Of a DNA stretch of 64,000 bases, positions 1-64,000 are shown in pieces. The notes below the pieces were generated by a model. It was not told the origin of the DNA. It did not search any database and saw nothing but the letters and a program-made list of their open reading frames with translations. Source of the stretch: Chelatococcus caeni (GTDB lineage: Bacteria; Pseudomonadota; Alphaproteobacteria; Rhizobiales; Beijerinckiaceae); assembly GCF_014196925.1 (NCBI RefSeq), contig NZ_JACIEN010000004.1, positions 372,001 to 436,000 on the forward strand, in the 5' to 3' direction. Numbering within the stretch: position 1 is the stretch's first letter; the number at the start of each line of letters is the position of its first letter. Made by a program: the position numbers and the translations under genes.

Positions 1-2
1 GC

Positions 3-1121
3 ACGAAGAAGCCGGAGCCGCTCTGGGAAACGCTCATCAACATGCAGCAGCTGATGATCGTGCCCGAGGACTATGTGAAGGGGCTGACCGGCGACCCCAA
101 GGTCGCCGAGAATTCCGACTTCGAGGCCTTCGCGCTCGCCCCGGTCGGCTCCGGCCCCTACCGCATCGCCGAGTTCATTCCCGGCGAGCGCATCGTCTGG
201 CAGCGCCATGACGCGTTCTGGGGCGACAAGGCCCCGTTCGAGCGCGTCACCGTGCGCTCCATCCCCGAGATGGCGACCCGCATCACGGCGCTGAAGAACG
301 GCGAGGTCGACATCATCACCAACCTGCCGCCGGACCAGCTCGCCACCGTCGAGGCCGACCCGAACCTCAAGACGGCCGGCATGGTGACGCCGCTCTTCCA
401 CGTGCTCATCTACAACACGCTCAACGAGAAGATGGCGAGCCCGAAGCTGCGCCAGGCGCTCAACCACGCCATCGACCGGCAGACCCTGAGCGAGGCCCTG
501 TGGCAGGGCAAGGCCGTCGTGCCGGCGAGCCATACCATGGAGCCCTTCGGCGCCCTCTACATGCCGGAGCTCAAGACCTTCGAATACGACATCGAGAAGG
601 CCAAGGAGCTGCTCGCCGAGAGCGGCTACAAGGGCGAGGAGATCCGCATCGACACCTCGGCCACCTATTACACCAACGGCCTCCTCGCCATGCAGGCCGT
701 CGCCGAGATGTGGGGCGCCATCGGCGTCAAGACGCGCATCAATGTCGACGACAAGTGGACGGGCAACGACCCGACGATGAACGCCCGCAACTGGTCGAAC
801 CCGATGTACTTCCCCGACCCCTTCGGCTCCTTCGGCGTGATGTGGGCGCCGGGCGGCCCCTCCGAAGGCGAGGGCCGCTTCAAGACGGACGCCGACTATG
901 CCGAGAAGTGGGACCGCTTCCGCTTTTCCACCGACGTCGCGGCGCGCCGGCAGGCCTATGGCGAATTGATGGAGCGCATCAAGAACGACCCGCCCTTCCT
1001 CGTGCTCTACCAGCCCTACGAGAGCTGGGGCATGCGCAAGACCGTCGACTGGGCGCCGGCGCCGGGCCACATCCCCTACGTGCTCGACTTCCGCGCCGGC
1101 TCCATCCGGGTCGACGGCTGA
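3..1121 (+). CDS. Peptide/nickel-type ABC transporter substrate-binding protein (5' truncated by window edge)
   Basis: This is the C-terminal part (about 372 residues) of a periplasmic binding protein of the DppA/OppA class (SBP_bac_5). The reading frame is already open at base 3, so the signal peptide and first lobe lie outside the window. Visible family features are the GSGPYRIAEF segment, the LRQALNHAIDR helix and the YDIEKAKELLAESGY motif, all typical of cluster 5 binding proteins. It would deliver an oligopeptide or similar solute to a membrane permease pair. The permeases are not downstream, so they are probably upstream. A metallophosphoesterase and a fused transporter ATPase follow on the same strand. 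Substrate cannot be read from the sequence. Confidence 0.9.
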   Translation, partial: TKKPEPLWETLINMQQLMIVPEDYVKGLTGDPKVAENSDFEAFALAPVGSGPYRIAEFIPGERIVWQRHDAFWGDKAPFERVTVRSIPEMATRITALKNGEVDIITNLPPDQLATVEADPNLKTAGMVTPLFHVLIYNTLNEKMASPKLRQALNHAIDRQTLSEALWQGKAVVPASHTMEPFGALYMPELKTFEYDIEKAKELLAESGYKGEEIRIDTSATYYTNGLLAMQAVAEMWGAIGVKTRINVDDKWTGNDPTMNARNWSNPMYFPDPFGSFGVMWAPGGPSEGEGRFKTDADYAEKWDRFRFSTDVAARRQAYGELMERIKNDPPFLVLYQPYESWGMRKTVDWAPAPGHIPYVLDFRAGSIRVDG

Positions 1122-1191
1122 CCTCCTGCGGGAGCCGGACACGCCCTGCTCCCCTCATCCCGATCCTCCATCCGCCCGCCGCGAGACTTTC

Positions 1192-2103
1192 ATGACCGCG
1201 CTCCGCCTCTGCCTCGTCGCCGACATCCACCACGGTGCCGACAGCTTCACCAAGAAGGGCACGGCCGCGCTGCCGCTGCTCGCCGAATTCGCCCGCTTCG
1301 CCAACAAGACGCGGCCGGACGCCGTGATCGACCTCGGCGACCGCATCTCCGACGTCGACACGGAAACCGACAGGCGCCTGGAACGCGAGGTCGCCGACGG
1401 CTTTCGCGCCGTAGCCGCACCGGTCTTCCACATCTGCGGCAACCACGACCGCGACCATCTCACCGTCGCCGACAATGCCGAGATCCTCGGCCAGGCGCTC
1501 GGCAATCAGGTCGTCGATCTCGGCGCCTGGCAGCTCGTCATCTGGCGGGCGGACACGAAGATCCATCGCCCGGGCGGCTTCGTGCTGCCCGAAGCGGACC
1601 TCTTGTGGCTCGCCGGCGTGGTGCGCACGGCGACGAAGCCGATCGCCCTCTTCAGCCACGTGCCGGTGTCCGGCCATGCGCAGGACGGCAACTATTACTT
1701 CGAGCGCAACCCCGACGCCTCGACCTATCCCGGCGGGGCCGAGCGGGCGCGGGCCGTTCTGGCGGCGGCGCGCGTGCCGGTCGCCTGCTTCGCCGGCCAC
1801 GTGCACTGGAACACGCTGACCATGGTGAACGGCCAGCCGCATTTCACCCTGCAGTCGCTGACCGAGAGCTTCACCACCCATCCCGAGCCCGCCGGCAGCT
1901 TCGCCCTCGTCGAACTGTCGGACCGCATCGACTGGCGTGTCTTCGGCAAGGACAGTTTTGCCGTCTCGCTCGACGCCGCCGAGACCGCACGGCGCTGGGT
2001 GACGCCGCTGCCGCCCTTCAACGAGCATCCCGAGATCCGCCTGCGCCACGCAGCCCAGGCCGCTCGGCAAGTTGCCAGCCAAGTCGCGCAGGCGGCGGAA
2101 TAG
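1192..2103 (+). CDS. Calcineurin-like metallophosphoesterase
   Basis: The 303-residue protein has the metallophosphatase signature set: DIHHG near residue 11 (D-x-H), GDRISD near residue 44 (GD-x2), CGNHDRDH near residue 83 (GNHD/E), an HVP segment and AGHVHWN near residue 202 (GH-x-H). These residues hold two metal ions for phosphoester hydrolysis. It has no evident signal peptide, so it is probably cytoplasmic. It lies 70 nt after the binding-protein gene and 18 nt before the transporter ATPase, so it is probably co-transcribed. It may process a phosphorylated imported solute (inference). Class III cyclic nucleotide phosphodiesterases are the nearest described relatives; the true substrate is unknown. 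Confidence 0.85.
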   Translation: MTALRLCLVADIHHGADSFTKKGTAALPLLAEFARFANKTRPDAVIDLGDRISDVDTETDRRLEREVADGFRAVAAPVFHICGNHDRDHLTVADNAEILGQALGNQVVDLGAWQLVIWRADTKIHRPGGFVLPEADLLWLAGVVRTATKPIALFSHVPVSGHAQDGNYYFERNPDASTYPGGAERARAVLAAARVPVACFAGHVHWNTLTMVNGQPHFTLQSLTESFTTHPEPAGSFALVELSDRIDWRVFGKDSFAVSLDAAETARRWVTPLPPFNEHPEIRLRHAAQAARQVASQVAQAAE

Positions 2104-2121
2104 ACGCTTGGGACCGGCGCC

Positions 2122-3900
2122 ATGACTGCACCCCTTCTCGACGTGCGCGACCTCTGCGTCGCCTTCCGGTCGCGCCGCGGCGCAACGCCCGTGGTGCGCA
2201 ACCTCTCCTTCTCGGTCGGGGCCGGCGAGACGGTGGCGATCGTCGGGGAATCGGGCTCGGGCAAGTCGGTCACGGCGCTGTCGCTGATGCGCCTTATCGA
2301 GCGCGAGGGCGGCGCCGTCACCGGCGGCGAGATGCTCTTCCGCCCGCATGACGGGCCCGCGGTCGACCTCGCGCGGCTCGACGAGCCGGCGATGCGCGCC
2401 ATCCGCGGCAACGCCATGTCGATGATCTTCCAGGAGCCGATGACCTCGCTCAACCCGGTGCTGACCATCGGCGAGCAGGTGGCGGAAGTGCTGCTGGCGC
2501 ATCGCGGCATCGGCGCACGCGAGGCGGAGCGGGCGGCGCTCGCCGTGCTCGACGAAGTGCAGCTGACCGATCCGGAACGGCGCATGCGCCAGTATCCGCA
2601 CGAGCTCTCGGGCGGCATGCGCCAGCGCGTCATGATCGCCATCGCGCTCGCCTGCCGGCCACGGCTGCTCATCGCCGACGAGCCGACGACAGCGCTCGAC
2701 GTCACCATCCAGGCGGGCATCCTCGATCTCATCCGTGCCCTGCAGCAGCAGACGGGCACGTCCGTCATCTTCATCACCCACGACATGGGCGTCGTCGCCG
2801 AGATGGCCGACCGCGTCGTCGTCATGCGCCAGGGCGAACATGTGGAGACGGCACGTACGGCCGATCTCTTCGCGGCACCGCAGGCTACCTATACCCGCGC
2901 CCTCCTGGCGGCCGTGCCGCGCCTCGGCGCCGGCGCGCCGATCTATGCCGTCCCGCGCGCCGGCAGGGCGGAAGACGCCGGCGATACCGGCGAGGTGCTG
3001 CGCGTCGAGGGCCTCGTCACCCGCTTTCCGATCCGCAAGGGACCGTTCCGCCGCCATGTCGCCAATGTGCATGCGGTGGAGGATGTCAGCCTGACGCTGC
3101 GGCGCGGCGAGACGCTCGGCCTCGTCGGCGAATCCGGCTCGGGCAAGTCGACCATCGGCCGCTCCATCCTCAGGCTCGTCGAGCCGACGACCGGGCGCAT
3201 CCTCATCTGCGGCCGCGACGTCACCGGCCTGTCGCAGCAGGCCGTCCGCCCCCTGCGCCGCCATGCGCAGATGGTCTTCCAGGACCCCTACGCCAGCCTC
3301 AACCCGCGCCTGCCGGTGCACGAGCTCGTCACGGAGCCGCTCGCCATTCACGACCGGCTGCCGGCGCCCGCGCGGCGCGAGATCGCGGCCGAGCTGATGC
3401 GCCGGGTCGGCCTGCCGGCGGACAGCCTCGACCGCTATCCGCACCAGTTCTCGGGTGGCCAGCGCCAGCGCCTCGCCATCGCCCGGGCGCTGTCGTCCAG
3501 ACCGCGCGTCATCGTCGCAGACGAGCCGGTATCGGCCCTCGACGTCTCGGTGCAGGACCAGGTCATCGCCCTGATGCGCGAGCTGCAGGACGAGTTCGGC
3601 ATCGCCTATCTCTTCATCTCGCACGATCTCGCCGTGGTCGAGCGCATGAGCCACCGCGTCGCCGTGCTCGACCGCGGCCGTATCGTCGAGACGGGCCCGA
3701 CCGACGCCGTCCTCTCGGATCCGCGCCACCCCTATACGCGTGACCTCCTCGCCGCAGTGCCGGTGGCCGATCCGGCGCTCAGGCACGGCCCGCGCAGGCT
3801 CGCCCTGCGCGAGCGCAGGAGCCCCATCAATCCCGTCGGCTTCACGCCGCCAGCGCAGCACTTCGCCGAGGCCGGCCCCGGCCATCTCGTCGCTGTCTGA
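2122..3900 (+). CDS. Fused dipeptide/oligopeptide ABC transporter ATP-binding protein (DppD-DppF type)
   Basis: The 592-residue protein contains two complete ABC ATPase domains in tandem. The first has Walker A GESGSGKS at residues 42-49, the signature LSGGMRQR and Walker B LLIADEPT. The second has Walker A GESGSGKS near residue 337, FSGGQRQR and VIVADEPV. Each is followed by the C-terminal region typical of oligopeptide transporter ATPases (first domain: [11 protein letters not shown]; second: [10 protein letters not shown]). The length suits a DppD-DppF or GsiA-like fusion. It should energise the peptide-type transporter whose binding protein opens the window. Its end is 15 nt from the convergent amino-acid transporter ATPase gene. 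Confidence 0.93.
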
Positions 3901-3915
3901 GCCGCGGCCCGCGCC

Positions 3916-4731
3916 TCAGGCCGTGTCGATGAAGCGGCTGAGGAAGAGGCGCGTGCGCGGGTGCTGCGGGTTGGCGAGGATGTCCTCGGGCCGGCCCTCT
4001 TCGACGACGATGCCCCCGTCCATGAAGACGACCCGGTCGGCCGCCTCGCGCGCGAAGCCGATCTCGTGCGTGACGACGATCATCGTCAGGCCCTGTCCGG
4101 CGAGGTCGCGCATGACATTCAGCACCTCGCCGACGAGCTCGGGGTCGAGAGCCGAGGTCGGCTCGTCGAAGAGCATCAGCTTCGGCCGGATGGCGAGCGC
4201 GCGGGCGATGGCGACGCGCTGCTGCTGGCCGCCCGAGAGCTGGCGCGGATAGGCGGGCGCCTTCTCGGACAGGCCGACGCGGGCGAGCAGGTCCATGGCA
4301 TAGGCCACCGCCTCGCGCCGGTCCTGCCCGTGCACGCCGACGGGCGCCTCGATGATGTTCTCCAGCGCCGTCATGTGCGGATAGAGGTTGAACTGCTGGA
4401 ACACCATGCCGATCTTGCGGCGCTGCACGGCGATCGCCCGGCTCGAGAGCTTGTTGAGGCGCCCGTGCCGCAGCTGGTAGCCGATCTGCTCCCCGTCGAC
4501 CTCGATCGAGCCGCGGTCGATCGCCTCCAGGTGGTTGATGCAGCGCAGGAAGGTGGATTTCCCCGAGCCCGACGGCCCGAGGATGACGACCACCTCGCCC
4601 GGCGCCACGTCGAGGTCGATCCCCTTCAGCACCTCGTTGGCGCCGAAGGACTTGTGCACGTTGCGCGCACGCACCAGCGGCGCCACGGCGGCGGAGGCCG
4701 CGGCCGCGCTGTCTCTCGCAGCGACGTTCAT
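3916..4731 (-). CDS. Polar amino-acid ABC transporter ATP-binding protein (HisP/GlnQ family)
   Basis: The 271-residue protein is a single ABC ATPase domain with Walker [10 protein letters not shown] at residues 52-60, the Q-loop segment [17 protein letters not shown] typical of PAAT-family ATPases, the signature LSGGQQQR and Walker [15 protein letters not shown]. The reading frame stays open far upstream, but the ATG at 4731 is chosen. It overlaps the stop of the permease gene as ATGA and begins a plausible N-terminus before the conserved [11 protein letters not shown] strand. It works with the permease (4728-5648) and binding protein (5654-6541) to import a polar amino acid or derivative. 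Confidence 0.93.
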
Positions 4732-5648
4732 ATCGCCTCCTCCATCGCCCGCGCGGGAGCCTTGTCGCCGCCGGCGCCACGCTCGCCGCGGGCATAGTAG
4801 CGCTCGATGAAGCCCTGGCCGACGTTGAGGATGGATGTGACGAGGAGATACCAGATCACCGCCACCATCAGCATCGGGATGACCTCGAAGGTGCGGTTGT
4901 AGACGGCCTGTACGGAATAGAGCAGGTCGGCCATGGCGATGACGCTGACGAGCGAGGTCGCTTTGATCATGCTGATGAGCTGGTTGCCCGTCGGCGGGAT
5001 GATGGAGCGCATGGCCTGGGGAATGATGATGCGCCGCAGCGCCCGCGCCCGCGTCATGCCGAAGGCGTCCGTCGCCTCGACCTGGCCCTTGTCCACGGAC
5101 AGGAGGCCGCCGCGGATGATCTCCGCCATGTAGGCCGCCTCGTTGAGCGACAGCCCCGCGATGGCCGCCGTCATCGGCGTGATGAGGTCGTTGGTGTCCC
5201 AGCTCGCCAGCGTTGGGCCGAAGGGGATGGCGATGGAGATCTGCGGGAACAGGGTCGACAGGTTGTACCAGAAGATGAGCTGCACCAGCAGCGGCGTGCC
5301 GCGGAAGAACCAGATGTAGAGGCCCGCGAGCGAGCTGAGCAGCCGGTCGTCCGACATGCGGGCGATGGCGAGCAGAAGCCCGATGATGACGCCGATCACC
5401 ATGGCGACGACGGTGAGCCCGAGCGTGACCGACAGGCCGCGCAGGATGGAGGGCGCCGTGAACCACTCGGCGACCACGGGCCAGCCGAAATTCTCGTTGT
5501 TGGCGACGATCCAGCCGAAATCCGTCGCGATGATGAGGACGAGGGCCCACAGGAGCCAGCGTCCCCAGGCGATCGGCCGGTGGGCGTTGGCGACATCGCG
5601 CAGGGCCGCATCCGCGGCCCTGCTCTCATCCACGCTCGGGGCGCTCAT
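4728..5648 (-). CDS. Polar amino-acid ABC transporter permease (HisM/GlnP family)
   Basis: This 306-residue inner-membrane permease has the His/Glu/Gln/Arg/opine signature in the segment [20 protein letters not shown] and the EAA cytoplasmic loop around [21 protein letters not shown], which contacts the ATPase. About five to six membrane helices are visible. The start at 5648 (MSAPSVDES) is preferred over an upstream in-frame ATG because the latter would run back over the binding-protein gene. The gene overlaps the ATPase by 4 nt and starts 5 nt after the binding-protein stop. A single permease protein implies a homodimeric channel unless a second partner lies elsewhere. Confidence 0.92.
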
Positions 5649-5653
5649 GACCG

Positions 5654-6541
5654 TCACTGGGAAGCGAGGTTGATGCCGGGGTCGGAGATCATGTTGTTCT
5701 GAAGTCCCCACTTCTTCATGATCACGTCATAGGTGCCGTTCGCCACCAGTTCCTTGATGGCGCCGAGCAGCACCTCGCCGAGCGGCGAGCCCTTGGACAC
5801 CACGGCGCCCTGATAGAGGTCCTGGAAGCCATTGGCCTTGCCGACGGCCGCGAGCTCGAGTTCGCCGCCCGCCTGCTGCACGAAATAGGTCAGCGGCGCC
5901 TGCGAGGAGAAGAAGGCGTCGGAGCGCTTGGACCGCACGGCGAGGATCGAGGTCGGCTGGTCGGTGAAGGACTGCACCTCGAGCGCCGGCTTGCCTTCGG
6001 CAGCGCATTTCTCGGCCTGGGCCTTGATGACGCGCTCGGCCGAGCCGCCGGACATCACGGCGATGCGGTTGCCGCAGGCCTCGTCGAGGCTGTTGATGCC
6101 CTTCGGATTGCCCTTCTGCACGGCGAAAACGACGTATTCGCGCACATAATCGACGAAATCATTGGCTTCCTGGCGCGACTTGAAGTCGCCGACCGGCCCC
6201 ATGGCGAACTGGTAGCGGCCGGACTTGATGCCGGACAGGAGGGCCGACAGGCCGCTCACGGACGCATGCTCGATCTTGATGCCGAGGATCTGGCCGATGG
6301 CCTCGGACAGATCGGCGCTGGCGCCGGTCATCGCATTGGTGTCGGTGACGATCTCGTAGGGCGGGAAGGAGCCGTTGTTGACCGACACCATCTTGCCGGC
6401 GGCACGGATGTTCTCGGGCAGTTTGGCGCGCAGCGCCTCGTTGACCTGCTGCGCCGGCACATCGCCGGACGCGGCGAGCGCGGGCGCCTGGATGACGGCG
6501 AAAGCGAGCGCCGAGGCGCAGGCGAGCTTGCGGATGTTCAT
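5654..6541 (-). CDS. Polar amino-acid ABC transporter substrate-binding protein
   Basis: The 295-residue protein starts with a Sec-type signal peptide (MNIRKLACASALAFAVIQAP, cleavage probably after ALAA). It continues as a cluster 3 binding protein: the KMVSVNNGSFPPYE strand, LSEAIGQILGIKIEHASVSG and a C-terminal KKWGL motif. The start at 6541 is supported by AAGGGGAAC just upstream. It is the first gene of the transporter trio and follows the amidase gene by 43 nt, so the amidase, the DHPH-decarboxylase-like protein and the transporter probably form one transcript from the divergent promoter near 8.45 kb. The ligand is unknown; an amino acid or amide is a reasonable guess from context. Confidence 0.92.
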   Translation of the reverse strand: MNIRKLACASALAFAVIQAPALAASGDVPAQQVNEALRAKLPENIRAAGKMVSVNNGSFPPYEIVTDTNAMTGASADLSEAIGQILGIKIEHASVSGLSALLSGIKSGRYQFAMGPVGDFKSRQEANDFVDYVREYVVFAVQKGNPKGINSLDEACGNRIAVMSGGSAERVIKAQAEKCAAEGKPALEVQSFTDQPTSILAVRSKRSDAFFSSQAPLTYFVQQAGGELELAAVGKANGFQDLYQGAVVSKGSPLGEVLLGAIKELVANGTYDVIMKKWGLQNNMISDPGINLASQ

Positions 6542-6584
6542 GTTGTCGTTCCCCTTCCGATTCTGGCTCTGCTTGTGGTTCTGG

Positions 6585-7433
6585 TCAGGCTGCCGCCGTC
6601 GTTGCGGCGGCAGGTGCCGCCAGTTCCGGCCGGGCGAAGCGGCGGTTGGCGAGCACCGGCAGGACGGCGCGCGCATGGGCGATGCGGGCCGGATCGATAT
6701 CGGCGAAGACGAGCGCAGGCGCCTCTCCGGCGCGGGCAATGGCGACGCCGAGCGGATCGATGACCATGCTCGCGCCGATATTGCGCTCGCCGCACTCGCC
6801 CACGGCGACGAGGTAGCAGGTATTTTCCAGGGCACGGGCCGTCGCCAGCACCTCCCAGTGGGCTTCCTTGCCGAGGCCCCTCACCCAGGCCGCCGGGACG
6901 ACGATGACCTCGGCCCCGTCGACGGCGAGCCGCCGGGCGAGCTCGGGAAAGCGCAGGTCGTAGCAGGTCATGGTGCCGACCTTCAGCCCCGCCACCTCGA
7001 CGAGCGGCGGGATCTCGTCGCCGGGCTCGACGTTGACCGATTCCTGCGCCGCGAAGGCGTCGTAGAGATGCAGCTTGCGGTAGCTCCCGATGATGGCGCC
7101 GTCGCGCACGGTGACGAGCACGTTGAACACGCGCCCGCGGCCGTTGGGGACGTGGATGCAGGTCATCACCGTGAGGTCGCTGCCGTGGCTCGCCGCCAGC
7201 ACCTGCTGCATGAAGCGGCCGTCGAGGGGCTGGGCCGACGTCAGCACGATGTCCGGATCGGCGATGTCGCGGGCGAGGATGCCCTCGGGCAGCACGAGGA
7301 GCGCGGCCCCGCCAGCCGCCGCATCCCGCATCAGCCGCACCACTGTGTCCGCGTTCTCCTGCCAGTCGCGGCTCACCGCGAACTGGCCGAGCGCGACGCG
7401 GGCGACGGAACGGGTGCTCGAAGAGGTGGTCAT
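6585..7433 (-). CDS. Carbon-nitrogen hydrolase (nitrilase superfamily amidase)
   Basis: The 282-residue cytoplasmic protein carries the Glu-Lys-Cys triad of the nitrilase superfamily: Glu in LLVLPEG (near residue 48), Lys in SYRKLHLYD (near 118) and the nucleophile Cys in GTMTCYDLRFPE (near 154). The sequence around these sites resembles the Nit1/omega-amidase branch (deaminated glutathione amidase-like), which hydrolyses alpha-keto amide side products, rather than true nitrilases. The ATG at 7433 overlaps the stop of the upstream DHPH-decarboxylase-like gene as ATGA. Its position before an amino-acid transporter suggests use of an imported or internally formed amide (inference). Confidence 0.88.
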   Translation of the reverse strand: MTTSSSTRSVARVALGQFAVSRDWQENADTVVRLMRDAAAGGAALLVLPEGILARDIADPDIVLTSAQPLDGRFMQQVLAASHGSDLTVMTCIHVPNGRGRVFNVLVTVRDGAIIGSYRKLHLYDAFAAQESVNVEPGDEIPPLVEVAGLKVGTMTCYDLRFPELARRLAVDGAEVIVVPAAWVRGLGKEAHWEVLATARALENTCYLVAVGECGERNIGASMVIDPLGVAIARAGEAPALVFADIDPARIAHARAVLPVLANRRFARPELAAPAAATTAAA

Positions 7434-8404
7434 GCCGGTTCTCCCGCAAGTTCGGCGATCGATGGAAAGAGGCTCTCGGGCGTCAGACCGGTGTCGGCGA
7501 GGCCCTGGCGCCGCACCTCGTCGAGAAAGTCCGCGATCATGTGGCGGTTGGCGCCGAGCCCGCTCGCGTCCCAGTCGGGCGGCAGGTCCCGGCCGGTCGA
7601 CACGAGATCCTCGATCAGCCAGGGCGTCGTGTCGATGTACTTGCGCCGCTTCTCCAGCCACAGGCGCCGCGCCGCGTCGATCAGATCGCTGAGCTCCTGG
7701 ACAGCCCACGGATGCTGGGCGGCAAAGGCGGCCTTGATGCCGAGGACATGGATGCCGGGCACATAGCCGACGGCCTCGAAATAGGCGCGCTCGGCGGCGC
7801 GCACGTCCGGCAGGAGCAGGCGATAGCGCGTCTGCCGCTCGAAGAAGCCGGGCGGCATGAAGGGTGTGAAGACGGCATCGAGCCAGCCCTCGTCGAGGAG
7901 CTCCAGCATCGGCCGCTCGCCGGGCACCGGCTCGATGCGGCCGGGGCGGGCATAGCGGCCGAGCCGGTCGGTGACCGGATGGGCCTCGGTGAGGCGTCCC
8001 GCGTACCAGCGGGCATCGTCGATGCCCACCCCGGCGCGCGCCAGCGCCGCCCGCGTCCAGGTGTTGCCGGAATCCTGCCAGCCCGTGACGCCGATGCGCT
8101 TGCCCCTGAGGTCCTCGAGCCGCACGAGGCCGCTGTCGCGCGCCGTGATGATGCAGCGGTGGCGGAAGCCGCGCATGAGGAAGTTCGGCACGCCGAGAAC
8201 CGCCGTCTCGCCCCGGCTGCGGGCCGTCGTGTAGCGGCTGAAGGAGATCTCGCTCGCGTCGAAGCGCGGATCGCTGGCGAAATCCTCCGGCAGGGTCGCG
8301 AGGCGCTCGATCTTCAGGTCGATCCGCTCGGAGGCGACGTCGCCAAGGAGCAGCGGCGTCACATAGTCCCAATCACGCACCGCGAGACGAATACTGACCT
8401 TCAC
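7430..8404 (-). CDS. 4,5-dihydroxyphthalate decarboxylase-like protein (periplasmic-binding-protein fold, no signal peptide)
   Basis: The 324-residue protein matches the Pht5-like family: DWDYVTPLLLGDV, FDASEISFSRY, VPNFLMRGFRHRCI and DLRGKRIGVTGWQDSGNTW are family positions. This fold is related to class II periplasmic binding proteins. The start is taken as the GTG at 8404, preceded by GGAGAGGATGT; an in-frame upstream ATG would run through the divergent promoter. There is no signal peptide, so it is probably a cytoplasmic enzyme or sensor. It is translationally coupled (ATGA) to the amidase. Reported chemistry in the family is decarboxylation of 4,5-dihydroxyphthalate, but many members have no known reaction. 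Confidence 0.8.
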   Translation of the reverse strand: MKVSIRLAVRDWDYVTPLLLGDVASERIDLKIERLATLPEDFASDPRFDASEISFSRYTTARSRGETAVLGVPNFLMRGFRHRCIITARDSGLVRLEDLRGKRIGVTGWQDSGNTWTRAALARAGVGIDDARWYAGRLTEAHPVTDRLGRYARPGRIEPVPGERPMLELLDEGWLDAVFTPFMPPGFFERQTRYRLLLPDVRAAERAYFEAVGYVPGIHVLGIKAAFAAQHPWAVQELSDLIDAARRLWLEKRRKYIDTTPWLIEDLVSTGRDLPPDWDASGLGANRHMIADFLDEVRRQGLADTGLTPESLFPSIAELAGEPA

Positions 8405-8470
8405 ACATCCTCTCCCATGGCTCCACTCCCGTGGCCGGCTAGTGGCCCCGGGTCGCCATGGCGAGAATTG

Positions 8471-8515
8471 AATGTTCACTATCTCCGATCAATAGCTATT
8501 ATGTTACTGAACATT
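8471..8515. promoter_or_regulatory. Candidate MocR operator / divergent promoter
   Basis: This AT-rich stretch between two divergent genes has a perfect 8-bp inverted repeat, AATGTTCA at 8471-8478 and TGAACATT at 8508-8515, with a 29-nt spacer. Within it, ATGTTCACT (8472-8480) and ATGTTACT (8501-8508) also form an imperfect direct repeat. MocR/GabR regulators usually bind direct repeats in the divergent promoter next to their own gene, so this is the natural operator. Binding is an inference. Confidence 0.5.
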
Positions 8516-8528
8516 ATAAGCGAGAATC

Positions 8529-9869
8529 ATGAGCACCCATGACGCCGAATGGCTCGCCGAACGGCTCAGCGAGCGCACCGCCCGCGGCATCGCGGTCGAG
8601 ACGAGCGCCCTCATCCGCTCCGGCGTCCTGCCCATCGGCTCGCAGCTGCCGACCGTGCGCGACCTCGCCTTCCGGCTGGGCGTCAGCCCCGCGACCGTGT
8701 CCGAGGCCTGGAGCGAGCTCAGGCGGCAGAAGATGATCAGCGGCCGCGGCCGCAAGGGCACATGGGTCTTCGGCGACACGGTGGCCCCACGCCCGGCGCG
8801 CATGGGCAGCGTCGGCTATTTCGGCGAGGGCGTGCTCGACCTGTCGCTCGCCGTGCCGGACCGCGCCTTGCTGCCGCCGCTGGCCGAGGCCCTCGCCCAC
8901 GGCGCCACGGCCGAGAACGTCAACAGTTACGAGCGCACGCCCATCCTCGCCGAGCTGAAGGCCGCGGCGGAGCGGCGCTGGCCCTACCGGCCCGAGACCT
9001 TTCTCGCCACCAACGGCGGCTACAACGCGGTCTATGCCGCGCTGCACGCGCTCGTCATGCCCGGTGCCTCGGTCGCCATCGAGGATCCGACCGCCATGCG
9101 GCTCCTCGACATCATCGAGGATCTCGGGGCCGAGATCATCCCGGTCGCCTGCGACGACGACGGCCCCCTGCCCGCCTCGCTCGCCGGGGCGCTCGCCCGC
9201 AAGCCGACGGCCTTCATCTACCAGCCGCGCACCCATTCGGTGACGGGCCGGGCCATCACGCCCGGGCGCCTCAGCGAGCTGGGCCGCGTGCTCGACGGCA
9301 GCGACACGCTCATCATCGAGGACGACGGCGTCGGCGATGTCTCGCCGCTGCCGCCCGTCAGCCTAGGAGCCCGCTTCCCCGACCGGGTGGTGCACATCCT
9401 CTCGTTCTCGAAGGCCCTCGGCCCGGACCTGCGCCTTGCGGTGCTGTCGAGCTCGGCCGGCATCGTCCGGCAGATCCAGTCCTACCGCAGCTTCAGCTCC
9501 GGCTGGACGAGCCGCCTCCTGCAGGCGGCCACCGCCTGGTTGCTGAACGATGAAGCGAGCATGGGCCTGGTGGCCGCGGCACGCGAGGTCTACGCCACCC
9601 GCCGCGCGGCCCTCGCCGCGGCGCTCGCCGCGCGCGGCATCGCCCTGCCCGCGGGCGACGGCCTGTGCGTCTGGGTTCCCGTCATCTCGGAGCAATATGC
9701 ACTCGTGACCCTGGCCGCCCATGGCATCGCCGTCCTGCCGGGCGGCAAATGCTCCGTGCGCGCGACGAGCCATATCCGCGTGGCGACGGGCATCCTGAGC
9801 GACCGCTACGATGCCGTCGCCGACGCCATCGCCCGCGCCGCAGCGGCGCCTGCGGGCATGAATCAGTGA
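8529..9869 (+). CDS. MocR family (GntR wHTH + PLP aminotransferase-like) transcriptional regulator
   Basis: The 446-residue protein has an N-terminal GntR winged helix-turn-helix (about residues 10-75, with LPTVRDLAFRLGVSPATVSE) joined to a fold-type I aminotransferase-like domain (about 95-440). The PLP lysine is visible in ILSFSKALGPDLRLA. This is the MocR/GabR layout, in which PLP and an amino compound act as effectors. It is divergent from the 8404-3916 operon (amidase, DHPH-decarboxylase-like protein, amino-acid transporter), which it probably controls together with itself. A PLP-sensing regulator suits a pathway that handles an amino acid or amine. Confidence 0.92.
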   Translation: MSTHDAEWLAERLSERTARGIAVETSALIRSGVLPIGSQLPTVRDLAFRLGVSPATVSEAWSELRRQKMISGRGRKGTWVFGDTVAPRPARMGSVGYFGEGVLDLSLAVPDRALLPPLAEALAHGATAENVNSYERTPILAELKAAAERRWPYRPETFLATNGGYNAVYAALHALVMPGASVAIEDPTAMRLLDIIEDLGAEIIPVACDDDGPLPASLAGALARKPTAFIYQPRTHSVTGRAITPGRLSELGRVLDGSDTLIIEDDGVGDVSPLPPVSLGARFPDRVVHILSFSKALGPDLRLAVLSSSAGIVRQIQSYRSFSSGWTSRLLQAATAWLLNDEASMGLVAAAREVYATRRAALAAALAARGIALPAGDGLCVWVPVISEQYALVTLAAHGIAVLPGGKCSVRATSHIRVATGILSDRYDAVADAIARAAAAPAGMNQ

Positions 9870-9896
9870 ACCTGCGGGCGGTCGCGCTCGCCCCGC

Positions 9897-10661
9897 TCAA
9901 CCGACATGCCAGCCGCCGTCGACGAAGAGCCGGGCGCCGTTGATGTACGCCCCGGCATCGGAGGCGAGCAGCAGGCAGGCGCCGACGCAGTCCTGCGGCA
10001 TGCCGATGCGCCTTGCCGGGATCTCGCCCTCCACGCGCGCCCGATAGATGGGATCGGCGAGGACGGCGGCGTTGCGCTCGGTCGCGATGGCGCCGGGCGA
10101 GACCGTATTGAAGGTGACGTTCTGCGCCGCATATTGGCGCGCCAGGTTGACCATCACATTGATCTGGGCGCTCTTCAGCGCCGCATAGACCATCAGGCGC
10201 GGATTGGGCCGCACCTCCTGGATGCTGCCCATGGCGATGACGCGGCCGAAGCCGCGCGCCGCCATGCCCGGCACCACGGCCTGCAGGAGGAGGAGGCTCG
10301 CGGTGAGATTGACCGCGACCTGTTGCGCAATCTCCTCCTCCGTCACGTCGCGCCAGTCGCGGCGCAGCTCGAGGGACGCATTGAGCACGAGGATGTCGAT
10401 CGGCCCCAGCGCCTCGGCCACGGCCTCCGGCAGGCGCCGGCAGGCGTCCGCCTCGGCGAGATCGGCGGCGAACGCCTCGGCGCGGACACCGGCGGTGCGC
10501 ATCTCCTCCACCGCATCGTCCAGCGCCGCGCTTCTCTCCGCGCCGTGCACCGCGACGGCGCCGCCGCTCTGCGCGAGGCCGAGCGCGACCGCCCGCCCGA
10601 TGCCGCGGCTCGACCCGGTGACGAGGGCGACGCGCCCGTCGTTGCGGAATGGGCTCCCCAT
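9897..10661 (-). CDS. SDR family NAD(P)-dependent oxidoreductase
   Basis: The 254-residue classical short-chain dehydrogenase has the cofactor motif TGSSRGIG near residue 16, the NAxLE-type segment VLNASLELR, and the catalytic Tyr-Lys pair in YAALKSA near residue 164. The SPGAIATERNA segment follows. The length is standard. It is the last gene of a minus-strand unit with two uncharacterised proteins, two carbohydrate ABC permeases and an enolase-superfamily enzyme, and starts 3 nt after the small hypothetical gene ends. It probably oxidises or reduces a sugar, lactone or sugar acid handled by this module; the substrate is not readable. Confidence 0.9.
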   Translation of the reverse strand: MGSPFRNDGRVALVTGSSRGIGRAVALGLAQSGGAVAVHGAERSAALDDAVEEMRTAGVRAEAFAADLAEADACRRLPEAVAEALGPIDILVLNASLELRRDWRDVTEEEIAQQVAVNLTASLLLLQAVVPGMAARGFGRVIAMGSIQEVRPNPRLMVYAALKSAQINVMVNLARQYAAQNVTFNTVSPGAIATERNAAVLADPIYRARVEGEIPARRIGMPQDCVGACLLLASDAGAYINGARLFVDGGWHVG

Positions 10662-10664
10662 GGC

Positions 10665-11000
10665 TCAGGCCTTCAGATGCCAGGTGACGAGGACGGTGAG
10701 CGCGGCCCCCTCGGGCAGGTCCGCGGCGATCCTGAGCCACGTCCCGAAATGCGCGACGCGCGCGAAGGTGACTTCGCCGGCCCGCACCGGCAGGTCGAAC
10801 GCGCTGCCCTCCGCCACCCAGTGCATGCCGTCGGGCGACAGCTCGACGCGGGCACGGCCCGGCGCGCCGACCGCGTCCTTCAGGGCGCGCACGAAGACGA
10901 CGGCCTCGCTCGCCCAGCCGGCCTCGTAGGGTTCGGTGGCGGATGCGCCCCGCCACTCCTCGTTGCGGGCGACGACGGCGGCCTGGCTTTCGCGCAGCAT
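10665..11000 (-). CDS. Hypothetical protein, 111 aa, in sugar-uptake operon
   Basis: I do not recognise this protein. It has 111 residues, no membrane segment and no signal peptide. It appears rich in beta strands, with the segments AVVFVRALKDAV, RARVELSPDGMHWVAEG and GTWLRIAADLPEG. This resembles small jelly-roll or beta-sandwich accessory domains, but that is only an impression. Its ATG overlaps the stop of the upstream 295-residue gene by one base (TGATG), so the two are translationally coupled and probably act together. Its end is 3 nt from the SDR gene. Confidence 0.7.
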   Translation of the reverse strand: MLRESQAAVVARNEEWRGASATEPYEAGWASEAVVFVRALKDAVGAPGRARVELSPDGMHWVAEGSAFDLPVRAGEVTFARVAHFGTWLRIAADLPEGAALTVLVTWHLKA

Positions 11001-11887
11001 CAGAAATCTCCCGACAGGCAGACGGAATCGATGAAGAGGCTGGCGCGCTTGTCCGTGTCCGTCTCGACGAAGAAGGCGAGGTTCAGCATGCACCAGAGGT
11101 TGCGCATGGCCGGGATGCGCATGCTGTCGAAGCCCGACAGGTCGAATTCCCGGTCGTTGCAGGCAAGGCCGGTCGCCTGCATGGTCGCAAGGTCGAAGTC
11201 GAAGCGGCAGTAGTGCCAGTTCACCTTGGTCGGAATCTCGTTGTAGCAGAGCCTCTGCCCGCCGCCGGCGATGTCCTCCCACCCTTCCGGCGCCAGGTGA
11301 TAGTGCGTCACCGTCTTGTTCCCGGCGCCGACCGCGGCGAAGGGCTCGTTGCGGCGCTTGAACTGCCACTTCTGCACATGCGCGCCGTCGAGCGCGTTGA
11401 GGAAGCGCAGATGCGGCATGATGCGCCAGGCGTCGCCGTCCTGGTCCCCCGTCTGCAGGTCGTAGAGGAAGCCGATGGAGCGCACGTCGGTTTCCGACAG
11501 GCGCAGCTCGTTCGCCTCGGGCTTGAAGGTGAAGTAGAACTCGAGCCGGATGGGGCCGCGCCGGCGGAAGGTGAGCCGCTTGATCGAGACGTTGCGCGCG
11601 CCCGCCCGCGGCCGGGTTGCGATCTTCAGCGCATAGCTGCCGTCGAAGCCGCCATGGCTGCCGAAGTCCCATGTCGGCAAGGTCGACAGCATGGCCTGTG
11701 AATGCTGGGCATAGCCCGGATGCATGGCATCGAGCGTGTCCTCGTAATTGCCGACGAGCTGCGTCCAGCCGCAGAAGCCGCGGTCGAAATCGTCGAAGGC
11801 GATGATGCGCCGCAGCGGGTCGAAGCGCGACAGGGCGGGATCGGCGAGACGCAGGGCCGAAGCGATCTCATGGCGGTCGAGTGTCAT
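11000..11887 (-). CDS. Uncharacterised 295-aa protein, possibly carbohydrate-binding/beta-sandwich
   Basis: I do not recognise the family with certainty. The protein is 295 residues, soluble and without a signal peptide. It begins with a DDFDRGFCGWTQLVGNYED segment and later has a GSYALKIATRPRAG segment, LEFYFTFKPEANELRL and a Trp/Tyr-rich middle part. FDDFD...GW and SYALK..T are commonly seen at the start of concanavalin-like or carbohydrate-binding beta-sandwich domains, so a sugar-recognition role is plausible but unproven. The start at 11887 (MTLDRHE) lies 14 nt after the permease stop. Genes of this kind beside MalF/MalG-type permeases suggest a conserved accessory of one uptake system (inference). 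Confidence 0.72.
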   Translation of the reverse strand: MTLDRHEIASALRLADPALSRFDPLRRIIAFDDFDRGFCGWTQLVGNYEDTLDAMHPGYAQHSQAMLSTLPTWDFGSHGGFDGSYALKIATRPRAGARNVSIKRLTFRRRGPIRLEFYFTFKPEANELRLSETDVRSIGFLYDLQTGDQDGDAWRIMPHLRFLNALDGAHVQKWQFKRRNEPFAAVGAGNKTVTHYHLAPEGWEDIAGGGQRLCYNEIPTKVNWHYCRFDFDLATMQATGLACNDREFDLSGFDSMRIPAMRNLWCMLNLAFFVETDTDKRASLFIDSVCLSGDF

Positions 11888-11901
11888 CGGGATGGTCCTT
11901 C

Positions 11902-12747
11902 TCAGCCCTTGGTGGCGCCCGCCGTCAGGCCTTCGATGAGATGGCGCTGGCACAGGACGACAAAGGCGAGGATGGGCAGGAGCTGCACAGTGGTGGCGGC
12001 GAAGAGGACGCCCCATTCGACGCCCTCGAGCGAGCCGATCATCTCGGACAGCACGAGGGGCGCGGTCTTGGCGTTCTTCGTCGTGAAGATGAAGGCGAAG
12101 AGGAACTCGTTCCACGCATAGACGATGACGAAGATGGCGACCGCCACCATGCCCTGCGCCGACAGGGGCAGGATGACGCGGCGGAAGATCTGCGCCTGGC
12201 TCGCCCCGTCCATCATCGCCGCCTCGTCGAGCTCGCGCGGGATCTGGTCGATGAAGGTGCGCATCACCATGGTGCCGAGCGACACGAAGAAGGCCGCATA
12301 GAGGATGATGAGCACCGCATGGGTGTCGTTGAGCCCGAGCGCGTTGACGATCGGGAACAGCGGCAGCGTCGTCACGATGGGCGGCAGGAGACGCAGCGCG
12401 ATCATGGCGAAGACGGAGCCGGAGAGGAAACGGCTGCGCCAGCGCGAATAGCCGAAGCCCGCGAGCGTCGAGGTGAGCACCGCGAGCAGCGTCGCGCCCA
12501 CGGTGACGATGAAGCTGTTGGCGAGCCCGGTGAAGAAGTCGCCCCAGCGCTGCCACAGGGCGACGAAGTTCTCGAAGGTCGGCCGCCAGGCGACGCCGGT
12601 GGCGAAGATGTCGCGCTCGGGCGTGAAGGCGGCGCTCACGATGAGCGCGATCGGCCCGAGCGACCAGGCGAGCACCAGGGCGACGGCAACGGCCTTGCCG
12701 AGGAGGCGCATGAGCCCGGAGGGCGTGAAGGCAGGATCAGTCGGCAC
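11902..12747 (-). CDS. Carbohydrate ABC transporter permease (MalG/UgpE family)
   Basis: The 281-residue inner-membrane protein has six predicted helices. The conserved EAA loop reads DEAAMMDGASQAQIFRRVIL (near residue 185), the MalG-type form. The LRLLPPIVTTLPLF and AWNEFLFAF segments are also typical of CUT1 family permeases. It overlaps the partner permease (12737-13630) by 11 nt. Together they form the channel for a sugar or sugar-acid ligand, probably captured by one of the two binding proteins at 15716-18369. No ATPase gene is present in this module. Confidence 0.93.
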   Translation of the reverse strand: MPTDPAFTPSGLMRLLGKAVAVALVLAWSLGPIALIVSAAFTPERDIFATGVAWRPTFENFVALWQRWGDFFTGLANSFIVTVGATLLAVLTSTLAGFGYSRWRSRFLSGSVFAMIALRLLPPIVTTLPLFPIVNALGLNDTHAVLIILYAAFFVSLGTMVMRTFIDQIPRELDEAAMMDGASQAQIFRRVILPLSAQGMVAVAIFVIVYAWNEFLFAFIFTTKNAKTAPLVLSEMIGSLEGVEWGVLFAATTVQLLPILAFVVLCQRHLIEGLTAGATKG

Positions 12748-13630
12748 GGGCGAACATCTCCCGGTAGAGCCGGCGCAGGTAGAAGGCGGCGAGCAGGAGC
12801 GAGGTCACCACCATCAGCCATCCGGTCGCGCTCGCCGCGCCGAAGTCGTTGTAGCGGAAGGCCTCGAGATAGAGGTAGACGGCGACGACCTCTGTCGAGC
12901 GCGCCGGCCCGCCCTGCGTCAGCAGCCACACCTCCGAGAACAGGCGGTAGGCGAAGATGTAGCGGAACAGCATGGCGACGAGGATGGCCGGCATGAGCAG
13001 CGGCAGCGTGACGCGCCGGAAGCTCTGCCAGGCGCTCGCCCCGTCGATCTCCGCCGCCTCGTAGAGGTCCTTCGGGATGGCGAGCCGCGCCGCATAGAGG
13101 ATGATGAAGGTGAAGGGCAGGTGCAGCCAGATGCTGAGCAGTGCGACGAGCGCGAGCCCGTGGCTCGGCACCACCGACCATTCGAGCGGCGGCAGGCCGA
13201 GGCCGGTGAGCACCCGCGTCATGAAACCGGTGTCGGGATCGAACAAGGTGCGCCACATGACGACGGCGCCGACCTCGCTCACCGCATAAGGCGCGAGGAC
13301 GGCGGCGATGAGCAGCTTCCGAAAGGGTAGGCCGCCGGCGAAGAGCACCGCCATGGCGAGGCCGAGCACGACCTCGACATGCACGACGATGAGCACGACG
13401 ACGACGGTGTTGCCCAGGGCCCGCCAGAAATAGGGATCGGCGAGAATCTTGGCGTAGTTGGCGAAGCCGACGAAGGTCGCCGCCCGGCCGAAGGTCGATT
13501 GCTGGAAGGAAAGCCACAGCACATAGGCGGCGGGAATGAGGATGACGAAGGCGAGCAGCGCGAGCGCGGGGGCGACATAGGGCAGCGCCCGGCGCGGCTC
13601 CTGCATGGCGGAGATCGAGAAGGCCGCCAT
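12737..13630 (-). CDS. Carbohydrate ABC transporter permease (MalF/UgpA family)
   Basis: The 297-residue permease has about six membrane helices, an LPYVAPALALLAFVILIPAAYV first helix and the EAA loop in DLYEAAEIDGASAWQSFRRV. Similar reading continues upstream in frame, but the ATG at 13630 (MAAFSIS) is the first that clears the upstream enzyme gene and gives the usual length. It begins 4 nt downstream of the stop of the enolase-superfamily gene, indicating one transcript. It pairs with the MalG-type permease. Confidence 0.93.
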   Translation of the reverse strand: MAAFSISAMQEPRRALPYVAPALALLAFVILIPAAYVLWLSFQQSTFGRAATFVGFANYAKILADPYFWRALGNTVVVVLIVVHVEVVLGLAMAVLFAGGLPFRKLLIAAVLAPYAVSEVGAVVMWRTLFDPDTGFMTRVLTGLGLPPLEWSVVPSHGLALVALLSIWLHLPFTFIILYAARLAIPKDLYEAAEIDGASAWQSFRRVTLPLLMPAILVAMLFRYIFAYRLFSEVWLLTQGGPARSTEVVAVYLYLEAFRYNDFGAASATGWLMVVTSLLLAAFYLRRLYREMFARAD

Positions 13631-13634
13631 GCGG

Positions 13635-14780
13635 TCACTCCGTGATGCGGTGGGCGGCGAGCGCCGCCCGGTCGACGGTAATGCCGAGGCCCGGGCCGGC
13701 CGGCACCGGCAGCGCGCCGTCGACCATCGTCGCCGGATCGCCGACCTGCTCCATGAGCAGCGCCTCGCGCAAAGGGTTGCGATAGACCATGCATTCGAAG
13801 GCAAGGCAGTTTTCCGCAGCGGCGGCGAGCTGCAGGCTGGCGGCGACGCAGATGGCGCCCGACCAGCCGACGTGCGGGGCATAGGCGACGTTGAAGCTCT
13901 GCGCGAGCTCGGCGATGCGCCAGGTCTCGGTGATGCCGCCGGCCCGCGCCACGTCCGGCTGGATGAGGCCGATGGACCGGTCCTGCAGCATGGGCAGGGC
14001 GTCGAGCGCCGTGAAGTCGCTTTCGCCCGCGGCGAGCCGCACGTCGAGCTTGTCGCGCAGCAGACGATAGCCCGCGCGGTCCTCTGGCCGCAGCGGCTCC
14101 TCGAACCAGTCGTAGCCGCACTCCTCGAGCGCGCGGCCGACGCGTACCGCATCGTCGAGGTCATAGGCCCAGTTGGCATCGACGCTGAGGCCGATGGCAT
14201 CGCCGGCGAGGCGGCGCACGAGGCGGATGCGGTCGATCGAGGCGGGCACGGAGCGGCCGGTCTTCACCTTGATCTGATGGAAGCCGGCATCGAGCGCCGC
14301 CGCGACCTCCGCCTCGACGGACGCGTCGTCGAACCAGTTGATCGAGGAGGCATAGGCCGGGACCGTGCCGCGCCCGACGCCGCCGAGGAGCTTCGCCACC
14401 GGCATGCCGGCGGCCTTGCCGGCAATATCCCACAGGGCGATGTCGACACCGGCGACAGCCTCGACCAGCATGCCGCCGACGCGGCCGGTGAGCGCGCCGC
14501 GCATGGCGTTCCACAACCGGCGCCGGTCGAGCGCATCCTCGCCGAGGATCCTCGGCGCGAGCACGCCTTCGATGAAGCGCGCGTAGGCGGCCGCGCCGCG
14601 CCGGCCGAGGCACTCGCCGAAGCCGACGAGGCCCTCGTCCGTCTCCACCTCGACGACGACGATCTCGATCGTCGCCCAGTCGCCCTGCGATGTCCGCTGC
14701 GCTGTCGGCAGCGTGGCGCGCAGTGGATGCGCCTCAACCCGTGCGATGCGGCCGGCTGCCGGCCGTTTGGTGTCGGGCAT
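13635..14780 (-). CDS. Mandelate racemase/muconate lactonizing enzyme family protein (probable sugar-acid dehydratase or racemase)
   Basis: The 381-residue protein belongs to the enolase superfamily. The KxK base motif is in HQIKVKTG (near residue 159). Metal ligands are in LSVDANWAYD, DWFEEPL and AAGESDF, and a PHVGWSG segment places His near residue 297. Lys on the first side and His on the other is the pattern of racemase/dehydratase members. The start at 14780 is preferred because AGAGGCGGG lies just upstream; an ATG 33 nt earlier is possible. It heads the minus-strand sugar module, divergent from the GntR regulator. The likely role is dehydration or epimerisation of a sugar acid (inference). 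Confidence 0.88.
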   Translation of the reverse strand: MPDTKRPAAGRIARVEAHPLRATLPTAQRTSQGDWATIEIVVVEVETDEGLVGFGECLGRRGAAAYARFIEGVLAPRILGEDALDRRRLWNAMRGALTGRVGGMLVEAVAGVDIALWDIAGKAAGMPVAKLLGGVGRGTVPAYASSINWFDDASVEAEVAAALDAGFHQIKVKTGRSVPASIDRIRLVRRLAGDAIGLSVDANWAYDLDDAVRVGRALEECGYDWFEEPLRPEDRAGYRLLRDKLDVRLAAGESDFTALDALPMLQDRSIGLIQPDVARAGGITETWRIAELAQSFNVAYAPHVGWSGAICVAASLQLAAAAENCLAFECMVYRNPLREALLMEQVGDPATMVDGALPVPAGPGLGITVDRAALAAHRITE

Positions 14781-14811
14781 GATCCCGCCTCTGGTTTCCT
14801 CTCTGCATCTC

Positions 14812-14834
14812 ACCTATCTGATAAGTTTCTAGGT
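14812..14834. promoter_or_regulatory. Candidate GntR/FadR-type operator in divergent promoter
   Basis: The 88-nt gap between the enolase-superfamily gene and the GntR gene holds ACCTA at 14812-14816 and TAGGT at 14830-14834 as an inverted repeat. It also holds the odd-length palindrome TATCTGATA (14815-14823). FadR-subfamily regulators bind short palindromes of this kind near their own gene. The assignment rests only on symmetry and position. Confidence 0.35.
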
Positions 14835-14868
14835 TGCAACCCTGCTGGGTTTATGCGATGAAGGCGCC

Positions 14869-15660
14869 ATGCAGGATCAACTCGACATCGCGACCGATGC
14901 CCGCGCCGATGACTGGGCGACGCTCCTCGGCGCAGCCGACATCGCGCCGAGCCGTCTCGGCGACGCGGTCATCGAGCGCTTGACGGAAGCGATCATCGAC
15001 GGCCGCCTCAAGCCCGGCGATCCCCTGCCCTCCGAGGGGCAAATCGCCGCCACCTTCGGCATCTCCAAGCCGATCGCGCGCGAGGCGCTGCGCGAGCTTG
15101 CGGCGATGGGCGTCATCCAGGTGCAGCAGGGCAAGGTCAGCCGCGTGCGCGCCATCGACAGCGGGCCGCTGGCGCGCTTCTACCGCTTCGCCATAGGCAG
15201 CACGAAGCACGGCCTGCGCGAGGCGGTGGAGCTGCGCCGCATGCTGGAGCCGCATATCGCCGCCCTCGCCGCCGAGCGGCGCACCGAGGCCGACGTCGCC
15301 GTGATGCACGACATCCTGAAGCGGATGGAGGCGACGCTCGGCGACGTGCCGGCGTGGATCGAGGCGGACCTCGCCTTCCACAACCAGGTGGCGGCGATGG
15401 CGCACAACCGGCTCGTCATGCTGCAGCTCAAGGGGCTCGAGCCGGTCGTGCGCATCATGATGGTGCGCTTCAACGCGCGCGAGGCGCGCACCATGGACGA
15501 CTGGCGCGTGACGCTGGCGCGCCACGCCCTCATCGCCGAGGCGATCGAGGAGGGCAATCCCGCAGCGGCGGAGGCGGCCATGCGCAGCCACTTCGCCGCC
15601 GCCGATGCCGCCATCCGCGAGATCTTCGGGCCGGACCCGACGCCGGGCCGGCCGGGCTAG
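14869..15660 (+). CDS. GntR/FadR family transcriptional regulator (FCD domain)
   Basis: The 263-residue protein has an N-terminal GntR winged helix (about residues 27-95, with GDPLPSEGQIAATFGISKPIAREALREL) and a C-terminal all-helical FCD effector domain. The FCD part shows the Asp/His pattern expected for metal and acid ligands (ADLAFHNQVA, later ARHALIAEAI and MRSHF). FCD regulators commonly sense sugar acids and small carboxylates. It is divergent from the sugar-acid module at 14780-9897 and upstream of the two binding-protein genes, so it probably controls both arms as a repressor relieved by the pathway substrate. Confidence 0.92.
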   Translation: MQDQLDIATDARADDWATLLGAADIAPSRLGDAVIERLTEAIIDGRLKPGDPLPSEGQIAATFGISKPIAREALRELAAMGVIQVQQGKVSRVRAIDSGPLARFYRFAIGSTKHGLREAVELRRMLEPHIAALAAERRTEADVAVMHDILKRMEATLGDVPAWIEADLAFHNQVAAMAHNRLVMLQLKGLEPVVRIMMVRFNAREARTMDDWRVTLARHALIAEAIEEGNPAAAEAAMRSHFAAADAAIREIFGPDPTPGRPG

Positions 15661-15715
15661 GCCCATATCACCAGCGAGGCCCGCAGCAGAACGGGCCCGA
15701 AGGGAGGGAACGAGA

Positions 15716-17002
15716 ATGGCACCGATCGACAGAAGGACGCTGCTGGCAACGGCAGGCGCGGCGCTGGCAGCCCCGAACATCGCCTTCGGCCAGGCGGCCA
15801 AGGGCCCGCCGCTGCAGGTCTTTTCCCACCGCGTCCACAAGACCGTGGCAACCGGCCAGAGCGGCGACGTCACCGCCCCCTGGACGGCCGATACGGGCAT
15901 CACCGTCGAATGGACGACGTTCGACACGGGACCGTTGCAGGAACGCCTGTTCCGCGAGGCCTCCCTGTCGCAGACGAGCGTCGACGTCGGCTTCATCCTC
16001 AACACCCAGGCGGTGCCGCGCACGGCCGAGCTCTTCGAGCTGCTCGACGACTACATGCGCAGCGACCCGCCGGAGGATGTCGCCGACATCTTCCCCGGCC
16101 TCATCGAGGGCATGACCGTCGGCGGCCGGCTCGTCGCCATGCCCGTGCGGCACGCCTCGTCCGGCCTGCACTGGAATGCCGACATCCTCGCCGAGCGCGG
16201 CTTCGAGAAACCGCCGGCGACGATGGAAGAGCTCGTCGAGGTGGCGAAGGCCTCGACCTACAAGCGCGCCGACGGCACCAACTGCGTCGGCCTGTGCATG
16301 CCGGGCGTCACCTATCCCAATGTCATCGACATCGCCCGCGCCTGGGACGGCGATTTCATCACGAAGGATTTCAAGGTGGTGGCGGATCAGGAGGGCATGC
16401 TCAATGCCATCCGCCTGCTGCGCGGCCTGTTCGAGGCCGGCGCCTTCCCGCGCAACTTCGCCGCCCTGACGACGGAGGAGGTGGCGACCTGGATGCAGCA
16501 GGGCCGCGCCGCGATGGCCCTGCAGAGCATGGGCCGCAATCGCATCTTCAACGACCCGCAGAAGAGCAAGTTCGCCGGCAAGATCATGACGGGGGCCGTG
16601 CCGATCTCGGAAACGCTGAAGGACCGCTATGCGGTCGCGCCGGCGAAGGTCGAGTTCTGGGGCCTCGCCATCCCCAAGAACAGCACGCGCAAGGACCTCG
16701 CCTGGAGCTTCATCAAGGCGATGCTGACGAAGGACGCGACGCTCAAGATGGCGCTGAGCGGCAACGGTCCCGTCCGCGCCTCGACCTATGACGATGCCGG
16801 CTTCCGGGCGTCGGTACCCTATGCGGATGCCGAGCGCGACGTCCTCAAGGTGGCGCGCGTGCCGGTGCCCGCCTTCGACGAGGCGGCGCGTGCCGGCGAC
16901 ATCTTCAAGGAAGAGGCCGAGGCGGCGGTCCTCGGCATGAAGAGCCCCGAGGCGGCCATGACATCGGTCGTCGAACGGGTCAGGCCGCTGCTGCCGTCCT
17001 GA
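15716..17002 (+). CDS. ABC transporter substrate-binding protein 1 (Tat-exported, SBP_bac_1 type)
   Basis: The 428-residue protein starts at 15716, with GGGAGGGAACGAGA immediately before it. The N-terminus MAPIDRRTLLATAGAALAAP carries a twin-arginine motif (RRTLL) and a hydrophobic stretch, so export is probably by the Tat route. The body is a cluster 1 carbohydrate-type binding protein (FEKPPATMEELVEVA; TWMQQGRAAM; FKEEAEAAVLGMKSPEAAM at the end). It is clearly paralogous to the next gene over its whole length. It probably serves the MalF/MalG-type permeases encoded on the other strand. Confidence 0.9.
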   Translation: MAPIDRRTLLATAGAALAAPNIAFGQAAKGPPLQVFSHRVHKTVATGQSGDVTAPWTADTGITVEWTTFDTGPLQERLFREASLSQTSVDVGFILNTQAVPRTAELFELLDDYMRSDPPEDVADIFPGLIEGMTVGGRLVAMPVRHASSGLHWNADILAERGFEKPPATMEELVEVAKASTYKRADGTNCVGLCMPGVTYPNVIDIARAWDGDFITKDFKVVADQEGMLNAIRLLRGLFEAGAFPRNFAALTTEEVATWMQQGRAAMALQSMGRNRIFNDPQKSKFAGKIMTGAVPISETLKDRYAVAPAKVEFWGLAIPKNSTRKDLAWSFIKAMLTKDATLKMALSGNGPVRASTYDDAGFRASVPYADAERDVLKVARVPVPAFDEAARAGDIFKEEAEAAVLGMKSPEAAMTSVVERVRPLLPS

Positions 17003-17052
17003 CGACGCAGCGCGGCGGGCGATTAAAACAACGAAACCGGAGGAGATCCGCG

Positions 17053-18369
17053 ATGGCGGAGGATATCGCTTGGGCAAGGAATGACGGCTGGCGTCTGTCA
17101 CGCCGCCAAATGCTGCAGCTCTCGGCCGGGGCCGCGCTCGCCGGCCTCCTGCCGCGCACGGCCATGGCCGCGGGGCTCGAACTCAACGTCTTCGGCCATC
17201 GCGTCCACCAGGCTGCCGCGACGACCGGGCCGGGCGGCGACGCGACGGAAGCATGGCGCCAGGAGAGCGGCAACACCGCCTCGTGGGTGACGCTCGGCGA
17301 CGTCAACGCCATCCACGAGCGCCTCCTGCGCGAGGCGACGCTCGGCACGACGACGATCGACGTTGCCTATCTGCTCAACGGCCGGGCCGTGCCGCGCAAC
17401 CTCAAGCTCTTCACGCCGCTCGACAGCTTCCTGAAGGAGGCGCCGATCGCCGAGTTCGACGACATCGCGCCGGGGCTCGTGAAGCCCCTGCAGCTCGACG
17501 GCGCGCTCTACGGCGTGCCCGTGCGCCATGCCACCAACGTCATCATCTACAATGAGGCCCTGTTCGAGGAGCGCGGCGTCGCCCTGCCGAAGACCTTCGA
17601 GGAACTCGTCGAGGCGGCGCGCAAGCTCACCTTCAAGCGCGACGACGGCACCCAGGTCTACGGCCTCGCCTTCACGCCGGTCTTCGCCTCGAACTTCCTG
17701 ACGATCGCCCGCTGCCTCGATGGCGACTACATGACCGAGGACCGGAAGATCGTGGCGGCCGAGGCGCCGATGGTCGAGGCCCTGACGGTGCTCGCCTCGC
17801 TCTACAAGGACGGCGTCCTGCCGCGCAACACGGCGACGCTCAACAACGAGGAGCTGACGACCTGGATGCAGCAGGGCCGCGCCGCCATGAGTATCCAACC
17901 CTTCGCCCGCCTCGCCTCCTACAACGACCCGCAGAAGTCGCGCTATCCGGGCAAGCTCAAGCCGCTGGTGCCGCCGATGGCGGAGGCGCTCGCCGGCAAG
18001 GCGAGCTATGCCCCGACGGTGGAGTTCTGGTCGCTCGTCATCCCCGCCAATTCGAAGAACCAGCGCGCCGCCTGGGATTTCATCCGGCACCTGTCCTCGC
18101 CCGCCGCGACGATGCAGATGGCGCTCAACGGCAACGGGCCGGTGCGCATCAAGACCTATGCCGACCCGGCCTTCGGCAAGAGCTATCCCTACGCCGCCGT
18201 GGAGGCCGAGGCCGTCGCCGCCTCGCGCATCCACCTGCCCGCCTTCGACGAGCAGGCCCGCGCCCACGACATCTTCATCGAGGAGACGCAGGCCGCCGTC
18301 TTCGGCATGAAGACGCCGCAGGACGCCATGGCGGACGCGGTGAAGCGCGTCGCGCCCCTGCTCGGCTGA
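17053..18369 (+). CDS. ABC transporter substrate-binding protein 2 (Tat-exported paralogue)
   Basis: The 438-residue protein has GGAGGAG seven bases before the ATG. Its N-terminus has the twin-arginine motif SRRQMLQLSAG followed by a hydrophobic stretch. Shared landmarks with the preceding gene are FGHRVHQ versus FSHRVHK, LPKTFEELVEAA versus PPATMEELVEVA, TWMQQGRAAM in both, and the matching C-terminal KTPQDAM segment. The two genes are 50 nt apart and look like a tandem duplication that has diverged, possibly to widen substrate range. The end is convergent with the citrate-synthase-like gene across a long palindrome. Confidence 0.9.
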   Translation: MAEDIAWARNDGWRLSRRQMLQLSAGAALAGLLPRTAMAAGLELNVFGHRVHQAAATTGPGGDATEAWRQESGNTASWVTLGDVNAIHERLLREATLGTTTIDVAYLLNGRAVPRNLKLFTPLDSFLKEAPIAEFDDIAPGLVKPLQLDGALYGVPVRHATNVIIYNEALFEERGVALPKTFEELVEAARKLTFKRDDGTQVYGLAFTPVFASNFLTIARCLDGDYMTEDRKIVAAEAPMVEALTVLASLYKDGVLPRNTATLNNEELTTWMQQGRAAMSIQPFARLASYNDPQKSRYPGKLKPLVPPMAEALAGKASYAPTVEFWSLVIPANSKNQRAAWDFIRHLSSPAATMQMALNGNGPVRIKTYADPAFGKSYPYAAVEAEAVAASRIHLPAFDEQARAHDIFIEETQAAVFGMKTPQDAMADAVKRVAPLLG

Positions 18370-18406
18370 CGTTGCCCTTCAAGCGCCGGACGCGCTCCCC
18401 GGGTCC

Positions 18407-18436
18407 GATCCGATCAGGTTCCAACCTGATCGGATC
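18407..18436. terminator. Perfect 14-bp-arm palindrome between convergent genes (terminator or dispersed repeat)
   Basis: The left arm, 18407-18420, and the right arm, 18423-18436, are exact reverse complements of 14 bases with two bases between them, so the transcript can form a stem of about 12 bp with a 6-nt loop on either strand. It sits between the convergent stops at 18369 and 18442. No T-run follows, so it is not a standard intrinsic terminator. A bidirectional transcript end or a copy of a dispersed palindromic element are both possible. Confidence 0.55.
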
Positions 18437-18441
18437 CGGCT

Positions 18442-19578
18442 CTAGGCGCCCGTCCGCGGGGCCGGCATCGGCCCGACATAGCGCGACTGCGGCCGGATCA
18501 GCCGGCCGGCCTTCTCCTGCTCCAGCACATGGGCGGTCCAGCCCGCCATGCGGCCCGCCGCGAAGACATTGGTGAAGCCGTCGCGTGCGAAGCCCACGGC
18601 CTCGAGGACGAGCGCCGTATAGAACTCCACATTGGTCTCGAGCGGCCGCAGCGGCTTGCGCTCGGCGAGCAGGGCAAGGGCCTCCGCCTCCACCGCCTCG
18701 GCAAAGCGGATGCGGCCGCCGGCATCGCGCAGGCCGGCCACGGCGCCCTTCAGCACGTCGGCCCGCGGGTCGCGCACGCGATAGATGCGGTGGCCGAAGC
18801 CCATCAGCCGTTCGCCGCGCGCCAATGCCTCCGCCAGCCACGGGCGGATGCGGCTTTCCTCGCCGATGGCGTCGAGCATGTCGAGCACCGGCCCCGGCGC
18901 CCCGCCGTGGAGCGGCCCCTTGAGCGCGCAGAGCGCGCCGATGACCGATGAGAACAGCCCCGCCTTGGTCGAGGCGATAACGCGCGCCGTGAAGGTCGAT
19001 GCGTTGAGGCCGTGGTCGGCCACGGTGACGAGATAGGTGTCGAGCGCCCGCACGTGGCTCTCTGCAGCCGGGCTGCCGTGCAGCATTCTGAGGAAATCCG
19101 CCGCTTGCCCCAGATCCATATCCGGCGCGACTGGATCCTTCCCGGCGCGGCGGCGGTGGATCGCCGCGGCGAAGACCGGCACCGCCGCAACGGCCAGCAC
19201 GTGATGCGGCCCACCCTCCGCGTCCGCCAGCGCCGACAGCAGCAGGCGCAGCGCCTCGACCGGCGCGAGGCCGTCCGTTGCCGGCAGCAGCGGCGGCAGG
19301 AGCGCGAAGGTGTGGGTGCGCGCACGGCCGAGCGCACTGCGGATCTCGGCCTCCTCCATCGGCTCGGGCGCAAGGTCCCGCCACAGCAGGGCGAGCACGC
19401 TCTCGAAGCTTCTGCTCGCAAGGGCCTCCAGATCGTGCCCGCGCACGATCAGGCGCCCGGCCGCGCCATCGACATGGCTCAGCACGGTTTCGGCGGCGAT
19501 GACATCGTCGAGCCCCGGCGCGGCGTGAGCGGCAAGCGGGGCAAGGGCGGGCGGTGATGGGTTTGAACGGCTCGTCAT
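18442..19578 (-). CDS. Citrate synthase family protein (citrate/2-methylcitrate synthase-like)
   Basis: The 378-residue protein has the citrate synthase fold. The first catalytic His region is KGPLHGGAPG and the second is MGFGHRIYRVRDPRA. The third catalytic position, usually Asp in NVDFY, reads TNVEFYTA, a Glu substitution that some bacterial homologues share. Start choice is between 19584 and 19578; 19578 gives a better spaced GAGG. It faces a second citrate-synthase-like gene across a short divergent promoter. It could condense acetyl-CoA or propionyl-CoA with oxaloacetate or another oxo-acid; the exact substrate is open. Confidence 0.85.
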   Translation of the reverse strand: MTSRSNPSPPALAPLAAHAAPGLDDVIAAETVLSHVDGAAGRLIVRGHDLEALASRSFESVLALLWRDLAPEPMEEAEIRSALGRARTHTFALLPPLLPATDGLAPVEALRLLLSALADAEGGPHHVLAVAAVPVFAAAIHRRRAGKDPVAPDMDLGQAADFLRMLHGSPAAESHVRALDTYLVTVADHGLNASTFTARVIASTKAGLFSSVIGALCALKGPLHGGAPGPVLDMLDAIGEESRIRPWLAEALARGERLMGFGHRIYRVRDPRADVLKGAVAGLRDAGGRIRFAEAVEAEALALLAERKPLRPLETNVEFYTALVLEAVGFARDGFTNVFAAGRMAGWTAHVLEQEKAGRLIRPQSRYVGPMPAPRTGA

Positions 19579-19629
19579 GGTCATCCTCGCGAAAAGCTTG
19601 CCGCGAGGATGGCGCTGGAATACATATAG

Positions 19630-19653
19630 TCAATATTGATTCATGTAATCAAT
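19630..19653. promoter_or_regulatory. Candidate operator for the MerR-like HTH protein between divergent citrate-synthase-like genes
   Basis: Two overlapping symmetric elements lie in the 87-nt divergent gap. TCAATATTGA (19630-19639) is a perfect 10-bp palindrome. ATTGATTCATGTAATCAAT (19635-19653) is a perfect 7-bp inverted repeat with a 5-nt centre. The half-site ATTGA/TCAAT therefore occurs three times. MerR-type proteins bind such dyads in their own divergent promoter, which makes the downstream HTH-citrate synthase the likely binder. Confidence 0.5.
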
Positions 19654-19665
19654 CTAGGAGCGACG

Positions 19666-20859
19666 ATGGCGGACCACGACCGGTTCATGGACGCGGGGGC
19701 GGCTGCGCAGAGCCTCGGCGTCAGCCGGGCGACGCTCTATGCCTATGTGAGCCGCGGCCTCATCCGCACGGGCGAGGCCGCGGGCGATCCGCGCCGGCGC
19801 CTCTACAGCGCGCACGACATCGAGGCGCTCAAGCGGCGCAAGGAAACCGGCCGCCGACCCGCCCGGGTCGCGGAGACGACGCTCGACTGGGGCCTGCCGG
19901 TCCTCGCATCCGCCATCACGCTCATCGAGGACGGCCGCCTCTACTATCGCGGCCACGAGGCGACCCGCTGGGCCGAGACGGCGACGCTGGAGGACACGGC
20001 GCGGCTCCTCTGGAACTGCGAGGGGCGGGATCCCTTTGCCGGGGCGCCCACAGGCGCCCCCTGGGATGCCGCGCTTCTCGCCCGCCTCGCCCACCTGCCG
20101 CTGACGGAACGGTGCCAGGCGCTGCTGCCGCTCGTTCCCGCCGGCCGCGCCATTGCCTGGCAGCGGGACGTGCGCAGCCTATGGCCCGGCGCCGCGGCCT
20201 TGCTGCGTGCGACCGCCGCCGCGGCCAGCGGGACGGAGCCGGACGGTGACGACGTCCACCGGCATCTCACCCGGGCCTGGCACCTTGACGAGACGGGCGC
20301 CGACATCCTGCGGCGGGCGCTGGTGCTCGCCGCCGATCACGAGCTCAATGCCTCGGCCTTCGCCGTGCGCGTCGTCGCATCGACGGGCGCCTCGCTCGGC
20401 GCCTGCCTGAACGCCGGCCTCGCAGCCCTGAGCGGTCCCCTGCACGGCGGCACGACGAGCCTGGTCGAGATCCTGTTCGATGAGGTGGAGCGGGCCGGCG
20501 ACGCGGCCGCGGTCGTGGAGGCGCGGCTCAGGCGGGGCGAAGGCGTGCCGGGCTTCGTCCACCCGCTCTATCCGGAGGGTGACCCGCGCGCCGCCGCCCT
20601 CCTGCCGCTGCTGCCGGCGGATGCTGCCCGCGATGCCCTGGCGGAGGTCATGCAGACAAGCGCCGGGCGGCTGCCCAACATCGATTTCGCGCTGGTGGCC
20701 CTGCGCCGGGCGTTCAACCTGCCGGCGGGCGCGGCGCTCGCGATCTTCGCCGTCGGCCGCACCGTCGGCTGGATCGCCCACGCGCTGGAGCAGCGGCTGG
20801 AGGACAGGCTCATCCGCCCCCGTGCGCGCTACACCGGCCCTTCCGCCGAAGACGCCTGA
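19666..20859 (+). CDS. Citrate synthase-like protein with N-terminal MerR-type HTH
   Basis: The 397-residue protein starts with a MerR-like helix-turn-helix (about residues 3-50: AGAAAQSLGVSRATLYAYVS, then RRRLYSAHDIEALKRRK) and continues as a citrate synthase fold. Catalytic regions correspond to SGPLHGGTTS, PGFVHPLYPEGDPRA and LPNIDFALV. In the second one, the usual GFGHR motif is replaced by GFVHPLY, so the His is kept but its surroundings differ. The ATG at 19666 is preceded by GGAGCGACG. The protein may act as an enzyme-derived sensor or regulator of itself and the divergent gene, or as an enzyme with an added DNA-binding domain. Confidence 0.82.
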   Translation: MADHDRFMDAGAAAQSLGVSRATLYAYVSRGLIRTGEAAGDPRRRLYSAHDIEALKRRKETGRRPARVAETTLDWGLPVLASAITLIEDGRLYYRGHEATRWAETATLEDTARLLWNCEGRDPFAGAPTGAPWDAALLARLAHLPLTERCQALLPLVPAGRAIAWQRDVRSLWPGAAALLRATAAAASGTEPDGDDVHRHLTRAWHLDETGADILRRALVLAADHELNASAFAVRVVASTGASLGACLNAGLAALSGPLHGGTTSLVEILFDEVERAGDAAAVVEARLRRGEGVPGFVHPLYPEGDPRAAALLPLLPADAARDALAEVMQTSAGRLPNIDFALVALRRAFNLPAGAALAIFAVGRTVGWIAHALEQRLEDRLIRPRARYTGPSAEDA

Positions 20860-20862
20860 GAA

Positions 20863-20877
20863 GGGGCGAACCGCCCC
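20863..20877. terminator. Short GC hairpin between convergent genes
   Basis: GGGGCG at 20863-20868 and CGCCCC at 20872-20877 form a 6-bp stem with a 3-nt loop, located 4 nt after the stop of the HTH-citrate-synthase gene and 5 nt before the convergent small membrane protein stop. There is no T-run on either side. A weak bidirectional transcript end is the simplest reading. Confidence 0.3.
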
Positions 20878-20881
20878 GCGC

Positions 20882-21040
20882 TCACTCGCGGCGGTCTCCG
20901 TAGAGCTCCTTGATCTTGCGGTGCTGCTTCTCCCGCTCGCCGGGGCTCAGCCGCCGGCGCCGCATCAGGACGTAGATGACGGCGGCCGCGAACAACACCG
21001 GGCCGATGGCGACGAGGAAGAACCAGAAATACTCACCCAT
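20882..21040 (-). CDS. Small membrane protein, 52 aa
   Basis: This 52-residue protein has one clear membrane helix (about residues 4-26, FWFFLVAIGPVLFAAAVIYVL), followed by an Arg-rich stop-transfer RRRR and a charged cytoplasmic tail ending KIKELYGDRRE. The start at 21040 follows the SDR gene stop by 20 nt; the downstream gene order and spacing suggest the same transcript as the SDR and copper-storage-like genes. I know of no function. Small single-helix proteins of this type are common in stress regulons. Confidence 0.7.
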   Translation of the reverse strand: MGEYFWFFLVAIGPVLFAAAVIYVLMRRRRLSPGEREKQHRKIKELYGDRRE

Positions 21041-21060
21041 GGGTGCCTCCGTCCTCCGCC

Positions 21061-22047
21061 TCAGTAGCCGCCGATGATGGGCAGGATCTCGCCCGTGATG
21101 TAGCTGGAACAGTGCGGCGAGGCGAAGAAGACATAGGCGGGCGCGATCTCCTCCGGCTGGGCCGGGCGCTTCATCGGCACCTTGGCGCCGAACTGCGCGA
21201 CCTGCTCCGGCGGCCGCTCGGACGGGTTGAGCGGCGTCCACACGGGCCCGGGGGCGACGGCGTTGACGCGAATGCCGCGCGACACGAGGTTGGACGCCAG
21301 CGCCCGCGTGAAGGCGTGGATGCCACCCTTCGTCATCGAATAGTCGATGAGTTCCTTGCTGCCGTCGATGCCGGTAATCGAGCCTGTGTTGATGATCGCC
21401 GAGCCCGGCTTCATGTGCGGGATCGCCGCCTTGGCCATGAAGAAGTAGCCGTAGAGATTCGTCTTCAGCGTCGTGTCGAAATGCTCCGGCGTGAGATCCT
21501 CGATATCGGAGGCGTGGTACTGGAAGGCGGCATTGTTGACGAGCACGTCGAGCTTGCCGAATTCGTCGAGCACGCGCTTCACCGTCTCCTCGCAGGTCTC
21601 CTGCCTGCCGACGTCGCCGGGCAGCAGGATGCAGCGGCGGCCTTCCTTCTCCACCGCACGCCGCGTCTCCTCGGCGTCCTCGTGCTCCGAAAGATAGGCG
21701 ATGGCGACATCCGCCCCCTCGCGCGCGAAGAGCACCGCCACGGCCCGGCCGATTCCGGAATCGCCGCCGGTGATGAGCGCCGTCTTGCCTTCGAGCTTCT
21801 TCGAGCCGAGGTAGTAGGGCGCATCGTACATCGGTGCCGGCGAGAGCTTGGCCTCGACGCCGGGCTTGCGGTGATGCTGCTCCGGGAAGGGCGGCTCGGG
21901 ATAGTGGCGCGCGCCGGCCTGCATCGCGCCATCGCCGCCGCCACCGTCTTTGCGGCTGTCGGCGGCATCGACCTGCTTCTGCACCTCACGCTGGCGCGCC
22001 GCTGCGGCGCCGGCGTCGCTCGACATGCCTTGGCGAGTGTCGGACAT
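21061..22047 (-). CDS. SDR family oxidoreductase, GSP39/YghA-like
   Basis: The 328-residue protein has a polar N-terminal extension of about 75 residues (QREVQKQVDAAD, then EPPFPEQHHRKPG) typical of the general stress protein 39 / YghA group. A classical SDR core follows: TGGDSGIGRAVA cofactor motif, NNAAFQ, catalytic Tyr-Lys in YSMTKGG and the final ITGEILPIIGGY. The start at 22047 has GGAGG seven bases upstream. It is the middle gene of a three-gene minus-strand unit in a stress island. Family members are induced by general stress; the physiological substrate is not settled. Confidence 0.9.
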   Translation of the reverse strand: MSDTRQGMSSDAGAAAARQREVQKQVDAADSRKDGGGGDGAMQAGARHYPEPPFPEQHHRKPGVEAKLSPAPMYDAPYYLGSKKLEGKTALITGGDSGIGRAVAVLFAREGADVAIAYLSEHEDAEETRRAVEKEGRRCILLPGDVGRQETCEETVKRVLDEFGKLDVLVNNAAFQYHASDIEDLTPEHFDTTLKTNLYGYFFMAKAAIPHMKPGSAIINTGSITGIDGSKELIDYSMTKGGIHAFTRALASNLVSRGIRVNAVAPGPVWTPLNPSERPPEQVAQFGAKVPMKRPAQPEEIAPAYVFFASPHCSSYITGEILPIIGGY

Positions 22048-22073
22048 GAAAACCTCCGTGCTGCGGAACAGGG

Positions 22074-22406
22074 TCACGCCGCCATCTTGCGGCAGTGCTC
22101 GGCACAGGTGCGGCAGGCCTCCACGCAGGCCTGCATGTCGCCGATACGCTCACAATCGTCGGCGCACTGGCTGCAGATCTCGGCGCATTCGGCACAGACG
22201 TGCCGGTGATGCTCGGAGCCGATGAGCATGAAATGCGCGGCCGTGCGGCAGATCTCGGCACAGGCCATCATCAGGGTGAAATGCCGCTTCTCGGTATGGG
22301 CGCCGCCGAGCTCCAGGCAGTGGCCCATCGCGGTCGACTGGCAGGTCCCGTAGCAATGAAGGCACGCATCGATGCAGGCGCGCATGTTCTGGTCGATGTG
22401 ATGCAT
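22074..22406 (-). CDS. Four-helix-bundle copper-binding protein (Csp-like, 16 Cys)
   Basis: The 110-residue protein contains 16 cysteines, mostly in CxxxC pairs along predicted helices (ACIDACLHCYGTC, ACAEIC, CAECAEICSQCADDC, CVEACRTCAEHC). This is the pattern of cytosolic copper storage proteins of the Csp3 type and the DUF326 family, where the Cys residues line the core of a four-helix bundle and bind many Cu(I) ions. It has no signal peptide, so it is cytosolic. GGGAG precedes the ATG at 22406. It probably heads the unit with the SDR and small membrane protein and is divergent from a Crp/Fnr regulator. Confidence 0.88.
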   Translation of the reverse strand: MHHIDQNMRACIDACLHCYGTCQSTAMGHCLELGGAHTEKRHFTLMMACAEICRTAAHFMLIGSEHHRHVCAECAEICSQCADDCERIGDMQACVEACRTCAEHCRKMAA

Positions 22407-22435
22407 GGCGATTCTCCCTGTCCGAATGCCCTCCC

Positions 22436-22460
22436 AATCGCGCCCGTCCCCCATTGTTCC
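22436..22460 (-). promoter_or_regulatory. Possible EcfG-type promoter for the copper-storage operon (weak)
   Basis: On the minus strand GGAAC (22460-22456) is followed after 16 nt by GATT (22439-22436), 30 nt before the Csp start. The -35 is perfect but the -10 differs from CGTT at two positions. Four better copies of this architecture lie in the same island, which lends some support. Confidence 0.3.
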
Positions 22461-22550
22461 CCCCGCCGGCGGAACCGCGCCGATCGGCTCCGCATTGAGC
22501 GATGACGACCGCCGGGGCGCCCCGGCCGCAGAACGAGGACGGAGCGAGCC

Positions 22551-23297
22551 ATGAGCCCCCTGTTGAGAAAACTGAGCAACTTCAGCACTTTCGACGCCGA
22601 GGAAACGGCCGCGATCGAAGCGCTGGCATCCGAGCCCATGCTCTATGCGCCGCGCGAGATCATCATCGGGGAGGGCGAGCGGCCGCAGGGGGTCAATCTC
22701 GTCCTGTCGGGTTTCGCCTGCCGCTACAAGGCCCTGCCCGACGGCCGGCGGCAGATCCTCGGCTATTTCGTGCCGGGCGACATCTGCGACCTGCGCGTGT
22801 TCATCCTCGAGGAGATGGACCATTCCATCGCCGCCGTGACGGCGGCGGAGGTCGTCGTCCTGCCGGCGGAGGAGATCCGTGGGATCACGGCCCGCTTCCC
22901 GCGCATCACGACCGCCCTGTGGTGGGCGACGCTCGTCGAGGAGGCGATCTCGCGGGAATGGATCCTCAACATGGGCCGGCGGTCGGCCGGCGAACGCACC
23001 GCCCATCTCTTCTGCGAGATCTACCACCGGCTTAGGGCGGTGGGTCTGGCGGACGGGGGGCGGTTCACGTTTCCGGTGACGCAGCCGGAGCTTGCCGATG
23101 CCCTCGGCCTCTCCGTCGTGCACGTCAACCGGACGCTGCAGTTCCTGCGCCGTCGCGGGGTCGTCGACTTCGAGAACGGCGAGGTCCTGATGCCCGACCT
23201 CGAAGCGCTGGAGGACTACGCCATGTTCAATCCGCGCCATCTGCACCTGCGCGAACAGGCGCGGCCTGAGGCCCGGGCGCCGCTCGAAACCACCTGA
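22551..23297 (+). CDS. Crp/Fnr family transcriptional regulator
   Basis: The 248-residue protein has an N-terminal cyclic-nucleotide-binding-type beta barrel (about residues 30-130, with GYFVPGDICDLRVF) and a C-terminal Crp-type winged helix (about 165-225: TQPELADALGLSVVHVNRTLQFLRRRG). It lacks the N-terminal Cys set of oxygen-sensing Fnr proteins, so it probably does not hold an Fe-S cluster. GGAGCGAGCC precedes the ATG. A GGAAC at 22471 with a CATT 17 nt later lies upstream as a possible stress promoter. It is divergent from the copper-storage operon and followed by the YciF-like gene. Confidence 0.9.
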   Translation: MSPLLRKLSNFSTFDAEETAAIEALASEPMLYAPREIIIGEGERPQGVNLVLSGFACRYKALPDGRRQILGYFVPGDICDLRVFILEEMDHSIAAVTAAEVVVLPAEEIRGITARFPRITTALWWATLVEEAISREWILNMGRRSAGERTAHLFCEIYHRLRAVGLADGGRFTFPVTQPELADALGLSVVHVNRTLQFLRRRGVVDFENGEVLMPDLEALEDYAMFNPRHLHLREQARPEARAPLETT

Positions 23298-23316
23298 AGC
23301 GCGCCACGGGCCGCAC

Positions 23317-23341
23317 GGAACAATCGCAACCCGCTACGGTT
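23317..23341 (+). promoter_or_regulatory. EcfG-type general stress promoter for the YciF-like gene
   Basis: GGAAC at 23317-23321 is followed after exactly 16 nt by GGTT at 23338-23341, about 110 nt before the YciF-like start codon. The alphaproteobacterial EcfG consensus is GGAAC-N16/17-CGTT, so the -35 is perfect and the -10 matches three of four. The spacer begins AATCG, as in the sigma-factor promoter at 25.7 kb. Confidence 0.55.
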
Positions 23342-23452
23342 GGAAACCGGCGGGGCGTGCCGGCCGCTCGCAGGCGTCATCGTTGCCTCTCTCCCGGCCG
23401 GTGCGCTTCGCACGTCGCCGCTCCGCCGCGCCCATCACAACCCGACGGAGAC

Positions 23453-23968
23453 ATGATCATGCCGACGAAAGACGAATGGCTCGATCGCTGGCTGCGCGAC
23501 GCCCACGCCATGGAGCAACAGGCCGAGCAGGTGCTGCGGGCCCAGATCCAGCGCCTCGAGAACTATCCCCAGTTCCGCCGCAGGATCGAGGAACACCTCG
23601 CCGAAACCGAGCGGCAGCGCACGCTCGTCGAGGGCTGCCTCGCCCGGCGCGGCACGGCGCCTTCCGGCCTCAAGGACGCGGCCGGCAAGCTGACGGCCAT
23701 GGTGCAAGGCCTTACCGGCCTCGTCGCCGGGGACGAGGTGGTGAAGGCCGCCCTGGTGAGCTACGCCTTCGAGCAGTTCGAGGCGATTTCCTACCGTATC
23801 CTGGCGAGCGCCGCGGAGGCGGCGGGCGACATGGAGACGGCCCGCGTCTGCGCGGAAATCTGCCGCGAGGAGGAGGCCATGGCGGCCTGGCTCGCCAATC
23901 ACGCGCCGGAGGCCACGCATACCTTCCTCGACCGTGACATGGCGGACCTCGAGGAGGCCAAGCGCTGA
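23453..23968 (+). CDS. YciE/YciF-like ferritin-fold stress protein (DUF892)
   Basis: The 171-residue all-helical protein resembles the YciE/YciF (DUF892) family of ferritin-like four-helix bundles. Helices carry AHAMEQQAEQVLRAQIQRLE, RIEEHLAETERQRTLVEGCL and, later, CAEICREEEAMAAWLANHAPE. Glu and His residues at helix positions (E, ExxH, ExxR) fit the family, although metal ligands cannot be confirmed by eye. GGAG lies just before the ATG at 23453; a second ATG 6 nt later is less well spaced. Family members are induced by osmotic or general stress, agreeing with the EcfG-like promoter upstream. Confidence 0.82.
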   Translation: MIMPTKDEWLDRWLRDAHAMEQQAEQVLRAQIQRLENYPQFRRRIEEHLAETERQRTLVEGCLARRGTAPSGLKDAAGKLTAMVQGLTGLVAGDEVVKAALVSYAFEQFEAISYRILASAAEAAGDMETARVCAEICREEEAMAAWLANHAPEATHTFLDRDMADLEEAKR

Positions 23969-23981
23969 CGCGCGCCGCGGC

Positions 23982-24764
23982 TCAGCGGGCGCCGAGGATC
24001 ATCTCGCGCACCCAGTGCAGCAGCAGCGTGTCATAGGCCTGCCGGTCGCTGTCGCGCGAGAGGGCATGGTCGGCCCCCTCGAGGATCCTGTAGGTCACCG
24101 ACCGCGCATTGATGAAGGCGGACAGATAGCTCGCCACGGCGGGATGGGGGACGATGTCGTCGTTCTCGGATTCGACGATGAGCACATCACCCTTGAAGCG
24201 CTCGCACTCGCGCAGGACGAGATTTTCCTCGCGCGGGACGAAGCGCTGGCGGTAGCGCGCGAGATCGGCGCGGTTGAGGCTGAATTTCGGCACCGTCCAG
24301 CCGTCGTCGCGGTAGAGCGCCGGCACGCGCAGCGCGAGCCATCGCACCGGGCGATGCGCGGTGAGGAGTGCCGCGAGATAGCCCCCGTAGGAGCTGCCGA
24401 CGACGGCAATGGCGCTCGTGTCGATGTTGGGCTGCTCCGTCAGCGCATCGTAGGCGGCGCACAGGTCGGCGAGGTTGTCCCGCCGCGTGACCGTGCGCAG
24501 CTGATCGGCCCGGGCGCCATGGCCGCGCATGTCGAAGGTCAGGCAGATGCATCCCAGCTGGGAGATGCCCAGGGCGCGGCTGCGGTCGCGCTCCTGGCTG
24601 CCCGCCCAGCCGTGGACGAAGAGGATGCCCGGCATGCCGGTCCGCGGCTCGACGACGAGGCCGCCGAGTTCCGTCCTGTCGACGGAGATAGTGATCTTCC
24701 TGTCGGGCACGTCTTCGCTCCTCGACGGGCCGATATCGCCTTTCAAAGCTGTCGCACGAAACAT
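23982..24764 (-). CDS. Alpha/beta hydrolase
   Basis: The 260-residue protein has an alpha/beta hydrolase fold: oxyanion segment LFVHGWAGSQ, nucleophile Ser in VVGSSYGGYLA (near residue 125), acid in VESENDDIVP and catalytic His in GADHALSRDSD. It has no signal peptide. Serine hydrolases of this dienelactone-hydrolase-like type act on esters or amides; the substrate is unknown. It is 53 nt downstream of the small hydrophilic protein and the EcfG-type sigma gene on the same strand, so it is probably the last gene of a stress operon. Confidence 0.88.
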   Translation of the reverse strand: MFRATALKGDIGPSRSEDVPDRKITISVDRTELGGLVVEPRTGMPGILFVHGWAGSQERDRSRALGISQLGCICLTFDMRGHGARADQLRTVTRRDNLADLCAAYDALTEQPNIDTSAIAVVGSSYGGYLAALLTAHRPVRWLALRVPALYRDDGWTVPKFSLNRADLARYRQRFVPREENLVLRECERFKGDVLIVESENDDIVPHPAVASYLSAFINARSVTYRILEGADHALSRDSDRQAYDTLLLHWVREMILGAR

Positions 24765-24817
24765 ATTGGGCTGGCTGGATGCGGCAAGAGGACGGCAAGG
24801 GCCGTCGGTTGCCAGGA

Positions 24818-25120
24818 TCAGTTCTCGTCGAAGCGGCCGCCTTCGCGCGAGGGATTGCGCGAGATGGAGGCCTCTTCCCGGTCATCCGGGAGCACCTCGT
24901 CACTCTCCTGGTAGTTGTCGCGGCCTTCGCCGTAGTGCTCGTCCGTCCGTACGCGACCGGACCGGTCCACGACACCGCCGCTGCGCGAGGTGCCGGCGGG
25001 CCGGATGTCCGCCCCTTCCACCTCGTCCCAGTCAAGCCCCGCCCGTTCGGGGGTGCTGCGCGGTTCAACACCGGTGCGGACCTCGTCGCGGTCTTCTCCT
25101 CGTGGGGCTTTTCGGTTCAT
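24818..25120 (-). CDS. Small hydrophilic hypothetical protein, 100 aa
   Basis: This 100-residue protein has no hydrophobic segment. It is very rich in Asp, Glu, Arg and Gly (for example EDRDEVRTGVEPR, DEHYGEGRDNYQESDEVL) and is probably disordered. The ATG at 25120 has AAGGAACAGG upstream. It lies 19 nt after the sigma-factor stop. Strongly hydrophilic proteins next to EcfG-type sigma factors are common in alphaproteobacterial stress regulons, and a desiccation-protectant-like role is a guess. No family recognised. Confidence 0.65.
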   Translation of the reverse strand: MNRKAPRGEDRDEVRTGVEPRSTPERAGLDWDEVEGADIRPAGTSRSGGVVDRSGRVRTDEHYGEGRDNYQESDEVLPDDREEASISRNPSREGGRFDEN

Positions 25121-25139
25121 GGTCCTGTTCCTTCCGATG

Positions 25140-25679
25140 TCATGGCAAAGGGCCCGCCAGATACGAGGCGGCGGACTTCTCGCCGAGCTCATGAAGCAGG
25201 CGCGAGCGGGACCGGTGCAGCCTGCTCTTGACCGTGCCGATATCCAGGGCGCAGATGCGGGCGGCGTCCTCGTAGCTCGTGCCCAGGATGCCGATCAGCA
25301 CGACGATCTCGCGTTGCCCGTTGGGCAGGCGCTCGATGGCGCGGCGCATCTCGCCGGCCCGCACGGTCCATTCCTGCCCCGGCGCCGAGATGGGCCGGCC
25401 CGATGCGCATTCGGCGAGCCCCGGCGCCTCGCGCGCCTCAACTTTGACGCGGTTGAGGAAGGTGTTCCGCATGATGGTGAACAGCCACGATTTCAGCCGG
25501 GTACCGGGCTCGAACTGGTCGATCCGGCCAATGGCACGCGCCAGCGTTTCCTGGACGAGGTCGTCGGCATCGTTCCGGTCGCGGCAGAACCCGCGCGCGA
25601 AGGCGCGCAGCGCCGGGATGAGGGCCACGACTTCGTCGCCCCTGCGCCGGTCGTGCCGCGCCGCCGAGCCGTCGGCCAT
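25140..25679 (-). CDS. ECF sigma factor, EcfG/general-stress-response type
   Basis: The 179-residue protein has region 2 (about residues 12-80: DADDLVQETLARAIGRIDQFEPGTRLKSWLFTIMRNTFLN) and region 4 (about 115-165: RLPNGQREIVVLIGILGTSYEDAARICALDIGTVKSRLHRSR). The TRLKSWLFTIMRNTF segment is typical of the EcfG (ECF15) group controlling the alphaproteobacterial general stress response through NepR and PhyR. Neither partner is next to it, so it may be a second, dedicated EcfG paralogue. Its own promoter is a perfect EcfG site. The start at 25679 (MADGSA) has GGGAG nine bases upstream. Confidence 0.88.
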   Translation of the reverse strand: MADGSAARHDRRRGDEVVALIPALRAFARGFCRDRNDADDLVQETLARAIGRIDQFEPGTRLKSWLFTIMRNTFLNRVKVEAREAPGLAECASGRPISAPGQEWTVRAGEMRRAIERLPNGQREIVVLIGILGTSYEDAARICALDIGTVKSRLHRSRSRLLHELGEKSAASYLAGPLP

Positions 25680-25717
25680 CGTTGTGCACTCCCTGTCAGG
25701 CCTGCCCTTGCCTGCCA

Positions 25718-25742
25718 AACGTCACCTTCCGGCGATTGTTCC
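25718..25742 (-). promoter_or_regulatory. EcfG-type promoter of the sigma-factor operon (perfect consensus)
   Basis: On the minus strand GGAAC (25742-25738), a 16-nt spacer and CGTT (25721-25718) match the EcfG consensus completely, with another T following. The predicted leader to the start codon at 25679 is about 30 nt. The site implies autoregulation or control by another EcfG. Its -35 lies only 16 nt from the -35 of the divergent CBS-gene promoter. Confidence 0.75.
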
Positions 25743-25758
25743 AGACGGTACCGCTCTC

Positions 25759-25783
25759 GGAACAGACGCGCGCCCAGCCGGTT
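25759..25783 (+). promoter_or_regulatory. EcfG-type promoter for the CBS-domain gene
   Basis: GGAAC at 25759-25763, a 16-nt spacer and GGTT at 25780-25783 match the EcfG architecture with one -10 mismatch. It points to the CBS gene 80 nt downstream and is divergent from the perfect site at 25718-25742. Confidence 0.55.
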
Positions 25784-25863
25784 CGGGGGTGGGCAGGGCC
25801 GGCGCCAGCGATCTCGCGCGAGCCATTCATCCGGCCTGCCACGCAAGCAGACAGGAGGGAAAG

Positions 25864-26301
25864 ATGAGAGTGAGCGAAGCGATGACGCGCAATGTCAGCA
25901 TCGCGCGCCCGGACCAGTCCATCCAGGAGGCCGCCCGCATGATGGCGGACATCGACGCCGGCATCCTGCCGGTCGGCGACAACGACCGGCTCGTCGGCAT
26001 GATCACCGACCGCGATATCGCCGTGCGCGCGGTCGCGGCGGGCAAGGGCCCCGACGCGCAGGTCGCCGACGTCATGACGCGCGACGTATGCTACTGCTTC
26101 GACGACGAGGATCTCGACGACGTCGCGCACAACCTCGGCGAGCAGCAGATCAGGCGCATCCCCGTCGTCAACCGCGACAAGCGCCTCGTCGGCATCCTGT
26201 CGCTGGGCGATCTCGCCATCATGCAGCAGGGGCCCGCGGGCGAGGCCCTGGCCGGCATCTCCCGGCCGGGCGGCATGCATTCGCAGACGGGCAACGCCTG
26301 A
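25864..26301 (+). CDS. CBS domain-containing protein
   Basis: The 145-residue protein consists of two CBS motifs in tandem: residues about 1-65 (VSEAMTRNVSIARPDQSIQEAA, LVGMITDRDIAVRAVA) and about 68-125 (VADVMTRDVCYCFDDEDL, RRIPVVNRDKRLVGILSLGDLA). Paired CBS motifs form a Bateman module that binds adenosyl compounds such as AMP or ATP. It has no attached enzyme domain. GGAGGG lies seven bases before the ATG at 25864. Stand-alone CBS proteins of this form are often part of stress regulons; the partner protein is unknown. Confidence 0.9.
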   Translation: MRVSEAMTRNVSIARPDQSIQEAARMMADIDAGILPVGDNDRLVGMITDRDIAVRAVAAGKGPDAQVADVMTRDVCYCFDDEDLDDVAHNLGEQQIRRIPVVNRDKRLVGILSLGDLAIMQQGPAGEALAGISRPGGMHSQTGNA

Positions 26302-26352
26302 CGCATGCGCAGGCGGGGCAGGCGCCGCCGACGGCGAGCGCCCGTCCCTCCT

Positions 26353-27510
26353 TTACTCCCCGGGTGCGCGCAGGCTGTTTCGCCGCAGCTCGTCGATGTC
26401 CGGCGCATCGGAGAGGAAGAGCGCAATCGGCCGCAGGGCCGGGACATGCGCCGCGACGACCATGATGAGCAGCGTCATCGGCACCGCGAGCAGCGCACCG
26501 ATGAGGCCCCACACCCACGTCCAGAACATCAGCGCCACCAGGACGACGAGGCCCGACAGGGACATCTGCCGCCCGAGCAGCCTGGGATCGACGTAGTTGC
26601 CGAGCACCTGCTCGATGACGAGGATGCCGCCGGCGACGATGGCGGCCGAGGCCGGATCGAGCCGCAGCACGGCGACGGCCATGGGCACGGCGCCCGCGAT
26701 GATCGAGCCGACGGTGGGTATGAAGTTGAGCAGGAAGGCGAGCGTGCCCATGACGATGACGAACGGCAGGTCCCACCACCAGGCCCAGGCGGCATAGAGG
26801 ATGCCCGTGAGCAGGCCGAGGAACGCCCTGACAAGGAGATAGCGGCGGACGCGCCCGGCGACGTCGACGAGCACGTGGCGGCAATCGACGCTGCCGCGCC
26901 AGGTCGTGACGGCCGCGACCTTGCGGCGCAGGACCGGCGCCTCGACCAGCATGAACAGGATCAGGAACAGCGCCAGCGTCAGCACGCCGGCCGTCTGCCA
27001 CACCGCATTCGCCAGCCACGACAGGAAGCCGACGGCCGGCTCGATGAGACGGTCGGCGGAGACGACGTTTCTCAGACTGTCGATCGGCAGGCCGAGGCGC
27101 TCGACGAACGCCGCGAGCCGCTCCAGCAGCGCGACGAGGGCCTCCCGATGCTCCGGCAGCCCGATGGCGAGCCGCTGGCCGGCATAGCTGATGCCGATGA
27201 GGAACGCGGCGAAGACGAGCAGGATGACCAGCATCGCGGCGAGATGGCCGAGCCAGCGCAGCCCCCGCGGCAGGCGGGCGCCGATCGCCGCATCGATGGG
27301 CCAGACGGCGAGCGCCACGAAGAAGGCGAAGGCGAGCGGGCCTGTGAACCAGGCCGTGGCCCTCAGGGCGAGGACGGCAGCGATCGCAACGAGGAGCCCG
27401 AGCATCCATTCCACCGGCCGCAGGCCCGGGGCGACGGCTCCGGGCCCGCCTTCGCGTCCGGCGGCGGGCGCCCTGCCCCTGCCTTCCACGGGGTCAGCCG
27501 GCGGCGACAT
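26353..27510 (-). CDS. AI-2E family transporter (YdiK/PerM-like membrane protein)
   Basis: The 385-residue inner-membrane protein has about eight helices and the family landmarks LLGLLTGILYAAWAWW-like and FLLNFIPTVGSIIAGAVP, then EQVLGNYVDPRLLGRQMSLSGLVVLVALMFW. The family includes transporters described for autoinducer-2 export, Na+/H+ exchange and general permeation, so the substrate is unknown. The ATG at 27510 (MSPPADP) is preferred over one 21 nt upstream; it overlaps the UdgX gene by 17 nt, indicating coupling to it. Confidence 0.88.
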   Translation of the reverse strand: MSPPADPVEGRGRAPAAGREGGPGAVAPGLRPVEWMLGLLVAIAAVLALRATAWFTGPLAFAFFVALAVWPIDAAIGARLPRGLRWLGHLAAMLVILLVFAAFLIGISYAGQRLAIGLPEHREALVALLERLAAFVERLGLPIDSLRNVVSADRLIEPAVGFLSWLANAVWQTAGVLTLALFLILFMLVEAPVLRRKVAAVTTWRGSVDCRHVLVDVAGRVRRYLLVRAFLGLLTGILYAAWAWWWDLPFVIVMGTLAFLLNFIPTVGSIIAGAVPMAVAVLRLDPASAAIVAGGILVIEQVLGNYVDPRLLGRQMSLSGLVVLVALMFWTWVWGLIGALLAVPMTLLIMVVAAHVPALRPIALFLSDAPDIDELRRNSLRAPGE

Positions 27511-28105
27511 GGCGCCAGCTTCGCCGCACATCCTCGACGAAGCCCTCGTACGCCCCGGCCCGGTCCGCCTCGCCCCTGATGCGCAGCAGATAGGAGGGGT
27601 GGATCGTCACGAAGAGGGAGATGCCGTCGTTGAGCGCATGCGGCTCGCCGCGCAGCGAGGCGATCGTCGCCGGCCGCTCCAGGATGCTGCGAACCGCGGT
27701 GGCGCCGAGGGCCACGATGACACGCGGCGCGACGATGGCGATTTCCTGGTCGAGCCACCACTTGCACCGGTCGATCTCGTGCGCGTTGGGGCGCTGGTGC
27801 ATGCGCCGCTTGCCGCGCTGCTGGAACTTGAAGTGCTTCACGGCATTGGTGACGAACACCTTGCCACGCGGCACCCCGGCATCGGCGAGCGCACGCTCGA
27901 ACATGCGGCCGGCGGGGCCGACGAAGGGACGCCCGGCCTTGTCCTCGCTGTCGCCCGGCTGCTCGCCGACGAACATGAGCCTTGCCCGGGACGGGCCCTC
28001 GCCCGGCACCACATGCGTCGCGAAGCGGTAGAGCGGGCAGCGCGTGCAGCACGCCTCCGCGGCCGCCAGTTCCTGCAATGGCTCGTCACCCGTCGTCCGG
28101 TCCAT
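27494..28105 (-). CDS. UdgX-type uracil-DNA glycosylase
   Basis: The 203-residue protein has the family 4-like core with GEQPGDSEDKAGRPFVGPAG (residues 48-67), NAVKHFKF (88-94) and the inserted KRRMHQRP loop (99-106), then C114 and TIHPSYLLR. The KRRxH loop is diagnostic of UdgX, where this His (H103 here, H109 in Mycobacterium smegmatis) becomes covalently attached to the uracil-excision site. C20, C23 and C114 should help hold the 4Fe-4S cluster. It therefore excises uracil from DNA but stays bound. It is coupled to the AI-2E transporter gene and preceded by an EcfG-type promoter, implying stress induction. Confidence 0.9.
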   Translation of the reverse strand: MDRTTGDEPLQELAAAEACCTRCPLYRFATHVVPGEGPSRARLMFVGEQPGDSEDKAGRPFVGPAGRMFERALADAGVPRGKVFVTNAVKHFKFQQRGKRRMHQRPNAHEIDRCKWWLDQEIAIVAPRVIVALGATAVRSILERPATIASLRGEPHALNDGISLFVTIHPSYLLRIRGEADRAGAYEGFVEDVRRSWRHVAAG

Positions 28106-28155
28106 CAGTTCCCGCCATGGGGCTCCCGTGAGGCACGCCTTGCTTCACGAGGCCG

Positions 28156-28180
28156 AACCGGCGCGGCGGCACGATGTTCC
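28156..28180 (-). promoter_or_regulatory. EcfG-type promoter for the UdgX-AI-2E operon
   Basis: On the minus strand GGAAC (28180-28176), a 16-nt spacer and GGTT (28159-28156) lie about 50 nt upstream of the UdgX start codon. The layout is identical to those at 23317 and 25759. Confidence 0.5.
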
Positions 28181-28217
28181 AGACCTCCTGCCGCGGGCGA
28201 ACGGCCGCACGGGTGGC

Positions 28218-29360
28218 TCAGGCGGGGATGCCGCCGTGCTGTCGCACGCGGTTGCGCCCGGCCCGCTTGGCGGCATAGAGCGCCGCATCCGCCCGGGCGA
28301 CGAGCTGCGCGAGGCTGTCGCCGGCGCGCGCCTCGGCCAGGCCGAAGCTCGCCGTGACCTGCCAGCCGTCGGGCAGGGAGCCGAACCGCGCCTCGCTGAC
28401 CGCGGCCCTCAGCCGCTCGGCGAAGGCCGCGGCCCCCGACGCGTCGCACCCGGACAGCAGCAGAACGAATTCCTCGCCGCCGAAACGGGCACTGAGATCG
28501 CCCCGCCGCGTCGCCCGCCGCACCAGGGCCGCGAAGGTGCGCAGCACCTCGTCGCCGGCTGGATGGCCGAAGGTGTCGTTGATGCTCTTGAAGCGGTCGA
28601 TGTCGGCGATGACGAGGCACAGCGGATGGCTGCGCCGGTCGGCGAGCCGCTGTGCGGCGCCCTCCTCGAAGCCGCGCCGGTTGAGGATGCCGGTCAGCGG
28701 GTCGAGGTTGCCGGTGCGGCGCAGGTCCTCGATGACGTCGCCGACCGTGACGGCAAGGAGCGCGAGCGCCAGGGCGACACCGAGCACGGCCAGCGAGAAC
28801 TGCAGCGCGAGCCAGAACGGCGATATGCCGAACTGCGATGGATCGGGCGCGGCGACACCGACGGTGAGGATGGTGCGCGGGAAGAAGTGCAGGGCAAAGG
28901 CCAGGAGCGTCCAGAACAGGACACGCTCCGTCAGGCGCCCGTACCGCATATCACGCAGCCGCCACGCCGTTCCAAGGCATATCAGGCCGTAGCCGAAGTT
29001 GAGGATGTAGATGCGGACCAGCAGGTTCCGCTCCACATAGAAGAAGAAGGCGATGCCGCCCACGATGAGGAGCGTGATGGCGGCCTTCTCGGCGAAGGAG
29101 GTGCGCTTGCCCGTCCGCGCGAGCAGCCCCTCGGTGAAGCAGAGCACGCTCACGGTATAGATGAAGGCCGACACGACGGCATTCGGCCCGGCGCCGGGCG
29201 GGATCTGCAGGATCTGCGACAGCGTGCCGAGGCAGAACAGCAGGCAGGAGGCGCCGAAGACGAGAAGGTGCCTCCGGCGACGGTCGAAGGTCCACGCCAG
29301 CACGAAGCTCGCCGAAAAGACGAGCAGGATGGTCGGACCTACCAACAGAACCAGCCGCAT
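28218..29360 (-). CDS. Membrane-bound diguanylate cyclase (GGDEF domain)
   Basis: The 380-residue protein has about six N-terminal membrane helices (roughly residues 1-200) and a C-terminal GGDEF domain (about 215-375). The active half-site is intact as ARFGGEEF, with ADIDRFKSINDTFGHPAGD upstream for metal and GTP binding. The inhibitory I-site RxxD is present as RRGD exactly five residues before GGEEF. It should make cyclic di-GMP with product feedback inhibition. No sensor family is recognised in the membrane part. The start at 29360 (MRLVLLVG) is the first that begins directly with a membrane helix. Confidence 0.9.
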   Translation of the reverse strand: MRLVLLVGPTILLVFSASFVLAWTFDRRRRHLLVFGASCLLFCLGTLSQILQIPPGAGPNAVVSAFIYTVSVLCFTEGLLARTGKRTSFAEKAAITLLIVGGIAFFFYVERNLLVRIYILNFGYGLICLGTAWRLRDMRYGRLTERVLFWTLLAFALHFFPRTILTVGVAAPDPSQFGISPFWLALQFSLAVLGVALALALLAVTVGDVIEDLRRTGNLDPLTGILNRRGFEEGAAQRLADRRSHPLCLVIADIDRFKSINDTFGHPAGDEVLRTFAALVRRATRRGDLSARFGGEEFVLLLSGCDASGAAAFAERLRAAVSEARFGSLPDGWQVTASFGLAEARAGDSLAQLVARADAALYAAKRAGRNRVRQHGGIPA

Positions 29361-29463
29361 GGCGCCCCACGATGCCCCGCTCTCCGCAAGGTCTGTCGGC
29401 GCTGCATATCGTCCGCATGCAACCTCTGCAAGTTGCGTCGGCTGCGGGCGGGGCGCGGCCCTG

Positions 29464-30618
29464 CTAGCGCATCGCGCGCCGTCCGATGGCGAGGGCCGCG
29501 ATCGCGAACAGCGCGCAGGCCAGCGCGACGAAGATCGGGAGGCCATGGCCGGCCGCCTGCATGGCGAAGCCGGCGAGCGCCGGGCCGACGAGTGCGCCGA
29601 CGCCCCAGAACAGGCCCATGCCCGCATAGATGCCGATGATGTCGCTGCCGGAGAACCGGCTGCCTACGATCGCCAGCATCAGCGTGTAGATGCCGACGAA
29701 GACGCCACCCCAGACGAAGAGGAGCGCGTAGGTCATCGCCGGGCTGGCGAGCGCGAAGGGCCACGCGACGGCGCCGAGGGCCGACACCGCGGCGAGCGCG
29801 ACGATCAGGCGCTCCCGGTCCATCCGGTCGCCAAGCCAGCCGATCGGCACCTGCAGGACGATGGCACCGAACATCATGTAGGCCATGAGCTGCGTCGCGT
29901 CGCCCTCCCCCCAGCCGAGCGACATCGCGTAGAGCGTCAGGAAGGTCAGCCCGGCCGTCTCGATCGCCGCATTGAGGGCCGTGGCGCCCATGGCGATGGG
30001 CGCAAGACGCATGTAGCGCAGGGGATTGCCGTGGGCGGGCTTCTCGAAGGCCGGCGCCGCGATCCGCGCGAAGGTGACGAAGAGGGCGGCAGCGGCCGCA
30101 AGGGCGGCACCGATGCCGTAGGCGGTGAAGCCGTCCGACCCCACGAGCGACAGGATCAGCGGTCCGAGCGCGAAGCCGACGGACAGGGCCGCGGTATAGG
30201 CGCCCATCGTGCGCGCCCGCGAGCTCTCGGAGCTCAGCGCGTTCAGCCATGTCTCGGACAGGACGAACAGCACCTCCGAGGCGGCGCCGAGCAATATGCG
30301 CAGCGGAAACCAGAGCCATACCAAGGGCATCAGCGGAAACAGGCACAGGAGCAGCGCCGCACAGCCGAGCGCGCCGACGATCGCCCGCCGCAGCCCCCAT
30401 CGGGCGCCGATCCGCGGAAGGAGGAAGGCCATAGCGAGGACGCCGACGGCGTGCATCGCCGCATTGGCACCGATGAGGCCCTCGCTCAGGCCGCGCTCCG
30501 CCAGATCGAGCGCGATCAGCGCCGCGCTCAGGCTGTAGGTCAGCCCGAAGACCGCCGCGGTGGCGATGATGCCCGCACGGGCCAGGACGGCGCTGCCCCC
30601 GACGATGCTGGTGTACAC
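29464..30618 (-). CDS. MFS transporter
   Basis: The 384-residue protein has about twelve membrane helices and the MFS loop 2-3 motif variant RIGARWGLRRAIV, with a matching loop GWLGDRMDRERLIV in the second half. It resembles the YcaD/sugar-phosphate-like branch of the family. The start at 30618 lies 10 nt after the stop of the upstream membrane protein (30628-31986), so the two are probably co-transcribed. Substrate and direction cannot be read from sequence. Confidence 0.88.
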   Translation of the reverse strand: MYTSIVGGSAVLARAGIIATAAVFGLTYSLSAALIALDLAERGLSEGLIGANAAMHAVGVLAMAFLLPRIGARWGLRRAIVGALGCAALLLCLFPLMPLVWLWFPLRILLGAASEVLFVLSETWLNALSSESSRARTMGAYTAALSVGFALGPLILSLVGSDGFTAYGIGAALAAAAALFVTFARIAAPAFEKPAHGNPLRYMRLAPIAMGATALNAAIETAGLTFLTLYAMSLGWGEGDATQLMAYMMFGAIVLQVPIGWLGDRMDRERLIVALAAVSALGAVAWPFALASPAMTYALLFVWGGVFVGIYTLMLAIVGSRFSGSDIIGIYAGMGLFWGVGALVGPALAGFAMQAAGHGLPIFVALACALFAIAALAIGRRAMR

Positions 30619-30627
30619 GCGAACCTC

Positions 30628-31986
30628 TCAGTCGCCGGACGGCGCGGCGGCGGCAGCCGGATGGCCGGACGGAGCCGGATGGGCGCGACCGTCGTCGGGC
30701 CGCGGCTCGAATTGGGCGATCAGGGCTCCGACGGCCTGGGCGTAGTCGAGGACGATGCCCGGCGTCCAGGCCATCCACGCCGCCCGGCGGCGCAGCAGCC
30801 CCGCGATCCACAGCTCGGGCGCGCAGAGGAGGCGCAGCAGGAAGGCGGGCGATCGCGCCGCCTCGGCAAAGCGGCCCTCGATGGCGACGTCGAGCGCGCT
30901 CGCCACCGCGCTGGAGCAGTTGCGGTCCGTGAGATTGTAGGTCGCGTCCGCACGGTAGGCCTGCCAGAACGCGCGCAGCGCCCGCCGGTTGAGGCCGGCG
31001 AGCCGCACCTGCACGGTCGAGGGGCACCATTCCGCGCTCTCCTCGGCATAGCTCGGCTTGAAGAGGCCGGGCACGTCGTTGTCCGGGGTTGCCCTGAGGG
31101 CGCGGGCGAACTGGGAGGGTGCCCGGTCGATCTCGACCGCGGGATAGTGGCTGATGTAGACGTCCGGCGGCACCTCGAGCGCGGCATGGCCGGTCGAGAC
31201 GATGCCCTTCTCGTCCCGGGCCGCGACATAGCGCTCGACGCCCCTGTGCAGCGGCACGATGCCTCCGGTCGGCGTCCACACATGCACGACGACGTCACCC
31301 TCGTCCGGCCCCTCGCCCCGAACAGGAAGGACCCGCCGCGGAGAGCCGGGCTTGAGATCCCGCACGCGTCCCCTGGCCAGGATCATCGCGACGGAGGTGT
31401 CCGGCGGCAGCCGCCGGATGCGCAGCGCCAGCCCGCACAGCCCGAAGGCCGATACGATCATCAGCGTGCCGACGTCGGCGCCGACCTCGCCCTGCCAGTG
31501 GCTCGGCCAGGGAACGAAGGACCAGATGCCGATCAGGAACTCGACGGCCGCCTTGAAGATGGACAGCCGCCAACGGTGGAAGCGCACGACATAGGCGCTG
31601 CTCGCCCGCCAGACGGCGTCGGCGACGAGGAGCGTGCCGACCAGGAAGCCGACGAGGATGCCGCTGTGCCAGGGCGCCTCGATGATCAGGAGGACGATGA
31701 CGACGAGGACGGCCGCCTTGCCGAGGCGCAGCAGCCGGCGCCCGTTCGGCGCCGACAGGCCGCTGACCGCGGAGAAGGCGGCATCGATGAGCAGCGGAAT
31801 GGCGAAGTAGGTCGACGAGAAGCGCAGGTCGTCGTCGAGGGCGGTGACGACAAAGAAGAGGCCGCCGGCCATCCACAGGAGGCCGAGGACGCCGACGAGC
31901 CACCACTTGCGGCGCACCATGCCGCCGCCGATGAGCAGGAGGAGAAGCTCCAGCATGTTCGCGCACGCCCCCCGGGCGGCCGGCAT
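30628..31986 (-). CDS. Membrane protein: HdeD-like helices with putative permuted papain-like (LRAT/YiiX-type) domain
   Basis: The 452-residue protein has about six helices in the first 200 residues, in the arrangement of HdeD/DUF308 proteins. A soluble part (about 225-400) follows. That part has GIVSTGHAALEVPPDVYISHYP, then NLTDRNCSSAVASALDVA about 95 residues later. The His-before-Cys order (GHAAL then NCSSA) is that of permuted NlpC/P60-type hydrolases such as YiiX and LRAT-like proteins. A Cys-His hydrolase or transferase on the membrane is therefore plausible. The start could also be 31956 (MLELLLLL). It is 10 nt upstream of the MFS transporter gene. Confidence 0.7.
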   Translation of the reverse strand: MPAARGACANMLELLLLLIGGGMVRRKWWLVGVLGLLWMAGGLFFVVTALDDDLRFSSTYFAIPLLIDAAFSAVSGLSAPNGRRLLRLGKAAVLVVIVLLIIEAPWHSGILVGFLVGTLLVADAVWRASSAYVVRFHRWRLSIFKAAVEFLIGIWSFVPWPSHWQGEVGADVGTLMIVSAFGLCGLALRIRRLPPDTSVAMILARGRVRDLKPGSPRRVLPVRGEGPDEGDVVVHVWTPTGGIVPLHRGVERYVAARDEKGIVSTGHAALEVPPDVYISHYPAVEIDRAPSQFARALRATPDNDVPGLFKPSYAEESAEWCPSTVQVRLAGLNRRALRAFWQAYRADATYNLTDRNCSSAVASALDVAIEGRFAEAARSPAFLLRLLCAPELWIAGLLRRRAAWMAWTPGIVLDYAQAVGALIAQFEPRPDDGRAHPAPSGHPAAAAAPSGD

Positions 31987-32142
31987 GTCGCTCGCTCTGC
32001 AGCCGGCATCGTATTCCCCGAGACCGGCATGCTAGTTCGGCTTCTTCTTCAAAGTCTTAACGACGAAGCAATGGAGCGCCATTGGATCGCCCCAGGACGA
32101 TGCACGATGGGCCGTCCGACCAACCCGCATGGGAGGGCGAGC

Positions 32143-32439
32143 GTGCGGACGGACGTTGCTTGCGCGGCCATGAGACACGGCCGGCGCCTCGAGCTGCGTT
32201 ATGACGGCTTCACGCGTGTCGTCGAGGTGCACGCCGTGGGCGAGACGACCGCCGGCCACCTCGCCATGAGCGCCTGGCAGGTGCGCGGCGGCAGCAGCAG
32301 CCATGAAGACCGGGGCTGGAAGACCTTCCTGCTCGACGAGGTCTCGTCCGCCGTCGAGATCGACGAACGATCGCAAGCACCACGTCCCGATTACGTGCAT
32401 GGTTCGAGGCAGTTCCGGCGCATCATCTGCCAGCTTTAG
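32143..32439 (+). CDS. Small WYL-like conserved protein, 98 aa
   Basis: The 98-residue soluble protein matches a small family related to the WYL fold: MRHGRRLELRYDGFTRVVEVHAVG, then WQVRGGSSSHEDRGWKTFLLDEV and a C-terminal PDYVHGSRQFRRIICQL. The reading frame stays open far upstream, but only this part has family-like sequence. The GTG at 32143 is chosen because GGGAGGGCGAGC lies directly before it; ATG codons at 32107 and 32170 are alternatives. WYL-like modules bind small ligands or nucleic acid. Its end is convergent with and overlaps the NnrS gene by 4 nt. Confidence 0.72.
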   Translation: MRTDVACAAMRHGRRLELRYDGFTRVVEVHAVGETTAGHLAMSAWQVRGGSSSHEDRGWKTFLLDEVSSAVEIDERSQAPRPDYVHGSRQFRRIICQL

Positions 32440-33683
32440 CCACCGCCGGCCGGCACCGCGCTCCGATCTTCGCAATGTCCCGTAACCTCGGGCAGCGCAG
32501 GGGCGAGCATGAAGGGCAGGAAGCCCTGCAGCCACAGCCCGAAGGCGGTCGCCCACAGGACGGCGGCGAGGCCGTAGTGCATCCCGTGAAGCACCGAAGC
32601 AAGGCCGGTCTCGGGGGCGGTGCGCACCAGCGCGGCCATCGCGACAAGCAGGAACGCGGCCCTCGCCTGCCACGGTATCGCCAGTGGCCGGCCGGTGTGC
32701 CTGAGGCCTGCGACGGTGAAGACGGCGAGCACCGCGATGCCGAGGCAGCCCATGGCAAGCATGTGCAGCCCGGCCGCGGGCGAGACGGGTGCCCCGAGCT
32801 GCCCCGCGCCGATGAACAGAAGACCGATCCCCGCTGCGGCATTCGCGCCGGCCAGAGCCAGCACGTGACTTGCCAGCACGCTGCGCCCCACGAACCATTC
32901 CGCCAGCCGGTCCATGAAGGCCGCGCCGGCGGCGAGCGCGAGGAAGGCCGGCGCCGCGGACTGCGGAAAGGCGAGCTGAGCCGCCGCATAGAGGGCCGCG
33001 AGCCCGGCGGCGAGATTCTGGCGCCCGGGATGGGGCCTATAGGGCGTCGTCTCGCCAGAAGGATCGAGCGCGAGGTTGAGCACGACCACGTTGATCCGCG
33101 ACAGCGACAGCGCGAACAGGATGACGAAGACGAGGAGGCTCGCGGCGAGCAGGCGCTGCGCGAGGGCAAATTCGCCCGCCATCCAGGCGAGGCGGATGGC
33201 CATTTCAGCCGCAACGAGCACCACGAGCCAGGCCGCGAAGGACCAGTGACGCCACAGGCGCCGCCGCGCCATCGGGACGGCGACATGGGCAAGGAGCAGC
33301 GACAGGAAGGCGGCATCACCGGCGAGCGCCAGCGGCACGAGCCAATCGGCGGCGAGAAGCCCGACGATGCGCCCCGGCAGCCAGAGCCCCACGAGGAGCA
33401 GGAGCGCCCGGCCGCGGGCCCGGTCCGTATCGGTCCATTCCGGCACGGCCGAGGTCAGGAAGCCGGCGAGTGCGGCGCCATAGGTGCCGAAGACCATTTC
33501 GTGCGCATGCCATTGGCCCTGCGGCACCGCACCCGAGAAAGGCAGGTCGAACGAGAAGGCCAGCGTCCACAGGAGCGGCCAGAGGGCGCCGTGCGAGGCG
33601 GCGACAGGAAAGAAGAGGCGCAGGCCCTCGTCGAGGAGAAGCTGCGGCGAGTGCCTGACCGAACGGTCGCTGGAGGCGCTCAT
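32436..33683 (-). CDS. nnrS: NnrS family membrane protein
   Basis: The 415-residue protein has about twelve membrane helices. It shows the NnrS hallmark GQWHAHEMVFGTYGAALAGFLTSAVPEWT near residues 57-85, with HMLAMGCLGIAVLAVF and VLHGMHYGLA later. NnrS is a haem- and copper-containing membrane protein that protects against nitric oxide and its metal-nitrosyl products. It overlaps the ABC ATPase gene by 4 nt (ATGA) and is the last gene of a minus-strand operon beginning at 36175, divergent from an Rrf2/NsrR-like repressor. That context supports induction by nitric oxide. Confidence 0.9.
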   Translation of the reverse strand: MSASSDRSVRHSPQLLLDEGLRLFFPVAASHGALWPLLWTLAFSFDLPFSGAVPQGQWHAHEMVFGTYGAALAGFLTSAVPEWTDTDRARGRALLLLVGLWLPGRIVGLLAADWLVPLALAGDAAFLSLLLAHVAVPMARRRLWRHWSFAAWLVVLVAAEMAIRLAWMAGEFALAQRLLAASLLVFVILFALSLSRINVVVLNLALDPSGETTPYRPHPGRQNLAAGLAALYAAAQLAFPQSAAPAFLALAAGAAFMDRLAEWFVGRSVLASHVLALAGANAAAGIGLLFIGAGQLGAPVSPAAGLHMLAMGCLGIAVLAVFTVAGLRHTGRPLAIPWQARAAFLLVAMAALVRTAPETGLASVLHGMHYGLAAVLWATAFGLWLQGFLPFMLAPALPEVTGHCEDRSAVPAGGG

Positions 33684-34420
33684 TGCAGCCGCCCGGCCCC
33701 GTCGAGGAGTTCGGCGAAGGCCTCTTCGCGCGACCAGGCGGCCACGAGGTCGAAGACGAAGCGCTCGTCCCGCGCGCCGGGCCGGCCGGGGACGGCCCGC
33801 AGGTCGACGATGCCGCGCCGGCGCGCCGAGAGCACGACCAGCCGGTCGGCGATGCGCGCGGCCTCACCGAGATCGTGCGTCACGAAGAGGGCGCAGAAGC
33901 CCTCGCGCGCCGCCGCCTGCGCGAGGTGATCCTGCATCATGCGGCGCAGGCCGACATCGACGGCCGAGAACGGCTCGTCGAGAAAGACCACGTCCGGCGC
34001 CACGGCGAGCGCGCGGGCCACCGCCGCACGCTGGCGCATGCCGCCGGAGAGCTCCGCCGGGAACTTGCCGAGATCATCCGCCTCGAGGCCCACCTCCCTT
34101 GCCCGCGCCGCGGCGATCTCTCGCCTGTGCCGACGCGGCGTCCCGGCGCAGGCGAGCCCATAGGCGATGTTGTCGCGCGCCGTCAGCCACGGCAGCAGCC
34201 GGGGCTCCTGGAAGACGATGGCGTGGCGCCGGTAGGCGCGGTGCACGCGGCCGCGCAGCGGCACGACGAGACCCGCTGCGATCTGCATGAGCGTCGTCTT
34301 GCCGCAGCCGGAGGGACCGACGAGGGCGACGATCTCGCCGGCGGCGAAGGCGAGGTTCATGCCCTCGATGACCGTGCGGCCGAGGAAGGCGTGGCCGATG
34401 TTCTCGAGCCGCAGCTTCAT
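33680..34420 (-). CDS. ABC transporter ATP-binding protein (nitrate/sulfonate/taurine family)
   Basis: The 246-residue protein is a single ATPase domain: Walker A VGPSGCGKTTL (near residues 38-48), Q-loop IVFQEPRLLPWLTARDNI, signature [16 protein letters not shown] and Walker B VVFLDEPFSAVD. The QEPRLLPW segment is typical of SsuB/TauB/NrtD-like ATPases. The ATG at 34420 overlaps the permease stop (34417) by 4 nt. It belongs to the transporter coupled to NnrS. Confidence 0.92.
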   Translation of the reverse strand: MKLRLENIGHAFLGRTVIEGMNLAFAAGEIVALVGPSGCGKTTLMQIAAGLVVPLRGRVHRAYRRHAIVFQEPRLLPWLTARDNIAYGLACAGTPRRHRREIAAARAREVGLEADDLGKFPAELSGGMRQRAAVARALAVAPDVVFLDEPFSAVDVGLRRMMQDHLAQAAAREGFCALFVTHDLGEAARIADRLVVLSARRRGIVDLRAVPGRPGARDERFVFDLVAAWSREEAFAELLDGAGRLQ

Positions 34421-35226
34421 CGCTTGACGCCCCAGGGTTGGCCGGCCGTGCGCCAGCGCTCGGCCGCCTCCCGCAGCGGCTGCAGGACGAGATGGTCGCT
34501 GCCGAGCGCGCAGAGGACGACGAGGACCGTCAGGGCCATCACCTGCGGGATGTCGAACAGGGCGCGCGCCTTGGCGAGCGCGCCGCCGATGCCGCCGGAA
34601 TTGCCGAGCAGCTCCGCCATGACCGCGACCTTCCAGGCCGTGCCGATGGCCGTCGTCCAGGCCGCGAAGAGATAGGAGAGAAGATGCGGCAGCGTCACGT
34701 CCCGGAAGCGGCGGAGCGGTCCGGCACCGAAGGCGCGCGCCATGGCATCGAGGCCGCGGTCCCGCGTCGCCACGCCTTCCAGCGCCCCCGCAAAGGAGAT
34801 GGGCAACGCGGCGACGATCACGGTCGCGACGGCCGAGCCGCCGGAGGCGCCGAACCAGATGAGGGCGAGGACGATCCACGAGATCGGCGGCACGCCGAGG
34901 ATGAAGGTGACGACCGGCTTCATCAGCCTCAGAGCGGCGAAGGAATAGCCCGCGATGGTCCCCGCCGCCGTGCCGATGCCGGCGGCAAGGAGAAAGCCGG
35001 TGAGCGCGCGTAGTCCCGTCTCCTTCACGGCCGCGCCCAAGCCCGGCTCCGTCGCGAGATCGGCGAGCGTCATGAGCGTCGTCAGCGGGTCCGGCAGGAC
35101 GAAATCCCCGTAGAGCTCGTGTGCCGCCTGCCAGGCGGCAGCAAGGCACAGAAGCCCCGTCGCCCCGGCCCAGGCCGACCAGAGATAGCGTCCGAGCCAG
35201 GCGGCGGCCCGTGCTTCAGAGCGCAT
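34417..35226 (-). CDS. ABC transporter permease (SsuC/TauC-like)
   Basis: The 269-residue permease has about six membrane helices. The segments LGVPPISWIVLALIWFG and GLDAMARAFGAGPLRRFRDVTLPHLLSYLF are the typical nitrate/sulfonate permease core and EAA loop. The start is taken as the ATG at 35226 (MRSEARAA), which overlaps the binding-protein stop by 11 nt; an ATG at 35238 is possible. It works with the ATPase and the binding protein on either side. Confidence 0.9.
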   Translation of the reverse strand: MRSEARAAAWLGRYLWSAWAGATGLLCLAAAWQAAHELYGDFVLPDPLTTLMTLADLATEPGLGAAVKETGLRALTGFLLAAGIGTAAGTIAGYSFAALRLMKPVVTFILGVPPISWIVLALIWFGASGGSAVATVIVAALPISFAGALEGVATRDRGLDAMARAFGAGPLRRFRDVTLPHLLSYLFAAWTTAIGTAWKVAVMAELLGNSGGIGGALAKARALFDIPQVMALTVLVVLCALGSDHLVLQPLREAAERWRTAGQPWGVKR

Positions 35227-36175
35227 AGAAGCCGGCATCAGGCTGCCTGCCGCCGATGATGCGCGGATCGTCCTCGGCGAGGGCGGCGAAGAAGCCCGTC
35301 AGCGCCTCGCGGGCAGCGGAGGCACGCAAGGCGACGAGATTGCTCGAGGCGATCGCGCGCCCGACAACCGGTGCCGGCAGTTCGAGGGCGGCTGCGGCCG
35401 CACCGCCCGCCGCCGCCGGATCGGCCTTCACGCGGGCAAGGGCCGCTTCGAGCGCGCCCTGCAGGGCCTCAAGCCCTTCCCCACCCAGCCTGTCGGCGAG
35501 CGCTGGCGTCACGGCGAGGCCGGCCTGCGGCATGGAGGCCGCACCCGTGGCCGCCTGCCAGGCCCGCCGGCAATCGACGGCGCGCACCAGTTCCTTGCCC
35601 GCCATGCCGCCGCGCAGGATGGCGGCCGAGGCCGCCGGCTCCGACAGGAGCGCGGCATCGACCCGCCCCGCGAGGAGGAGCTGGACGGCCTCTGGCGGCG
35701 AGCCGACGTAGTCGAGATGGATGTCCTTGCCGGGCGTGAGACCAGCCTTGGCCAGGAGCCGCTGCAGCACGAGGTCGGGCATGTCGTTGGCGAAGGGCAC
35801 CGCGATGCGCCGGCCGGCAAGCCCGGCAACTCCCTCGGGCCCGGGCGTGCCGACGACATGGAGCAGCCCCTCCGTCAGGACGTTGAGAAGCCGCAGGCCC
35901 GCGCCGCGATTGTAGAAATTGGCCGCGACATAAGTCGGCACCACGACCGCCTGCATCGTACCGCCCGCGATCCCGGCGCGCATCTCGTCCGGCGAGCGCC
36001 AGACGCGAAAGTCGACGGACTGGCCCCGGATCTCCCCCTCGGCCGCGGCCTGCGCGAGGACGACGGAGGGCGCGGCCGGCGGACCCCAGAGCGTCAGGGC
36101 CTGAGAGCCGGCGAGGGCGGGCCGCACGGCGAGAGCGGCAATGCCTGACAGCATGAGATGACGGCGATCGATCAT
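35216..36175 (-). CDS. ABC transporter substrate-binding protein (NrtT/TauT-like) linked to NnrS
   Basis: The 319-residue protein starts at 36175 with MIDRRHLMLSGIAALAVRPALAG, an N-terminus with a twin-arginine-like DRRHLM and a hydrophobic stretch. The mature part is a cluster 2-type binding protein (GIAGGTMQAVVVPTYVAANFY; GRRIAVPFANDMPDLVLQRLL; LAGRVDAALLSEPAASAA). Similar proteins bind oxyanions, sulfonates or thiamine-like molecules, and the ligand here is unknown. It heads the operon with the permease, ATPase and NnrS, and is divergent from the NsrR-like gene. Confidence 0.88.
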   Translation of the reverse strand: MIDRRHLMLSGIAALAVRPALAGSQALTLWGPPAAPSVVLAQAAAEGEIRGQSVDFRVWRSPDEMRAGIAGGTMQAVVVPTYVAANFYNRGAGLRLLNVLTEGLLHVVGTPGPEGVAGLAGRRIAVPFANDMPDLVLQRLLAKAGLTPGKDIHLDYVGSPPEAVQLLLAGRVDAALLSEPAASAAILRGGMAGKELVRAVDCRRAWQAATGAASMPQAGLAVTPALADRLGGEGLEALQGALEAALARVKADPAAAGGAAAAALELPAPVVGRAIASSNLVALRASAAREALTGFFAALAEDDPRIIGGRQPDAGFYAL

Positions 36176-36270
36176 GACCAATCCTCGGTTTCGTCGGGCC
36201 TCCGGCCCGATCGCAGGCAGGCGGGAGCATCCGGTCGGCACGCGAGCCTCCGCCTTTGGAACATTTAAAA

Positions 36271-36289
36271 AGACATATTTGCTATGTCT
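36271..36289. promoter_or_regulatory. Perfect 7-bp inverted repeat upstream of the NnrS-ABC operon
   Basis: AGACATA (36271-36277) and TATGTCT (36283-36289) are exact inverted repeats with a 5-nt centre in an A/T-rich stretch about 95 nt before the binding-protein start. The half-site distance equals that of the NsrR-like site at 36348-36370. It is a candidate operator for the divergent Rrf2 repressor or another NO-responsive regulator. Confidence 0.5.
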
Positions 36290-36347
36290 CTTTTATCGCG
36301 CAGGGTTGCCGGCCCCTGTCAAGGGCGGTCGCACGACACATGTTGAA

Positions 36348-36370
36348 AAATCGCATTAGGGATGCATCTT
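36348..36370. promoter_or_regulatory. NsrR-like operator before the Rrf2 gene
   Basis: The right half ATGCATCTT (36362-36370) is an exact NsrR half-site, as I recall the published AAGATGCAT / ATGCATCTT consensus. The left half AAATCGCAT (36348-36356) matches six of nine. The 9-5-9 layout equals that of known NsrR operators. It lies about 40 nt before the Rrf2 start codon, suggesting autoregulation. Confidence 0.55.
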
Positions 36371-36406
36371 TTCTGAAGCCACCTTCGGGCACGGGAGCAT
36401 GCGGCC

Positions 36407-36832
36407 ATGAGGCTCACGAACTTTTCCGACTACGCACTGCGCATGCTGATGCTCGCGGCATCGGCCGGCGAACGGCTCATCACCATCGAGGAGACGGCGC
36501 GCACCTTCGACATCTCCCGCGCCCATCTGATGAAGGTGGCGACGGCGCTGACCCGGGCAGGCTTCCTGAAGGCGGTGCGCGGCCGGTCCGGCGGCCTGGC
36601 CCTGGCACATGACCCGAAGGACATCAGGCTCGGCGACGTGGTGCGGGCGACCGAGCCCGATTTCCATCTCGTCGAATGCTTCGCCACGGGCGATGCCTGC
36701 CTCATCACGCGGCCCTGCCGGCTGCCGCGCATCCTGCGCGAGGCGCTCGACGCCTTCACCGCGACGCTCGACCGCTACACCCTCGCCGACATCATGCTGA
36801 AGCCCGAGGACTTTCTGGCGCCGGCCGCCTGA
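36407..36832 (+). CDS. nsrR: Rrf2 family regulator, NsrR-like (nitric-oxide-sensing repressor)
   Basis: The 141-residue protein has the Rrf2 winged helix (about residues 1-70: LTNFSDYALRMLMLAA; ITIEETARTFDISRAHLMKVATAL; RGRSGGLALA). Three cysteines, C91, C98 and C104, are spaced C-x6-C-x5-C, the arrangement that holds the Fe-S cluster in NsrR. Divergent NnrS-transporter genes and an NsrR-like palindrome in its promoter support NO sensing. The gene name is a family assignment. IscR or RirA roles are less likely because neither Suf/Isc nor iron-uptake genes are near. Confidence 0.85.
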   Translation: MRLTNFSDYALRMLMLAASAGERLITIEETARTFDISRAHLMKVATALTRAGFLKAVRGRSGGLALAHDPKDIRLGDVVRATEPDFHLVECFATGDACLITRPCRLPRILREALDAFTATLDRYTLADIMLKPEDFLAPAA

Positions 36833-36871
36833 GGCGAGGCGCGCCGCATACCGTCATGACCGGAGCACCGG

Positions 36872-37177
36872 ATGGGACATGTCAGACGCCTGAACCGCAG
36901 CAGTGACGGGGGCTTCCTCGTCGACGCGACGCTGCTCGGCGACCTCCTCGCCATCGCGCCCTCCGCGCTGCCTGACCTGATGCGCGCGGGCGAGGTCACC
37001 AGCCTGTGCGAGCGCGGCGAGGACGAGCACCGGGGGCAGTACCGGCTGACCTTCTTCCACAAGGGGCGCCGGGTGCGCCTCACCGTGGATGAGGCGGGCG
37101 AGGTGCTCCAGCAGTCTGTCGTCGATTTCGGCGACCGCGCCTTGCCCGGGGCCATGCACCGCCCGGGCGGGCCCTGA
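36872..37177 (+). CDS. Conserved hypothetical protein, 101 aa (DUF6522-like)
   Basis: The 101-residue soluble protein has the segments FLVDATLLGDLLAIAPSALPDLMRAGEVTSLCERGEDE and YRLTFFHKGRRVRLTVDEAGEVL. This resembles a small family I know as DUF6522, often found next to nitrogen-oxide or respiratory genes; that memory is not certain. A single Cys sits in SLCERG. GGAG precedes the ATG at 36872. It follows the NsrR-like gene by 39 nt and may be co-transcribed with it. Confidence 0.75.
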   Translation: MGHVRRLNRSSDGGFLVDATLLGDLLAIAPSALPDLMRAGEVTSLCERGEDEHRGQYRLTFFHKGRRVRLTVDEAGEVLQQSVVDFGDRALPGAMHRPGGP

Positions 37178-37183
37178 CGGCCG

Positions 37184-38083
37184 TCAATTGATGGATGGGT
37201 CGGCGCGCAGGCGCTCGGCGGCGAAGTCGAGGAAGGCGCGCACGCGCGCCGATGCGCGCCGCCCCTCCTGATGCACCAGATGGATGGGAACGGACCGGGG
37301 CTCGAATGCGGCGAGCACGATCTTGAGCCGGCCCGCCGCCAGTTCCGGCGCCACCATGTAGGACAGGACGCGGGTGATGCCGTGGCCCTCGACGGCGGCC
37401 GTGATCGCCATCTCCGCCGTGTTGACGACGAGCCGCGGCGCCGGCCGCACGGCGATCTCCCGCGCCTCGTCCCGGAACATCCACTCCGCCACCGGCGTCA
37501 GGCCGCGGAAGGCGATCGTGCGGTGATGCGCGAGATCCTGCGGCTCCTGCGGAATGCCGTGTTCGGCGAGATAGGCGGGCGAGGCGCAGACGACCCGCCG
37601 CACCGAGCCGACGCGCAGGGCCGTCAGGCCTGAATCGGGCAGTTCGGCAATGCGCACGGCGACGTCGAGCCCCTCCTCCATCAGGTTGACCACGCGGTCG
37701 ACGAAGAACGTGCGCGCCGTCACCTCCGGAAAACGGTCGAGAAAGGCGAGCAGGATCGGCGCCACATACATGCGGCCGAAGAGCACCGACGCCGTGATCG
37801 ACAGCTGCCCGCGCGGCTCGCGGTGCAGGCCCGCGGCCGTCTCCTCCGCCTCGTCGATCTCGGCGAGGATGCGCCGGCAATCGTCGAGATAGCGCCGTCC
37901 CGCATCGGTGAGGCGGACGTTGCGCGTGGTGCGGTTGAGCAGGCGGGTGCCGAGCCGCTCCTCGATCGCCGCGACCGCGCGGGTGACGACGGGCGGCGAC
38001 AGGGACAGCCGGCGCGCCGCCGCCGCAAAACCCTCCTCCTCCGCGACGGCGACGAAGACCGCCATGGCCTGGAAACGGTCCAT
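37184..38083 (-). CDS. LysR family transcriptional regulator
   Basis: The 299-residue protein has an N-terminal LysR winged helix (about residues 1-60: MAVFVAVAEEEGFAAAARRLSLSPPVVTRAVAAIEERLGTRLLNRTTR) and a periplasmic-binding-type effector domain. The NRTTRNVRLTDAGRRYL segment is standard. It is divergent from the operon at 38210-40944 (AhpD-like, PNPOx-ferredoxin-reductase fusion, HPP protein), which it probably controls. Effector unknown. Confidence 0.92.
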   Translation of the reverse strand: MDRFQAMAVFVAVAEEEGFAAAARRLSLSPPVVTRAVAAIEERLGTRLLNRTTRNVRLTDAGRRYLDDCRRILAEIDEAEETAAGLHREPRGQLSITASVLFGRMYVAPILLAFLDRFPEVTARTFFVDRVVNLMEEGLDVAVRIAELPDSGLTALRVGSVRRVVCASPAYLAEHGIPQEPQDLAHHRTIAFRGLTPVAEWMFRDEAREIAVRPAPRLVVNTAEMAITAAVEGHGITRVLSYMVAPELAAGRLKIVLAAFEPRSVPIHLVHQEGRRASARVRAFLDFAAERLRADPSIN

Positions 38084-38209
38084 GAGATTATTCCACCTGC
38101 CGCAATGGTCAGTTGCCTTCTATCGGCATTCTATACAGCTGATGAAATTACCATTGTCCAGTGCACCGGATGCAAGACACCCGGCATCCCCGGACAGAAA
38201 GGCTCTCCC

Positions 38210-38752
38210 ATGGCTCGCATTTCCGCAGTCGATCCCGCCGCCGCAACGGGCGAGGCGAAGGCGCTGCTCGACGCCGTTCAGGCCAAGCTCGGCATGACGC
38301 CGAACTTCCTGCGCGTGCTCGCCCAATCCCCCGCCGCGCTCGGCGCCTTCCTCGGCCTCTACGCCATTGCCGAGAACGGCAGCCTCGACCCGCAGACGCG
38401 CGAGCGGATCGCGCTGGCCCTGGCCGAGCAGAATGCCTGCGAATACTGCCTCTCCGCCCATACGGCGATCGGCCGCAAGGCCGGCCTGAGCAGCGCCGAG
38501 ATGGAGGCGAACCGCCGCGGCTCCTCCGAGGATGCCAGGGCCGCCGCCGCCGTCGCCTTCGCGCGGGCGCTCGTCGAACACAAGGGCGAGGTCACGACGG
38601 CGGAAATCGAAGCCGTGCGTGCGGCCGGCTTCGGCGATGCCGAGATCGTCGAGATCATCGTCCATGTCGGCATGAACCTCACCACCAACATCCTCGGCAA
38701 GGCGAGCCGCGTCGAGATCGACTTCCCCAGGGTCACGCTCCAGGCGGCCTGA
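38210..38752 (+). CDS. Carboxymuconolactone decarboxylase/AhpD-like protein
   Basis: The 180-residue protein has the AhpD active-site motif ACEYCLSAHTAIGRKAG (CxxC plus downstream His, near residue 80-95) in an all-helical fold. Proteins of this type act as thiol peroxidases or alkylhydroperoxidase partners. The start at 38210 (MARISAVD) follows GGCTCTCCC. It is the first gene of a three-gene plus-strand operon next to a LysR regulator. A redox or peroxide-detoxifying role is likely. Confidence 0.88.
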   Translation: MARISAVDPAAATGEAKALLDAVQAKLGMTPNFLRVLAQSPAALGAFLGLYAIAENGSLDPQTRERIALALAEQNACEYCLSAHTAIGRKAGLSSAEMEANRRGSSEDARAAAAVAFARALVEHKGEVTTAEIEAVRAAGFGDAEIVEIIVHVGMNLTTNILGKASRVEIDFPRVTLQAA

Positions 38753-38815
38753 CGTCACCCTTCCATGCCCCGCGCCCGGCGCCTCCGCGCCGGGCCTATC
38801 CCGGAGCACGCGATC

Positions 38816-40411
38816 ATGGCCCGCGCATTCGCGAAGATCGCCTTCACCCCGAGCGTCAAGGCGGCCCAGACCCGCTACGGGAGCCGCGCCACCTATGCCG
38901 GTCTCGATGCGGCAGGCGACACGCATGATGTCATCACCCCCCGCGAGGCGACGTTCATCGAGGCCCGCGACGGCTTCTACCAGGCGAGCGTCGGCGAAGG
39001 CGGGTGGCCCTATGTCCAGTTCCGCGGCGGGCCGCGCGGCTTCCTCAAGGTGCTCGGCGAGCGGACCATCGGCTATGCCGATTTCCGCGGCAACGTGCAG
39101 TACATCAGCGTCGGCAACATCGCCGCCGACGGGCGCGTGGCGCTGATCCTCATGGACTATGCCAACCGCCGCCGGCTGAAGATCTGGGGCCGGGCCCGCA
39201 TCGTGCACGAGGACGAGGACCCCGGCCTTGTCGCGCGGCTGGAGAACCCCGCCTATCGCGCACGCGTCGAGCGGGCCGTCGTCATCACGGTCGAGGCCTT
39301 CGACTGGAACTGCCCGCAGCACATCGTGCCGCGCTTCACCGAGGACGAGATCGCCGCGCTCACGGCCCCGCTGCAGCGGCAGATCGAGCAGCTCTCGGCC
39401 GAGAACCGGCGACTTGCGTCAGCCGGCACCGCCGAGGCCATCGGCAATGGTCCGCTTTCGCTCGTCGTGTCGGCCATCCGCCAGCTCACGCCGAAGGTCC
39501 GCCTCTACGAGCTGCGCTCACCCTCCGGCGAGGCCCTGCCGCCCTGGACGGCCGGCGCCCATCTCCACGTTCCCGTATGCCTTGCGGACGGACGCGAGCA
39601 AACGCGCAGCTATTCGCTCGCCGGCGACCCGGCCGAGCGCCGGCATTACGAGATCGCCGTGCGCCTCGACGAGGACGGCCGGGGCGGCTCGGCCGCACTC
39701 CATCGCGACATCGGGCTCGGCACCGTCCTGCGGTGCGGCCTGCCCGCCAACCGCTTTCCCCTGCACACTGACGAACGGCCCGCCATCCTGATCGCCGGCG
39801 GCATCGGCATCACGCCCTTCAGGGCCATGGCGCTGGCGCTTTCGGCAGGCAATCGGCCGTTCACGCTGCACTACGTCGCGCCGACCGCATCGGACATGGC
39901 CTTCCACGACGATCTTGCGGCGCGCATCGGCGCACGACTGCGGCCCTACACGAGCCGCGGCGACAAGCCCGCGCCGCTCGATGTGAGGCAGGTCCTCGCG
40001 ACCATGCCGGCCGATGCCGTGGTCTATGTCTGCGGACCGGCGCGTCTCATCGATGCGGTCCGGCAAGCGGCGGCGGCCCTCGGCATCGCGCCGGAGCGCC
40101 TGCACTTCGAGCGTTTCACGGCCGGCGAGCCGGCGGCGGACGACGGCCCCACCACCGTCGATCTCGCCCGCTCCGGGCGCACCGTCGCGGTGCGGGCCGA
40201 GGAGACGATCCTCGATGCCGTGATCGCGGCGGGCGTCGACGCGCCTTCCGAGTGCCGCGCCGGCACCTGCGGCACCTGCGCCGTCAAGGTGATCGCCGGA
40301 ACGCCCGACCATCGCGACAGCGTGCTCACGCCCGACGAGCGCGACCGGGCCGGCCTCATGTGCATCTGCGTCTCCCGCGCCGCGACCGAACGGCTCGTCC
40401 TCGACCTCTGA
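38816..40411 (+). CDS. Fusion: PNPOx-like flavin split barrel + ferredoxin-NAD(P) reductase with 2Fe-2S domain
   Basis: The 531-residue protein joins two parts. Residues 1 to about 190 form a pyridoxamine-phosphate-oxidase-like FMN split barrel (PYVQFRGGPRGFLKVLGERTIGYADFRGN). Residues about 210-531 form an oxidoreductase of the VanB/phthalate-dioxygenase-reductase type, with flavin-binding RSYSLAGDP, nucleotide-binding ILIAGGIGITPFRAMA and a C-terminal plant-type ferredoxin (C-x4-C-x2-C in ECRAGTCGTCAVKV, then LMCICVS). It could pass electrons from NAD(P)H through flavin and 2Fe-2S to the split-barrel flavin. The ATG at 38816 has CGGAGCACGCG upstream. Confidence 0.88.
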   Translation: MARAFAKIAFTPSVKAAQTRYGSRATYAGLDAAGDTHDVITPREATFIEARDGFYQASVGEGGWPYVQFRGGPRGFLKVLGERTIGYADFRGNVQYISVGNIAADGRVALILMDYANRRRLKIWGRARIVHEDEDPGLVARLENPAYRARVERAVVITVEAFDWNCPQHIVPRFTEDEIAALTAPLQRQIEQLSAENRRLASAGTAEAIGNGPLSLVVSAIRQLTPKVRLYELRSPSGEALPPWTAGAHLHVPVCLADGREQTRSYSLAGDPAERRHYEIAVRLDEDGRGGSAALHRDIGLGTVLRCGLPANRFPLHTDERPAILIAGGIGITPFRAMALALSAGNRPFTLHYVAPTASDMAFHDDLAARIGARLRPYTSRGDKPAPLDVRQVLATMPADAVVYVCGPARLIDAVRQAAAALGIAPERLHFERFTAGEPAADDGPTTVDLARSGRTVAVRAEETILDAVIAAGVDAPSECRAGTCGTCAVKVIAGTPDHRDSVLTPDERDRAGLMCICVSRAATERLVLDL

Positions 40412-40428
40412 TCGACGAAGTACCCGAC

Positions 40429-40944
40429 ATGACTGAAAGCCGTCTCCTCGCCCGCCTGCGCACGGCCGGCGGCCCGCCCCCTGCCCCATCCGCGCGCGCC
40501 GCGCTGCTCGCCGGCCTCGGAGGGTTTTCGGCAACGCTCACCATGTTCTCGCTCGCCGACTGGTCCGGCGCCGCCTTCATCATGGCGCCGTTCGGCGCAA
40601 GCTGCGTCCTCGCCTTCGCGCTGCCCGACAGTCCGCTGTCGCAGCCGCGCAACATCGTCGGCGGGCATCTGATCGCCGCAGCCATCGGCCTCGGCATGAT
40701 GAGCCTCTTCGGCACGAGTGCGGCCATCATGGCGCTCGCCGTCGGTCTCGCCATCGCCGCGATGCTCGTAACGCGCACGACCCACGCACCGGCCGGCGCC
40801 AACCCGCTCCTCGTCATGCTCGCCGGAGCCGACTGGTCCTTCCTCGTGACGCCGGTCCTCGCCGGCGCGACCACGCTCGTCGCCGTGGCCCTCCTCTATC
40901 ACCGCTGCACCGGGCGAAGGGACTATCCGCGCTACTGGTTGTGA
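40429..40944 (+). CDS. HPP family membrane protein
   Basis: The 171-residue protein has about four to five membrane helices and the HPP hallmark MAPFGASCVLAFALPDSPLSQPRNIVGGHLIAA, with TRTTHAPAGANPLLVML later. HPP-type proteins are integral-membrane proteins; plant homologues have been reported to transport nitrite. The start at 40429 lies 17 nt after the fusion protein stop, so it completes the operon 38210-40944. Proximity to the NnrS/NsrR module is suggestive but not proof of a nitrogen-oxide role. Confidence 0.85.
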   Translation: MTESRLLARLRTAGGPPPAPSARAALLAGLGGFSATLTMFSLADWSGAAFIMAPFGASCVLAFALPDSPLSQPRNIVGGHLIAAAIGLGMMSLFGTSAAIMALAVGLAIAAMLVTRTTHAPAGANPLLVMLAGADWSFLVTPVLAGATTLVAVALLYHRCTGRRDYPRYWL

Positions 40945-40963
40945 GATACCGGCAGGAGCGGCA

Positions 40964-40990
40964 GGGTCACGCTGACGCCCAGGATTTTTT
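40964..40990 (+). terminator. Probable intrinsic terminator after the HPP gene
   Basis: An imperfect stem (GGGTCA at 40964-40969 against TGACGCCC at 40973-40980, with a bulge) is followed four bases later by a run of six T residues (40985-40990). It lies 20 nt after the HPP stop and before the ECF41-type promoter. Confidence 0.4.
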
Positions 40991-41000
40991 CCGCGCCCCA

Positions 41001-41027
41001 CGTCACAGGGGCATCCACCCGATCGTC
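41001..41027 (+). promoter_or_regulatory. ECF41-type promoter
   Basis: CGTCACA (41001-41007), a 16-nt spacer and CGTC (41024-41027) match the ECF41 target motif TGTCACA-N16-CGTC, as I recall it, at all but the first base. It lies about 40 nt before the AhpD-like gene that precedes the ECF41 sigma gene, so the pair is probably autoregulated. Confidence 0.65.
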
Positions 41028-41068
41028 ATGCCCATGAACGGCGAAGTCGCCGCGAACAGGAGACGACG

Positions 41069-41500
41069 ATGACTGAAACACGAAGCGTGCGTTACGATCA
41101 GGTCATTCCCGACGTGCTGAAGGTGCTTGGCAGCGTGCATCCGGTGATCGACGGCCACGGCCTCGACAGAACGATCCACCACCTTGTCCAGCTGCGGGCC
41201 TCGCAGATGAACCGCTGCGCCTTCTGCGTGAAGATGCACACGCGCGAGGCGCGGGAGGACGGCGAGACGAACGACCGGCTCGATCGCATCATCGTCTGGG
41301 ACCAGGTGAACGACTTCTCCGAGCGCGAGAAGGCCGCCCTCGCCTGGACCGAGGCGCTGACGGAGCTCGACCATCACCGCGACCTCGGCGCGCTGCGTGC
41401 CCGGCTGCGCGCGCATTTCTCCGAGGCCGAGATCGGCGCGCTCACGGCCACCGTCGCCATGATCAACCTGTGGAACCGCATCCAGGTCTCGGGGCACTGA
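41069..41500 (+). CDS. AhpD-like carboxymuconolactone decarboxylase family protein (ECF41 partner)
   Basis: The 143-residue protein has the AhpD motif NRCAFCVKMHTREAR (CxxC and His, near residues 49-58) and the KAALAWTEALTEL helix of the carboxymuconolactone decarboxylase family. ECF41 sigma factors are regularly encoded beside such proteins, which are the usual regulon output. It starts at 41069 behind an ECF41-type promoter and ends 1 nt before the sigma gene. The likely biochemical role is thiol peroxidase-type detoxification. Confidence 0.9.
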   Translation: MTETRSVRYDQVIPDVLKVLGSVHPVIDGHGLDRTIHHLVQLRASQMNRCAFCVKMHTREAREDGETNDRLDRIIVWDQVNDFSEREKAALAWTEALTELDHHRDLGALRARLRAHFSEAEIGALTATVAMINLWNRIQVSGH

Positions 41501-41501
41501 A

Positions 41502-42389
41502 ATGGACGCGGGCGAACACGAATACGTCTTCGAGGAAGAGCGCCCGCGGCTCATCGGCCTCGCCTACCGCATCCTCGGCTCGCGCGCCGATGCCGAGGAT
41601 GCGGTGCAGGACACGTGGCTGAAATGGCGTCTCGCGGACACACAGGCCGTGGACAATCCAGCCGCCTGGCTGACGGCCACCTGCACCCGCCGCTGCATCG
41701 ACATGCTGCGGTCGGCCCATCGCAAGCGGGTCGACTACATCGGGGCGTGGCTGCCGGAGCCGATCCACACGCCGGTCGGCCACGCGGCGGCGGAGAGCCA
41801 CGAGATCGCGGCGACGCTGACGACGGCCTTCCTCCTGATGCTGGAGCGCCTGACGCCGAAGGAGCGGGCCGCCTATCTGCTGCGCGAGATCTTCGACATG
41901 GACTATGCCGCCGTGGCGGAGGCGATGGAGCTGCGCGAGCCGGCCGTGCGCAAGCTCGTCTCGCGCGCCAAGGCGGCGGTCGGCAGCGATGCCGTCCGCC
42001 ACGTCGCGCCCCTCGAGCGCCAGCAGGAGCTGCTGGCCGCATTCCAGGCCGCTGTGGCGGAGGGCGCGACCGCCGGCCTGACGCGGCTCCTCGCCGAGGA
42101 CATCCGTGTCACCGCGGACGGCGGCGGCAAGGCGACGGCCGCGCGCGAGCCCATCGAGGGGCGCGAGGCGGTGCTCGACTTCCTGGCCGGGCGGCTGCAC
42201 GAATGGTGGCGGAGCTATCGCTGGGTGGAGGCCGCCATCAACGGCCAGCTCGGCTTCATCCTCACGGACGCCGATGCGCCGGTCGCGGCCGTCACCTTCG
42301 GCTTCGATGCCGAGGGCCGGACGAGCGACGTCTTCATCATGCGCAACCCCGACAAGCTCGCCGGCCTGACGGCGCTTGTCAGACATTGA
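41502..42389 (+). CDS. ECF41 family sigma factor with C-terminal SnoaL-like extension
   Basis: The 295-residue protein has ECF region 2 (about residues 10-75: RLIGLAYRILGSRADAEDAVQDTWLKW), region 4 (about 108-158) and a C-terminal extension of about 120 residues of the SnoaL-like kind. The ECF41-conserved motifs are present: WLPEP at 83-87, DGGGK at 206-210 and NPDKL at 282-286. In ECF41 proteins the extension modulates activity in place of a separate anti-sigma factor. It is co-transcribed with the AhpD-like partner and its end overlaps the convergent LysR gene by 11 nt. Confidence 0.93.
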   Translation: MDAGEHEYVFEEERPRLIGLAYRILGSRADAEDAVQDTWLKWRLADTQAVDNPAAWLTATCTRRCIDMLRSAHRKRVDYIGAWLPEPIHTPVGHAAAESHEIAATLTTAFLLMLERLTPKERAAYLLREIFDMDYAAVAEAMELREPAVRKLVSRAKAAVGSDAVRHVAPLERQQELLAAFQAAVAEGATAGLTRLLAEDIRVTADGGGKATAAREPIEGREAVLDFLAGRLHEWWRSYRWVEAAINGQLGFILTDADAPVAAVTFGFDAEGRTSDVFIMRNPDKLAGLTALVRH

Positions 42390-43295
42390 AGGAACGGCGC
42401 GGCGTCAGTCGCTGCGCGCAGCGTCGCAACACCGGCTCGAAGGCTGCGACGGCCGGCGAGAGGGAGCGGCCGCTGGCATGGATGAGGACGATGTCGCGGG
42501 AAATCGACGGCGCGGTCAGGGGCCGCGCCGCCACGCGCTTTCCCTCAGCCGCGGCGAAGGCATAGGTCGGCAGCACGGCCGAGCCGAGGCCGGCCTCGAC
42601 GAGGGCGACGGCGGTCGTGATCTGCGAGACCTCGAAAGCGGGCCGCAGCGGCACCTCGGCCGCCTCGTAGCCGACTTCGACGAGAAGGCGGATGCCGCTG
42701 TCGCGCGTCAGCGTGACGAGCGGCTCGTCGGCAAGCTCTCGCCAGGCGACGGCATCGCGATCGAAGAAGGGACTGCCGGGGCCGCAGAAGAGCATCAGGC
42801 TGTCGCGCGCAAGGCTGGCGCGCTCGATGCCCTCCTCGGCCGGGGCGAAGGTGCCGAGCCCGCAATCGGCCTTGCCGAGACGCACGGCCTCGACGATGCG
42901 GTCCGTGCCCGTGTCGAGCACGGCGACCTGGATGCCCGGATGGCTCGCGCGGAATTCGGCGATGGCACGCGGCAGGATGGCGGCGGCAAGGAGCGGCGGA
43001 CGGCGATGACGATGCGCCCGCGGCGGCGCTCGGCAAGGTCGGCCGCATTGCGCACGGCAAGCTCGAGGTCCTCCAGCACCTTGCCGGCGGCGGCCAAGAA
43101 TTCCCGCCCGCCCGCCGTCAGTTCCACCCGCCGCGTCGTGCGGTCGAACAGGCGGATGCCGAGCGCGGCCTCCAGCTCCCGCACCTGCTGCGACAGCGCA
43201 GGCTGCGTCATGCGCAGCCGCTCGGCGGCGCGCGTGAAGCTGCCGAGCTCGGCCACGGCAAGAAACACCTCGATCTGGCGGATGGTGACGTTCAT
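42379..43295 (-). pseudogene. LysR family regulator interrupted by a one-base frameshift
   Basis: Two minus-strand frames make up one LysR protein. 43295 to about 43000 encodes the winged helix and start of the effector domain (MNVTIRQIEVFLAVAELG to RRRGRIVIAV). From about 42999 to 42379 the remainder continues in another frame (PPLLAAAILPRAIAEFR to RRCAQRLTPRRSFNV). Adding one G in the GG pair at 42998-42999 restores a single 305-residue LysR protein with no other change, so the lesion is recent or is a sequencing error. It is divergent from the molybdenum-hydroxylase gene and would have been the obvious regulator of that cluster. Confidence 0.85.
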
Positions 43296-43301
43296 GGCGC
43301 G

Positions 43302-43334
43302 ATTTATAGGTTCTTCTTCTTAATTAATATAAAT
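43302..43334. promoter_or_regulatory. AT-rich inverted repeat in divergent LysR/molybdenum-hydroxylase promoter
   Basis: ATTTATA (43302-43308) and TATAAAT (43328-43334) are perfect 7-bp inverted repeats, 19 nt apart, in a strikingly AT-rich patch that also contains TTAATTAA. It sits 7 nt before the LysR start and about 100 nt before the TTG start of the next gene. A LysR binding site and/or -10 element is likely. Confidence 0.4.
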
Positions 43335-43431
43335 TCACCGAATTGTCATATAGCCGGCCCTTTGCTGTGATCGTCGCCGGCCTTCCCCGGATGCGCGGAA
43401 GGCTCTGCCGTTCATTCGGGGGAAGGCGGCC

Positions 43432-45717
43432 TTGGCGAACAGCGAACAACGCCAGACGAGCGTCGGCCGGTGGATCGGGGTGAGCCTGCCCCGTTTCGAG
43501 GACGCGCGACTCGTCACCGGCGCCGGCCGCTTCGTCGACGATCTCGCGCCCGACGCCTGTCTCCACGTCGAATTCGTGCGCAGCAGCCACGCGCGGGGGA
43601 CCATCGCGGCGATCGACACGGCGGAGGCGCGCGCGGCGCCGGGCGTCGTCGCCGTCTTCACCGGCGCCGAGCTCGGCGCGCTGGGCGAGGCATCGGTCAA
43701 TCCGCTCCTGCCGGATATCCGCGTGCCGCGCTTCTCCGTTCTCGCCTCAGGCACCGTCGAGGCCGTCGGCCAGCCCCTTGCCGCCGTCATCGCCGAGACG
43801 GCCGCTGCCGCCCGCGATGCGGCGCAGCTGGTGGCGGCGGAGATCGAAGCCATGCCGCTGCGCGACGGCGGCCCGGACGACGAGGCGATCAGCCATCGCT
43901 GGGCGGCCGGCGATGTCGAAGCCGCCTTCGCCGGCGCCGACCACATCGTTCATGTCTCCGTGGCCCACGCCCGGCTCGCGCCGGCGCCGCTCGAACCGCG
44001 CGCGGCGCTCGCCAAATGGAGCGAGGCCGAGGGCCTGCTCACCGTCTGGCTGTCGACGCAGACACCGCATCGCGCCCGCCAGGACCTTGCCCGCATCCTC
44101 GGCCTGCCCGCAGCGCGGCTGCGCGTGATCGCGCCGGATGTCGGCGGCGCCTTCGGCGGCAAGGCCTCGATCTATCCCGAAGATGTCTTCGTCGCCTGGG
44201 CCGCGCGCCGGCTCGGCCGCCCCGTGAAATGGTGCGCGACGCGCGGCGAGGACCTTCAGGCGGCCACGCACGGTCGCGGCGGGCGGCTCGAAGGGTCCCT
44301 CGCGCTCGACCGGCACGGCCGCGCGCTCGCGCTCCGCGCAAACCTCGACTTCCCGCTCGGCCACTGGCTGCCCTACAGCGCGAGCGCGCCGGGCCGCAAT
44401 GCCGGGCGCATCCTGCCGGGGCCCTACCGCATCGGCGCTGTCGAGATCGCGCTCACCGGCCGGCTGACGAATACGGCCGCCGTCGGGATCTACCGCGGCG
44501 CCGGGCGCCCGGAAGCGGCCATGCTGATGGAGCGGCTGATGGATGCGGCGGCGCGGGCGCTCGCGCTCGACCCCGCCGAGATCCGGCGGCGCAACCTCCT
44601 TGGCCCGGAGGAGCTTCCGTTCCGCACGGCGACGGGGGAAACCCTCGATTCCGGCGACTATCCGCAACTGCTCGCCCGCGCCTGCGAGCGGGCAGACTAT
44701 GCCCGGCTGCGCGAAGAGATCGCCGCCCGGCGCGCCGCCGGCGAAATATGCGGCATCGGCCTTGCGCTCTATGTCGAGCCGTGCGGGCAGGGCTGGGAGA
44801 GCGCCACCGTCTCGCTCGCCGCAGATGGGGGTATCCTTGCCGCCACCGGCGCGACGGCGCAGGGCCAGGGCCGGGAAACCGCCATCGCGCAGATCGTCGC
44901 CAGCGGGCTCGGCGTGCCGCCCGGGCGCGTCCGCGTCCGCCACGGCGACACCGCCGGCGCGCCCGAAGGCATCGGCGCACTCGCAAGCCGCAGCACGGCC
45001 ATCGGCGGCAGCGCCATGCTCAAGGCCGTGGAAGCCTTCCGCGACGAGGCGCGCCGGGCCGCGGCAAAGCTCCTGCAATGCGCCGAGGCGCATGTCGCCG
45101 CCGTCGAGAGCGGCTTCGTCGCCCTCGACGGTACCGGCCGCGCCATCTCCTGGCAGGGCATGGGCGAAAGCCTCGCCGCCGGCACGGAGGGGGACACAGC
45201 GCTCTCCACCTCTGTCGTCTTCTATGCCGACGGGGAGGCCTGGAGCAGCGGCTGCTGCATCTGCGTGGTCGGCATCGACGGCGAGACGGGCGTACCGACA
45301 ATCGAACGGCTCACGTGGGTGGACGATGCCGGCACGGTGCTCAACCCGATGCTGGTCGAGGGTCAGCTCGTCGGCGGCATGGCGCAGGGGATGGGCGAGG
45401 CGCTGATGGAAAGCCTCGTCTATGACGAGGACGGCCAGCTCGTCACCGGCTCCTTCATGGATTACGCCATGCCGCGCGCCGCCGACGTGCCGCCCGTCGC
45501 CATCGACAAGCTCGAGACCCCCTCCCCCACCAATCCCCTCGGCGCCAAGGGCGTCGGCGAGGCGGGCACCATCGGCGTGCCGGCCGCCATCGTGAACGCC
45601 GTCCTCGACGCCCTCTCACCCTACGGCGTCACCCATCTCGACATGCCCCTGACGAGCCAGAAGATCTGGAAGGCGATCAGGGCCGGCACCGGTCCCGAAA
45701 GGCCAGGCAAGCCATGA
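43432..45717 (+). CDS. Xanthine dehydrogenase/aldehyde oxidase family molybdopterin-binding subunit
   Basis: The 761-residue protein is a large subunit of the molybdenum hydroxylase family. It has GAGRFVDDL near the start, GGAFGGKASIYPEDV in the pterin region, the aldehyde-oxidase-like IYRGAGRPEAAM, GATAQGQGRETAIAQI and the catalytic Glu loop LGAKGVGEAGTIG near the end. The CO-dehydrogenase active-site Cys loop is absent. Translation starts at a TTG (43432) behind GGGGGAAGG. No gene for the FAD or 2Fe-2S subunits is adjacent, which is unusual. It would hydroxylate an N-heterocycle or oxidise an aldehyde, and overlaps the next gene by 4 nt. Confidence 0.88.
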   Translation: MANSEQRQTSVGRWIGVSLPRFEDARLVTGAGRFVDDLAPDACLHVEFVRSSHARGTIAAIDTAEARAAPGVVAVFTGAELGALGEASVNPLLPDIRVPRFSVLASGTVEAVGQPLAAVIAETAAAARDAAQLVAAEIEAMPLRDGGPDDEAISHRWAAGDVEAAFAGADHIVHVSVAHARLAPAPLEPRAALAKWSEAEGLLTVWLSTQTPHRARQDLARILGLPAARLRVIAPDVGGAFGGKASIYPEDVFVAWAARRLGRPVKWCATRGEDLQAATHGRGGRLEGSLALDRHGRALALRANLDFPLGHWLPYSASAPGRNAGRILPGPYRIGAVEIALTGRLTNTAAVGIYRGAGRPEAAMLMERLMDAAARALALDPAEIRRRNLLGPEELPFRTATGETLDSGDYPQLLARACERADYARLREEIAARRAAGEICGIGLALYVEPCGQGWESATVSLAADGGILAATGATAQGQGRETAIAQIVASGLGVPPGRVRVRHGDTAGAPEGIGALASRSTAIGGSAMLKAVEAFRDEARRAAAKLLQCAEAHVAAVESGFVALDGTGRAISWQGMGESLAAGTEGDTALSTSVVFYADGEAWSSGCCICVVGIDGETGVPTIERLTWVDDAGTVLNPMLVEGQLVGGMAQGMGEALMESLVYDEDGQLVTGSFMDYAMPRAADVPPVAIDKLETPSPTNPLGAKGVGEAGTIGVPAAIVNAVLDALSPYGVTHLDMPLTSQKIWKAIRAGTGPERPGKP

Positions 45718-46685
45718 ATTACGCGAAGAAGGACGCCAAGGCCTATGCCCGGGCCAACATGAAGGGCATCTGGGCGGCGGCGCTGACGCCGTTCACGCCC
45801 GCGCTCGCCATCGACGAGGACGGATTTCGCGAAAACATCCGCCACTGGCTCGACGACCTGAAGATCGACGGGCTCTTCATCGCCGGCAAGCAGGGCGAGT
45901 TCTTCTCCATGTCGGTGGAGGAGCGCAAGCGCAGCTTCGAGATCGCGGTGGAGGCCGCGGCCGGCCGCGGCGCCACCATCATGTCCTGCTCGGACCAGAA
46001 CATGGACGTGGTGATCGACCTGGCGCGCCACGCCGAAAAGGTCGGCGCCGACTACATCGTCATCCACGCGCCGGTGCTGCATTTCTTCAAGGCGCAGGAC
46101 GAGACGGTCTACGAATACTACCGCGCTATCGCCGACAAGGTCGGCATCGGCATCGCCCTGTGGAGCCACCCGGACAGCGGCTACCTCATGAGCCCGGAGC
46201 TCTGCAACCGCCTCGCCGACATCGAGAACGTCGTCGCCATCAAGTACAGCGTGCCGCGGCCGATGTATGCCGAGCTGACGCGCCTGGCGGGCGACCGCAT
46301 CCTCGTCAGCACCGCCTCGGAGGAGGAGTGGCTCGACAATGTTCTCGAGCTCGGCTGGCAGCTCTACCTGTGCTCGTCGCCGCCCTATCTCGTCCAGACG
46401 CCGCACGACCTGCGCATGCGCGAATATACGGATCTCGCGCTGCGCGGGGAGGCGGAGCGGGCGCGCGCCGTGCGCGACAGCCTGGAGCCCGTGCGCCGGG
46501 CGCTGCGCGGCACGCGGCCGGCCGAGAAGCCGCATGCGCATCAGAAATACTGGCAGGAACTGCTCGGCCAGGTCGGCGGGGCTGTGCGCCCGCCGCTCTT
46601 GCCCCTGACGGAGGCCGAGAAGGCGGCGACGCGCGCCGCCTTCGACACCTGCGGGCTCCGGACCGCAGCCACGGCCGCGGCGTGA
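45714..46685 (+). CDS. Dihydrodipicolinate synthase/N-acetylneuraminate lyase family protein (class I aldolase)
   Basis: The 323-residue protein has the DapA-type TIM barrel: GIWAAALTPFTP (strand 1), GLFIAGKQGEFFSMSVEER (glycine loop), then the Schiff-base lysine in VVAIKYSVP near residue 182. The usual GTTGE motif is replaced by GKQGE. Family members cleave or join pyruvate-containing oxo-acids. The last 30 residues are Ala-rich. It overlaps the molybdenum hydroxylase gene by 4 nt. Here it is likely to cleave or hydrate a ring-opened product of the pathway (inference). Confidence 0.88.
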   Translation: MNYAKKDAKAYARANMKGIWAAALTPFTPALAIDEDGFRENIRHWLDDLKIDGLFIAGKQGEFFSMSVEERKRSFEIAVEAAAGRGATIMSCSDQNMDVVIDLARHAEKVGADYIVIHAPVLHFFKAQDETVYEYYRAIADKVGIGIALWSHPDSGYLMSPELCNRLADIENVVAIKYSVPRPMYAELTRLAGDRILVSTASEEEWLDNVLELGWQLYLCSSPPYLVQTPHDLRMREYTDLALRGEAERARAVRDSLEPVRRALRGTRPAEKPHAHQKYWQELLGQVGGAVRPPLLPLTEAEKAATRAAFDTCGLRTAATAAA

Positions 46686-46703
46686 ACGGTGCCGAAAACG
46701 TAA

Positions 46704-47270
<567 letters not shown>

Positions 47271-47329
47271 CGGGCACGAGAACCCGACAACGACGACCCA
47301 GAGACGGAACGATTGGCCGAGGAACCGCA

Positions 47330-48493
47330 ATGAAGTTCAAATCGCTGTTGTTGGCGCTGGCGATGACCGGCGCCGCCTTGCCGGCAGGCGCCGAGACGCC
47401 GGTCAAGATCGGCATGATCACGACGCTGTCCGGCCCGGGCGGCTATCTCGGACAGGACATCCGCGACGCCTTCAAGCTCGCCATCGACATGGAGGACGGC
47501 AAGCTCGGCGGCGTGCCGGTCGAGCTCATCGTCGAGGACGACAGCCTGAAGCCCGGCCAGGGCAAGCAGATCGCCGACCGCCTGATGAAGAACGACGGCG
47601 TGAAGCTGTTCACCGGCATCGTCTTCTCCAACGTCGCGGGGGCGACCGTGCCGGACATCGTCGATTCCGGCGCCGTCTACGTCAGCCCCAATGCCGCGCC
47701 GTCGAATTTCGCCGGCAAGGAATGCCACCGCAACTACTTCGTCGTCTCCTGGCAGAACGACAGCCTGCACGAGAGCGCGGGCCAGAACGCGACCAATCTC
47801 GGCTACAAGCGCGCCTTCATCCTCGCGCCCAACTACCAGGCCGGCAAGGACGCGCTCGCCGGCTTCAAGCGCTATTTCAAGGGCGAGATCGTCGGCGAGG
47901 TCTACACCCGCCTCGACCAGACGGACTTCGCCGCGGAGATGGCGCAGATCCGCGCGGCCGATCCCGACGTCGTCTTCCAGTTCCATCCGGGCGGCCTCGG
48001 CATCGCCTTCCTGCGCCAGTACCAGCAGGCGGGCCTGACGGGCAAGATCCCGATGGTCCTCGCCGCTCCCTCCATGGACCACGTGACGCTCAACGCCGTC
48101 GGCGAGGCGGCGCTCGGCGTCAATGTCTCGAGCCACTGGAACGCCGACCTCGACAATCCGGCCAACAAGACCTTCATGGACGCTTGGCAGAAGGCCTACA
48201 ACCGTCCGGCGACCTATTATGCGAGCCAGGGCTACGACACCGCGCTGCTGATCGCCTCGGCGCTCCGGCAGACCGGCGGCAAGCTCGACGACATCGAGGC
48301 GTTCAACGCCGCCCTCGCCAAGGCCGACTTCCAGTCCGTGCGCGGGGCCTTCAAGTTCGGCCCCAACCAGCACCCGGTCCAGGACTGGCGTGCCCTGCGC
48401 GTCGAGAAGGACGGCGACAAGCTCGTCCTGAAGACCGTCGGCACCATCTTCACCGACCACGGCGACGCCTACGCCGAGCAGTGCAAGCTCTGA
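47330..48493 (+). CDS. Branched-chain-type ABC transporter substrate-binding protein
   Basis: The 387-residue protein starts at 47330 with CGAGGAACCGCA before the ATG. A Sec signal peptide MKFKSLLLALAMTGAALPAG is followed by a periplasmic binding domain of the LivJ/HAAT type (VKIGMITTLSGPGGYLGQDIRDAFKLA; RQYQQAGLTGKIPMV; YDTALLIASALRQTGG). Such proteins bind amino acids, aromatic acids or amides. It is the receptor of a complete LivFGHM-type transporter that follows, and probably imports the aromatic or related compound handled by the cluster. Confidence 0.92.
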   Translation: MKFKSLLLALAMTGAALPAGAETPVKIGMITTLSGPGGYLGQDIRDAFKLAIDMEDGKLGGVPVELIVEDDSLKPGQGKQIADRLMKNDGVKLFTGIVFSNVAGATVPDIVDSGAVYVSPNAAPSNFAGKECHRNYFVVSWQNDSLHESAGQNATNLGYKRAFILAPNYQAGKDALAGFKRYFKGEIVGEVYTRLDQTDFAAEMAQIRAADPDVVFQFHPGGLGIAFLRQYQQAGLTGKIPMVLAAPSMDHVTLNAVGEAALGVNVSSHWNADLDNPANKTFMDAWQKAYNRPATYYASQGYDTALLIASALRQTGGKLDDIEAFNAALAKADFQSVRGAFKFGPNQHPVQDWRALRVEKDGDKLVLKTVGTIFTDHGDAYAEQCKL

Positions 48494-48511
48494 GGGCGCA
48501 TTGCTGCGGCA

Positions 48512-48534
48512 GCGGCGGGCAGCACGCCCGCCGC
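48512..48534 (+). terminator. Intercistronic GC hairpin after the binding-protein gene (mRNA-stabilising/attenuating element)
   Basis: GCGGCGGGC (48512-48520) and GCCCGCCGC (48526-48534) form a perfect 9-bp stem with the loop AGCAC, between the binding-protein stop and the permease start. No T-run follows. Such hairpins commonly protect the upstream mRNA and let the binding protein outnumber the membrane parts. Confidence 0.5.
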
Positions 48535-48565
48535 CGCTGCCCGCCCACGGCAAGACGGGCCCGAG

Positions 48566-49480
48566 ATGACGCTCCTCCTCGAACAATTGCTGAACGGCCT
48601 GCAGTTCGGCGTGATGCTGTTCCTGCTCGCGGCGGGGCTGACGCTCATCTTCGGCATCATGGGCGTCATCAATCTCGCCCACGGCTCGCTCTACATGATC
48701 GGCGCCTATGCCGCCGCGATCGCAGCCGAGCGCACGGGCTCCTTCCTCGTCGCCGTGCCGGCGGGGCTCGCGGCGGCCGGCCTCGCCGGCATGGCGATGG
48801 AATATCTCGTGATCCGCCGGCTCTATGCGCGTGACCATCTCGACCAGGTGCTCGCCACCTTCGCCCTCATCCTCTTCTTCAACCAGACGGTGACGCTGCT
48901 CTTCGGCCGCCAGCCGCTCTTCGTCTCCATCCCCCCGGCGCTCAACGGCTCCATCGAGATCCTGCCGGAGCTCGCCTATCCGGTCTATCGCCTCGCCATC
49001 ATCGCGGTGGGGCTTGCGGTGGCCGTCGGCCTCTACCTTCTCATCAACCGCACGCGCATCGGCATGCTGGTGCGGGCCGGCGCCACGCACCGCGACATGG
49101 TCCGGGCCCTCGGCGTCGACGTGCGGCTTCTCTACACGGCCGTCTTCGGGCTCGGGGCGCTGCTCGCGGGCCTCGCCGGGCTGATGGCGGGGCCGATCCT
49201 CGCCGTCCAGGTCGGCATGGGCGAGCAGATCCTCATCATGACCTTCGTCGTGGTGGTGATCGGCGGCGTCGGCTCCATCCGCGGCGCCTTCTTCGGCGCG
49301 CTCATCGTCGGTGTCGTGGACACGCTCCTGCGCGCCTTCCTGCCCGGCCTGCTGCGCCAGCTGACGACCGGCCCGGAGGCCGACGCCCTGGGAGCGGGCC
49401 TGTCGTCCATGGGCATCTATCTTCTCATGGCGGTCGTCCTGCTCGTCCGCCCGAAGGGACTGTTCATCGCCAATGCGTGA
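48566..49480 (+). CDS. livH: Branched-chain-type ABC transporter permease (LivH family)
   Basis: The 304-residue protein has about eight membrane helices, with LNGLQFGVMLFLLAAGLTLIFGIMGVINLAHGSLYMIGAY near the start, a typical LivH beginning, and GALLAGLAGLMAGPILAVQVGMG near the middle. The family loop GGVGSIRGAFFGALIVG follows. It starts 72 nt after the binding protein and overlaps the second permease by 8 nt. With LivM it forms the channel; the gene symbol marks the family, not a confirmed substrate. Confidence 0.92.
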   Translation: MTLLLEQLLNGLQFGVMLFLLAAGLTLIFGIMGVINLAHGSLYMIGAYAAAIAAERTGSFLVAVPAGLAAAGLAGMAMEYLVIRRLYARDHLDQVLATFALILFFNQTVTLLFGRQPLFVSIPPALNGSIEILPELAYPVYRLAIIAVGLAVAVGLYLLINRTRIGMLVRAGATHRDMVRALGVDVRLLYTAVFGLGALLAGLAGLMAGPILAVQVGMGEQILIMTFVVVVIGGVGSIRGAFFGALIVGVVDTLLRAFLPGLLRQLTTGPEADALGAGLSSMGIYLLMAVVLLVRPKGLFIANA

Positions 49481-50486
49481 CACCGTGACGGCGCAGACGG
49501 GCTTTGCCCCACCTTCCGCGAAACCGCTCCTGGCGGCGGCCGCCGTCATCGCGGCGCTCGTCCTCCTGCCGTTCGTGGCGCAGGCCGCCGGCTCGCCGGC
49601 AACGGTGGCGCTGGCGACGCGCGTGCTCATCTACGGCATCGCGGCCGCGAGCCTCAATCTCGCCCTCGGCTACGGCGGGCTCGTCAGCTTCGGCCATGCC
49701 GCCTTCTTCGGCATCGGCGGCTATACCGTCGGCATCCTCTACCAGCACTACGTCGCGGACGAGCTCATCCTCGGCCTGTTCACGGGCAGCAACCAGCTGC
49801 TCGTCACCCTGCCCGCGGCCGTCGTCGTCTCCGGCCTTCTGGCATCCGTGATCGGGGCCCTGTCGCTGCGCACCAGCGGCGTGCAGTTCATCATGATCAC
49901 CCTCGCCTTCGCGCAGATGATCTTCTACCTCTTCGCCTCGCTGACGGCCTATGGCGCGGAGGACGGGCTCATCGTGCGCCGGCGCAACGAGCTCTTCGGC
50001 CTCGACACGCGCAACGACACGGTCTTCTACTTCATCTGCCTCGGCGTGGCGGCCGCCTTCTTCGCGCTCCTGTCGCGCATCGTGCGCTCGCGCTTCGGCC
50101 TCGTCCTCGTCGGCCTGCGCCAGAGCGAGCGCCGCATGGCCGCCATCGGCATCGCGCCCTACCGCTACAAGCTCGCCGCCTTCGTCATCTCCGGCATAGG
50201 CACCGGCCTCGCCGGCGCGCTGATGGCCAACTACCTGCGCTTCGTCAGCCCGGACATGCTGCACTGGACCAAGTCCGGCGAACTGATGATCATGGTCATC
50301 CTCGGCGGCGTCGGCACGCTGTTCGGGCCGCTGCTCGGGGCCGCCGCCCTCGTCATCCTGGAGACGGTGCTGGCGGCCTGGACGGAGCACTGGCAGATCA
50401 TCCTCGGACCGCTACTGCTCGCTGTCGTGCTGTTCACGCGCGGCGGGCTGCAGGCACTGCTGGCGCGGCTCGGAGGCAAGCCATGA
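49473..50486 (+). CDS. livM: Branched-chain-type ABC transporter permease (LivM family)
   Basis: The 337-residue protein has about nine to ten membrane helices and LivM landmarks: AAASLNLALGYGGLVSFGHAAFFGIGGYTVG, GLRQSERRMAAIGIAPYRYKLAAFVISG and the ending MVILGGVGTLFGPLLGAAALVILE. The gene overlaps livH by 8 nt and the ATPase gene by 4 nt (ATGA). Both permeases are present, so the channel is complete. Confidence 0.92.
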   Translation: MRDTVTAQTGFAPPSAKPLLAAAAVIAALVLLPFVAQAAGSPATVALATRVLIYGIAAASLNLALGYGGLVSFGHAAFFGIGGYTVGILYQHYVADELILGLFTGSNQLLVTLPAAVVVSGLLASVIGALSLRTSGVQFIMITLAFAQMIFYLFASLTAYGAEDGLIVRRRNELFGLDTRNDTVFYFICLGVAAAFFALLSRIVRSRFGLVLVGLRQSERRMAAIGIAPYRYKLAAFVISGIGTGLAGALMANYLRFVSPDMLHWTKSGELMIMVILGGVGTLFGPLLGAAALVILETVLAAWTEHWQIILGPLLLAVVLFTRGGLQALLARLGGKP

Positions 50487-51246
50487 GCGGGATCTCGCCC
50501 GAGCCCCTTCTCAGCGTCCGCGGCCTCGCCAAGCGCTTCGGCGGCCTCATCGCCACCGACGGCGTCGATCTCGACGTGATGCCGGGCGAGCTCCATGCTC
50601 TCATCGGCCCCAACGGCGCCGGCAAGACGACGCTCATCGCGCAGCTCTTCGGCGAGTTGAGGCAGGATGCCGGCGCCATCCGCCTCGACGGGGAGGAGGT
50701 GGGCCATCTCGCGACGCCCGACCGCGTGCATCGCGGGCTCGGCCGCACCTTCCAGATCACGCAGCTGCTGCCCGACTTCACGGTGCTCGACAATGTCGCG
50801 CTCGCCGTACAGGCACGGGACGGGCACAGCTTCCGCTTCCTCGCCGACGCGCGCCGCGACGAGGGCCTGCGCGGACGCGCCCGCCGCCACGTGACGGCGA
50901 GCGGCCTCGCCAACCGCGCCGAGACCCGGGTGGCGGACCTCTCGCACGGCGAGCAGAAGCAGCTCGAGCTCGCCGTGGCCCTCGCCTGCGAGCCGCGCCT
51001 CTTGCTGCTCGACGAGCCGATGGCCGGCCTCGGCCACGTGGAAAGCGGCCAGATGGTGGAGACGCTGCGTGCGCTCAAGGGCCGGACCACCATGCTCCTC
51101 GTCGAGCACGACATGGATGCGGTCTTCGCCCTCGCCGACCGGGTCTCCGTCCTCGTCTACGGGCGCATCATCGCGACGGGCACGGTGGAGGAGATCCGCG
51201 ACAACCCGGACGTGCGCACGGCCTATCTCGGCGAGGGGGACGCCTG

Positions 51247-51247
<1 letters not shown>
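50483..51247 (+). CDS. livG: Branched-chain-type ABC transporter ATP-binding protein (LivG family)
   Basis: The 254-residue ATPase has Walker A GPNGAGKTTL near residues 42-51, the LivG-type FQITQLLPDFTVLDNVAL loop, the signature LSHGEQKQLELAVALA and Walker B LLLLDEPMAGLG. It overlaps livM by 4 nt and the second ATPase by one base, consistent with a single translationally coupled transporter operon. Confidence 0.93.
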
Positions 51248-51934
<687 letters not shown>

Positions 51935-51948
<14 letters not shown>

Positions 51949-53065
51949 CAACGATCCTGCCCCGCTTGCCGCCCATTCGTCGCACCGCGATCCGGTCGCG
52001 GCACTGCGCGAGGCGCTCTCCGCCATCCTGCGGGGCCTCGTGGCCGCCGGCTGCGGCCCGCATCATCTGACCGGCATGGTCTGGGAGAGCGCCGATCCGG
52101 CCGCCTTCCACCCGGCGCGCCATGAAGTCGACCTCACTTATCGTGAAGTCTTCGCCGGCTTCCGCCCGCCGATCACGCTGCGCCCCGGAACGGATGACGG
52201 CCTGACGGTGCGTGCGAGCTTCGCGCCGCCTGCCGCGCCACCTGCGGAACCCGTCTATGCCGGCTACAGCCTGCCGGAGCTCGCCCGCCAGTACAGCCCG
52301 CGCCTGCAGACGGACATGGAGGCGCTTTTCCGGCAATGGAGCCGGGACGGCGAAGCCTTCCGCGCCCATCATCGCGGGCTCGATCTCGCCTATGGCCCCG
52401 GCGTCTACGAGCGGCTCGACCTCTACCGGCCGCAAGGAGCCAGGCGCGCGCCGCTGTGGGTCTTCCTGCACGGCGGCTATTGGCAGGCCTCCGACAAGGC
52501 CCAGCACGCCCAGTTCGCCAGGGGCATGCTCGACGCCGGCTATGCGGTCGCCATGCCTAACTACGGCCTCGCACCCGACACGCCGCTCAGGGTCATTGTT
52601 GCCCAGGTCGGGGCCGCCCTGCGTTTCCTCGCGCGCGAGGCGGACAGCCTCGGTATCGATGCCGCGCGCATTCACCTCGCCGGCCATTCCGCCGGCGGGC
52701 ACCTCGCCGCCATGGCGGCGCTCGACCCGCGGGACCCGCCGGTGCGCTCAGCCCTGCTGCTCTCGGGCCTCTTCGACCTCACGCCGCTCGGCCTCCTGCC
52801 GCTCGGCCGGCTGCTCGGCCTCGACGATGCGGCCCTTGCGGCGCGGCTCAGCCCGCTCGGCCATCCGCCACCGCGCGGCCTGCGCATCGGCGTCGCGGTC
52901 GGCGAGAAGGAGAGCGATGAGTTCAAGCGCCAGTCGCGCGTCATTGCCGAAGCCTGGGGCGCGCCGGCACCGCTCATCGCCGCCGACCGGCATCATTTCA
53001 GCCTGCTGGAGGACCTGAACGGCGGCGCGCTGCTCGATCTGGCGCTGGCGACGGCCGCCGATTGA
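51935..53065 (+). CDS. Fusion: RidA-like domain + kynurenine-formamidase-like alpha/beta hydrolase
   Basis: The 376-residue protein joins two folds. Residues about 20-100 resemble the RidA/YjgF family: ILRGLVAAGCGPHHLTGMVWESADPAAFHPARHEVDLTYREVF then GFRPPITLRP. The usual catalytic Arg (RPART in RidA) appears replaced, so deaminase activity is uncertain. Residues about 150-376 are an alpha/beta hydrolase of the kynurenine formamidase type: HGGYW at 179-183, nucleophile S252 in GHSAGG, acid near residue 324-328 and a His at 353-354. The start at 51935 overlaps livF by 14 nt. It could hydrolyse an amide or formyl group and process an enamine or imine product. Confidence 0.8.
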
Positions 53066-53087
53066 GCCCGCGACGAAGGACAGGCGC

Positions 53088-53909
53088 ATGCCCGCAATGA
53101 CGCGCAAACCCCTGCGGCTCACGATCGTCGGCTGGGGCGCCATCGCCCGCCGTGTCGCCGGCCTTCTCGCGGAGCGCGTTCCGCAAGACGTCACCCTCGT
53201 CGCCGTCGGCGTGCGCGAGACGACGGCCATCGGCGCCGGCCTGCCCGCGGGCGCGGCCCTGCTTCGCCACCCGGACGCACTCGCCGCCGTTGCCCCGGAC
53301 ATGGTGATCGAAGCCGCCGGCCGGGCTGCCGTCGGGCCGTGGGGCGAGGCCGCGCTGCGCTCGGCCGACACCTTCGTCGTGTCGTCGACCAGCGCCTTTT
53401 GCGATACTGCGCTCCACGACCGGCTCATCCGCATCGCCGAGGACCGCGGCAGCCGCATCGTCATCCCGCCCGGCGCGCTCGGCGGCATCGATGCCCTCAG
53501 CGCGGCCGCCGCTCTGCCGCTCGACGAGGTGGTGCACACCATCGTCAAGCCTCCGGCCGCCTGGCGCGGCACGGCGGCGGAGGCGCTCGTCGTGCTCGAC
53601 CGCATCGAGAGCCCCACCGCCATCTTCACCGGCTCGGCGCGCGCGGCTGCGGACCGCTTTCCGCAGAACGCCAATGCGACCGTCATCACGGCGCTTGCCG
53701 GCATCGGGCTCGACCGCACCCGCGTCGTGCTGGTGGCCGATCCGCAGGCGACCGGCAACAGCCATCGCCTTGCGGCACGCGGCGCCTTCGGCACGCTCGA
53801 GGTGACGATCGAGAACCGGGCGCTCGCCGACAACCCGAAATCCTCGGAGATGACGGCGCTCAGCCTAGCGCGGCTGGTGGAGAACCGCGTGCGCACGCTC
53901 GCGCGCTAG
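53088..53909 (+). CDS. Aspartate dehydrogenase family protein (NadX-like)
   Basis: The 273-residue protein has the Rossmann motif TIVGWGAIARRVA near residue 12, PPGALGGIDALSA (near residue 127), KPPAAWRG, FPQNANATV, GNSHRLAARGAFG (the conserved catalytic His) and a C-terminal ADNPKSSEMTA motif. This is the L-aspartate dehydrogenase (DUF108) family, which makes iminoaspartate or oxaloacetate and ammonia with NAD(P). It is 22 nt after the fusion gene. The cluster context suggests a related amino-dicarboxylate as substrate rather than free aspartate (inference). Confidence 0.88.
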   Translation: MPAMTRKPLRLTIVGWGAIARRVAGLLAERVPQDVTLVAVGVRETTAIGAGLPAGAALLRHPDALAAVAPDMVIEAAGRAAVGPWGEAALRSADTFVVSSTSAFCDTALHDRLIRIAEDRGSRIVIPPGALGGIDALSAAAALPLDEVVHTIVKPPAAWRGTAAEALVVLDRIESPTAIFTGSARAAADRFPQNANATVITALAGIGLDRTRVVLVADPQATGNSHRLAARGAFGTLEVTIENRALADNPKSSEMTALSLARLVENRVRTLAR

Positions 53910-53921
53910 AGCGCGTGAGCC

Positions 53922-54206
53922 TCAGCCGATGCGCGTCATGCGCCGCACGTCGGCGGACCTGATGATGCCGCGGCTGCGCTCACCATGGGCCACGAGGTGC
54001 GGAGCCGCGAGGTGCCGGTCGAGCGCCGCCTCGTCGCGCCAGTTCTCGTAGAAGATGAAGAGGCCGGGATCGGCGTTGTCCCGGTGCAGGTCGTACTGGA
54101 TGCAGCCATCTTCCGCCCGGGTCGGGGCGATGAGTGCTTCGAGCGCCGCACGGGCGGCTTCTTCCTGTCCCTCCTCGGCGCGGATGATGGCGACGACGGT
54201 CAGCAT
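53922..54206 (-). CDS. Putative quinol monooxygenase / ABM-domain protein
   Basis: The 94-residue protein has the antibiotic-biosynthesis-monooxygenase fold: MLTVVAIIRAEEGQEEAARAALEALIAPTRAEDGCIQYDLHRD, then IFYENWRDEAALDRHLAAPHL, the YgiN-type pattern. Such small dimeric proteins are linked to quinol or redox side reactions. The ATG at 54206 (MLTVVAI) is chosen over one 30 nt upstream. It is the last gene of the minus-strand unit after the SAF-domain oxidoreductase, and is convergent with the aspartate dehydrogenase gene. Confidence 0.8.
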   Translation of the reverse strand: MLTVVAIIRAEEGQEEAARAALEALIAPTRAEDGCIQYDLHRDNADPGLFIFYENWRDEAALDRHLAAPHLVAHGERSRGIIRSADVRRMTRIG

Positions 54207-54278
54207 GGGTGAACGAACCTCCGGCAAGTGTCCCAACGTGAAGGGGCCGGCGGCGAGCCGGCCCCGTCGCCACCGATC

Positions 54279-55649
54279 CTACTCGGCCGCGATGCGCCGC
54301 GCAGCCGCCTGTTGCTCCATGGCGCGGCGCACGCGCACGGCCTCGCTGTCGGCGATCTCGACATCTTCCCAGCGCACGACGCCGCCGGGCGCGACCGGCC
54401 GCTTCAGCGCCACCTTGTGCGCAAGGCCGATGGGCAGCGCGCCGATGGCGAGCGAATCCTCCGCCCGCATCACCCGCCCCCAGACGGTGTAGCCGCCCTC
54501 GCCGTCGAGCATCTCGCCCGGCTTGAGCGCCTTCTTGGCGACGGCCACGACGTCCGAGCGGAAGGCGCTCGGCGCGCCCGTCGCCTCGCCGCGCAGCGCC
54601 GCATTGGCGACGCTGACGCCGAGCTCGAGGCCGATGAGATGCACGGTACGGTAGAGCGCGGCATAGCGGCCGGACGGGTCCACGGTGATGTTGTATTCGC
54701 GGAAGCAGCGGCGGGCATAGTCGCCGCGCACATCCGTGTCTGCCGCCTCGAAGACCACGTAGACGCCCCAGCGCAGGTCGTTGACCACCTGGCGCCCGTC
54801 GCGCTCGACGCTGGTGACGACCTCGACCATGCCCTTGCGCTCGAGCACGCCGCCGTCGGCGACGGGCCTGAGAACCTGGGGCAGGTCGTGCGCGCCGGCG
54901 GGCGGAAAGAGGAGGCCGTCCTTCGGCGCGAGCAGACCCGTCGCGTTCGAGATCGCGGCCATCTCGATGGACGATTTGGTGCCGTCGATGAAGGAGTTGA
55001 ACATCTGCGGGTTCATGCCGCCGAGGGCCGCCTGTTCCGGCGTGATGCCGAAATGCGTCCACACCGTCTCCGGCGTCGACTGGTGGTAGCTCGGCATGTA
55101 CTTGGTGCCCTTGCCGGCGGCGACGACGCGGAAGCCGCAGGTCTCGGCCCAGTCCACCATCTCGCAGACGAGCGCCGGCTGGTCGCCGTAGGCGAGCGTG
55201 TAGACGAGGCCGGCCTTGCGGAATTCCTCCGCGAGATGGGCGCCGGCGAGCACGTCCGCCTCGACATTGACCATGACCATGTGCCGGCCGTTCTTCGCCG
55301 CCAGGAGGGCGTGGCGGATGCCGGCGCCCGGATTGCCCGTGGCATCGATGACGACGTCGAGGCCGTCGGCCTTGATGAGCGCCTCCGAATCCTCGGTGAG
55401 GTGCGTGCCGCCCTTCGCCAGCGCATCGGCGAAGGAAGCGGCGGCGACCGCCTCGACGTCCCAGCCGGTGTTGGTCATGGCCTTGCGGGCGCGCTCGGCC
55501 GAGAGGTCGGCCACCGCCATGAGGTGCAGCCCGACTGTGGTGCGCACCTGGGAGAGGAACATCGAGCCGAACTTGCCGGCCCCGATGAGGCCGACCCGCA
55601 CGGGCCGGCCCTCGGCTGCGCGATGCTTGAGCATGGATGCGAGATTCAC
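54279..55649 (-). CDS. NAD(P)-dependent oxidoreductase with C-terminal SAF-like domain (homoserine-dehydrogenase-like)
   Basis: The 456-residue protein has an N-terminal Rossmann fold, VRVGLIGAGKFGSMFLSQ, with VVIDATGNPGAGIRHALLAAKNG later. The middle part resembles homoserine-dehydrogenase or Gfo/Idh-type enzymes. The C-terminal 80-100 residues have the SAF pattern: VAVAKKALKPGEMLDGEGGYTVWG and LPIGLAHKVALKRPVAPGGVVRWEDVEI. This architecture is known from sugar-acid and tetronate pathways, although exact reactions vary. It is 20 nt downstream of the TRAP DctM gene, and probably oxidises an intermediate of the imported compound. Confidence 0.82.
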   Translation of the reverse strand: MNLASMLKHRAAEGRPVRVGLIGAGKFGSMFLSQVRTTVGLHLMAVADLSAERARKAMTNTGWDVEAVAAASFADALAKGGTHLTEDSEALIKADGLDVVIDATGNPGAGIRHALLAAKNGRHMVMVNVEADVLAGAHLAEEFRKAGLVYTLAYGDQPALVCEMVDWAETCGFRVVAAGKGTKYMPSYHQSTPETVWTHFGITPEQAALGGMNPQMFNSFIDGTKSSIEMAAISNATGLLAPKDGLLFPPAGAHDLPQVLRPVADGGVLERKGMVEVVTSVERDGRQVVNDLRWGVYVVFEAADTDVRGDYARRCFREYNITVDPSGRYAALYRTVHLIGLELGVSVANAALRGEATGAPSAFRSDVVAVAKKALKPGEMLDGEGGYTVWGRVMRAEDSLAIGALPIGLAHKVALKRPVAPGGVVRWEDVEIADSEAVRVRRAMEQQAAARRIAAE

Positions 55650-55669
55650 GGGGATTGCTCCTGTTCAGA

Positions 55670-56932
55670 TCAGAAGTGGATGGTGAAGGCCGGCACGAAG
55701 GCGACGAGCCCGAGCAGCGTGATGGCGACGAGGTAGAACGGCCACATCTCGCGGGCGACAGCACCCACGCTCTCGCGCGAGATGGCCGAGGCGATGAAGA
55801 GCGTCGTCCCCACGGGCGGCGTGAACAGGCCGATGGCGAGGTTGATCGTCATCATCACGCCGAGTTGGATCAGGTCGAGCCCGATGGCCCCGGCAAGCGC
55901 CACGAACAGCGGCCCGAGCAAGAGGATCGCCGCCGGCAGGTCGAGGAACATGCCGACGAAGAGCATGACGAGGTTCATCATCAGGATGATGAGCCAGGGT
56001 TCCTTGAGCGTGTTCAGCGCCCAGTCCGCCAGCATGGCCGGGATGTTCTCGACGGTCAGGATGAAGCCGATGAGGTTGGACGCGGCGATCACCAGCATCA
56101 CGACGCCCGTCGTCGCGAGGGTCGCGATGATATTGGCGAGAAGTCCCGTGCCGTTGAGGTCGCGATAGAAGGCGAAGCGGATGATGAGCGCGTAGGCGAC
56201 GGCGATGACGCTCACCTCCGTCGGCGTCGCGATGCCGAAGCGCAGGAGGACGACGATCATGAGCGGCAGCGAGATGGCCGGCGCCGCGACGAGCGCCGTC
56301 TTCGCCACCGCCTTCGCACCGCCCTCGATGCGCACCACCGGCAGGTCGCGCGCACGGCCGATGAGCCAGCACGAGACCATGAGCCCGATCGTCAGCATCG
56401 CGCCGGGCAGGAGACCGGCGAGGAAGAGCTGCGCGATGGAGGCGTTCGAGACCGCCGCATAGAGGATGAGCGGGATCGACGGGGGGATGAGCACGGCGAT
56501 GATGGAGGAGGAGGCGGTGATCGCCGCCGCCAGTGCCGGCGGATAGCCCTCGCGCCGCATCCACGGGATGAGCATGGCCCCGAGCGCGGAGGCGTCCGCC
56601 ACCGCCGAGCCCGACACGCCGCCGAACAGCGCCGAGCCGAAGACGTTGACCTGGCCGAGGCCGCCGCGGAAACGCCCGACAAGCGCGGCGGCGAAGGCGA
56701 TGAGCTGCTGCCCCAGCCGCCCCGACATCAGGAGCGCACCCGACAGGATGAAGAAGGGAATGGCGAGCAGCGGGAAGCTCTGCATCGGCTGGAAGATCTT
56801 GAGCAGCACCACCGTGCTCGGGATGTCGCCGAGGAGGAGGATCGCCGCCGTGCCGCTGAGGACGAGTGCATAGCCGATGGGCATGCCGACGAGCATGAAC
56901 GCGGCAAAGAGGATGATGAGCAGCACCGTCAC
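55670..56932 (-). CDS. dctM: TRAP transporter large permease subunit (DctM)
   Basis: The 420-residue protein has about twelve membrane helices with DctM landmarks: IPFFILSGALLMSGRLGQQL, FGGVSGSAVADASALGAMLIPWM, then PPSIPLILYA and LIGFILTVENIPAM. Similar reading continues upstream in frame, but the GTG at 56932 overlaps the DctQ stop as GTGA and begins VTVLLIILFAAFMLVG. It forms the transport core with DctQ and DctP, importing a C4- or sugar-acid-type substrate with Na+ or H+. Confidence 0.93.
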   Translation of the reverse strand: MTVLLIILFAAFMLVGMPIGYALVLSGTAAILLLGDIPSTVVLLKIFQPMQSFPLLAIPFFILSGALLMSGRLGQQLIAFAAALVGRFRGGLGQVNVFGSALFGGVSGSAVADASALGAMLIPWMRREGYPPALAAAITASSSIIAVLIPPSIPLILYAAVSNASIAQLFLAGLLPGAMLTIGLMVSCWLIGRARDLPVVRIEGGAKAVAKTALVAAPAISLPLMIVVLLRFGIATPTEVSVIAVAYALIIRFAFYRDLNGTGLLANIIATLATTGVVMLVIAASNLIGFILTVENIPAMLADWALNTLKEPWLIILMMNLVMLFVGMFLDLPAAILLLGPLFVALAGAIGLDLIQLGVMMTINLAIGLFTPPVGTTLFIASAISRESVGAVAREMWPFYLVAITLLGLVAFVPAFTIHF

Positions 56933-57510
56933 GACGCGGCCTCCCCGTGCTGGCCGCCCGGCTCCATGCCGTCGCGCGCCTTGAGCGGGTCGCCCGCGTC
57001 GCCGGCGATCCGGAGGGCCGTGGTCAGCGCCGTGACGGCGATGAGCACGCAGCCGGTGACGAGCGCGAGATAGGCGAAGGACATCGGCAGGCCGAGGACC
57101 GGGAACCGCTCGGCGGACGTGACCTCGATCACCATGCGTCCCTCGAGCGCGAGGAAGACGAAGATCGCCGCGACGAGGACATGGACGATGACGAGCACGA
57201 CGCGGCCCATGGCCCGCGGCATCAGCAGGATGCCGAACTCGACCACGATGTGCCGGCCGAACTGCGCCGCGACGACGATGCCGGACATGGCGAGCCACGG
57301 GAACAGCAGGTCCGGCAGTTCGTTGACCCAACCGATGCTGGCGTTCGTCGCATAGCGCACGATGACCGAGGTCATCACCGCCACGAAGAGCGCGACTGTG
57401 ACGAGCGCGCCGATCGCCTGGGCGAGGAGAAGCACGGTCCCGTCGATGATGCGCACGAGCGCGGCAAGGCCGCTGCCCGTGCGCACGGCGGGACGGCTCA
57501 GGGCCGTCAC
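56929..57510 (-). CDS. dctQ: TRAP transporter small permease subunit (DctQ)
   Basis: The 193-residue protein has four predicted membrane helices. The DctQ signature YATNASIGWVNELPDLLFPWLAMSGIVVAAQFGRHIVVEFG is clear. The GTG at 57510 is chosen because it overlaps the DctP stop as GTGA, the same coupling as between DctQ and DctM; an upstream ATG would overlap DctP deeply. It links DctM with the binding protein. Confidence 0.88.
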   Translation of the reverse strand: MTALSRPAVRTGSGLAALVRIIDGTVLLLAQAIGALVTVALFVAVMTSVIVRYATNASIGWVNELPDLLFPWLAMSGIVVAAQFGRHIVVEFGILLMPRAMGRVVLVIVHVLVAAIFVFLALEGRMVIEVTSAERFPVLGLPMSFAYLALVTGCVLIAVTALTTALRIAGDAGDPLKARDGMEPGGQHGEAAS

Positions 57511-58490
57511 GAGCCTGCCCGCGCGGCGTCGACGAGCTTCGGCACGAAGTCGCCGAACTGGGCTTGCCACTTGTCGTAGACCGACTTCGTCGCCTCGCGG
57601 AACGGACCGGGGTCGACCTCGTTCACGGCTACGCCGGCGTCCTTGATCTTCTGCAGCAATTCGCCGTCGGCCTTCAGCGACAGCTGGCGCTGGAAGTCAC
57701 GCGCCTCGCGCGCCGCCTCGAGGATGATGTCCTTCTCCTCCTGCGACAGGCTGGACCAGGCCATCTTGTTGATGAGGAAGGGCGTCACCTCGTACTTGTG
57801 TCCCGACAGGGACATGAACTTCTGCACTTCCTGGAACTTGGAATAGTAGATGTTCATGATCGGGTTCTCCTGCCCGTCCACGACGCCCTGCTGCAGGGCA
57901 AGGTAGAGCTCGGAGAACTTCATCGGCGTCGGATTGGCGCCGAGCGCGGCGAAGATGTCGGTGCCCATCGGGTCCGGCGGCACGCGCAGCTTGAGCCCCT
58001 TGAGATCGTCCGGCTTGGTAATGGGGCGCACATTGTTGGTGATCTGGCGGATGCCGTTGTCCCACCAGGCGAGCACGATGAGGTTCTTCTCCTCGGCCTT
58101 CTTGGCGAGCTCGTCGCCGATCGGCCCGTCGATCACCTTCCAGGCACTTTCGAGGTTGTCGAAGAGGAATGGCAGACCGAGCGTCGTCACCTCCGGCACC
58201 ACCCCGGACATCGAGCCCTGGCTGTTGAGCGACATGTCGAGCGTGCCGAGGCGCAGGGCGGAGATCATCTCCACGTCGTCGCCGAACTGGGCGTTGCCGG
58301 CGACGGTCACCGTCAACTTGCCGCCGCTCGCCTCCTTCACCTTCTCGGCGAAGGCAAGGGCGGCCGTATGCCGTGGATTGGTGTCCGACGTGGCATGCCC
58401 GAGGCGAAGGGTCTTGGCTTCGACTGCGACGCTCGACAGACCGAGCACGACCGCAACGGCCATCGTGGCCGCGACATTGATCCAGCGCAT
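57507..58490 (-). CDS. dctP: TRAP transporter substrate-binding protein (DctP)
   Basis: The 327-residue protein starts with a Sec signal (MRWINVAATMAVAVVLGLSS, cleavage probably after AVEA). It continues as a DctP-type receptor: LRLGHATSDTNPRHTAALAFAEKV, then LKGLKLRVPPDPM with the conserved Arg that binds carboxylates, LQQGVVDGQENP and AMKFSEL-like PMKFSELYLAL. The conserved Arg suggests an organic acid or sugar-acid ligand. GGGAGGGTGTCTC precedes the ATG at 58490. It is the first TRAP gene, divergent from the LysR regulator. Confidence 0.93.
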   Translation of the reverse strand: MRWINVAATMAVAVVLGLSSVAVEAKTLRLGHATSDTNPRHTAALAFAEKVKEASGGKLTVTVAGNAQFGDDVEMISALRLGTLDMSLNSQGSMSGVVPEVTTLGLPFLFDNLESAWKVIDGPIGDELAKKAEEKNLIVLAWWDNGIRQITNNVRPITKPDDLKGLKLRVPPDPMGTDIFAALGANPTPMKFSELYLALQQGVVDGQENPIMNIYYSKFQEVQKFMSLSGHKYEVTPFLINKMAWSSLSQEEKDIILEAAREARDFQRQLSLKADGELLQKIKDAGVAVNEVDPGPFREATKSVYDKWQAQFGDFVPKLVDAARAGS

Positions 58491-58720
58491 GAGACACCCT
58501 CCCGTTCGCGCCGTGCCCGCGCCAGGCATCGGCGACGTTGTAAAATGAGATTTGCGTTTCCCGGCCATCGCCGCCGCGCGGCGATTACTTCCCTGTGCAA
58601 TGGCTGCTTGGTTTTTTGCGGTGCAGCACTTGTTGTCGCGAACGAAAGCCTAGGACGGCTTGGTCTTTAGGACAAACCAGTTTTATGATCCGATTGTTTA
58701 GCTGGCCTGAAAGGTCCGCC

Positions 58721-59620
58721 ATGTATCTTCCCTACCGGGCCATCAGCGCCTTTCACGCCACCGCGCGCTGGCGCAGCCTGACCAAGGCGGCGGAAGAGCT
58801 CGGCGTCACGCCCTCGGCGATCAGCCAGCAGGTGCAGTTTCTCGAGACGCATCTCGGCACGTCGCTCCTGACGCGCCGGGGCCGCGGCATCGCCCTGACC
58901 GAGGCCGGCGAGCGCTATTTCGAGATGATCGACCCGGGGATCGAGCGCATCGCGACGGCGACGCGCAACATGCGCGGCTACAATGCGGTCACGGTGCTCA
59001 CCGTCCGCGCTGCCCCGACGCTGGCGACCAAATGCCTGCTGCCGGCCCTCGCCGGCTTCCTCGACGACAACCCCGACCTCGAGGTGCGCATCGACGCGAC
59101 GAACGAGCCGACGGACTTCGCCCGCGAGGGCGTCGACCTCGAGCTTCGTCACGGCGAGGGGCGCTGGCCGGGCCTGTTCGTCGATCCGGTCTACGAGGAG
59201 ACGGTCATGCCGCTGTGCGCGCCGCAGCTCGCGCCGCCCGGCTCGCTCGGCGCCGAGGATCTGTTCGGCTTCCGCCTCATCCAGTCCGTCAAGACGCTGG
59301 TGCAGTGGCCGGACTGGTTCCGCCACGCGGGCATCGACATGCCCTCGCGCGTCAGGCGCGTGCTGTTCGACCGCTCGTACATGACGATCGAGGCGGCGGC
59401 CGACGGCATGGGCATCGCCCTCGAGAGCGACCTCACCACCTGGCGCGAGCGCCGCGACGGGCGCCTCGTCTGCCCCATGCGCGAGCCGTTGCCCATGCGC
59501 ATGGTCTCGCAGTGGTTCGTCTGCCCGCACCAGAACCTGCGCCATCGCAAGGTGCAGGTCTTCATCGCCTGGGCGCGCGAGGTCCTGTCCCGCCAGCCCG
59601 GCGGCGGACGCCGTCCCTGA
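58721..59620 (+). CDS. LysR family transcriptional regulator (GcvA-like)
   Basis: The 299-residue protein has a LysR winged helix (LPYRAISAFHATARWRSLTKAAEELGVTPSAISQQVQFLETHLG) and a C-terminal effector domain with LRHGEGRWPGL and LIQSVKTLVQW, the GcvA-like pattern. The frame stays open to 58595 but the ATG at 58721 (MYLPYRAIS) matches the family N-terminus and has GAAAGG before it. It is divergent from the TRAP operon and convergent with the aldolase gene. It probably regulates the sugar module on both sides. Confidence 0.9.
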   Translation: MYLPYRAISAFHATARWRSLTKAAEELGVTPSAISQQVQFLETHLGTSLLTRRGRGIALTEAGERYFEMIDPGIERIATATRNMRGYNAVTVLTVRAAPTLATKCLLPALAGFLDDNPDLEVRIDATNEPTDFAREGVDLELRHGEGRWPGLFVDPVYEETVMPLCAPQLAPPGSLGAEDLFGFRLIQSVKTLVQWPDWFRHAGIDMPSRVRRVLFDRSYMTIEAAADGMGIALESDLTTWRERRDGRLVCPMREPLPMRMVSQWFVCPHQNLRHRKVQVFIAWAREVLSRQPGGGRRP

Positions 59621-59624
59621 GCGC

Positions 59625-60323
59625 TTATCCAGCGCCCCCGCGTGGCCGGGCGATGTCGTTGACGCCCTCCGCGTCGGGCGCAAGGCCGTAGCTCATGCGG
59701 CGCATCTGGCCGATCACGCGCTCCATCTCGTCGTCGGGCAGGACCGGCGGGTCGCCGAGCGTCAGCGCCTGGACATAGAGCCGCGACAGGGTCTCGACCT
59801 CGATGGCGAGCCACAGCGCCGCCTCCAGCGTCTTGCCGAGCGCGATCTGGCCGTGCTGGCCGAGGAGACAGGCCAGGCGTGCCTCGAGCGCGGCGAGCGC
59901 GTTGTCGGACAGCGCCTGCGTGCCGAAGGTCGCGTAACCGGCGCAGCGGATGTCGTTGCCGCCGGCGACGCCGACCATGTAGTGGAAGGCCGGGATGCGC
60001 TTGTGATGGCAGGCGAGCGTCGTCGCATAGACGGAGTGGCAGTGCAGCACCACGTCGATGTCCGTACGCACGCGCAGGATGTCGCGATGGAAGCGCCATT
60101 CCGACGAGGGGCGACGGCCGACATAGGTGCCGTCGAAATCCATCTCGACGATGTCCTCCGGCGTCATCGCCTCGTAGGGCATCGACGACGGCGTGATCAG
60201 GAAGCCGTCGCCGGCGCGGACGGAGAGGTTGCCCGCCGTGCCCTGGTTGATGCCGCTCGCGTTCATGCGCCGGCAGATGTCCACCATCTCGCGGCGCAGG
60301 GCCTGCGTGTCGTTTGCTGCCAT
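59625..60323 (-). CDS. Class II aldolase/adducin family protein (L-fuculose-1-phosphate aldolase-like)
   Basis: The 232-residue protein is close to FucA in pattern: NQGTAGNLSVRAGDGFLITPSSMPYEAM, PSSEWRFHRDILRVR, the zinc pair in LHCHSVYATTL (near residues 92-98), HYMVGVAGGNDIRCAGYATFGTQALSDN and GKTLEAALWLAIEVETL. The third zinc His lies in the CLLGQHGQIA segment. It should cleave a ketose-1-phosphate to dihydroxyacetone phosphate and an aldehyde. AAGGAG precedes the ATG at 60323. The gene lies 14 nt after the kinase stop, giving a kinase-aldolase pair. Confidence 0.88.
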   Translation of the reverse strand: MAANDTQALRREMVDICRRMNASGINQGTAGNLSVRAGDGFLITPSSMPYEAMTPEDIVEMDFDGTYVGRRPSSEWRFHRDILRVRTDIDVVLHCHSVYATTLACHHKRIPAFHYMVGVAGGNDIRCAGYATFGTQALSDNALAALEARLACLLGQHGQIALGKTLEAALWLAIEVETLSRLYVQALTLGDPPVLPDDEMERVIGQMRRMSYGLAPDAEGVNDIARPRGGAG

Positions 60324-60337
60324 GGAAGGCTCCTTTC

Positions 60338-61771
60338 TCACGATGTCGGAGCGGCCAGCGCATCGCGGCGAACCGCTTCGCGCCACCGCTCCGCATAGGC
60401 GATGAAGACCGGCGGAAGCGGGCCGGCCTCGCTCAGATCGACGGGGGCCGGCTGCGATCGCTCGCCATGGCCGGCGAGCAGTGCCGCTCCGGCCGCGACG
60501 CCATAGGCATCGAGGCTGAAGCGCACGCGCCGGTCCGGCGCAAAGGCGGCGACGAGCGCCGGATAAAGCGGCTCGCGCACGAAGCTGCCATCGAGGACAA
60601 CATCCCTCCCCGGCCCCAGCGCATCGAGGCACTCGGCCGTCAGCAGGGCGCAGTGGAGGACGGCGAGGGCCTTGCGCTCCGCTGGCGTCGCCGGCGGCTC
60701 GCCACGGATATGGCCGCGCCCGGCGCTCCCGGGAAAGAGGCTGTCGCTGTCGCCGAAGGAGGGCATCGCCATGGTGCCGCGCGCGGCAAGCCGGGCGGCG
60801 GTCTCGACGGCGACAGGCTCTGCCGGGGCATCCGAACCCGCGATCGCCGCGAATTCCCGCCCGCCCATGCTGAGAACGCCGCCGAGCGGCGCGCCGAAGA
60901 CATCGCTGTTGCAGGTCATGCCGCGATGCTCGTCGAGCCGCGCGAGCGGCGTTCCGCCCGACAACCCGACGATCCAGGTGCCGGTGGAGACGACGCTCGC
61001 CTCGCGCAGCCCCGCCGCCTGGTAGCGATAGTAGTTCACGCTGCTGTCGTGGCCGCCGGCGAAGATGGCGAGGTCCTGCGGCAGCCCGTGACGGGCCGCG
61101 AGCGCCGGCCGGATCGGGCCCACCGCCTCCCAGGCTCTGGCGAAGGGCGGCATCAGCCGCTCCCAGCCGCGAGCGTGCACGATCGCGGCCCAGCGCCGCT
61201 CGGGAACGTTCCACAGATGCGACTGGGCGCCGAGCACGCTCGCCTCCGAGACGGCGACGCCGGACATGACCCAGGCCCAGTACTGCGGGATGCCGAGATA
61301 CCAGCGGGCCGCAGCGACCGCCTGCGGCGCCTCCCGTTCCATCCAGAACAGCTGGCGTGCCTGGTGCGTCGCCCCGTGCATCAGCGCGCTGCCGCGGTCG
61401 AAGAACGGGCCGGCGAGCGGCGCATAGGCCTCGCGGATGTCCTCCGGCAGCGGCTGCTCGTAATCGATCATCGGCAGCGCCGCGCCGTCGCCCATGTCGG
61501 GATCGGCAAGGGCGAGGACGCCGCCGGAGCCGTGCCCGACGGGCACGAAGCCCTGCAGCGCATGGCGCTTCGCCAGCGTGCCGAGCCCGTCGAGCAGCCA
61601 GCCGCGGATCGCCGCAAGGTCGTGGTGCCGCCAGGGCGGCCCCTCGCGCACCGGATTGGCCACGCTCAGTGTCTCGAGCACGTGCCCGTCGGCGTCGACG
61701 GCGCTCAGCTTGATGTTCGTCTTGCCGACGTCGAACACCGCGACGACGCCGCCGGCCCGCATCCCGGCCAT
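60338..61771 (-). CDS. FGGY family carbohydrate kinase (fuculokinase/xylulokinase-like)
   Basis: The 477-residue protein has the phosphate-1 motif VAVFDVGKTNIKLSAVDADG at residues 10-29, YLGIPQYWAWVMSG, the catalytic Asp in AGGHDSSVNYY (near residue 240) and STGTWIVGLSGG. The C-terminal DAYGVAAGAALLAG segment is also typical. The GKTNIKL form is typical of the L-fuculokinase / L-rhamnulokinase branch. The gene follows the isomerase by 12 nt and precedes the aldolase. It should phosphorylate a ketose that the next enzyme cleaves. Confidence 0.9.
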   Translation of the reverse strand: MAGMRAGGVVAVFDVGKTNIKLSAVDADGHVLETLSVANPVREGPPWRHHDLAAIRGWLLDGLGTLAKRHALQGFVPVGHGSGGVLALADPDMGDGAALPMIDYEQPLPEDIREAYAPLAGPFFDRGSALMHGATHQARQLFWMEREAPQAVAAARWYLGIPQYWAWVMSGVAVSEASVLGAQSHLWNVPERRWAAIVHARGWERLMPPFARAWEAVGPIRPALAARHGLPQDLAIFAGGHDSSVNYYRYQAAGLREASVVSTGTWIVGLSGGTPLARLDEHRGMTCNSDVFGAPLGGVLSMGGREFAAIAGSDAPAEPVAVETAARLAARGTMAMPSFGDSDSLFPGSAGRGHIRGEPPATPAERKALAVLHCALLTAECLDALGPGRDVVLDGSFVREPLYPALVAAFAPDRRVRFSLDAYGVAAGAALLAGHGERSQPAPVDLSEAGPLPPVFIAYAERWREAVRRDALAAPTS

Positions 61772-61783
61772 CGCGTCCTCCGC

Positions 61784-62632
61784 TCAGATGAGGCCGTATT
61801 GCCGGGCCTTGTTGCGCAGGAAGGGCAGGCCGTTGCCCATGACCTCCGCCTCGTCCTTCGCCACCGGCCGCCAGACGGCGAGGCCATAGGCCACCTCCGG
61901 CGGCATGTTGATGAAGCTCTCCATGGCGAGGCCGCCGCGGAAGCCGATGGCCGCGAGCGCCGCGCAGATCTCGTCCCACGGCACGTTGCCGCAGCCGGGC
62001 GTGCCGCGGTCGCTCTCCGACATGTGGATGTACTTGAGGTGCTCGCGCGCATCGAGGATGCCCATGGCCGCGCCCTTCTCCTCGATGTTCATGTGATAGG
62101 TGTCGAGGTGGACGAAGACGTTGTCGGCGCCCACGCGCTCCACCATCGCCACGGCCTGCCGCGCGGTGTTGATGAGGTGGTTCTCGTAGCGGTTGACCGC
62201 CTCGATGCCGAGCTCAATGCCGCGCGCCTTGGCGTGCTGGGCGGCGGCCGTCAGCGCGCGGGCGATGTTGTCGTATTCCTGCTCGGTCGGCGGCACGCCG
62301 GTGCGCTCGCCGATGCCGCCGAAGATGACGCCGGACAGCGCCTCGGCGCCGATCTCCGCCGTCTTGTCGATGGCGACCTTGAGATAGTCGACCGCCGCCT
62401 CGGGCCGCTGCGAGGCCCAGGCATGCTCCGGCAGGCCGAGCGAGCACACGGCCCTGAGGCCCGCTTTCTCGAGCAGCGCGCGCGAGTGGGCGGCATCGAC
62501 CGCCGGCGCGTTGAGCAGCGCGATCTCGATGAAATCCATGCCGTAGGATTGCGCGGCGGCGACCGCTCGCTCCGCCCCTGCCCGGTCCCACGTCATGGTC
62601 CACATGCTGGTGTGGACGCCGAATCCCTGCAT
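61784..62632 (-). CDS. Sugar phosphate isomerase/epimerase family protein (D-tagatose 3-epimerase-like)
   Basis: The 282-residue TIM barrel has metal-ligand regions of the ketose 3-epimerase family: GIELGIEAVNRYENH (Glu near residue 143), HLDTYHMNIEE (Asp near 176), YIHMSESDRG and LAMESFINM (Glu near 240). The FGVHTSMWTMTWDRA start suits the family. GGAGGTAGCG precedes the ATG at 62632. It lies 2 nt after the stop of the ABC permease (62635) and 12 nt before the kinase start, forming an isomerase-kinase-aldolase order. It probably converts one ketose to another before phosphorylation. Confidence 0.88.
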   Translation of the reverse strand: MQGFGVHTSMWTMTWDRAGAERAVAAAQSYGMDFIEIALLNAPAVDAAHSRALLEKAGLRAVCSLGLPEHAWASQRPEAAVDYLKVAIDKTAEIGAEALSGVIFGGIGERTGVPPTEQEYDNIARALTAAAQHAKARGIELGIEAVNRYENHLINTARQAVAMVERVGADNVFVHLDTYHMNIEEKGAAMGILDAREHLKYIHMSESDRGTPGCGNVPWDEICAALAAIGFRGGLAMESFINMPPEVAYGLAVWRPVAKDEAEVMGNGLPFLRNKARQYGLI

Positions 62633-62634
62633 CG

Positions 62635-63651
62635 CTACCTCCGTCTTCTTCGTTCGAGCGCCGCCGCGACCTGCCCCGCCAGCCAGCGCAGAACCATGAC
62701 CGCCACCAGCAGCATGCCCCACACCGCCGTCGCCAGATGCTGGCTGGCGCCGAGGAGGTTGAGCCCGGAGGACAGCAGCTGCAGCACGACGAGCGCCACG
62801 ACGACCGGGACCGCCCGGCCGAAGCCGCCGAAGGGGTCGACGCCGCCGAGGAAGCAGGCGAGTACGGTGATGAGCAGATAGGCCTCGCCATGGCCCACGC
62901 GCACGGAATTGAAGCGCGCCATCATGATGATGCCGGCGATCGCGCACATGAGGCCGGAGAGCGTGTAGACGAGGACGATGACCTTGCGCGTATCGACCCC
63001 GGAATAGCGCGCCGCGGCGCTGTTCGAGCCGATCATGTAGATGTTGAAGCCGAGCCGCGTGCGCGACAGCATCAGATGCCACAGCCCTGCGCAGGCGAGG
63101 AAGACGATGAGCGGCACCGGCACGCCGAGGACCATGCCGTGGCCGAGCGGGCGGATGAAGGCCGGAAAGCCCGAAATGTCGCCGCCGCGCGTCAGGAACT
63201 CGCCGAGCCCGCGCAGGAAGATCATCATCGCCAGCGACACGAGGATGGGATGGGCGCGCGAGAAGGCGATGACGAGCCCCATGACGAGACCGCTCGCCGC
63301 CCCTGCCGCGAGCGCCAGCACGACGCCGAGGGCAAAGGCCTCCGGGCCTGCGTTGACGCCGCCGTTCTGGTGCAGCACCCAGGCGACCGTCAGCCCGGCG
63401 ATATTGGCGGTGAAGGTAATGGCGAGATTGAGCCCGCCGGTGAGGATCGGCAGCAGCATGGCGAGCGTGAGCAGGCCGAGCTCGGGCAGCTGGAAGGCGA
63501 CCGAGCCGAAGGTCGCCGACGACAGGAAGCGCGGCGTCGCCAGGCTGAAGACCAGCATCACCATGACGAAGGCGGCGAGCGGCCCCGCAAGGTCCGCGCT
63601 CAGCCCCTGCGGCGGGCGCTTCAGGGGCAGGACCATGAAGGGGGACGTCAT
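62635..63651 (-). CDS. Ribose/sugar-type ABC transporter permease (RbsC family)
   Basis: The 338-residue inner-membrane protein has about nine to ten helices. RbsC landmarks are GGLNLAITFTANIAGLTVAWV, GLVIAFSRAHPILVSLAMMIFLRGLGEFLTRGG and YMIGSNSAAARYSGVDTRKVIVLVYTLSGLMCAIAGIIM. The ATG at 63651 overlaps the stop of the next upstream permease gene (63648) by 4 nt. It is one half of a heteromeric channel for a monosaccharide or related compound. Confidence 0.92.
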   Translation of the reverse strand: MTSPFMVLPLKRPPQGLSADLAGPLAAFVMVMLVFSLATPRFLSSATFGSVAFQLPELGLLTLAMLLPILTGGLNLAITFTANIAGLTVAWVLHQNGGVNAGPEAFALGVVLALAAGAASGLVMGLVIAFSRAHPILVSLAMMIFLRGLGEFLTRGGDISGFPAFIRPLGHGMVLGVPVPLIVFLACAGLWHLMLSRTRLGFNIYMIGSNSAAARYSGVDTRKVIVLVYTLSGLMCAIAGIIMMARFNSVRVGHGEAYLLITVLACFLGGVDPFGGFGRAVPVVVALVVLQLLSSGLNLLGASQHLATAVWGMLLVAVMVLRWLAGQVAAALERRRRR

Positions 63652-64000
63652 GGCGCCGCCCTCCCCTCGCTGCGCGTCGCGAACAGCTTTCCGATCTGCG
63701 CGTTCGACAAGGTGATGGCGACGAGGATGATGACGCCGATGATCATGCGGAAGGCGTAAGGCGACGCCCCGAGCAGGTTGAGCCCGTTCTGCACGATGGC
63801 GACGAGCAGCACGCCGAGCACGCAGCCGAGCACCGATCCCCGCCCGCCGCCGAGCCGCGCCCCGCCGAGGACGACGGCCGCCAGCACGTCGAGCTCGCGC
63901 CCGTAGAGCGCATTGGGCACCACCTCCTGTGCATAGTGAGCCTGCACAAGGCCGCCGATGCCCGCCATCAGGCCGAGCCAGCCGAAGGCGATGAACTGCA
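63648..64000 (-). CDS. Second ribose/sugar-type ABC transporter permease (5' end beyond window)
   Basis: The visible 117 residues are the C-terminal third of an RbsC-type permease: AFGWLGLMAGIGGLVQAHYAQEVVPNALYGRELDVLAAVVLGGARLGGGRG, then QNGLNLLGASPYAFRMIIGVIILVAITL. The frame is open to the window edge, so the gene begins beyond 64000. It overlaps the next permease by 4 nt (ATGA). The ATPase and binding protein of this transporter should lie beyond the window. Confidence 0.88.
   Translation of the reverse strand, partial: QFIAFGWLGLMAGIGGLVQAHYAQEVVPNALYGRELDVLAAVVLGGARLGGGRGSVLGCVLGVLLVAIVQNGLNLLGASPYAFRMIIGVIILVAITLSNAQIGKLFATRSEGRAAP

Follow-up and report, generated by a model that had tools for sequence, protein, structure and literature searches.

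A probable 3-hydroxyanthranilate catabolic operon in Chelatococcus caeni with a proposed DapA-type lower pathway

Introduction

3-Hydroxyanthranilate 3,4-dioxygenase (HAO) opens the ring of 3-hydroxyanthranilate (3-HAA) to give 2-amino-3-carboxymuconate-6-semialdehyde (ACMS). The portions available to us of three papers describe two fates of ACMS, quinolinate formation and decarboxylation (PMC10143591, PMC11650718, PMC7842363). In both the nba/onb route for 2-nitrobenzoate and the kynurenine trio HAO-ACMSD-AMSDH, 3-HAA is converted to ACMS by HAO, as proposed here, and the available portions place either a nitroreductase and a mutase or the kynurenine route upstream of that step (PMC5817917, PMC10143591). 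In contrast to these systems, the cluster described here has no ACMS decarboxylase (ACMSD); a DapA-type enzyme, a molybdenum (Mo) enzyme or a succinate-semialdehyde dehydrogenase-like aldehyde dehydrogenase (ALDH), and an aspartate dehydrogenase-type enzyme (AspDH) are found instead.

Protocatechuate 4,5-cleavage (Lig) offers a chemical parallel. In that pathway the carboxyl group is kept and the aldehyde is oxidised first, followed by hydration and aldol cleavage to oxaloacetate. The route proposed below has the same order of steps; it differs in having an amino group for the hydroxyl, a class I DapA-fold enzyme for LigJ/LigK, and an added AspDH. The DapA fold and Schiff-base lysine of that enzyme are also common to the hydratase-aldolases NahE and PhdJ and to N-acetylneuraminate lyase. 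No description of a DapA-type ACMS route was found in the literature searched, which consisted mostly of papers free of subscription.

Results

The cluster lies at 43432-53909 of the window, by which we mean the whole 64,000-nucleotide stretch of C. caeni DNA analysed. It consists of ten intact, closely packed genes on the plus strand, with intergenic gaps of -14 to +72 bases, and translation showed no internal stops. The coordinates, strand and open frames given for these genes by a sequence-only reading were all borne out. A LysR-type regulator is encoded divergently (42379..43295, minus strand) in two frames, one piece matching Pfam HTH_1 and the other LysR_substrate. Compared with 10 relatives that align over both frames, the HTH part and the ligand part are out of register near 42999-43002, and in Chelatococcus sp. 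CO-6, where the cluster is likewise present, this LysR is annotated as a single 918-base gene. This frame break had been overlooked in the first reading, as had the missing Mo small and medium subunit genes considered below.

HAO (46722..47270, plus strand) is the sole copy in the window's genome. It exceeds the cut-offs of both TIGR03037 (268.5 bits against 145.95) and NF009763 (276.2 against 220), and its nearest solved structure is 1yfu (279 bits). By sequence and alignment with 1yfu, H52/E58/H96, R48/R100/E111 and C126/C129/C163/C166 are all present; from the C. metallidurans enzyme we take these to be the iron, substrate and rubredoxin-site residues, respectively. The enzyme thus appears to be the complete HAO originally described.

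The DapA-fold enzyme (45714..46685, plus strand) belongs to the DHDPS family by Pfam (120 bits), in agreement with its first description as a DapA-type aldolase. Its AlphaFold model (pLDDT 92) superimposes on solved structures with a TM score of about 0.8, and the 50 best structure matches share 20-27% identity. The fold and the Schiff-base lysine, K177, which is invariant in the 20 rows of alignment A1, are those of the DapA/N-acetylneuraminate lyase family. The catalytic Tyr and GxTGE-type motif, whose roles in that family we presume from general knowledge, were not found: in contrast to NahE, PhdJ and N-acetylneuraminate lyase, the subfamily has no Tyr in residues 118-129 (0/20 aligned rows) and has GKQGE where neuraminate lyases have GSTGE.

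The first gene of the cluster (43432..45717, plus strand) encodes the predicted Mo-hydroxylase large subunit (MoL). Pfam MoCoBD_1/2 domains support this identification, and the protein scores below the cut-off of all 13 NCBIfam models matched. It has YRGAGR at 354 and GVGE at 707. Among 27 related loci, YRGAGR was present in 25, CSFR in none and the catalytic Glu motif in 26; YRGAGR instead of the CSFR loop, together with the Glu motif, presumably marks a form II CoxL-like protein of the xanthine oxidase family. No small or medium subunit genes adjoin the window's MoL, and both occur in the cluster region of four relatives (L033, L037, L069, L229). An orphan subunit pair elsewhere in the window's genome was sought and rejected, since the best of 8 small-subunit matches belongs to a full set of genes that includes a large subunit.

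In relatives, MoL and ALDH occur as alternatives. By identity and coverage thresholds that we set ourselves, 32 DapA loci had MoL in 9, ALDH_D in 13 and both in 1; a further 29 had MoL in 16, ALDH in 7 and both in none. Neither was found in 11 of the 32 (9 of these shorter than 20 kb) and 6 of the 29 (2 shorter than 5 kb), and the full-length DapA loci L066 and L070 are among those with neither. The ALDH proteins score best with succinate-semialdehyde dehydrogenase models, under their cut-offs. Given this exchange of MoL for ALDH, we favour oxidation of an aldehyde over ring hydroxylation as the role of the Mo enzyme.

Five genes make up a Liv-type ABC importer, as the description of a five-part branched-chain-type transporter had it. 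The periplasmic binding protein (47330..48493, plus strand; Pfam Peripla_BP_6, E 2e-81) shares 58-79% identity with its 11 nearest relatives. LivH-type (48566..49480; 73-81% identity to the nearest relatives) and LivM-type (49473..50486) permeases and LivG-type (50483..51247) and LivF-type (51247..51948) ATPases follow on the same strand, all four identified by homology and by product names in Chelatococcus sp. CO-6.

The alpha/beta hydrolase (51935..53065, plus strand; Pfam BD-FAE/Abhydrolase_3) had been read as a RidA-like/formamidase-like fusion, and only the second half of that reading is supported. Motifs HGGYW (in 7/7 rows) and GHSAGG, and a structure match to kynurenine formamidase 4e11 (E 2e-15; lipase 9n8r and esterase 2pbl rank higher), point to a hydrolase of the kynurenine-formamidase type as candidate activity. 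The N-terminal stretch of about 125 residues has no assignable family: Pfam gave no RidA match at E<=10, hhalign against Rid proteins of related loci gave a probability of 0.4%, and the AlphaFold model (mean pLDDT 57.7) is too low in confidence to judge the fold. A relative lies near DapA in 10/32 loci, and we regard the hydrolase as an accessory gene whose position varies. It was dropped as an anchor for finding relatives because the family is too common (matches in 127/249 genomes of the order, all except its own far weaker), and no match was found for a defence role.

The last gene (53088..53909, plus strand) encodes AspDH. Its assignment as aspartate dehydrogenase-like stands, with 223.8 bits against a cut-off of 177 for the subfamily model NF009828, scores under the other AspDH cut-offs, and a structure match to 2dc1 (E 1e-25). 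N224, H226, P250 and S253 are invariant in 14 rows. AspDH lies near DapA in 17/32 and 11/29 loci; among the 22 genomes with DapA and HAO, 3 have no AspDH and 2 only a weak match, and AspDH also occurs in genomes without DapA. Some plasmid records label this group NAD-biosynthesis.

A survey of 385 alphaproteobacterial genomes (DapA at E<=1e-140, ACMSD at E<=1e-170) showed that DapA and HAO are co-inherited. The DapA subfamily occurs in 23 genomes and HAO in 36, and 22 of the 23 have both (Fisher p 2e-25 with genomes treated as independent of kinship; 16 family codes). The single DapA genome without HAO, G485, is in 450 contigs, and G364, with a DapA match of 4e-64, was left out of the 23. Of the 36 HAO genomes, 5 have ACMSD; those 22 with both DapA and HAO all lack it at this threshold, and 9/36 have neither DapA nor ACMSD. 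Weaker amidohydrolase matches (6e-53 to 4e-33) in 6 of the 22 were excluded from the ACMSD count, since no scores fall between 1e-171 and 3e-65.

The same exclusion was seen around HAO itself. Among 56 HAO loci, from a scan that reaches close relatives only and in which contig ends limit 25 loci to less than 20 kb, DapA was present in 32 and an ACMSD-type match in 14, with one overlap (L070) where the latter is an amidohydrolase at 31%. DapA was absent at E<=1e-40 from all 13 genomes with an ACMSD locus. Neither module was present at 11 loci, representing 10 genomes (L085 and L084 share an assembly), of which 6 have DapA elsewhere and 4 have none. The 29 further DapA loci overlap in species with these 56 (the LysR of L236 is 100% identical to that of L068), so the two sets of counts are not independent. 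A quickly built HAO tree of 56 rows (all 56 HAO loci except L058, plus the window) required 6 changes between DapA and ACMSD, with many weak branches. Most HAO relatives have a lower module that is either textbook (ACMSD, muconic-semialdehyde dehydrogenase, Rid) or DapA plus an aldehyde oxidiser, often with AspDH.

We took 15 plasmid regions and left out 2 without annotation; the 13 others all have HAO and AspDH, with ALDH in 10, MoL in 2 and neither oxidiser in 1. DapA is found in 47 plasmid records and HAO in 77, with agreeing genus tallies. At least 45 of the 47 are among the HAO records listed (38 in a first list, 7 in a second), and 2 from Phaeobacter are not among the HAO matches listed. 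The first reading had placed these genes in a single pathway and proposed a search for their co-occurrence in other genomes. That search found DapA and HAO with MoL or ALDH, in many cases accompanied by AspDH and a transporter, across numerous genomes and plasmids. Their recurrence together, far above chance rather than rarely, supports the single pathway, and the module of DapA, HAO and an aldehyde oxidiser, often with AspDH, is well supported.

Kynureninase, TDO and ACMSD (the last at E<=1e-30) were absent from the window's genome, confirming genome-wide what had been noted of kynureninase and ACMSD as usual HAO neighbours; quinolone dioxygenase was not found there either. Kynureninase and TDO do occur in many relatives. 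In some relatives kynureninase, KMO and TDO adjoin DapA, ALDH and AspDH (KYNU and KMO in L042, L050 and L056; kynU in 5 of the 13 annotated plasmid regions), and the DapA module there takes the place of ACMS decarboxylase, not of the upstream kynurenine genes. PnbB with FMN/flavin reductases occurs in L239 and L240. Seven loci combine a flavin monooxygenase, a dioxygenase of the hydroxy-oxoquinoline 2,4-dioxygenase (Hod/Qdo) family and a formamidase-like hydrolase, with MoL in L033 and ALDH in L032, L034, L036 and L038-L040. These resemble quinaldine degradation in Arthrobacter Rue61a (quinaldine 4-oxidase, Hod, N-acetylanthranilate amidase). According to the available portion of its description, the Rue61a route takes anthranilate through CoA-thioesters (PMC3534580), whereas the relatives' product would pass through HAO.

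Each of the upper pathways neighbouring the module could lead to 3-HAA, and because several of them plausibly do so, the substrate can be narrowed to 3-HAA. Aldol cleavage and imine handling, as originally suggested, fit this route; the earlier choice of substrates was otherwise too broad.

Discussion

Based on these observations, the cluster is probably a 3-HAA catabolic operon in which the textbook route gives way to a different lower half, with ACMS being oxidised, the product cleaved by the DapA-type enzyme and the nitrogen kept by AspDH. The Liv-type importer would take up 3-HAA or a precursor, and the formamidase-like hydrolase could open an N-acyl or N-formyl derivative. HAO, by the established chemistry of its family, would open 3-HAA to ACMS. 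Since MoL and ALDH replace each other, we infer that the ACMS aldehyde is oxidised to 2-amino-3-carboxymuconate, here by the Mo enzyme and in some relatives by ALDH; this oxidation would prevent closure to quinolinate. The DapA-fold enzyme may then form a Schiff base at C2 via K177, add water at C4 and cleave C3-C4 to release malonate semialdehyde along with iminosuccinate or oxaloacetate, and AspDH would reduce iminosuccinate to aspartate. All seven carbons and the nitrogen of 3-HAA would be retained.

The same gene content could also serve another order, in which DapA splits ACMS itself to iminosuccinate or oxaloacetate plus malondialdehyde, and this C3 aldehyde is left for the Mo enzyme or ALDH to oxidise afterwards. 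The conserved neighbours fit either sequence of oxidation and cleavage, the ALDH has its best scores, though under the cut-offs, with succinate-semialdehyde dehydrogenase models, and on chemical grounds ACMS should readily accept water at C4. Malondialdehyde, however, would be a toxic intermediate. Moreover, ACMS turns into quinolinate within minutes at room temperature, according to the available portion of PMC11650718; oxidation first would protect it from this fast closure. We consider cleavage before oxidation unlikely.

It is much less probable still that HAO acts on an analogue of 3-HAA, the Mo subunit hydroxylating an N-heterocycle before ring opening. Quinoline 2-oxidoreductase 1t3q is among the nearest solved Mo proteins and seven relatives carry quinolone-type genes, but both MoL and ALDH accompany those genes, the substrate residues of HAO are intact, and kynureninase and PnbB-type neighbours fit 3-HAA. 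The exchange of MoL for ALDH, which cannot hydroxylate a ring, contradicts a role of the Mo enzyme as N-heterocycle hydroxylase.

We give the least credence to HAO serving NAD synthesis via quinolinate, with neighbours that are unrelated or make precursors: nadA is over its cut-off in only 8/36 HAO genomes, so HAO in most of them may also feed NAD synthesis, and AspDH is of the NadX family, yet the window's genome already has nadA, on which ground we reject NAD synthesis as the whole explanation, lacks the kynureninase and TDO by which tryptophan would yield 3-HAA, and would find the importer, DapA and aldehyde oxidiser superfluous for NAD. Furthermore, 15 of the 17 genomes with DapA and a strong AspDH (E<=1e-80) lack a nadA match, which points to iminoaspartate without NAD use in those genomes; for this reason AspDH is not serving NadA.

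Returning to oxidation followed by DapA cleavage, we see an even chance that it represents a third enzymatic fate of ACMS in nature. ACMS would be oxidised to 2-amino-3-carboxymuconate in many alphaproteobacteria and in some gammaproteobacterial, acidimicrobial and Mesoflavibacter MAGs, and a new DapA-type hydratase-aldolase would yield iminosuccinate and malonate semialdehyde, so that 3-HAA would be converted to aspartate and a C3 unit and all its carbon and nitrogen conserved. Frequently found on plasmids, the module would be set on interchangeable upper pathways (kynureninase, PnbB/nitroreductase or quinolone dioxygenase).

If true, this third ACMS route would bring new annotation of 3-HAA, kynurenine and 2-nitrobenzoate breakdown in roseobacters, rhizobia and their relatives. 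It would also give a likely substrate to a DapA subfamily currently annotated in relatives only as 'dihydrodipicolinate synthase family protein', and a catabolic role to this AspDH group.

The cluster and its distribution

Ten plus-strand genes, spaced -14 to +72 bases apart and free of internal stop codons, occupy 43432-53909, which bears out the coupled run proposed in the sequence-only reading. They encode a Mo-hydroxylase large subunit (MoL), a DapA-fold enzyme, 3-hydroxyanthranilate 3,4-dioxygenase (HAO), a five-gene Liv-type importer, an alpha/beta hydrolase and an aspartate dehydrogenase-type enzyme (AspDH). The genome measures 5.43 Mb, and the window lies on contig C4. Among named records, the nearest match is plasmid pCO-6 from Chelatococcus sp. 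CO-6, in which gene order is identical and DapA and HAO are 98.7% and 98.9% identical. Existence and co-inheritance of the cluster are solid. Upstream, a divergent LysR gene (42379-43295, minus strand) has its halves out of frame near 42999-43002 when compared with 10 relatives. It is a single full-length gene in CO-6, and the break may be a true change or an assembly slip.

Minus-strand neighbours at 53922-63000 encode quinol monooxygenase-type and DRL/SAF oxidoreductase proteins (identified by Pfam), a TRAP transporter, a class II aldolase and an FGGY kinase, with a LysR gene on the plus strand (all named from CO-6 products); they look like a separate acid-sugar cluster. An ORF at 38765-40411 (plus strand) seems, by eye, to fuse pyridoxamine-oxidase-like and ferredoxin-reductase-like parts; in CO-6 the gene annotated there is 888 bases long and is assigned to the pyridoxamine 5'-phosphate oxidase family.

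Among 385 alphaproteobacterial genomes, 36 carry HAO and 23, spanning 16 family codes, carry this DapA subfamily (E<=1e-140). HAO is present in 22 of the 23 DapA genomes (Fisher p 2e-25, kinship ignored). The decarboxylase of the HAO product (ACMSD, E<=1e-170) was found in 5/36 HAO genomes and in none of the 22 with both DapA and HAO, while nine of the 36 had neither DapA nor ACMSD. Weaker amidohydrolase matches (3e-65 and weaker), excluded from the ACMSD count, occurred in both groups, including 6/22 DapA genomes. Family f156 has ACMSD in one genome and DapA in another, and a whole-genome search found no DapA in any of the 13 genomes with an ACMSD locus. Where neither module was at the HAO locus (n=10), DapA lay elsewhere in six genomes and was absent from four. 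DapA (E<=1e-60) was also found on 47 plasmid records, of which Phaeobacter accounts for 23 and Ensifer for 10, together the majority. All but two of the 47 also appear among the HAO matches listed (45).

An HAO-based scan of one genome per species (84,980 species) gave 56 loci, 25 of them under 20 kb. DapA was present in 32, from Nitratireductor, Aminobacter, Amorphus, Oceanicella, Antarcticimicrobium and Phaeobacter and from gammaproteobacterial, acidimicrobial and one Mesoflavibacter MAGs. ACMSD-type amidohydrolases were present in 14, counting a 31% match inside a DapA locus (L070). The ligands of P. fluorescens ACMSD (PMC11650718), namely H10, H12, H177 and D294, are conserved in the nine that were aligned. 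Neither MoL, the SSADH-like aldehyde dehydrogenase (ALDH) of relatives nor AspDH was near the ACMSD-type gene in any of the 14; nine have a 2-hydroxymuconic-semialdehyde-dehydrogenase-type ALDH and nine a Rid protein, features shared with the onb route (PMC5817917). That DapA belongs to an alternative lower module taking ACMSD's place is well supported. A benzoylformate-decarboxylase-like ThDP enzyme lies near HAO in three alphaproteobacterial MAGs, at L043 8083-9756 (by domain scan), L053 7169-8842 and L057 13435-15090 (both by clustering).

The probable aldehyde oxidiser and proposed reactions

The 32 DapA loci contained MoL in nine, ALDH in 13, both in one and neither in 11, nine of the latter being under 20 kb; the sole locus with both, L087, has its ALDH (52%) at the far end. 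MoL was present in 16, ALDH in seven, neither in six and both in none of 29 further DapA loci, and in two, ten, one and none, respectively, of 13 annotated plasmid regions (two more lacked annotation); these three sets share species. The swap also occurs at DapA loci away from HAO (for example ALDH in L218-L220, MoL in L225-L228). Because it is interchangeable with an NAD-dependent ALDH, MoL is most likely an aldehyde oxidiser. Its motif YRGAGR, kept in 25/27 loci, belongs to form II rather than to CO dehydrogenase. No small or medium subunit genes lie beside the window's MoL, and the best small-subunit match in the genome is part of a complete set located elsewhere; both genes are within the regions of L033, L037, L069 and L229.

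Enzymes of the HAO family convert 3-hydroxyanthranilate (3-HAA) to ACMS. Left at room temperature, ACMS cyclises to quinolinate in a matter of minutes (PMC11650718). Oxidation of the ACMS aldehyde would give 2-amino-3-carboxymuconate, incapable of this closure. A Schiff-base enzyme could then hydrate C4 and cleave C3-C4, yielding four-carbon iminosuccinate/oxaloacetate and malonate semialdehyde, and AspDH would reduce the iminosuccinate. We infer both the individual reactions and the sequence in which they occur. A literature search covering few subscription papers found no description of a DapA-type lower route.

The DapA structure, predicted with confidence (pLDDT 92), matches DHDPS and neuraminate lyase among its 50 best hits (TM about 0.8, 20-27% identity). 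K177 is invariant, but the alignment lacks the customary tyrosine and the GxTGE motif, which sets this active site apart from those of both enzymes. AspDH keeps its N-x-H and NPxxS regions and is strong (E<=1e-80) in 17/22 DapA genomes; 15 of these 17 have no nadA match, so AspDH is not present for NadA. Against iminosuccinate reduction, AspDH is near DapA in just 17/32 and 11/29 loci and also occurs in non-DapA genomes. Since nadA exceeds the cut-off in only 8/36 HAO genomes, HAO may also feed NAD in the remainder.

Upper pathways

Upper-pathway genes adjoining the module vary among relatives. Kynureninase is present in 5/13 annotated plasmid regions and, with KMO, in L042, L050 and L056, L050 also having TDO; kynureninase by itself is known to yield 3-HAA solely from 3-hydroxykynurenine.

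In Rhizobium bangladeshense and Sinorhizobium mexicanum, a PnbB-family protein and FMN/flavin reductases stand beside the module, resembling the nitroreductase-mutase start of 2-nitrobenzoate breakdown, whose mutase is akin to PnbB. Such genes at L239 8990-10737 and L240 8910-10667, on rhizobial plasmids typed conjugative, are candidates for 2-nitrobenzoate degradation.

Seven Aminobacter/Nitratireductor loci combine a flavin monooxygenase (nearest 4h2n), a formamidase-like hydrolase and a dioxygenase of the 1H-3-hydroxy-4-oxoquinoline 2,4-dioxygenase family (3ibt, E 1e-79), the last confined to these loci among 27 genomes tested (7/27). These quinolone-type genes, in which the dioxygenase is of the Hod/Qdo family, adjoin HAO at L032 3378-4580, L038 4730-5515 and L036 6927-7793 in these genera. 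The set may serve to degrade 4,8-dihydroxyquinoline or xanthurenate and, given 8-hydroxylated quinolones, would yield 3-HAA. Searches of the C. caeni genome found no kynureninase, TDO or 1H-3-hydroxy-4-oxoquinoline 2,4-dioxygenase; in this organism 3-HAA is probably imported or released by the alpha/beta hydrolase.
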